A DNA stretch of 20,143 bases, taken from the IMG/VR virus record IMGVR_UViG_3300009606_000824, positions 1-20,143 of that record. One strand, given 5' to 3'. Within the stretch, counting starts at the first letter, position 1; the number at the start of each line of letters is the position of its first letter. Source of the stretch: a virus. Positions 1 through 20,143 of the stretch are shown in pieces. Under the pieces are notes generated by a model that was given only the letters and a program-made list of their open reading frames with translations, was not told the origin of the DNA and did no database searches. Both the position numbers and the translations under genes were made by a program.

Positions 1-2837
1 CCCATTCTATGTTTAATAGGACTCTTATCATGAGCTTTTAAAGCTTCAACGGCATCATTTTCACTTGCAACTCCTTTTGGAAGTAAGTCAGCAAATATAC
101 CTTTACCGAACATATCAGGCCCTCTTTCGTTAGCATCGTCTATTACTTCTGAGCCTTTAAATCTGTGGTCTGTAAACTCTTTTAATATTTCATTTTTAGA
201 CTTTTTCTTTAAATCTATAGCTGCTTGTCTAACTTTTAACCTTGAGATTTCTTTTGCAAATCCTTTTGGATTTTCATCCTCTAATTTTTTTATCTCTTTT
301 GCTATATCCTTATCTGCAACCATATTTTCAGCTAAAGTAGATTTGAATACGTCAATGGAAACTTTTCTTTTCTTTCCTTTAAGTTCATATTCTACAAAAT
401 CCTTTGAGCCTGGTTTTTTAATATAGTCGGTTATTTTTACATCTACAGGTTCTTTTTGGTTCTTAACTGCATTGTATTTTTTTATAGCTACTACTTTACC
501 AATCTTCATTGATAAATCTTCATTTAATCCATCAAACTTTCTTTGTTTAAGAGCTGCCATGATAGCATAAACAGCATCTTGCTCTTCATACCCATATCTT
601 TTAGCCATTGCTTTAATAAAGCGATCTACTGATTTAGATACTTCTGGGTTAAGTGATTCATTAACATTTTCATACATATCATCATCGCCAAAATAGAATC
701 CTAAATTTTCTAACTCTTCATTATCGTACTCTTGAGATAGCTTTTGTTGAAAGTCTCTAATACTTCCTATCCATTCCATTATCACTTCAACACATCCAGG
801 ATTATCATCTATAAACTCATCAAAGCCTTGTCTGTATCCTAGTGCTCCAAATATTTCATCTAAATCTCTAGCAGCATATTCGTTTAACATATCTCCAGGT
901 TCAGTATACTGTGATCCTGTACCTGCTACTTTATTATCTAAATGCTTTTCTAATTGTTTCTTTTGATCGTTGAGTTTTTTAAGCATCTCTACAGCTGCTT
1001 TTTTTACTTGTTCATCTCCAGTTGACTTATACTTATCTAGATTAGTTTTTATCTGTGCTTTTACTTGATCTAATCCTTTAGATATTTTTGCAATTGATTC
1101 TTCTTTTACCGACTCTTTATAGTAGTCTGGATCCTCATAGTAATCGTCTTCTTCTCTTCTACGTTTAGCATAATCAGTATCCTCTCCGTCCGTATAAGCA
1201 TCATACCTATCTTCGTCGCTTTGAGCTGCATTAAGCATATCATTTAAGTCATAATCCTTTTCTAATGCTGGATTCTTCAAAGTAACTGCATTTGGTAAAT
1301 CATCTCCCCTACCGATATGTAGTTCAAAATCATCTCCTTCTATATACTTTTTCTGTAAATGATCAACTACTTGTTGAATCATATCAAGATCATATCCAAA
1401 TGTTACTAACTGGTTATCTCCTTCATTTACCTTACCTACTGCTGTATCATAATCCATAGGCTTATTATATATAGATGCTGCTTTTTCAATGGCATTATCA
1501 ATCTTATTTAATTGATCTCCGTACATATCTGCTACCGGACCTCCTGTAGATTCGATATCTGGATCGTTTTCCATTTCTCTCTCTACTTGTGCTCTTTTAA
1601 TTTTCAACTTACGAACAATCTCTCTTGCTTTTTGTTCTTTTCTTTCTGCACTAGCTTGTGCTCTTACAGCAGCTTTTCCTTCAGGGGATTTACTGTAAGC
1701 ATCTAGCTTTTTAAAGTCTGCGTTTCTTTTTTTAGCAACTCTCATTTTCATGAGGACTGGGTCATTAAAATTAGTAGCTTCATCCATATCTGCTGAATGA
1801 TCTGCTAATTCAATATCGTTAGCTCTTAAATCCATTACTACATCGTAAACGAATGCTTGTGGATCTTCGTCTGGTTCTTGATAAAATTCTGAATCTGGGT
1901 TTTCTGAGTCATCATACATGTCGTCAAAACCATCTTCATGTTTAAATATAAAGTAGATAATAACATTACCGTTTCCGTCATTGTCGACAACCTCCATCTT
2001 AACATAAGTTGGGTCTACGTTTTGATCTAAGATAGCCATAGCTTTCTTATAATCGTGTGCTTTTACTTTAATATAGTGGTGATCGTCTCCTTCACCTTCT
2101 CCTAATGGACGTCCTTCGTCGTCATACCCTACTCCATGATCTTCTTCATCGTCTTTTTGTTCTTGATCTGGGTCATAGTCTTCGCTTAGAGATTTAAAGT
2201 GTTTTAGTAGTTCATTTGACAGTACATCCACGTTAACGATTGCCTCTCCCGAAGGTTTAACACCAACTTCTACTAGTTCTTTATCGAATGAAAAATCTAC
2301 TAGGTGTAACGAGTCTTCTTTAATATAAAAAGAAAATTCATCATCACCATGTCCTTTTTCTGCTCTTGCTCCTTTATATTCAACGTACACATCAAAGCTA
2401 TTTTCTTCTATTCTATGAGCTTTAATTCTTGCTATTTCGTCTCCTAATTTTTTAAGTGTTAGTATTAGAGCTTTTCCAACTGATTTTGCTATTGCTTTTG
2501 TTTCGTCGGTGGAGAATTTAATACCTTCAGTTTCTTTAAGTGATTTCCCTTTGGCAGTATCAATTCCAGTTATAGCCGGGTCTTTTTTTAAGTCCATTGC
2601 TGTCTTCATATCCATCTTTACTGCTTTTGTATCACCACCTTTTGTAGAAACAAACATGGTCTCCTCTTCTTTAATAATTTTATTCATTTTTGTTAAAATT
2701 GATTCTTTTATAGAAGTTAGTTCTATTATTGACTTTGAGGAAAAAGATGGGTCTAATGAGTCTGAGCTTTTGCTCCCTAAGGCTTTTAGGGTAGCTTCGA
2801 CTTGAGTTAAACGATTTTTTAGTTCATCGTACGTCAT
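1..2837 (-). CDS. Very large acidic phage protein, C-terminus beyond window
   Basis: An uninterrupted reading frame starts at the ATG at 2837 and runs off the left edge without a stop, giving 945 visible residues. I do not recognise a named family. The N-terminus (residues about 1-55) is helical and polar, beginning MTYDELKNRL. A beta-rich charged part follows, then an acidic stretch rich in Asp and Glu near residues 225-345. A long, highly charged, probably coiled-coil segment spans about 355-430. A second acidic cluster with a Tyr/Asp/Glu run lies near 545-575, with further Lys/Glu-rich helices to the visible end. There are no membrane segments or signal peptide, and Cys is almost absent. 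The size, the alternating acidic and coiled-coil segments and the lack of an obvious enzyme motif suggest a structural, scaffold-like or internal virion protein, but that is inference. The leader before the ATG is A/C-rich with no Shine-Dalgarno. Confidence 0.8.
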   Translation of the reverse strand, partial: MTYDELKNRLTQVEATLKALGSKSSDSLDPSFSSKSIIELTSIKESILTKMNKIIKEEETMFVSTKGGDTKAVKMDMKTAMDLKKDPAITGIDTAKGKSLKETEGIKFSTDETKAIAKSVGKALILTLKKLGDEIARIKAHRIEENSFDVYVEYKGARAEKGHGDDEFSFYIKEDSLHLVDFSFDKELVEVGVKPSGEAIVNVDVLSNELLKHFKSLSEDYDPDQEQKDDEEDHGVGYDDEGRPLGEGEGDDHHYIKVKAHDYKKAMAILDQNVDPTYVKMEVVDNDGNGNVIIYFIFKHEDGFDDMYDDSENPDSEFYQEPDEDPQAFVYDVVMDLRANDIELADHSADMDEATNFNDPVLMKMRVAKKRNADFKKLDAYSKSPEGKAAVRAQASAERKEQKAREIVRKLKIKRAQVEREMENDPDIESTGGPVADMYGDQLNKIDNAIEKAASIYNKPMDYDTAVGKVNEGDNQLVTFGYDLDMIQQVVDHLQKKYIEGDDFELHIGRGDDLPNAVTLKNPALEKDYDLNDMLNAAQSDEDRYDAYTDGEDTDYAKRRREEDDYYEDPDYYKESVKEESIAKISKGLDQVKAQIKTNLDKYKSTGDEQVKKAAVEMLKKLNDQKKQLEKHLDNKVAGTGSQYTEPGDMLNEYAARDLDEIFGALGYRQGFDEFIDDNPGCVEVIMEWIGSIRDFQQKLSQEYDNEELENLGFYFGDDDMYENVNESLNPEVSKSVDRFIKAMAKRYGYEEQDAVYAIMAALKQRKFDGLNEDLSMKIGKVVAIKKYNAVKNQKEPVDVKITDYIKKPGSKDFVEYELKGKKRKVSIDVFKSTLAENMVADKDIAKEIKKLEDENPKGFAKEISRLKVRQAAIDLKKKSKNEILKEFTDHRFKGSEVIDDANERGPDMFGKGIFADLLPKGVASENDAVEALKAHDKSPIKHRM

Positions 2838-2878
2838 TGTGTTGTGTTTTTTGTTATATAGCTATATAAATAAATAGA

Positions 2879-3508
2879 TTAACTCTCCCAAATAATATTT
2901 TTAAACTTCTCTGGGGATAGTCCAAAATAGTTGGTCCTCCATTGGGTTTGTTCGAAAAAATCTAAATTATACCATTCGTCTTTCTTTTTCCATAGTGTTT
3001 TTGCTACTTCATCCCAATCTTGATTAAGTACAAACTTTTCTATTTCTAATTTTTTAATAAGTACTTTATCAAAGTCAAAAGAATCCCATTCATAGTGAAA
3101 TACTTCGAATACTGCGTTTGGGGATACGAAGTCTATGGATATATCTATTCCCCATTTAGGTTTCATTTTTACTAATTTATATAACATTGGATTGTATTCT
3201 TGTGCTACATATTCTATTTGTTCTAAAGCAGTTGAGTAAAATCCTTTTCTTTCAAATAGGTCTGAATGGTTAATATGTGCTCCATCTTTTTTATCCCATG
3301 TTAACCAGTCGTATCTTAAACAATCTTCATGTCGTCTCTCTATTGCTTGGTATCCATTGTAAGGTAAAAAAACCTGTTCTGCTTTTGTTAAATGGTATCC
3401 ATTTTGGTCAAATAAATCTACGCAGTTAGTTTCTTTTAAAGTTTCCACATCTTCTGTAGGATCTAAAAAATAGGCGTTTCTATGTAGTTTATTATTACTT
3501 AATTCCAT
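2879..3508 (-). CDS. Hypothetical protein, 209 aa, aromatic-rich
   Basis: I do not recognise this protein. It has 209 residues, is soluble and notably rich in Trp, Tyr and Phe (for example WLTWDKKDG near residues 68-76, and the C-terminal half with several Trp-Lys and Trp-Asp pairs). No metal-binding cluster, nucleotide-binding loop or membrane segment is visible. Its ATG overlaps the stop of the upstream 65-aa gene by one base (TAATG), so the two are probably translationally coupled and belong to the same small-gene block. A 41-base AT-rich gap separates it from the giant gene on its left. Function unknown; coding status rests on length, tight coupling and a composition like its neighbours. 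Confidence 0.8.
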   Translation of the reverse strand: MELSNNKLHRNAYFLDPTEDVETLKETNCVDLFDQNGYHLTKAEQVFLPYNGYQAIERRHEDCLRYDWLTWDKKDGAHINHSDLFERKGFYSTALEQIEYVAQEYNPMLYKLVKMKPKWGIDISIDFVSPNAVFEVFHYEWDSFDFDKVLIKKLEIEKFVLNQDWDEVAKTLWKKKDEWYNLDFFEQTQWRTNYFGLSPEKFKNIIWES

Positions 3509-3705
3509 TAACAGTGATAATTTATATAACGTTGTAATGCTTTCGCATAGTGAGTGCCTTTATTTTTTAATCCTGATTTTGCTTTTCTAACTTTAGAACA
3601 AGATAGTTTACCTAAGCGTTTTTTAAGAATGCCAGGCTTGACCGGGTCATGAGGACCTTCTTCTAGTACCTCTTTTATAATTTTAGTTAATTCAGACTTC
3701 TTCAT
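3508..3705 (-). CDS. Small basic helical protein, 65 aa
   Basis: A 65-residue Lys-rich protein. The first 15 residues (MKKSELTKIIKEVLEE) form an amphipathic helix of the kind that recurs at the N-termini of several proteins here. The rest contains K-P-G-I-L-K-K-R-L-G followed by a Ser-Cys-Ser-Lys-Val-Arg segment and a basic C-terminal helix ending H-Y-A-K-A-L-Q-R-Y. From memory, similar short proteins with this K-R-L-G...Y-A-K-A-L-Q-R-Y signature occur in marine T4-like phages, but I cannot name a function. It could bind DNA or sit inside the head, given its charge. The start overlaps the end of the upstream 66-aa gene by 14 bases. Confidence 0.75.
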   Translation of the reverse strand: MKKSELTKIIKEVLEEGPHDPVKPGILKKRLGKLSCSKVRKAKSGLKNKGTHYAKALQRYINYHC

Positions 3706-3892
3706 TTCTTTTAACTAGTTCTTTTCTTATTGCAGCTTTCTTCCTTTTATAAGAAGGGTTAGTATAGAATTTTTTTAATTCAGCTGTTGATGTATTGCTT
3801 ACAGTATAATGTTCCCATACCCATTGGTTGGTCATTTTACCATTCTTATCTTTTTTGTACTTTTTAGAACTTGGTTTAATTTTTACAGGCAT
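3692..3892 (-). CDS. Small basic protein, 66 aa
   Basis: A 66-residue, strongly basic protein (MPVKIKPSSKKY...) with a central Asn-Gln-Trp-Val-Trp-Glu-His-Tyr motif and a Lys/Arg-rich C-terminal helix. I chose the ATG at 3892 rather than the more upstream ATG at 3970. The 3892 start falls one base after the TAG of the upstream Lys-rich gene, as in the other coupled pairs here, whereas 3970 would create a 77-base overlap with that gene's conserved C-terminal domain. Function unknown; its charge suggests a nucleic-acid or virion-interior role. The frame is solid but the start is a choice. Confidence 0.7.
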   Translation of the reverse strand: MPVKIKPSSKKYKKDKNGKMTNQWVWEHYTVSNTSTAELKKFYTNPSYKRKKAAIRKELVKRNEEV

Positions 3893-3893
3893 T

Positions 3894-4619
3894 CTATTTC
3901 TTTTTCCATATTTCACCTCTTCTACAACGAACAACTGCCCCGGAGGCGTATGCTGATGGCCAGGTGTCATATTTTGATTTTGCTAATCTAGTACACCTAT
4001 CATCTTTTTCCATGATAGTATTTTCATTAGTAGTTTCGTGTACCATTCCTACTACTAAGTTTCTTAGGTCCTCTTTTGTAACACCTTCTTTAGTTTTCTC
4101 TAAAGATGTACCTGCTTTCTTAGCATCTTTATATGCATTAGAATTTTTATGAGATGATTTCTTACCTGCTTTTTTCTTAGCATTAATGTTAGCCCAAAGG
4201 CCTTCTTTCTTTACTAATGATTTTTCTAAATCTTTTAGTTTTTGAACTAAAAAAGGTACATTCCCTCCATCATTTGGATCATCTATTCTTGCTTTTAATC
4301 TATCAATTGTTTGTTGAATAGTTTCTTCCTTATGGTATTTAGATTCTTTCTTTACTGTTGCTTTTTTAGTATTTTTCACGACTGTCTTTCCTTTACTACC
4401 TGCTTTCTTTTTCTTTGCTGCAGTAGCGGCTCTTTGACCTTTTGTTAAACTTTGTGCTTTTGCTTTTGGTAAGCACCTATCGGGATTTTTCTTATTCTTA
4501 GAAGTTCCGCAATCGCCAGCTATATTACCAGAAGAAGAGATGCGTACCCACTTCTCTTTTTTAAACCAATCTCTTAATGACTCTTTTACAACTTGCTTTA
4601 TATTTGCTGGTACTTTCAT
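3894..4619 (-). CDS. Lys-rich two-domain protein, probable internal virion or DNA-associated protein
   Basis: A 241-residue, very basic protein with two compact Cys-containing modules joined by a Lys/Ala-rich linker. The N-terminal module (about 18-72) has W-V-R-I-S-S-S-G-N-I-A-G-D-C-G-T then N-P-D-R-C-L-P-K-A-K-A-Q-S-L and a Lys tail, a pattern I associate with uncharacterised phage DUF families. Residues about 95-140 are helical. The C-terminal module (about 205-241) reads D-R-C-T-R-L-A-K-S-K-Y then W-P-S-A-Y-A-S-G-A-V-V-R-C-R, another small domain seen in phages and giant viruses. The first residues resemble the amphipathic start helices of nearby genes. Its ATG overlaps the upstream stop by one base (TAATG). 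Function unknown; packing against DNA in the head is inference from its charge. Confidence 0.8.
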   Translation of the reverse strand: MKVPANIKQVVKESLRDWFKKEKWVRISSSGNIAGDCGTSKNKKNPDRCLPKAKAQSLTKGQRAATAAKKKKAGSKGKTVVKNTKKATVKKESKYHKEETIQQTIDRLKARIDDPNDGGNVPFLVQKLKDLEKSLVKKEGLWANINAKKKAGKKSSHKNSNAYKDAKKAGTSLEKTKEGVTKEDLRNLVVGMVHETTNENTIMEKDDRCTRLAKSKYDTWPSAYASGAVVRCRRGEIWKKK

Positions 4620-4975
4620 TAATTAAATTTAATAATTTCTGATAAAAGCTTTACTATAACTCCGAAAAGTGTGGCAAATATTATCCACAGTGCTTTATTT
4701 ACTCCGTCTCTCCACTTTTTAAGATCCTTTACCTCTAGCATATTATCCCCAAATTCTTTTTCATTACCTTCCATTTTATTTCTAAAAGAAGTGTTTTGGT
4801 TAGTTTTAACTATTACCCCATTTTCTGGGTTGAGTAATGTATACTTTAATTCAGACATATTTTCTTTTAAAGCTTCTACATCTTTTTGCATCTGCTTTAG
4901 TTCACCGTTAGGCATATGTTTCTTTATATGAACCAATTCAGATAATACTGATTCAAGTAGTTGTTTTTGTGTCAT
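4619..4975 (-). CDS. Coiled-coil protein with one C-terminal membrane segment
   Basis: A 118-residue protein. Residues about 5-48 form a heptad-like amphipathic helix with Leu/Met/Val spacing, and a polar middle follows. Residues about 93-113 (A-L-W-I-I-F-A-T-L-F-G-V-I-V-K-L-L) form one hydrophobic membrane-spanning helix just before the C-terminus, preceded by K-K-W-R-D. This layout, N-terminal coiled coil plus a single C-terminal anchor, resembles XhlA-type hemolysin/holin-associated proteins and some spanin or holin accessory proteins. A lysis role is possible but unproven, since no endolysin gene is visible in the window. The 41-base AT-rich gap upstream gives no clear Shine-Dalgarno. Confidence 0.75.
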   Translation of the reverse strand: MTQKQLLESVLSELVHIKKHMPNGELKQMQKDVEALKENMSELKYTLLNPENGVIVKTNQNTSFRNKMEGNEKEFGDNMLEVKDLKKWRDGVNKALWIIFATLFGVIVKLLSEIIKFN

Positions 4976-5016
4976 AGTGTTAAACTAATCTAATTATATT
5001 TAGTATAAATATATAA

Positions 5017-5589
5017 CTAATCCAACTTACTTTTAAGGTAAGTGAGATATTCTTGAAATTTCTCAGTAAATTTTTTACTTTCCAGTGTTTTATTAATCTT
5101 CCAATCCTCAATATCTCCTTGCTCAGTAACAAAAGAGGTATCGCTGTTAATTGACTCTGAGAATTGTTGTTCTAGTTCTTTAATAAAAAATTTCAAGTTA
5201 CCCTTACGAGCATGTCTAATATACTCTTCGTACTTACCGTTTTTTCTGAGCTCTGCTTCATAGTCAATAACACAGTCAAAACACATTTTATTTACTTTAT
5301 AAACTTTTTTATCTAAATGATGAGAAAGTGGCTTTCCACATTTTGGGCAAACTAAAGGTAGTTGGGTTGCTTTTTTTGCCGCATCTAATTTAGTAACATT
5401 TTGCTTAAGTCCGTTTTTAACGGTCCACTTTTTCCCACCTTCTTCCCAAATGTCTCCTTCTTTATATTCACCGGTAGTTTTTCTGTACCCTGTTTGAGAT
5501 TTTGTTTTAGTGGTAAAATCCTTTCTAACTAGATTTCGAATTCTTTCTACGTCTGAATGTTTAAACTCCTTTTTAAGGTGGTTACTCAT
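5017..5589 (-). CDS. Zinc-ribbon protein of unknown function, 190 aa
   Basis: A 190-residue soluble protein. The N-terminal part has a conserved-looking helix (H-S-D-V-E-R-I-R-N-L-V, residues 11-21) followed by T-G-Y and a G-D-I-W-E-E-G-G-K-K-W-T-V-K-N-G segment (about 45-60) that looks like a beta hairpin. A four-Cys zinc ribbon follows: C81-x2-C84 and C103-x2-C106. The C-terminal third is helical. I recall similar proteins with this hairpin-plus-ribbon layout in marine T4-like phages, without an assigned function. DNA binding or a transcription-accessory role would be typical for a ribbon but is inference. The start overlaps the end of the upstream HAD gene by 8 bases. Confidence 0.8.
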   Translation of the reverse strand: MSNHLKKEFKHSDVERIRNLVRKDFTTKTKSQTGYRKTTGEYKEGDIWEEGGKKWTVKNGLKQNVTKLDAAKKATQLPLVCPKCGKPLSHHLDKKVYKVNKMCFDCVIDYEAELRKNGKYEEYIRHARKGNLKFFIKELEQQFSESINSDTSFVTEQGDIEDWKINKTLESKKFTEKFQEYLTYLKSKLD

Positions 5590-6172
5590 ATCCTAATTCT
5601 TTTAATCCTTGGATTGCTTCTGATATATTTCCGTATTTAACTCTAAAAGCTATACCTCCTGCAGCTCTCCATTCGTTTATATTTGATTTTTTGTCATCTA
5701 TAAGTATACTAGTTTCATTAGCATATCTTTGTTTATCTGCTGAATAAGCAAATATTACTCTAGGTTTTGGGTTAAGATGATTCTTAGCCCATAATTGTTT
5801 ACCTAATCTAGAACTGTTATCTCTAGAAGGAGATGTTAGAAGTTCAGGATTATATTTTTTAATAAAGTCCCAAAGTACTTTACCTTGAGGCATCCAGTCC
5901 ATTCCTGCCCAAAACCCTACTCCAACTGTTTGATCTATAAACTTCCAAAACTCAGAAGCACCAAAGATCTTTTCAAAGTCTTTAGGTTTTACTACTTTTT
6001 CAATATCTCTAAGTGGGTAGTGTTCTTTACCTACGGTATTTAACTTATCATGGAAACGTTTTTCAAAGTCTGTTAATACTCCGTCCATATCACAATAAAT
6101 TTTGTACTGTGGTTTATTTTCTTGCTCAGGAAGCGGATATGCTTCTAATAAATCTACTATACTTTTACTCAT
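5582..6172 (-). CDS. HAD-family phosphatase, 5'(3')-deoxyribonucleotidase-like
   Basis: A 196-residue HAD-superfamily hydrolase. Motif I is D28-M-D30-G-V-L-T-D, giving the nucleophile and acid/base aspartates. Motif II is the L-T-S-P-S segment near residue 113, a Lys follows near residue 144 (S-A-D-K-Q-R), and motif IV is L-I-D-D-K-K-S-N near 157-164. Size and layout match the NT5C-type deoxyribonucleotidases often carried by large phages, where they would dephosphorylate nucleoside monophosphates. Protein or other small phosphate substrates are possible. The first ten residues (M-S-K-S-I-V-D-L-L-E, then Ala) are a weaker match to the shared N-terminal tag and lie about 15 residues ahead of the first HAD strand. 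AAAGG lies just before the ATG, and the gene has its own upstream gap with a promoter-like motif. Confidence 0.85.
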   Translation of the reverse strand: MSKSIVDLLEAYPLPEQENKPQYKIYCDMDGVLTDFEKRFHDKLNTVGKEHYPLRDIEKVVKPKDFEKIFGASEFWKFIDQTVGVGFWAGMDWMPQGKVLWDFIKKYNPELLTSPSRDNSSRLGKQLWAKNHLNPKPRVIFAYSADKQRYANETSILIDDKKSNINEWRAAGGIAFRVKYGNISEAIQGLKELGYE

Positions 6173-6194
6173 AACCTTTATTTTAGTTTACCTT

Positions 6195-6203
6195 ATTATA
6201 CCA
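6195..6203 (-). promoter_or_regulatory. Candidate extended -10 promoter upstream of the HAD gene
   Basis: The minus strand reads TGGTATAAT, a perfect extended -10 element (TGnTATAAT), in the 69-base gap between the fusion gene and the HAD gene. No good -35 hexamer is visible at the expected spacing, which is tolerable for an extended -10. Transcription would start around 6188, leaving a leader of roughly 16 bases with AAAGG before the ATG at 6172. This is the longest intergenic gap in the window. The call assumes a sigma-70-like host factor and would not hold for a Bacteroidetes-type sigma factor. Confidence 0.4.
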
Positions 6204-6241
6204 CAATATACGAAAATTAACGCTAACTTCCAACTTATTTC

Positions 6242-7540
6242 TTAGTTTTTTAAAGTATCTTCCCAATTTCTGAATGTTATATTTCCTAGTAAGTAAGCTT
6301 CTTTTTCTAACTCAAGTAATTTATCGTCTGCTGTCGTATCTTGTGTCTGAATATTGTGAAGGGTGCCTTGTAGGTTTTGCATATGATGAATCATTTCATG
6401 TGAGTAAGATCTAACTATATCTTTATCGTGTCTATTGGAGATATATAGTACTATTTCTTTTTTATTTGGATCATAGTAAGCTGTTCTACCAAAAAAGTTG
6501 GTTGCATTAGCTTCATCTTTTCTAACAGTAACCTCAGGTAGTGGTTGAATATCCATTCCTTGATCAATCATATACTCAGTTAATGATGAAATATAATCTT
6601 TTAATTCAAGTTTAGTGCCTACGTTTTCATTTATATCTTCATAACCCAAAACCAAATGATTGCCATTGTGTTTTATATAAGTAGAAGAAGGAACAAGTCT
6701 AGAAATATAATTATATAAGTTATCAATAGTACCTTTTTCAGCACTTGGTATTTTATCTACGTTTCTAGTCTCTGTTACTTGTTCGTTATCATGTCCACAT
6801 TTATGACATATGTAAAGATCATCTCCTCCATCTACTATATTCCAACTCCATCCACAATTGTCGCATTTAATTTTTTCATATGTTACTTCTTCATCAACGT
6901 TAAAGTACTGTTCAACAAATCCTTCAAGGTTGGAACTTAATATTTCTGCTACTATTTTATCTTTTAGGTCGGTTAGTACATTTAAGATTTCTTCTCTAGA
7001 AAGTTCTACAGGGAAAAAATCAGAAATAGTATCTAAGTTTCCTGATAATATTGAATTTCTAAAGTCGGTTGCTCTAGTAGTTGAATCAGGAGCTGCAGCT
7101 AGTGCTAATCCCTGTACGTTAGGTGCATTTTTATATGTAGTTACTCTTCTTAAATCTACAAAATCTTTATCTCCTCTTATTCCTGTTACGGAAACAAATT
7201 CTAATTCAGGATTTGCTTGTGCATAATCTTTAGCTGCAAACATTGGGTTTGATCCTCCATCTAATATTTCAACATTACCTAAATATTTGGAGTATATATT
7301 CCATATAGACATCGACTCATCCTTAGTAATACCGTTTCTCTCACCTGCTCCAACGAAAACTAATACTTTATCTATCTTAGGTTTTTTGTTACTTCTACCT
7401 TTAAGAAGTTCTGCTCCGGTTTCTTTGTAATTATCTTTATTGTATATGGAACCATTGTAGGTATTATCTAATAATGATTTAACTACATTGAAATGTCCTC
7501 TATGAGGTGGTTTATATGCTCCTGGATATAATGCTATCAT
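6242..7540 (-). CDS. Fusion: nucleotidyltransferase, zinc ribbon and HExxH metallopeptidase-like domain
   Basis: A 432-residue protein with three recognisable parts. Residues 1-175 are an HxGH nucleotidyltransferase of the NMNAT/NadR/cytidylyltransferase type: Y-P-G-A-Y-K-P-P-H13-R-G-H16 at the N-terminus and a late S-T-T-R segment (153-156) corresponding to the family's second signature. Residues 226-250 form a zinc ribbon (C226-x2-C229, C245-x2-C248, then H250). Near the C-terminus is H381-E382-M-I-H385-H, the HExxH zinc-peptidase motif, with an E-K-E-A-Y segment (411-415) able to supply a third ligand. The first domain probably makes a dinucleotide such as NAD from a mononucleotide and NTP, but its substrate cannot be read here. 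The ATG overlaps the kinase stop as ATGA, so the two are coupled. Confidence 0.85.
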   Translation of the reverse strand: MIALYPGAYKPPHRGHFNVVKSLLDNTYNGSIYNKDNYKETGAELLKGRSNKKPKIDKVLVFVGAGERNGITKDESMSIWNIYSKYLGNVEILDGGSNPMFAAKDYAQANPELEFVSVTGIRGDKDFVDLRRVTTYKNAPNVQGLALAAAPDSTTRATDFRNSILSGNLDTISDFFPVELSREEILNVLTDLKDKIVAEILSSNLEGFVEQYFNVDEEVTYEKIKCDNCGWSWNIVDGGDDLYICHKCGHDNEQVTETRNVDKIPSAEKGTIDNLYNYISRLVPSSTYIKHNGNHLVLGYEDINENVGTKLELKDYISSLTEYMIDQGMDIQPLPEVTVRKDEANATNFFGRTAYYDPNKKEIVLYISNRHDKDIVRSYSHEMIHHMQNLQGTLHNIQTQDTTADDKLLELEKEAYLLGNITFRNWEDTLKN

Positions 7541-8478
7541 GCTAAAAATGCTTGTACTTTAGAATCTATATCTCCTACTTCGGAGTGTTTTAGTTTTTCT
7601 TGAAAAGTTGGATTGTATATCATATCCAGAATGTTATCTAAGACTGCGTCTGCATCTTGACTTCTTTTTAGAGAAGAATCTTTGTATTTTTTTACTGCAT
7701 CTCTAAGTTTATCTTGACCTGGTCCAACTCCGTTCTTCCTAAATGCTTTTAAAAATGCGCTTTTGATTGCTTTATCTTCTGATCTATTATCTTTATCCCA
7801 GGCTACACTTCCAACGTGTTTAATAAACTCTGTTTCTTCTTCCTTACTCATCTCTACCGGTTTAAAGAATGATGATCCTCCTATATTATTTTTTTCGTTA
7901 TAGTCCTTTAAAAATTCTTTTACCCCACTAAGTCCTTTCTGTGCTGCTTTATTAAACCCTTCGATTTCTTTATTAAATTTACCTCCTCTATCTGATACAA
8001 AGATTGATAAGTTACCTTTTAATTTTTGATTATACTCTTCTATCTTCTGGTAAATGTTTCTCCATGTTGAAAAAACTGCATCTGCTGGGATATTCCTTTC
8101 TCTTCCTTGAAAATTAGCGATATAAGAAATCATAGGGTGTGCGTAGACCATAACCATGTATACGTCGTAACCTATACCTAGCATAGTTTCTAATTGCTTT
8201 TCAAACCTTTTACCAGAAGCAGTAGTATCCCATACTAAACTAGTTCTTTTGTCTGCTGCTGCTGCTACGTCTTTGGCTACTTGGTTGGCTGCTGGTCCTA
8301 GTTTGTTGTAATACGGGTGGTCTTTGTCCTCCACGTACTTGTCCGGGTTGAATTGTTCTAGGCTGTCTAGTCCTAACTGGTTGAGTAGGTATGTTTTGCC
8401 TGACCCTGCTCCTCCCGCCATTATTACTGCTTTCGGGGCGGACGAATCCTCTAGGATTATTGTTGATAGTTTTATCAT
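7537..8478 (-). CDS. Zeta-toxin-like P-loop kinase
   Basis: A 313-residue P-loop kinase. Walker A is G22-G-A-G-S-G-K28-T29. N-P-D-K-Y (about 44-48) and the V-W-D84-T-T strand correspond to the acceptor-binding and Walker B regions of zeta-toxin-type kinases. An Arg-rich G-R-E-R-N-I-P segment followed by W-R-N-I (about 125-142) matches the arginine-bearing lid. Zeta toxins phosphorylate UDP-N-acetylglucosamine; phage relatives may act on other substrates such as nucleotides or proteins. The C-terminal 110 residues are helical and unrecognised. I chose the ATG at 8478, not the internal Met at residue 20, because the first ten residues (M-I-K-L-S-T-I-I-L-E) match a tag on other proteins here. 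Its first 239 bases overlap the upstream lipoprotein gene in another frame. Confidence 0.85.
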   Translation of the reverse strand: MIKLSTIILEDSSAPKAVIMAGGAGSGKTYLLNQLGLDSLEQFNPDKYVEDKDHPYYNKLGPAANQVAKDVAAAADKRTSLVWDTTASGKRFEKQLETMLGIGYDVYMVMVYAHPMISYIANFQGRERNIPADAVFSTWRNIYQKIEEYNQKLKGNLSIFVSDRGGKFNKEIEGFNKAAQKGLSGVKEFLKDYNEKNNIGGSSFFKPVEMSKEEETEFIKHVGSVAWDKDNRSEDKAIKSAFLKAFRKNGVGPGQDKLRDAVKKYKDSSLKRSQDADAVLDNILDMIYNPTFQEKLKHSEVGDIDSKVQAFLA

Positions 8479-9085
8479 TTCTACTGTTATTTATTCTTCG
8501 CTTCTTTACTTTTACTATTTGAGTTGTTGATGTTCTTTGGTTGACTCTTCTACTTGAAGTGTTTATGTTAGAACTTCTACGTCCATTAATATACGCTGTT
8601 CTACCTCTTCTATTATAATTAGGATAATAGTTCCAATTGTTCCACCCATAGTAGTTATTCCAACCGTAGTTATTCCAACCGTAGTTATTCCAACCGTAGT
8701 TATTGTACCCCCATCTATCGTAACCAAATGGTGACCATCTATGAGGTGTTATACCCCATGCCCAATCATTCCACATTTGAGTTCTATTCCAATATGGACT
8801 GTATCCAAATCCGTAATATGGATTATACCTGTTATACCTGTTACCTAGAATACGATTATTCCAATCAAATGATCTAGGTTGACTAAGAGCGTATTGAGCA
8901 AAATCAAATCTAAAGTTAAAATCTGTTCTGAGTAACCGTTGAAGTTCGAATTCATTATTTATTACTACTATTTCTGCGTCTGATCCTTCTATACTGTAGA
9001 TAGGGTCGTGATTTAAAGTACTAACTTGGAAAGTAGCACATCCTGTTAATGTTAATGTTAGTAGTAAAAATAATACTTTCTTCAT
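8240..9085 (-). CDS. Predicted lipoprotein with Tyr/Asn/Trp-rich repeats and a basic tail
   Basis: A 281-residue protein starting with a lipoprotein signal peptide: M-K-K, a hydrophobic run of Leu/Val/Thr, and the lipobox L-T-G-C16, so mature lipidation at Cys16 is expected in the host envelope. Residues 20-75 contain a globular-looking part (S-T-L-N-H-D-P-I-Y, D-F-N-F-R-F-D-F-A-Q-Y-A-L). Residues 80-160 are Tyr/Asn/Trp/Gly-rich with repeated Y-G-W-N-N, and 160-281 are disordered, rich in Arg, Ser, Gln and Pro. I recall related phage lipoproteins in marine metagenomes, with no proven function; superinfection exclusion or surface modification would be typical guesses. The last 79 codons overlap the P-loop kinase gene in a different frame. 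Confidence 0.75.
   Translation of the reverse strand: MKKVLFLLLTLTLTGCATFQVSTLNHDPIYSIEGSDAEIVVINNEFELQRLLRTDFNFRFDFAQYALSQPRSFDWNNRILGNRYNRYNPYYGFGYSPYWNRTQMWNDWAWGITPHRWSPFGYDRWGYNNYGWNNYGWNNYGWNNYYGWNNWNYYPNYNRRGRTAYINGRRSSNINTSSRRVNQRTSTTQIVKVKKRRINNSRNDKTINNNPRGFVRPESSNNGGRSRVRQNIPTQPVRTRQPRTIQPGQVRGGQRPPVLQQTRTSSQPSSQRRSSSSRQKN
8651..8710 (-). repeat. 15-base tandem repeat encoding Asn-Asn-Tyr-Gly-Trp
   Basis: On the plus strand the unit GTAGTTATTCCAACC occurs three times perfectly in tandem (8651-8665, 8666-8680, 8681-8695), with a diverged fourth unit at 8696-8710. It is in frame and encodes the Y-G-W-N-N repeats of the lipoprotein. Being a multiple of three, it can gain or lose copies by slippage without breaking the frame. 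Confidence 0.9.
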
Positions 9086-9088
9086 ATA

Positions 9089-9871
9089 CTATAGTTTTAA
9101 AGTTGTAGGGTAACTATTATAAATAGGTTCCGTATTAGGGTTCTCTAATGAATACAGCTTGTAAATCATTTTAAACAGTTCAAAGTTCTCTTCTATTTCA
9201 TCTATTTGTAACACTTTCCATCCTTTTCCTTGTATTACGTTTTTTTGTTTTGATGGACCTCTAGAGTGAGCCTTTAACCATATTATACCCGTACGTTCAA
9301 TTTTTATCCCTTTAGCTTCTTCTAATCCTTTTGCGTAAGCTGATAGTTGTAAGTCGAAAGACTTATGAACTGAGTTTGATGTTTTAATATCTAGTAACCA
9401 TATTTGTCCGTGCATTTTTACAACTAGATCTGCTGTACCTGCATATTTATGTTCGTCTGACCAGACAAAATCTTCAGCAGATATTAATTCCGGCTTATGT
9501 GTTCTCCAGAAGTCAGCAAATTTTAAGATCATTTCCCAAACTATTTGAGAGTATTTTGCATTACCGTAATCATCCATCCAGGTAACTTCTTTACCTAACA
9601 CTAACTGTTCACATGCTTCATGTACCTGTGTACCTTGTTTTCCTGCTCGTCTCATGATAAGATCGGCGTTATGCCCAACATCCTTAAGCCAAGACTCAAA
9701 GAATTTATTTTTGGGCATATATTGAAGTATAGTTGTTACGGACGGGTAATATACTCCTTCACCTCTCTTGTAGACCCTGCGGTCTAAAAAATTTATTTGC
9801 TTTAACTCAGGGTTAAAGTTCAATCTTTTCTTTTCATTCTGTTCTAGAATGTTCATGCCTTGTTTTATCAT
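9089..9871 (-). CDS. PD-(D/E)XK exonuclease, RecB/Cas4-like
   Basis: A 260-residue RecB-family nuclease. Residues 80-84 hold G-T-Q-V-H84, where the family's conserved His lies. G-T-A-D148 is the first metal-binding aspartate, L-L-D161-I-K163-T-S is the (D/E)xK motif, and Q175-L-S-A-Y179 is the family's downstream motif. Together these are the active-site set of RecB/Cas4-type exonucleases, which process DNA ends with Mg2+. No four-Cys iron-sulfur cluster of the Cas4 type is visible. It probably acts in phage DNA replication, recombination or degradation of host DNA. Its ATG overlaps the primase stop as ATGA, so both should be made together; a second in-frame Met at residue 6 is an alternative start. 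Confidence 0.9.
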   Translation of the reverse strand: MIKQGMNILEQNEKKRLNFNPELKQINFLDRRVYKRGEGVYYPSVTTILQYMPKNKFFESWLKDVGHNADLIMRRAGKQGTQVHEACEQLVLGKEVTWMDDYGNAKYSQIVWEMILKFADFWRTHKPELISAEDFVWSDEHKYAGTADLVVKMHGQIWLLDIKTSNSVHKSFDLQLSAYAKGLEEAKGIKIERTGIIWLKAHSRGPSKQKNVIQGKGWKVLQIDEIEENFELFKMIYKLYSLENPNTEPIYNSYPTTLKL

Positions 9872-10791
9872 AAATCTAATTTTTGCAACATTATTTTACT
9901 AAAATCTAGTTCTGTTGCGTTCTGTACTAGTTTGGTAAATTCTTTAAATCCCAATTCAGAAGGGTCTTTACCTGGTAGTTCAATTAAGTAAACTCTAAAT
10001 CCTGCTGCTATAAATTTTTCAGATATTTTTAGAGCTGCGTCATGTGCATCTTCATCTAATGCTATATAGATGTCAGTTAGACGACTTGATAGTATCTTTT
10101 TCCAAAGAGATGAGGGTATGTTTTTACCTAATATTGGAATTGCATTACGTTTAATTGCTACAGCATCAAATACACCTTCGCATAATATAATTGGTGCATT
10201 CCAATTGATAAAGTTTTCGTAGAATATTATGTCTTTGGATACTTCGGGATTTTTATACTTATAGAAGTTTCCGTCATAACTTCTTGCAACAAAGTAATTG
10301 AGTGTACCGGATTCAGTATAACTCGGGAATATAACTCTTCCTCCATATTCTCCAGTTGTGCAGTATCCAACACTATATTTAATAAAATCATTGTCGGTAA
10401 ATCCTCTGTCATATAAGTATTTTCTTACTAAGTTTGCTACTACTGATGTTTTAGAAGCGGAATACAGCAATTGATATTCTTTCGGAAGTTCTACAATTGC
10501 GAGCTCTTTGTATTTTATCTGAGCTCCTTTAGGTATATATTTTAATATCTCTTGAGCAATTGCTTTGGGAGTAGCTAGTTGTTTAAGCAGAGAATATATA
10601 GTTCTTCCTCTCGTTTGACATACCCAGCATTCCCAAAAGTTCTTACCTTCTTCATTAGTAGCCATGTTTATTTCTAATTTAGGCTTTCTATGATTGCAAA
10701 AAGGACAGTGAAAAGCATGGTTATCTCTTGATTTTTTATGAGATTTTCCCAGGATATTTTCAATAGAGCCAAGTAAAAAAGTATAATCCAT
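9868..10791 (-). CDS. DNA primase, zinc finger plus TOPRIM (T4 gp61-type)
   Basis: A 307-residue DnaG-type primase close in size to T4 gp61. The zinc-binding domain has C29-P-F-C32 with H34 and C55-W-V-C58. The TOPRIM catalytic domain shows L-C-E205-G-V-F-D-A as the glutamate motif and A-L-D246-E-D248 as the DxD motif, followed by P-G-K-D-P-S-E. A segment G-R-V-I-F-P-S-Y (about 151-158) is the usual strand before TOPRIM. It would make RNA primers for lagging-strand synthesis with a replicative helicase encoded elsewhere. There is no helicase domain fused. The gene is followed immediately by the nuclease gene (ATGA overlap) and has a 44-base gap downstream of the mini-kinase gene. Confidence 0.92.
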   Translation of the reverse strand: MDYTFLLGSIENILGKSHKKSRDNHAFHCPFCNHRKPKLEINMATNEEGKNFWECWVCQTRGRTIYSLLKQLATPKAIAQEILKYIPKGAQIKYKELAIVELPKEYQLLYSASKTSVVANLVRKYLYDRGFTDNDFIKYSVGYCTTGEYGGRVIFPSYTESGTLNYFVARSYDGNFYKYKNPEVSKDIIFYENFINWNAPIILCEGVFDAVAIKRNAIPILGKNIPSSLWKKILSSRLTDIYIALDEDAHDAALKISEKFIAAGFRVYLIELPGKDPSELGFKEFTKLVQNATELDFSKIMLQKLDL

Positions 10792-10835
10792 GTAGTTGTC
10801 CGTAACTATTATCTTATAATATAAGAAAAATAATT

Positions 10836-11264
10836 CTAAATATCAACTAATTTTAAATGATTTTTTTGATTAACCATAATATTTGATGGTCTAATATCTA
10901 ATTCTTCTTTGTCTATACCTATTCTTGTGGATTCTTTTTCTAATGCTTCAATCCACTCTTCTGGTATCTCTCCTTTAAACTCTCCTAAAACTTCCATTTG
11001 AATTATACCTAGCTTAGGATTTATAACTTCTACATCATATATTCTAGCAAAGTTATTTGTTTTCTTTCCTTTAAGAATAACAGCGTGTTCTAATTCTACT
11101 TCGTCTGTTGTTGCTTTATATACTCTACCGTTTAATAGGTATGCTGATCCGTAATCTCCTGAGCCTAGGTATTTTGCGCCTTTATCTCTTAGTTGATCTG
11201 TCACTTTTTCAAATGCTGGATTGTATTCTAGTATTTCACCAAGTATAACTCTTGATAGTTTCAT
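10836..11264 (-). CDS. Minimal protein-kinase-like protein, 142 aa, tagged N-terminus
   Basis: A 142-residue protein with the order of motifs of a protein-kinase fold in very short form. These are a glycine-rich loop G34-S-G36-D-Y-G39-S-A-Y, V-Y-K50 as the ATP-binding lysine, E57 or E59 as the helix-C glutamate, a hinge-like M90-E91-V-L, a catalytic-loop match L-D123-I-R-P-S-N128-I-M, and L-K-L-V-D141-I as the DFG-type aspartate. The protein ends one residue after that aspartate, so the activation segment and the lower C-lobe helices are absent. Arg replaces the usual catalytic-loop Lys. It could be a small active kinase, an ATP-binding regulator or a pseudokinase. The N-terminus (M-K-L-S-R-V-I-L-G-E) carries the shared tag. 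The 5-base spacing to the upstream gene indicates one operon. Confidence 0.8.
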   Translation of the reverse strand: MKLSRVILGEILEYNPAFEKVTDQLRDKGAKYLGSGDYGSAYLLNGRVYKATTDEVELEHAVILKGKKTNNFARIYDVEVINPKLGIIQMEVLGEFKGEIPEEWIEALEKESTRIGIDKEELDIRPSNIMVNQKNHLKLVDI

Positions 11265-11269
11265 TATTA

Positions 11270-11617
11270 TTAACTTTGTTTTTTATTAAAATTAAAATTA
11301 ACAGTTGGGTACCACTCTCTTTCTCCTGGTTCCACATCATAGTAGTTACTGTCCTGTGTAATTTCTAAACCTTTGCTTTTTATAAACCCTGTTATTTTAT
11401 TCCACTCGTCTTCTTCGAATTCACTTTTAATTCTAAAGGTAACTTTACCGTGTGCTTTTCCCTTTAATGGGTCGTTATCTTCTCGTCCGTCAGAGTAGTC
11501 TCCCATACTTACATAAGGACTTCCTCCAAATTTACTGTTTAATTCTTTTGCAAGAGAGTCTGATTCTTTATCGTACTTGTTAAAGTCCACTTCTAAAAGT
11601 ATATCTGTTAGTTTCAT
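11270..11617 (-). CDS. Hypothetical protein, 115 aa, tagged N-terminus
   Basis: I do not recognise this protein. It has 115 residues, is acidic and appears as a small alpha/beta domain: a helix around residues 15-30, a V-T-F-R-I strand near 60, a helix with E-E-D-E-W-N-K-I-T-G-F-I-K-S-K-G (about 68-83) and a final strand W-Y-P-T-V-N-F-N-F. The beta-helix-beta order could be a ferredoxin-like fold. Its first eight residues (M-K-L-T-D-I-L-L) are identical to those of the Cys-rich gene at 13478, down to 18 identical bases, followed by E9, which would be the (L)-x-E cut site. It overlaps the upstream cupin-like gene as ATGA. Confidence 0.8.
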   Translation of the reverse strand: MKLTDILLEVDFNKYDKESDSLAKELNSKFGGSPYVSMGDYSDGREDNDPLKGKAHGKVTFRIKSEFEEDEWNKITGFIKSKGLEITQDSNYYDVEPGEREWYPTVNFNFNKKQS

Positions 11618-11877
11618 AATTTATAAATTTTTACTTTAAGATCTCCTGTCCCTTTAATTAATCGGTGATAAGTCTCTTTAGGTATAAATAGTTTATTTTC
11701 TGATAATCTTTGAGGTATTTCATTGTCAAATTGAAATTGCCAATCAGTAGGGTGGGTTGATTCTACCATTCTATCTTCTTTATCTCTATGCCAAACATAC
11801 TCAAAAGAATCGGTATCACAAGAAAACTCTCTTATTATACAACCTTGATCATTATACTCTTTATAGGGGCTATCCAT
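11614..11877 (-). CDS. Small cupin-like protein, 87 aa
   Basis: An 87-residue protein compatible with a minimal cupin (double-stranded beta helix). Y-V-W-H30-R-D-K-E34-D-R resembles cupin motif 1, which supplies metal-binding His and Glu. F-I-P-K-E-T-Y-H71-R near the C-terminus resembles motif 2 (P-x-G-x-x-H). The intervening W-Q-F-Q-F and final D-L-K-V-K-I would be strands. If so it may bind a metal or small ligand, but no substrate can be inferred and it could be a purely structural beta protein. Its start shares one base with the upstream stop (TAATG) and its own stop overlaps the next start (ATGA), so it sits inside a coupled series. Confidence 0.7.
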   Translation of the reverse strand: MDSPYKEYNDQGCIIREFSCDTDSFEYVWHRDKEDRMVESTHPTDWQFQFDNEIPQRLSENKLFIPKETYHRLIKGTGDLKVKIYKL

Positions 11878-12497
11878 TATGATGCTGTAGCAACGTGTTT
11901 AAGTATTGCGTAGTCTACGCTTGTATTCGAACTATCATATAATGTATACGAAGTATTTCCAAAACCACCAGCTGACATAAAAGATCCGGGTTCTGTGGTC
12001 CATACCCATGATCCTGCTGAGTACCCATAGGCAAAAGAACTTGCTGTTATTGTTAATGAGGAATAGGAGGCGTAATTTATACCTGATAAATACAGTTTAT
12101 ACCCTGCTGCTGAATTTGCTGCATTTATAGAGGATTGATCGGTGGATGGTGAGCTTCCTGCTTTCCACGTAACGCCTTTACATACTGAAGGACTAGATAC
12201 ACCGACAGTACAATTTTCTCCATGTATTATTAAGTACCTATGTTTATAAATACCTAAAGAACTAGTTAACCTAAAGCCTGCTGGTAGGGTCCCACCACCG
12301 GGAGTAGCTGTTTTGCCTCTAAATGGGAAACCATCTGCTGGGGTAAGTCTTGTGTGTGTTCCAGATGAACCAATTACATTGGTAGATATAGTTGAATTAC
12401 CGCTGAATCCGGAACTGTTCCTAAGTTTTGCTTCTGCAGATATTTTGTTTATATCAGAGAGTTTAATGGCTGTTTGTGGTAAAGTTACTACTCCCAT
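11877..12497 (-). CDS. Gly/Ser/Thr-rich putative virion structural protein, 206 aa
   Basis: A 206-residue protein rich in Ser, Thr, Gly, Ala and Tyr, with few charged residues, as in phage fibre, head-decoration or tail-tip proteins. The N-terminus (G-V-V-T-L-P-Q-T-A-I-K-L-S-D-I) resembles the start of phage tail-associated proteins that carry a short L-S-D-I helix. The middle and end are predicted beta-rich (Y-K-L-Y-L-S-G-I-N-Y-A-S-Y-S-S-L-T-I-T). There are two Cys (C-T-V-G-V and S-V-C-K-G) about 12 residues apart that might pair. No enzyme motif is visible. Its position downstream of the tail-fibre gene supports a virion role, but the exact location is unknown. Confidence 0.75.
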   Translation of the reverse strand: MGVVTLPQTAIKLSDINKISAEAKLRNSSGFSGNSTISTNVIGSSGTHTRLTPADGFPFRGKTATPGGGTLPAGFRLTSSLGIYKHRYLIIHGENCTVGVSSPSVCKGVTWKAGSSPSTDQSSINAANSAAGYKLYLSGINYASYSSLTITASSFAYGYSAGSWVWTTEPGSFMSAGGFGNTSYTLYDSSNTSVDYAILKHVATAS

Positions 12498-12509
12498 ATC
12501 CTATTATTC

Positions 12510-13055
12510 TTACCAGTATCCTGAGAAGTTCTTTGCTCCTCCTAGTGATTTCCAATATCGTCCTACGTTACAAGCCCAGTAACCTGGTTTTGTTTTATCT
12601 TTTTTAGTAGCACATTTATGTCTTGCAGCAAAAGAAGCTCTTGCTCCTTTCTCTTTTATCTTTACACTTAGTCCTGTTGTGCCTCCAAAAGAAACTTTAA
12701 CAACGTTGCCTTTTTTATTTTTAGTATAAACAAAGAACTTTTTAGAGCCTCCTCTTTTTGGTTTGTTTAAAGGTACATCTTTACCTTTATATTTAGCTTC
12801 ATTTATCATAGGTAAATCTAAAGGTACTTTTGCTCCTTCAAATACACCATATAGCCCTATATCTGTTGTTTCTATTAGATTTAGATCTTCTTCGTTGAGT
12901 TGTATTTTACCGTCTCTATAAGCATCTCTTGCTTCAGCAAATAATTGTATAAAGTTGGTGCTAGAATAACGGTAGACATTCTCATATAAAGAGAGTCCGT
13001 TGCTTACGTGGTACTCTAGAGATGGTAATCCTATTAGTTCTTTTATCTGTATCAT
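12510..13055 (-). CDS. Two-domain basic protein, probable internal head protein
   Basis: A 181-residue protein. Residues about 15-90 form an acidic helical domain (Y-R-Y-S-S-T-N-F-I-Q-L-F-A-E-A-R, then N-E-E-D-L-N-L-I-E-T-T-D-I-G). From residue 92 the protein is basic: K-R-G-G-S-K-K-F-F-V-Y-T-K-N-K-K-G-N-V-V-K-V-S-F-G is a likely beta hairpin. It is followed by A-R-A-S-F-A-A-R-H-K-C-A-T-K-K-D-K-T-K-P-G-Y-W-A-C-N-V-G-R-Y-W. From memory, this Arg-His-x-Cys...Tyr-Trp-x-Cys module is widespread in T4-like marine phages and associated with prohead or structural genes. The two Cys and His may bind metal. A head role is inferred from charge and family recollection. Confidence 0.8.
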   Translation of the reverse strand: MIQIKELIGLPSLEYHVSNGLSLYENVYRYSSTNFIQLFAEARDAYRDGKIQLNEEDLNLIETTDIGLYGVFEGAKVPLDLPMINEAKYKGKDVPLNKPKRGGSKKFFVYTKNKKGNVVKVSFGGTTGLSVKIKEKGARASFAARHKCATKKDKTKPGYWACNVGRYWKSLGGAKNFSGYW

Positions 13056-13058
13056 ATT

Positions 13059-13478
13059 CTATTTATTATCGTTTCGATCTTGCCACTCTTGGGAGATTTT
13101 ATCCTTATCTATTGGACCTCCTTTTGCCCATGTTCTACAGCTTCTTGCAGAATGACATTTAAAATGATGCATCCAGCAGTATCCTAATTTACCATCTTCA
13201 TCAGATGTAACACCTGGCATACATTCTTCCATTCTAGGGGATATATCAAATGCAACACAGTTGCTACAGTTAGTTCCTTTTGCTGCTTCTTCTGTAGTGT
13301 TCCAATATTTTGCTATATCTTTCCAGTAATTACCTGGCTCACTTACATTTAGTGGACCATACTGTATATGAGTTGCTTTTATTGAAGCATCTCTATTTTT
13401 TGTATTGAGTATTAAATCCTGTGTTGCAGCGGGGCAGGATTCATTATTCTCTTTTAGTAATATATCTGTTAGTTTCAT
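13059..13478 (-). CDS. Cys-rich, HiPIP-like protein with tagged N-terminus, 139 aa
   Basis: A 139-residue protein with seven Cys: C15, C71, C74, C86, C101, C108 and C114. C71-S-N-C74-V-A-F, G-Y-C101 and S-C114-R-T-W match in order the C-x2-C ... G-x-C ... C-x-x-W layout of high-potential iron-sulfur proteins, which hold one [4Fe-4S] cluster. C86 and C108 are extra. H104 and H105 lie beside C101. A zinc-binding or disulfide-stabilised fold is the main alternative. The N-terminus (M-K-L-T-D-I-L-L-K-E) is the shared tag, near-identical to the 115-aa protein's. No secretion signal is present, which argues against a simple periplasmic electron carrier. It overlaps the upstream nuclease gene as ATGA. 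Confidence 0.78.
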   Translation of the reverse strand: MKLTDILLKENNESCPAATQDLILNTKNRDASIKATHIQYGPLNVSEPGNYWKDIAKYWNTTEEAAKGTNCSNCVAFDISPRMEECMPGVTSDEDGKLGYCWMHHFKCHSARSCRTWAKGGPIDKDKISQEWQDRNDNK

Positions 13479-13954
13479 ATATCAAAGTCTTTTCTATAGA
13501 ACTTACCGAGGACATTGTCGTTAATGTAGCTATCCTTGTTCTCTAGTACTTCATTTATAAATAGGTATTTACATTCAAAATATGTTAAGAGCTTCTTATT
13601 AGGTACGTAGCATAGAATATTACGTTCAAAGTCCGTTGGCTTGCCCTCTTTAACATATTTTAAAATGTCCTTATGTGAGCCGTAATATGTTTTCCAATCT
13701 GATTCTGTTACTACTTTTTGCTTAAGAGGTGTTCTTCCCCCTATTCCTTTTGCTTTTCTTTCTTCTCTTAAAGCTTCTAAAGCTCTTTTACCTAATCTCT
13801 TGTTACGTTCGAAGTATAAAACTTTTTTACCTATGTACTTTTTATTTGTAGGTATATGTAAAGTTTCATATATAAAGCCATATGTGCCTTCCGGCATATC
13901 AGATATCTCTTTTATAATTTGACCTTTATCGGTCCATTGTGAGGTTGTAACCAT
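13475..13954 (-). CDS. GIY-YIG-type nuclease, Seg-like
   Basis: A 159-residue protein. The N-terminal G-T-Y-G-F-I-Y (23-29) and K-Y-I-G-K-K (39-44) segments, ten residues apart, match the two halves of the GIY-YIG signature. The central S-D-W-K-T-Y-Y-G-S (85-93) is common to phage homologues. E127 in Y-F-E-C-K-Y is a candidate for the metal-binding glutamate. Such proteins in marine phages are often labelled Seg-like homing endonucleases, but a free-standing one inside a coupled operon could equally be a host-DNA or repair nuclease. No separate DNA-binding repeat domain is visible. The leader (ending AAACAAATA before ATG) has no Shine-Dalgarno; the stop overlaps the next gene as ATGA. Confidence 0.8.
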   Translation of the reverse strand: MVTTSQWTDKGQIIKEISDMPEGTYGFIYETLHIPTNKKYIGKKVLYFERNKRLGKRALEALREERKAKGIGGRTPLKQKVVTESDWKTYYGSHKDILKYVKEGKPTDFERNILCYVPNKKLLTYFECKYLFINEVLENKDSYINDNVLGKFYRKDFDI

Positions 13955-13992
13955 TATTTGTTTAATTTACGAATATATTATTTAATATACAA

Positions 13993-15000
13993 CTATTTTA
14001 AGATAAGGTACTTTAAACTCAAGGCAATTTCATTGTTTGTAGGATGAGCACTTAATCCATCTCTTTTTCTAAGAAATGTAGTTATTTCTTCTTTAAAATT
14101 TGGTGCAAAAGTTGTAGCTGGGTCTGAGTCAAAATTTCCGATAAACTCTACCATCCAATCTTTTTGAAACTCTTTTTTATTAAAAGGATGTATGTACCCT
14201 ATCTCCACCCAGTGGTTATAATGTCTACTCAACAACGTTACTATTGATTCACTTAAGTTACTTCCATCTATGTTAAAATTCATTGGTTGTCCAACAACTG
14301 CCCTATCTAGTACCTCTACTACATTTATACTATTATCTGCGCATAGTTTGTGAAGTAGGCTCTCTTCTAATAGACCGCATATTGCTTGATCGTTTATTTT
14401 TGCTCTTAATTCAGGATTAGTTTCTTGGAGTTCATTCATCATTTGAACGTTTAATTCTGAGGTAGCATGGTATGTATTGACATATGTATCTCGTATACTA
14501 CAGTCTGCTTTAAGACCTACAACTCCTGGATTATAGTTGTGTGTGTAGTCGTCTATTGTTGTTCCTTCAGGATAAATGTAATGCGGGTAATAATCATAAC
14601 CAATCTGTGTTCTATGGTACTGTGTAAAATTTCCTTCGTCCGACTGTACTAATACATCTGTATATTCAGGTAGACGTTTTTTAATGAATATATCGTTATC
14701 TAGGTGGATTATTTCTTCGTTTGGATACTGTTGAAACCCTACTAATTTATAACTTACTGGGGATATTGGTCTTGTATAAGCCCAATCATCTAATGCTGTG
14801 CTAATAGATGAGTAAGGAAAATTATATCTTTCAATTAAATTTTTTCCTTTGGTATCTGTTATTAAAATAAACTCCTGATCTGGACCGTATGCATCTCTGA
14901 CTGTTAGTGCACTGATAAGATGGTAGAGTAAATTACGAGTGTTAAGGCTATATTCTCTACTATCAAAACGATCTGTTGCTAATGTCTGTATTATTTTCAT
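13993..15000 (-). CDS. GT-A-type glycosyltransferase
   Basis: A 335-residue protein with the features of a GT-A glycosyltransferase. The N-terminal half has Rossmann-like strands (M-K-I-I-Q-T-L, E-F-I-L-I-T-D), and E-E-I-I-H-L-D101-N-D103-I-F-I-K-K carries the DxD motif that binds the metal and nucleotide sugar. P-G-V-V-G-L-K follows as the usual acceptor-side loop, and H-Y-N-H-W near residues 260-264 is a late conserved-looking segment. The donor and acceptor cannot be read from sequence. It lies directly downstream of the tail-fibre gene (6-base gap), so modification of the Ser/Thr/Asn-rich fibre or of virion proteins is an attractive inference; modification of host surface or DNA bases is the alternative. 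Confidence 0.85.
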   Translation of the reverse strand: MKIIQTLATDRFDSREYSLNTRNLLYHLISALTVRDAYGPDQEFILITDTKGKNLIERYNFPYSSISTALDDWAYTRPISPVSYKLVGFQQYPNEEIIHLDNDIFIKKRLPEYTDVLVQSDEGNFTQYHRTQIGYDYYPHYIYPEGTTIDDYTHNYNPGVVGLKADCSIRDTYVNTYHATSELNVQMMNELQETNPELRAKINDQAICGLLEESLLHKLCADNSINVVEVLDRAVVGQPMNFNIDGSNLSESIVTLLSRHYNHWVEIGYIHPFNKKEFQKDWMVEFIGNFDSDPATTFAPNFKEEITTFLRKRDGLSAHPTNNEIALSLKYLILK

Positions 15001-15006
15001 ATAAAC

Positions 15007-15342
15007 TTATTCTGAGCCGGTTATTGGTGTTTCTAATTCTTCTATTCTTTCCTCTAAAGCAGCTATTTTGCTAATTAAACTCTGTATACCTGCTGTATTT
15101 AGAGCAATGAAAGGTGTCTGTTCAACTGAAAGAACTTCTTCTAGGTGCCCTATTTTATTTTGCTTACTTATTAATTCCGGAAAACTTCCTGATACCTCTT
15201 GTGCGATGAATCCATAAGAATTTTTTCTTTTTTCATCTGGGTTAGCATTCATTTTCCACCTGAAGGATTTTGGGCTAAGGTTTCCGATTAAGGTAAGTGG
15301 GTCTGTTATATCTTTTATATTCTCTTTTAATCTTCTATCCGA
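15007..15342 (-). other. S74 intramolecular chaperone (self-cleaving) domain of the tail fibre
   Basis: The last 111 residues match the peptidase S74/intramolecular chaperone domain seen in endosialidase and many phage fibres: S-D-R-R-L-K-E-N-I at the start, S-F-R-W in the middle, Y-G-F-I-A-Q-E-V, and a final coiled coil (I-S-K-I-A-A-L-E-E-R-I-E-E-L-E). In this family the Ser at the start, helped by a Lys, cuts the chain just before the Ser after trimer folding, so this part would be lost from the mature virion. Confidence 0.88.
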
Positions 15343-18300
15343 TAACCCTGTTACGTTGGCTGTTAATTCTCCTGTTACTAAGGCGTTTCCGTATATATTT
15401 GCTACTCCATTGTCTGCTACTGCGCCTAAGATTACAGAACCATCTGGTCCGCTTATTTGTACTCCGTTTAGACCTGCTTTCACTTGACTTGTAAAAGTTC
15501 CAAAAGTTATGGGGGTAAAGGTTGAACTAAAAGGAGCTAAGACTACTTTAAACGTACCGCCACCTGTTCCTGTATTTATTCCTGTGTTTACACTTGAACT
15601 AAACTTAAAACTAAGTGTAACGGAAGTTGAGTGTCGGAGCTTAACTCGATAGTTACCTGATGCTTGTGACCCTAAATTGACTACTCTAGTTTGACCAAGC
15701 CAACCGTTACCAGAAGAAAACCTATCTGAGGACATCATTTGTCTAGGGGTTGCGTTGTAGTATTGAACAGTACTATTACCCACTGCCTGTAATGAACCTT
15801 TTGATACCTTAGCTACCCAGAAATCATTTATATCGCTTTCACTTAAAATGTACGTAGTGGTGTTTTTATCTACCCAAACTGAACTACCGCCAGATCCGCC
15901 TGTTTCTTCCATTTGAGTTACTACTCTAAGCGAGTGTTCATATGACGCTGAACAAGCAGTAAACTTGTCATATTGTGTGTTAGAGGTAGTGAATTGATAC
16001 TGATTATAACTTTGATTCTGAGTTAGTGTATTTCCAGTTGCAATTCGGTCATCTAGAAATACTTGTAAATCCCCTATGTAGTCAAACTCTGCTATAGGTA
16101 TTGTTATTGGTAGAGTTCCGCCGGTGTGTGCATATGTAGCACTTACGGTTTCGGTGTATGTCTTAGTTGTGGTTTTAGACTGTTGTGCAGAAGATATTGT
16201 AGTGCCGGTAAATGCTCCTCCCCAATAGGAATTATTGTTAGAGTTAGAACTACTATCTCTCCATAGCATTAATTGCCTTGTAACACCCGAATGTGATAAA
16301 TCTGCTACTCTAGTTGGTGCAATAGAAGGAAGTGTCGTTGCTGATAGTTGAATTTTTGTGTTTCCAGAAGAATCATTAATTTTAAAAGATTTATTCTGTG
16401 GGTCTAAAAATATCTGATTACCACTATCTCTCAATAAGTTTGAACCTCCAATTAACCAGTTTCCTACTCTACCTGAGGTAGCAGTTAACTGCCCTTGTGC
16501 ATTAACTTGAAATTCACCATTTGATGTACTCGTTCCTCCTAATGATATACCGTTAGTGTCTACTCTAAAATATCTAGGATCACTTATGTATGTAGATCCT
16601 ATGACTATAGTTCCTCCAGTAATAGAAGCACCGTTTAGATTACCGGCAAAGTCTCCAGTTGCTCCGGTTATACTACCTTTAAAATTAGCATTACCGTCTG
16701 TATCTATATAAAACTGTTTAGCGTGAATACTACCACCTGCTGATAATGTTATACCGCCGGCATCTGCATATCCAGATGTATCTTTAGTTTGTCCTGAATA
16801 GATCGCAGTGCTATCCATTTTCCAACCTCCAATAATACCTGTGTATATATCTTGATTTACAGGTAATACTGATAATCTTTCTACGTATATAGATCTTGTT
16901 CCATTATCGCCCCAGTTTAATATAGAAACAGAAGCATACTTTACACCTGCTGATGGTGTATATATAAATTGGTATATTTTATATTCACTGGTAAGTGGAA
17001 AGTTTTCGAAGGAATTTGTTGCGACTCCATCTATAGTTCTACCAGATATTGCTCCTTGTGAAGATTCTTCTACTACACCTGATTCACTTTGTGATGAAAC
17101 ATTTGATATTACACCTCCTGCTGCTACCGCTGCGTTTTTCTCATATATCCTAAAATAAACTCCAGCTGTAGTGTTATTACCGTCTCTTTTAGCTTTTATA
17201 AATACTTTATAGTTTTGACCAACTACCACAGGGAATGCTTGGAATCCTGCTCCTATTGAGTCGTCTGTAGCGTTATATATTCTTAGAGGTCTTGAGGTGC
17301 CGTCGGCTGCTGATCCGCTATAACTTATATTTGTAACAACATTACTGGAATAAGTTGCTTTAACTCCTGCTGGTCTGCCGTCTGGTGCTTCTATTACAAA
17401 GTTAGCATTTGGAAAGACTGAGTTTTGACCTGCTGCTGTTTGTGAAATATAGCTTGATAAATCTTCATTCCCAACTGAAAGAGTACCGCCAAAAGTACCT
17501 GTTGCTCCTGTGATATCGGCTCCTGAAAGTGAACCTTTAAATCCTGCATTACCGCTTTTATCTACATAGAACTGATTGGTATGTATTGCACCACTAGAAG
17601 ATATAATTGTTCTTCCAGTTTGTGATGTAAATGTAGATGTATCTTCATCTGTTCCTGAGAATATTTTATCTGCATGTATATTAAATCCACCAATTGTTCC
17701 AACTGTTGCTGATAATGTACCTGAGAAGGTACCGGAAGCACCTGATATGTCTCCTTTAAAGTTTGCATTACCATCTATGACAGAAAACTCCTTGCTAATT
17801 AAATTACCGGTATCTAGGTTAAATTGTGTACCAGCAGATGAATACAGTGAACCGACTCCACTAACAAAGTTGTAGTTTGTTGATTCTATCTTACCTGTGG
17901 TTACCATTTCACCTGTAATAGAAGTAACTTGCATATAATGTGCTTCTATAGCAGGGTCAGTTCTAAGAAGGAAATTAGTTAAGTTCTTAGAAGCGGATGG
18001 TATTAAATTAGATTCATCTATACCGTATGCGTTTATGTTTACTAATCTCCCACCTCTTGGGTTAGTTGCTATAAAACTATTTATTCCTTCACCTGATCCG
18101 TTTGCTATGTATACCTCGTTGGATGATGTAACTGATGTTGATGAACCTTTCAAGGTAAATGGATGAACTATTGTACCTCCACCAGGAGCTTTTTTAAGAT
18201 GGGTAATAGTGGTTCCAGCATCTGAATTAGTATTAACTATTACATTACTGTTGGATGGAATTCCTGCTAATATAGGATGTGCTGATGGTAGGCCTTGTCC

Positions 18301-20143
18301 TGCTGCTGAATAACCTGTCATCCATCCAGTGCCGCTAACATTTGGTGCTGTTTTAATTGGCCATTCTGTATTGTAAGATCCTGTAGCTGCTGGGTTTGCG
18401 TGAGCGGTATCATTACCTATTACTAGTACTGATTTACCTAAATCAAATAAGTTAAGTGCAAGTTGTATTTCATTACCATTTAATCCCCAGTTCCTTTCGT
18501 CAAATACATATAAATCGTAATCTATTGAATCAAAGCCGTCTATGTTAGCTGGGTTGGTATTACTGGTTGGAGAATGACTGTTGTCATCGTAGAACCAAGA
18601 TGTTCCATTACCTCCGGTATACCCTAATGATTCAGATATATATGCTAGAGTGTAAGCACTATCTATGCTACCAGGGGTTAAACTACCAGTTGATAGTAGT
18701 ATTATGTTATAATCAGATTTATTTTTAGTAGACGGTGTAGCAAAAGTATCAGGGTTAGTTACTTGAATATTTCCTATTACGTCTAAAGATGTTCCATCCC
18801 AACTTAATTTAGGTGCTGCTGATCCTCCTAATTTAAAAGTTCCTGCATCTAAGTCAAATCGAGAACCTTCTGTTGTTCCCCAGTTGGTTGATTGTATTCC
18901 TCCTGTCTGTATACCGTTACCTGATATTCTTGTTGACATTCCAAGAGACTTACCTCCTGTCATTCTGCTAAACAGTATATTTCTTGATGTACTAGAATAG
19001 TGTATTGCTGCTCCAGGTCTAACATATCTATCTGTTAAGCCGCTTACTTGTGAATCGTATGTTGCATATGGTGCAGTAAAATCACCATTTTTAAATACTT
19101 TATATACTGCTCCACTTGGTTTCAACTGAATACTTACTCTAAATAAAGTAGGAACTCCAGTTACCCAGGCATTAGTTTGTAATGTAGCTCCGGTTCCATT
19201 TTCTCTATAATGTATAGAATTGGACTGGAAGTATATTCCATGAAGTATTTGGGTGTGGGAAAAGGAACTTGGTGTTTCTTTAAATAACCCTATCACAGTT
19301 GCAGGAGTTGAGTCACTAGCTACTATATCCCATTCAAATATACCACCATCTTTTCTATCAAATAATGCTTTTGTATGAAATCCTTCATCCCACCCATTGG
19401 CATTATTATTAAATTCATTTCCAAATACAGGTGCATCATAACTAAAAGTTGTTGTAATACTTGAATCAAATACATCAGTACTTAAAGAACCGCTAAAGTT
19501 ATACTCAAAAGAAGGGCCTACTCCTGGGTTACCTATTGATAAGCTCTGACCGTTCCATACTAAGCCGTCATCTCCAGAACCTGATAGCATAAATAGTCCA
19601 GATGAAGACATGAAAGTTAAGAAATTACTTCCATCATGAAATCCAAATGCATCATAGCTTGAATACAGTCCTGCTGTTGTTGGGGTTGATGGTAAAGATG
19701 CGAGTGACATCTGTGCATCTGGTCCAAAACTATACGTAGCTGGGTTAACCATTGAACTGGTTGCTGCAATGACTGTTTCTATTGAACCTGTTGCTGCATC
19801 TGCTAGTTGTTTTGCTATTGCAGCACTTGCGGTAGCATCGTTTGCTGTTTGTTGTGCAGATGTTATTGAACCGGTTATTGCAGTTACTGCTCCTGTTGCA
19901 AAGGTTTGTGCATTTGTTTGAGCAGCATTGCTTGCTGTAGTAGCAAAGTTTTGAGCGTTTGTTTGAGCAGCATTGCTTGCTGTTGTTGCAAAGTTTTGTG
20001 CACTTGATTGAGCATTATTACTTGCTGTAGTAGCAAAGTTTTGAGCGTTTGTTTGAGCTGCTGAAGCACTTACGGATGCCTCTATTGATGCACTAGCTGC
20101 AGAGGCGGTTGCTGCATTTGCAGTACCTTGAGCTGTTGCTGCA
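15007..20143 (-). CDS. Giant tail fibre/adhesin with C-terminal S74 chaperone, N-terminus beyond window
   Basis: The frame is open from the right edge, giving 1,711 visible residues. The Met at 19752 is internal: 130 in-frame codons precede it without a stop. Order of parts: Ala/Thr/Gln-rich helical repeats (19753-20143); a jelly-roll or lectin-like region (about 18960-19450); a first G-I-Q-S-T-N...F-D-L-D-A-G and L-S-W-D-G-T-S-L module (about 18750-18960); a Rossmann-like ThuA/amidotransferase-like insert (about 17945-18725). Three G-N-A-x-F-K-G beta modules follow (near 17680-17790, 17460-17580, 16610-16720), interrupted by a carbohydrate-binding-like domain (about 16850-17425). The C-terminus is an S74 intramolecular chaperone: L-S-D-R-R-L-K-E-N-I, with the cleavage Ser at 15340-15342 and G-F-I-A-Q-E-V later. 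It should trimerise, self-cleave and bind the host surface. Confidence 0.92.
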   Translation of the reverse strand, partial: AATAQGTANAATASAASASIEASVSASAAQTNAQNFATTASNNAQSSAQNFATTASNAAQTNAQNFATTASNAAQTNAQTFATGAVTAITGSITSAQQTANDATASAAIAKQLADAATGSIETVIAATSSMVNPATYSFGPDAQMSLASLPSTPTTAGLYSSYDAFGFHDGSNFLTFMSSSGLFMLSGSGDDGLVWNGQSLSIGNPGVGPSFEYNFSGSLSTDVFDSSITTTFSYDAPVFGNEFNNNANGWDEGFHTKALFDRKDGGIFEWDIVASDSTPATVIGLFKETPSSFSHTQILHGIYFQSNSIHYRENGTGATLQTNAWVTGVPTLFRVSIQLKPSGAVYKVFKNGDFTAPYATYDSQVSGLTDRYVRPGAAIHYSSTSRNILFSRMTGGKSLGMSTRISGNGIQTGGIQSTNWGTTEGSRFDLDAGTFKLGGSAAPKLSWDGTSLDVIGNIQVTNPDTFATPSTKNKSDYNIILLSTGSLTPGSIDSAYTLAYISESLGYTGGNGTSWFYDDNSHSPTSNTNPANIDGFDSIDYDLYVFDERNWGLNGNEIQLALNLFDLGKSVLVIGNDTAHANPAATGSYNTEWPIKTAPNVSGTGWMTGYSAAGQGLPSAHPILAGIPSNSNVIVNTNSDAGTTITHLKKAPGGGTIVHPFTLKGSSTSVTSSNEVYIANGSGEGINSFIATNPRGGRLVNINAYGIDESNLIPSASKNLTNFLLRTDPAIEAHYMQVTSITGEMVTTGKIESTNYNFVSGVGSLYSSAGTQFNLDTGNLISKEFSVIDGNANFKGDISGASGTFSGTLSATVGTIGGFNIHADKIFSGTDEDTSTFTSQTGRTIISSSGAIHTNQFYVDKSGNAGFKGSLSGADITGATGTFGGTLSVGNEDLSSYISQTAAGQNSVFPNANFVIEAPDGRPAGVKATYSSNVVTNISYSGSAADGTSRPLRIYNATDDSIGAGFQAFPVVVGQNYKVFIKAKRDGNNTTAGVYFRIYEKNAAVAAGGVISNVSSQSESGVVEESSQGAISGRTIDGVATNSFENFPLTSEYKIYQFIYTPSAGVKYASVSILNWGDNGTRSIYVERLSVLPVNQDIYTGIIGGWKMDSTAIYSGQTKDTSGYADAGGITLSAGGSIHAKQFYIDTDGNANFKGSITGATGDFAGNLNGASITGGTIVIGSTYISDPRYFRVDTNGISLGGTSTSNGEFQVNAQGQLTATSGRVGNWLIGGSNLLRDSGNQIFLDPQNKSFKINDSSGNTKIQLSATTLPSIAPTRVADLSHSGVTRQLMLWRDSSSNSNNNSYWGGAFTGTTISSAQQSKTTTKTYTETVSATYAHTGGTLPITIPIAEFDYIGDLQVFLDDRIATGNTLTQNQSYNQYQFTTSNTQYDKFTACSASYEHSLRVVTQMEETGGSGGSSVWVDKNTTTYILSESDINDFWVAKVSKGSLQAVGNSTVQYYNATPRQMMSSDRFSSGNGWLGQTRVVNLGSQASGNYRVKLRHSTSVTLSFKFSSSVNTGINTGTGGGTFKVVLAPFSSTFTPITFGTFTSQVKAGLNGVQISGPDGSVILGAVADNGVANIYGNALVTGELTANVTGLSDRRLKENIKDITDPLTLIGNLSPKSFRWKMNANPDEKRKNSYGFIAQEVSGSFPELISKQNKIGHLEEVLSVEQTPFIALNTAGIQSLISKIAALEERIEELETPITGSE
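17460..17790 (-). repeat. Two adjacent G-N-A-x-F-K-G beta modules in the fibre (third copy at 16610-16720)
   Basis: The protein repeats a module of the form F-x-V-D-x-x-G-N-A-x-F-K-G-x-x-x-G-A-x-G-x-F-x-G-x-L. Copies read I-D-G-N-A-N-F-K-G-D-I-S-G-A-S-G-T-F-S-G and V-D-K-S-G-N-A-G-F-K-G-S-L-S-G-A here, and I-D-T-D-G-N-A-N-F-K-G-S-I-T-G-A-T-G near 16610-16720. They are recognisable by shared residues, not by perfect DNA repeats. Such modules are common in trimeric beta-helical fibre shafts. Confidence 0.75.
19903..20060 (-). repeat. 45-base in-frame tandem repeat of the fibre N-terminal region
   Basis: Three consecutive 45-base units (19903-19947, 19948-19992, 19993-20037) and part of a fourth (from 20038) encode a 15-residue repeat, N-F-A-T-T-A-S-N-A-A-Q-T-N-A-Q, with small variations. 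The first unit in reading order has S-S for T-N. The Ala/Thr/Gln composition and 15-residue period suggest a long helical trimer stalk. The repeats may continue past the right edge. Confidence 0.88.

Follow-up and report, generated by a model that had tools for sequence, protein, structure and literature searches.

N-Terminal Tags in the Window

The window (the whole stretch of DNA analyzed, 20,143 nucleotides of the IMG/VR virus record IMGVR_UViG_3300009606_000824) encodes several proteins with unrelated bodies that share a short N-terminal peptide, here called a tag. A sequence-only reading had reported nearly identical starts for four of these proteins (at 11617, 13478, 11264, and 8478), a weaker version on a HAD protein (6172) and a possible one on a 65-aa protein (3705). 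The four starts were confirmed at these positions on the minus strand, and their claimed (L/I)xE ending, which is the gp21 cleavage consensus, is present in all four. Both weaker candidates held as well, and the 65-aa protein carries a member of a very large second class (class A). The tag observation is real and more extensive than had been stated:

11591..11617, minus strand: tag MKLTDILLE of a 115-aa unknown protein (11270-11617), read directly from the sequence
13449..13478, minus strand: tag MKLTDILLKE of a 139-aa cysteine-rich protein (13059-13478), read directly
11235..11264, minus strand: tag MKLSRVILGE of a 142-aa kinase-like protein (10836-11264), read directly
8449..8478, minus strand: tag MIKLSTIILE of a zeta-toxin-like P-loop kinase (7537-8478), read directly
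6143..6172, minus strand: tag MSKSIVDLLE of a HAD 5'(3')-deoxyribonucleotidase (5582-6172), domain matches beginning downstream of the tag
3658..3705, minus strand: class A tag MKKSELTKIIKEVLEE of the 65-aa protein (3508-3705), a member of the MKKSELRQIIREEIxKVLNE class
4581..4619, minus strand: probable tag MKVPANIKQVVKE of a 241-aa protein (3894-4619), with a PHROG 23735 match from residue 14

The tags are 9-16 residues long in the window and 20-24 in classes A and B, and a minority have V or M in place of L/I at the end (VxE or MxE). The window contig, a fragment of 20 kb, contains no head genes; its phage is of flavobacterial type, and the same tags recur in related uncultured phages.

The 115-aa protein has 22 homologues among related contigs, the full-length ones being tagged (MKLSTIILE, MKLTSIILE, MKLSDIILE, and others), and the full-length members among 58 homologues of the 142-aa protein carry a tag of the same shape. 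Homologues of the cysteine-rich protein start with MKLRDIILKE, MKLLQIIAE, MKFISILKE or MKIIKLIKDLVLE, those of the P-loop kinase with MIKLLEIIQE, MIELLSLITE or MKLTQILLE, and those of the HAD protein retain an LLE/LTE-type tag; homologues of the 241-aa protein differ at the start (e.g., MNKDTLTKIVKE and MAKKKKISPDMQAFMRELIRE). The ATG at 8478 lies 239 nt within the preceding open reading frame (8240-9085) and was accepted as the start of the P-loop kinase because its homologues conserve the tag, gene spacing giving no support. The cargo list of the earlier reading (a minimal kinase, a zeta-like kinase, an iron-sulfur-like protein, and an unknown protein) broadly held. The body of the minimal kinase is predicted by a structure model to have a protein-kinase fold, well ordered behind disordered residues 1-11 (pLDDT <50); the model of the cysteine-rich protein is too poor to interpret (mean pLDDT 43.5), and its iron-sulfur-like assignment is only putative.

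Enrichment and Classes of Tags

A strict tag motif was defined as [LIVF][LI]xE inside the first 16 residues. It is present on 7 of the 22 window proteins against 0.8 expected (0 of 1000 residue shuffles) and on 14/39 in the head/cargo block of phage immuto, a Flavobacterium phage related to the window, against 1.6 expected. Random viral contigs gave 6/383 (9.9 expected), and the tail genes of immuto showed no enrichment of the motif (1/40 vs 1.1 expected). DNA patterns for two tag classes, searched in viral contigs, matched at least 119 and at least 120 stretches, and a reversed-pattern control matched 6 against at least 120. Lone nine-residue matches are easily over-read, and the tags might be a chance likeness of short hydrophobic N-termini, but the counts in the window, in immuto and in the pattern control leave that explanation practically no room.

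The earlier reading had proposed, as a check, a scan of the genome and its relatives for a tag that is conserved while bodies vary. The tag does recur in a related genome and in many contigs while the bodies vary, with 114 unrelated body families in class A and 15 in another class. Furthermore, one body can bear unrelated tag classes in different phages, as shown by immuto gp095, whose tag is of class A, and its counterpart in L075, tagged with class B, the two bodies being 68% identical. Bodies found elsewhere without tags include superoxide dismutase (SOD), a 181-aa protein, and the HAD protein. In class A, amino-acid conservation ends at residue 20 and [LIVM]xE occurs at residues 19-21 in 55 of 124 (background 5.6%); the ...LNE end falls outside the searched pattern.

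The two closest tags (11617 and 13478) share exactly 18 identical bases, as had been claimed. This identity favors an alternative in which the shared starts are a gene-start or regulatory DNA element, or a product of recombination between starts, without any function at the protein level. Against it, 141 class A genes show unconserved upstream DNA, freely varying synonymous positions and amino acids fixed to residue 20, and the homologues described above retain the tag shape with other letters. Because the invariant Ile codons vary freely at the third position and the upstream DNA is unconserved, the conservation of the tag acts at the protein level. The regulatory-DNA explanation was rejected on this codon pattern, and the alternative as a whole can be considered virtually eliminated.

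Link to the Prohead Protease and Head Genes

A search for a gp21-like protease gene, likewise proposed earlier, found it in relatives, where it co-occurs with tags: a gp21-family protease is present in immuto, in 9/23 window-like contigs and in 20/30 tag contigs. Peptidase_S77, the T4-type prohead protease, was found in 20 of 29 tag contigs of at least 40 kb compared with 1 of 11 random contigs (Fisher p = 0.001). The random control is small, comprising only 11 contigs of at least 40 kb, and the tag contigs include some that are mutually related. The gp23 gene was present in 20/20 S77-positive contigs tested and in 0/9 S77-negative tag contigs; since the latter lack both genes, they appear to lack the head block. 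A class C match in L310 (Lactobacillus phage Bacchae), without S77 and gp23, was set aside as an expected chance match.

The link between tags and the head block is shown by these counts, and the major capsid protein itself begins with the same motif (MELNQLLE). In a rival reading, tagged proteins do enter the prohead by their tags, but rather than being injected most of them serve as core or scaffold components (T4 gp67 and gp68 are examples) or as structural proteins of the head, to be broken down or retained there. In its favor, many of the tagged proteins are small and functionally uncharacterized, and their genes adjoin those for portal, protease, scaffold, and capsid; the capsid protein shares the N-terminal motif; and the final residues of the scaffold, RMQKLAGIIK, reappear close to where some tagged proteins begin. 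However, the tagged bodies include several soluble enzymes of ordinary kinds for which a role as scaffold is not plausible (Fe/Mn SOD, 5'-deoxyribonucleotidase, zeta-type P-loop kinase, a kinase fold, and pterin carbinolamine dehydratase), and this rival is considered unlikely.

Tag Ends and Domain Starts

The ends of tags coincide with the starts of domains or of untagged homologues. In the tagged phage Fe/Mn SOD, the enzyme domain and solved SODs start at residues 12-15, directly after MKLSKLILE-NKE. A phage SOD without the tag is encoded on a 70-kb contig that has neither S77 nor gp23, and an internal MKMSDILLE is retained in SOD fusions. The Pfam Zeta_toxin match in the window P-loop kinase begins at residue 11, and the HAD protein matches PHROG 2643 from residue 20 and NT5C from residue 25. 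Its giant-phage homologues are tagless, with the first strand beginning immediately (MPQIFCDFDGV, MNTLFCDLDGV). The 181-aa protein contributes a further feature:

12798..13055, minus strand: 86-residue N-terminal region of the 181-aa protein, ending MINE86, delimited by tagless-homologue starts and PHROG 7595

Its tagless homologues, from non-T4 phages, begin exactly one residue past MINE86 (window AKYKGKDVPLNKP, HTVC111P MAKYKGRTVKLNKP, Aegir MAKYQGRTVKLNKP), and the PHROG 7595 match begins at residue 85. The predicted cut would give the protein the same N-terminus as these homologues, an inference that offers indirect support for tag removal. This region (86 residues, ending INE) is the only one longer than T4-like lengths.

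Short N-terminal peptides are known from other systems to direct proteins to various destinations, and the tag might likewise route proteins to the tail, a membrane, a replication compartment or a chaperone, with the (L/I)xE ending incidental. The unenriched tail genes, the link of tags to S77 and gp23, the motif on the capsid protein, and the match of tag ends to mature domain starts all argue against this possibility, which appears very unlikely.

Polyproteins with Internal Modules

Three window proteins contain modules that are separate, tagged genes elsewhere:

3897..4007, minus strand: C-terminal module (KDDRCTRLAKSKYDTW...) of the 241-aa protein, after TIME (I-M-E), a separate tagged gene elsewhere
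3..2837, minus strand: 945-aa open-ended ORF resembling a cargo polyprotein, with a module at about residue 471 (VNEGDNQLVTFGYDL) after KVNE
6242..7540, minus strand: cytidylyltransferase-like protein of 432 aa; a zinc-ribbon module lies within it near residue 217, adjoining VDE

Immuto encodes the first module as its own tagged gene (gp084, ...NIIKEILSE), as do others; a module 55% identical to that of the 945-aa ORF stands alone in L256 with the tag MKLSKIILE, and the zinc-ribbon module is separate and tagged with MNYLTLAQLIGE in L277 and with MNKTSLAQLIGE in G004. This modularity is observed directly. Polyprotein junctions have [LIVM]xE in 23/35 module families against a background of 0.33, the test being weaker at the family level, and no canonical site was found at the joint of some modules (e.g., GLWANINAK).

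Proposed Mechanism

The tags likely act as propeptides that target proteins to the capsid in head assembly of the T4 type, a conclusion inferred from sequence alone without virion data. Through its N-terminal peptide of about 9-24 residues, each tagged protein would dock to the core of the prohead; the shell would close around core and cargo, and the gp21-like Peptidase_S77 would cleave after (L/I)xE to leave mature cargo within the head. This cargo would be packed alongside the DNA and would most likely enter the next host by ejection, and cargo modules joined as polyproteins would be cut at internal sites. The T4-type reading first put forward is supported by the sequence tests; core docking, cutting, presence in virions, and ejection (injection) remain inferences. 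Targeting plus cleavage is probable in the absence of proteomics, and for ejection of at least the enzyme cargo the balance tips only slightly in favor. Hydrophobic moments of the tags are no higher than those of shuffles, and docking via an amphipathic helix is therefore not claimed.

A bolder reading, marginally more likely than not, is that a wide group of uncultured T4-superfamily phages has a general protein-delivery system in which interchangeable tags and head-cut polyproteins would deliver dozens of proteins per genome at infection, including SOD, kinases, a nucleotidase, a pterin enzyme, and many unknowns. The tags would turn a T4 curiosity into a readable code that lists, from sequence alone, the proteins that the head probably carries and that are the first to be delivered, at the time when host defenses act. 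Tagged proteins, mostly of unknown function, gain a place and time of action from the tag, and the tagged SOD suggests that some phages may arrive with their own antioxidant enzyme. A possible use of the tags is as natural labels to load foreign proteins into phage heads.

Comparison with Known Systems

The tag letters were not found by text search of open-access papers, and no marine-phage papers on such tags were found in the open-access literature searched (subscription journals were not covered). The closest known system is that of T4, where IPI, IPII, IPIII, and Alt, processed with gp21, likewise have a short N-terminal peptide common to unrelated bodies and ending (L/I)xE. The first 10 residues of the T4 capsid-targeting sequence suffice, with positions 8 and 10 important for its processing (PMC9026906). 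For T4 IPIII, on which fusion experiments were done, an E-to-D change at the last residue is reported to prevent cutting while loading still takes place. As a positive control, IPII/IPIII (MKTYQEFIAE) and gp24 (MAKINELLRE) resemble the window tags in shape and ending, and the related genomes have T4-type portal, Peptidase_S77 protease, and gp23 genes. The letters differ from the T4 tag MKTYQEFIAE; identity was not treated as defining because T4's own IPI differs too. T4 itself has a few internal proteins plus Alt, whereas here at least three or four tag classes of other sequences swap between bodies, and there are far more cargo families, including recognizable enzymes and polyproteins with internal sites.

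In the giant phages phiKZ and SPN3US, a prohead protease also removes propeptides from diverse head proteins, paralogues are identical over the first 15 residues and internal-head ejection proteins occur (PMC5694885). Their virions are much larger and their propeptides mostly exceed 100 residues with A/S-x-E-type sites, a pattern not met by the tags here (9-24 residues, L/I-x-E). Chlorovirus PBCV-1 packages a SOD within its particle (PMC7019647), but it is a eukaryotic virus with a Cu/Zn enzyme and an unrelated packaging route, whereas here a tailed phage encodes an Fe/Mn SOD that bears a head tag.

Tags in the window and its nearest relative

The window is a linear IMG/VR virus record of 20,143 bases. 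A sequence-only reading had claimed near-identical N-terminal tags on four otherwise unrelated proteins, with 18 bases common to the two closest; both claims held, and each tag was found exactly where it had been placed:

13478 (start), minus strand: MKLTDILLKE, 139-aa Cys-rich protein
11617 (start), minus strand: MKLTDILLE, 115-aa protein
10836-11264, minus strand: MKLSRVILGE, kinase-like protein
8478 (start), minus strand: MIKLSTIILE, zeta-like kinase

A strict motif ([LIVF][LI]xE with the E at residues 8-16) was present in 7 of 22 window proteins (0.8 expected, 0/1000 shuffles) and in 14/39 (1.6 expected) within the 100-133 kb block of the closest named relative, the 160 kb Flavobacterium phage immuto from the Baltic Sea. 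No enrichment of this motif was seen in the immuto tail regions (1/40, 1.1 expected) or in random viral contigs (6/383, 9.9 expected), which confines the signal to the head/cargo block. Gene order on the window minus strand matches immuto gp101-gp079, and the immuto terminase and head genes lie just downstream; immuto encodes a T4-type capsid assembly protein (gp20), prohead protease, major capsid protein (gp23), sheath and tube.

Across 80 related contigs, homologues of the four proteins and of the HAD 5'(3')-deoxyribonucleotidase (start at 6172) mostly keep the tag shape with different letters, those of the kinase-like protein including MKLSRVILGE, MKLYRIISE, MKLSKIILE, MISIYNILKE, MVSILQILRE and MGLLVSLLKE. 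At least some N-terminally shortened homologues reflect contig ends or an overlap-penalising gene caller.

The start of the zeta-like kinase ORF lies 239 nt within the preceding lipoprotein-like ORF (8240-9085). These two genes abut in the related contig G016 and are apparently fused in L019, and given these arrangements either a frameshift or a genuine overlap is possible at 8240-8478. The exonuclease-like protein (9089-9871) carries a borderline tag, MIKQGMNILE (MIRQGTNILKE and MIQKGQNVLSE in relatives); if this is real, a nuclease might sit in the head. The 1581-aa tail protein (15007-19752) has a C-terminal end which we take to resemble an S74-type self-cleaving chaperone (SDRRLKENI...YGFIAQEV).

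Tag classes

The class A DNA pattern (MKK[ST][EQ]LxxIIxE), which did not include the terminal LxE, matched at least 119 stretches; 140 unique class A proteins of >=40 aa represent 114 unrelated body families, and a single locus holds as many as eight tagged genes. The MKL[ST]xI(I)(L)E pattern matched at least 120 stretches, against 6 for a reversed-pattern control, and gave 15 body families. Class A amino acids are fixed through residue 20 (consensus MKKSELRQIIKEEIxKVLNE) and conservation collapses beyond; the third base of the Ile codons is free to vary and upstream DNA is unconserved. The class B consensus, from 28 distinct starts, is MENTFDLKKFLVENKLTNNSRLLE.

T4-like phages of Pelagibacter and Methylophilales (L439:26129-26719, L440:14914-16866) apparently use another style, MKTF/MKSF/MKKFSEIIE, which looks nearer to T4's MKTYQEF.

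The tag as an addition to the body

Sequence comparisons and a structure model indicate that the tag is an add-on. The superoxide dismutase (SOD) of G016 reads MKLSKLILENKE-FKLPALSFGYDALEPHID, its Pfam domain begins at residue 12, and the first residues of solved SODs align in nearly all cases to its residues 12-15; in relatives the same domain is preceded by MKIKDILFE, MKMSDILLE or KLSNIILE. One untagged phage SOD lies on a 70 kb contig (L428) in which neither the gp21-type prohead protease (Peptidase_S77) nor gp23 was found. The HAD nucleotidase has no N-terminal extension in two giant phages and Caulobacter phage Cr30. A predicted cut after MINE86 of a 181-aa protein would leave a remainder starting AKYKGKDVPLNKP; tagless homologues start MAKYKGRTVKLNKP (Pelagibacter phage HTVC111P) and MAKYQGRTVKLNKP (Pelagibacter phage Aegir). 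The body of the kinase-like protein, only 142 aa in total, is modelled as a protein-kinase fold with residues 1-11 predicted to be disordered. Its activity is uncertain because the immuto clade has lost the catalytic Asp (DIRPSN becomes SIKMDN, with the Asn and a DFG-like Asp kept); it could be an atypical kinase or a pseudokinase.

Tags are also swapped: the bodies of immuto gp095, a class A protein, and L075_7565, a class B protein, share 68% identity, and the two proteins can be aligned only past the tags. Other pairs of differing class share 24-41% body identity, the weaker ones being less secure.

Putative cargo polyproteins

Stand-alone tagged modules also occur within larger proteins, including the 241-aa, 432-aa and 945-aa ORFs of the window. 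Module joints carry [LIVM]xE in 149/228 cases (31% background; cases not independent) and in 23/35 when counted per family (0.33 background). In four contigs (L047, 17860-18915; L048; L410; L411) SOD is fused C-terminal to another tagged protein, the linker being a retained tag, MKMSDILLE (IKMSDILLE in some).

Link to head maturation genes

S77 was identified in 9/23 window-like contigs. Among tag contigs it occurred in 20/30 (20/29 of those >=40 kb), versus 1/20 random contigs (1/11 of those >=40 kb; Fisher p = 0.001). All 20 S77-positive contigs tested encode gp23, which was not found in the S77-negative tag contigs (0/9); the latter thus appear to lack the whole head block, not just the protease. 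In tag-bearing phages the capsid protein itself begins MELNQLLE or MEINQLLE.

The C-terminal end of the scaffold-position protein, RWQKLAGIIK/RMQKLAGIIK, is found again close to the start of unrelated proteins (MKKQILSEQFKRMQFLAGIITES; L004:25626-26867, L002:25061-25456). RMQKLAGIIK was counted in 10 C-terminal and 5 N-terminal cases, the N-terminal ones in tagged proteins, a weak hint that some tags might mimic scaffold contacts.

Proposed mechanism and comparison with T4

The genetic and comparative parts of the favoured capsid-targeting sequence (CTS) model are shown. Its remaining steps are only inferred: the tag would dock cargo to the prohead core, the S77 protease would cut the tag off, and the cut cargo would be packed with the DNA, be present in the virion and be ejected. 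The enzyme cargo comprises SOD, pterin dehydratase, nucleotidase and zeta-type and protein-kinase folds.

The underlying principle is already known from the T4 CTS. As a positive control, MKTYQEFIAE is common to T4 IPII and IPIII, and T4 gp24 begins MAKINELLRE; targeting in T4 needs only the first ten residues, and processing is governed by residues 8 and 10 (PMC9026906). The tag classes, tag swapping, enzyme cargo and cargo polyproteins go beyond the descriptions found in the open-access literature, the only literature searched.
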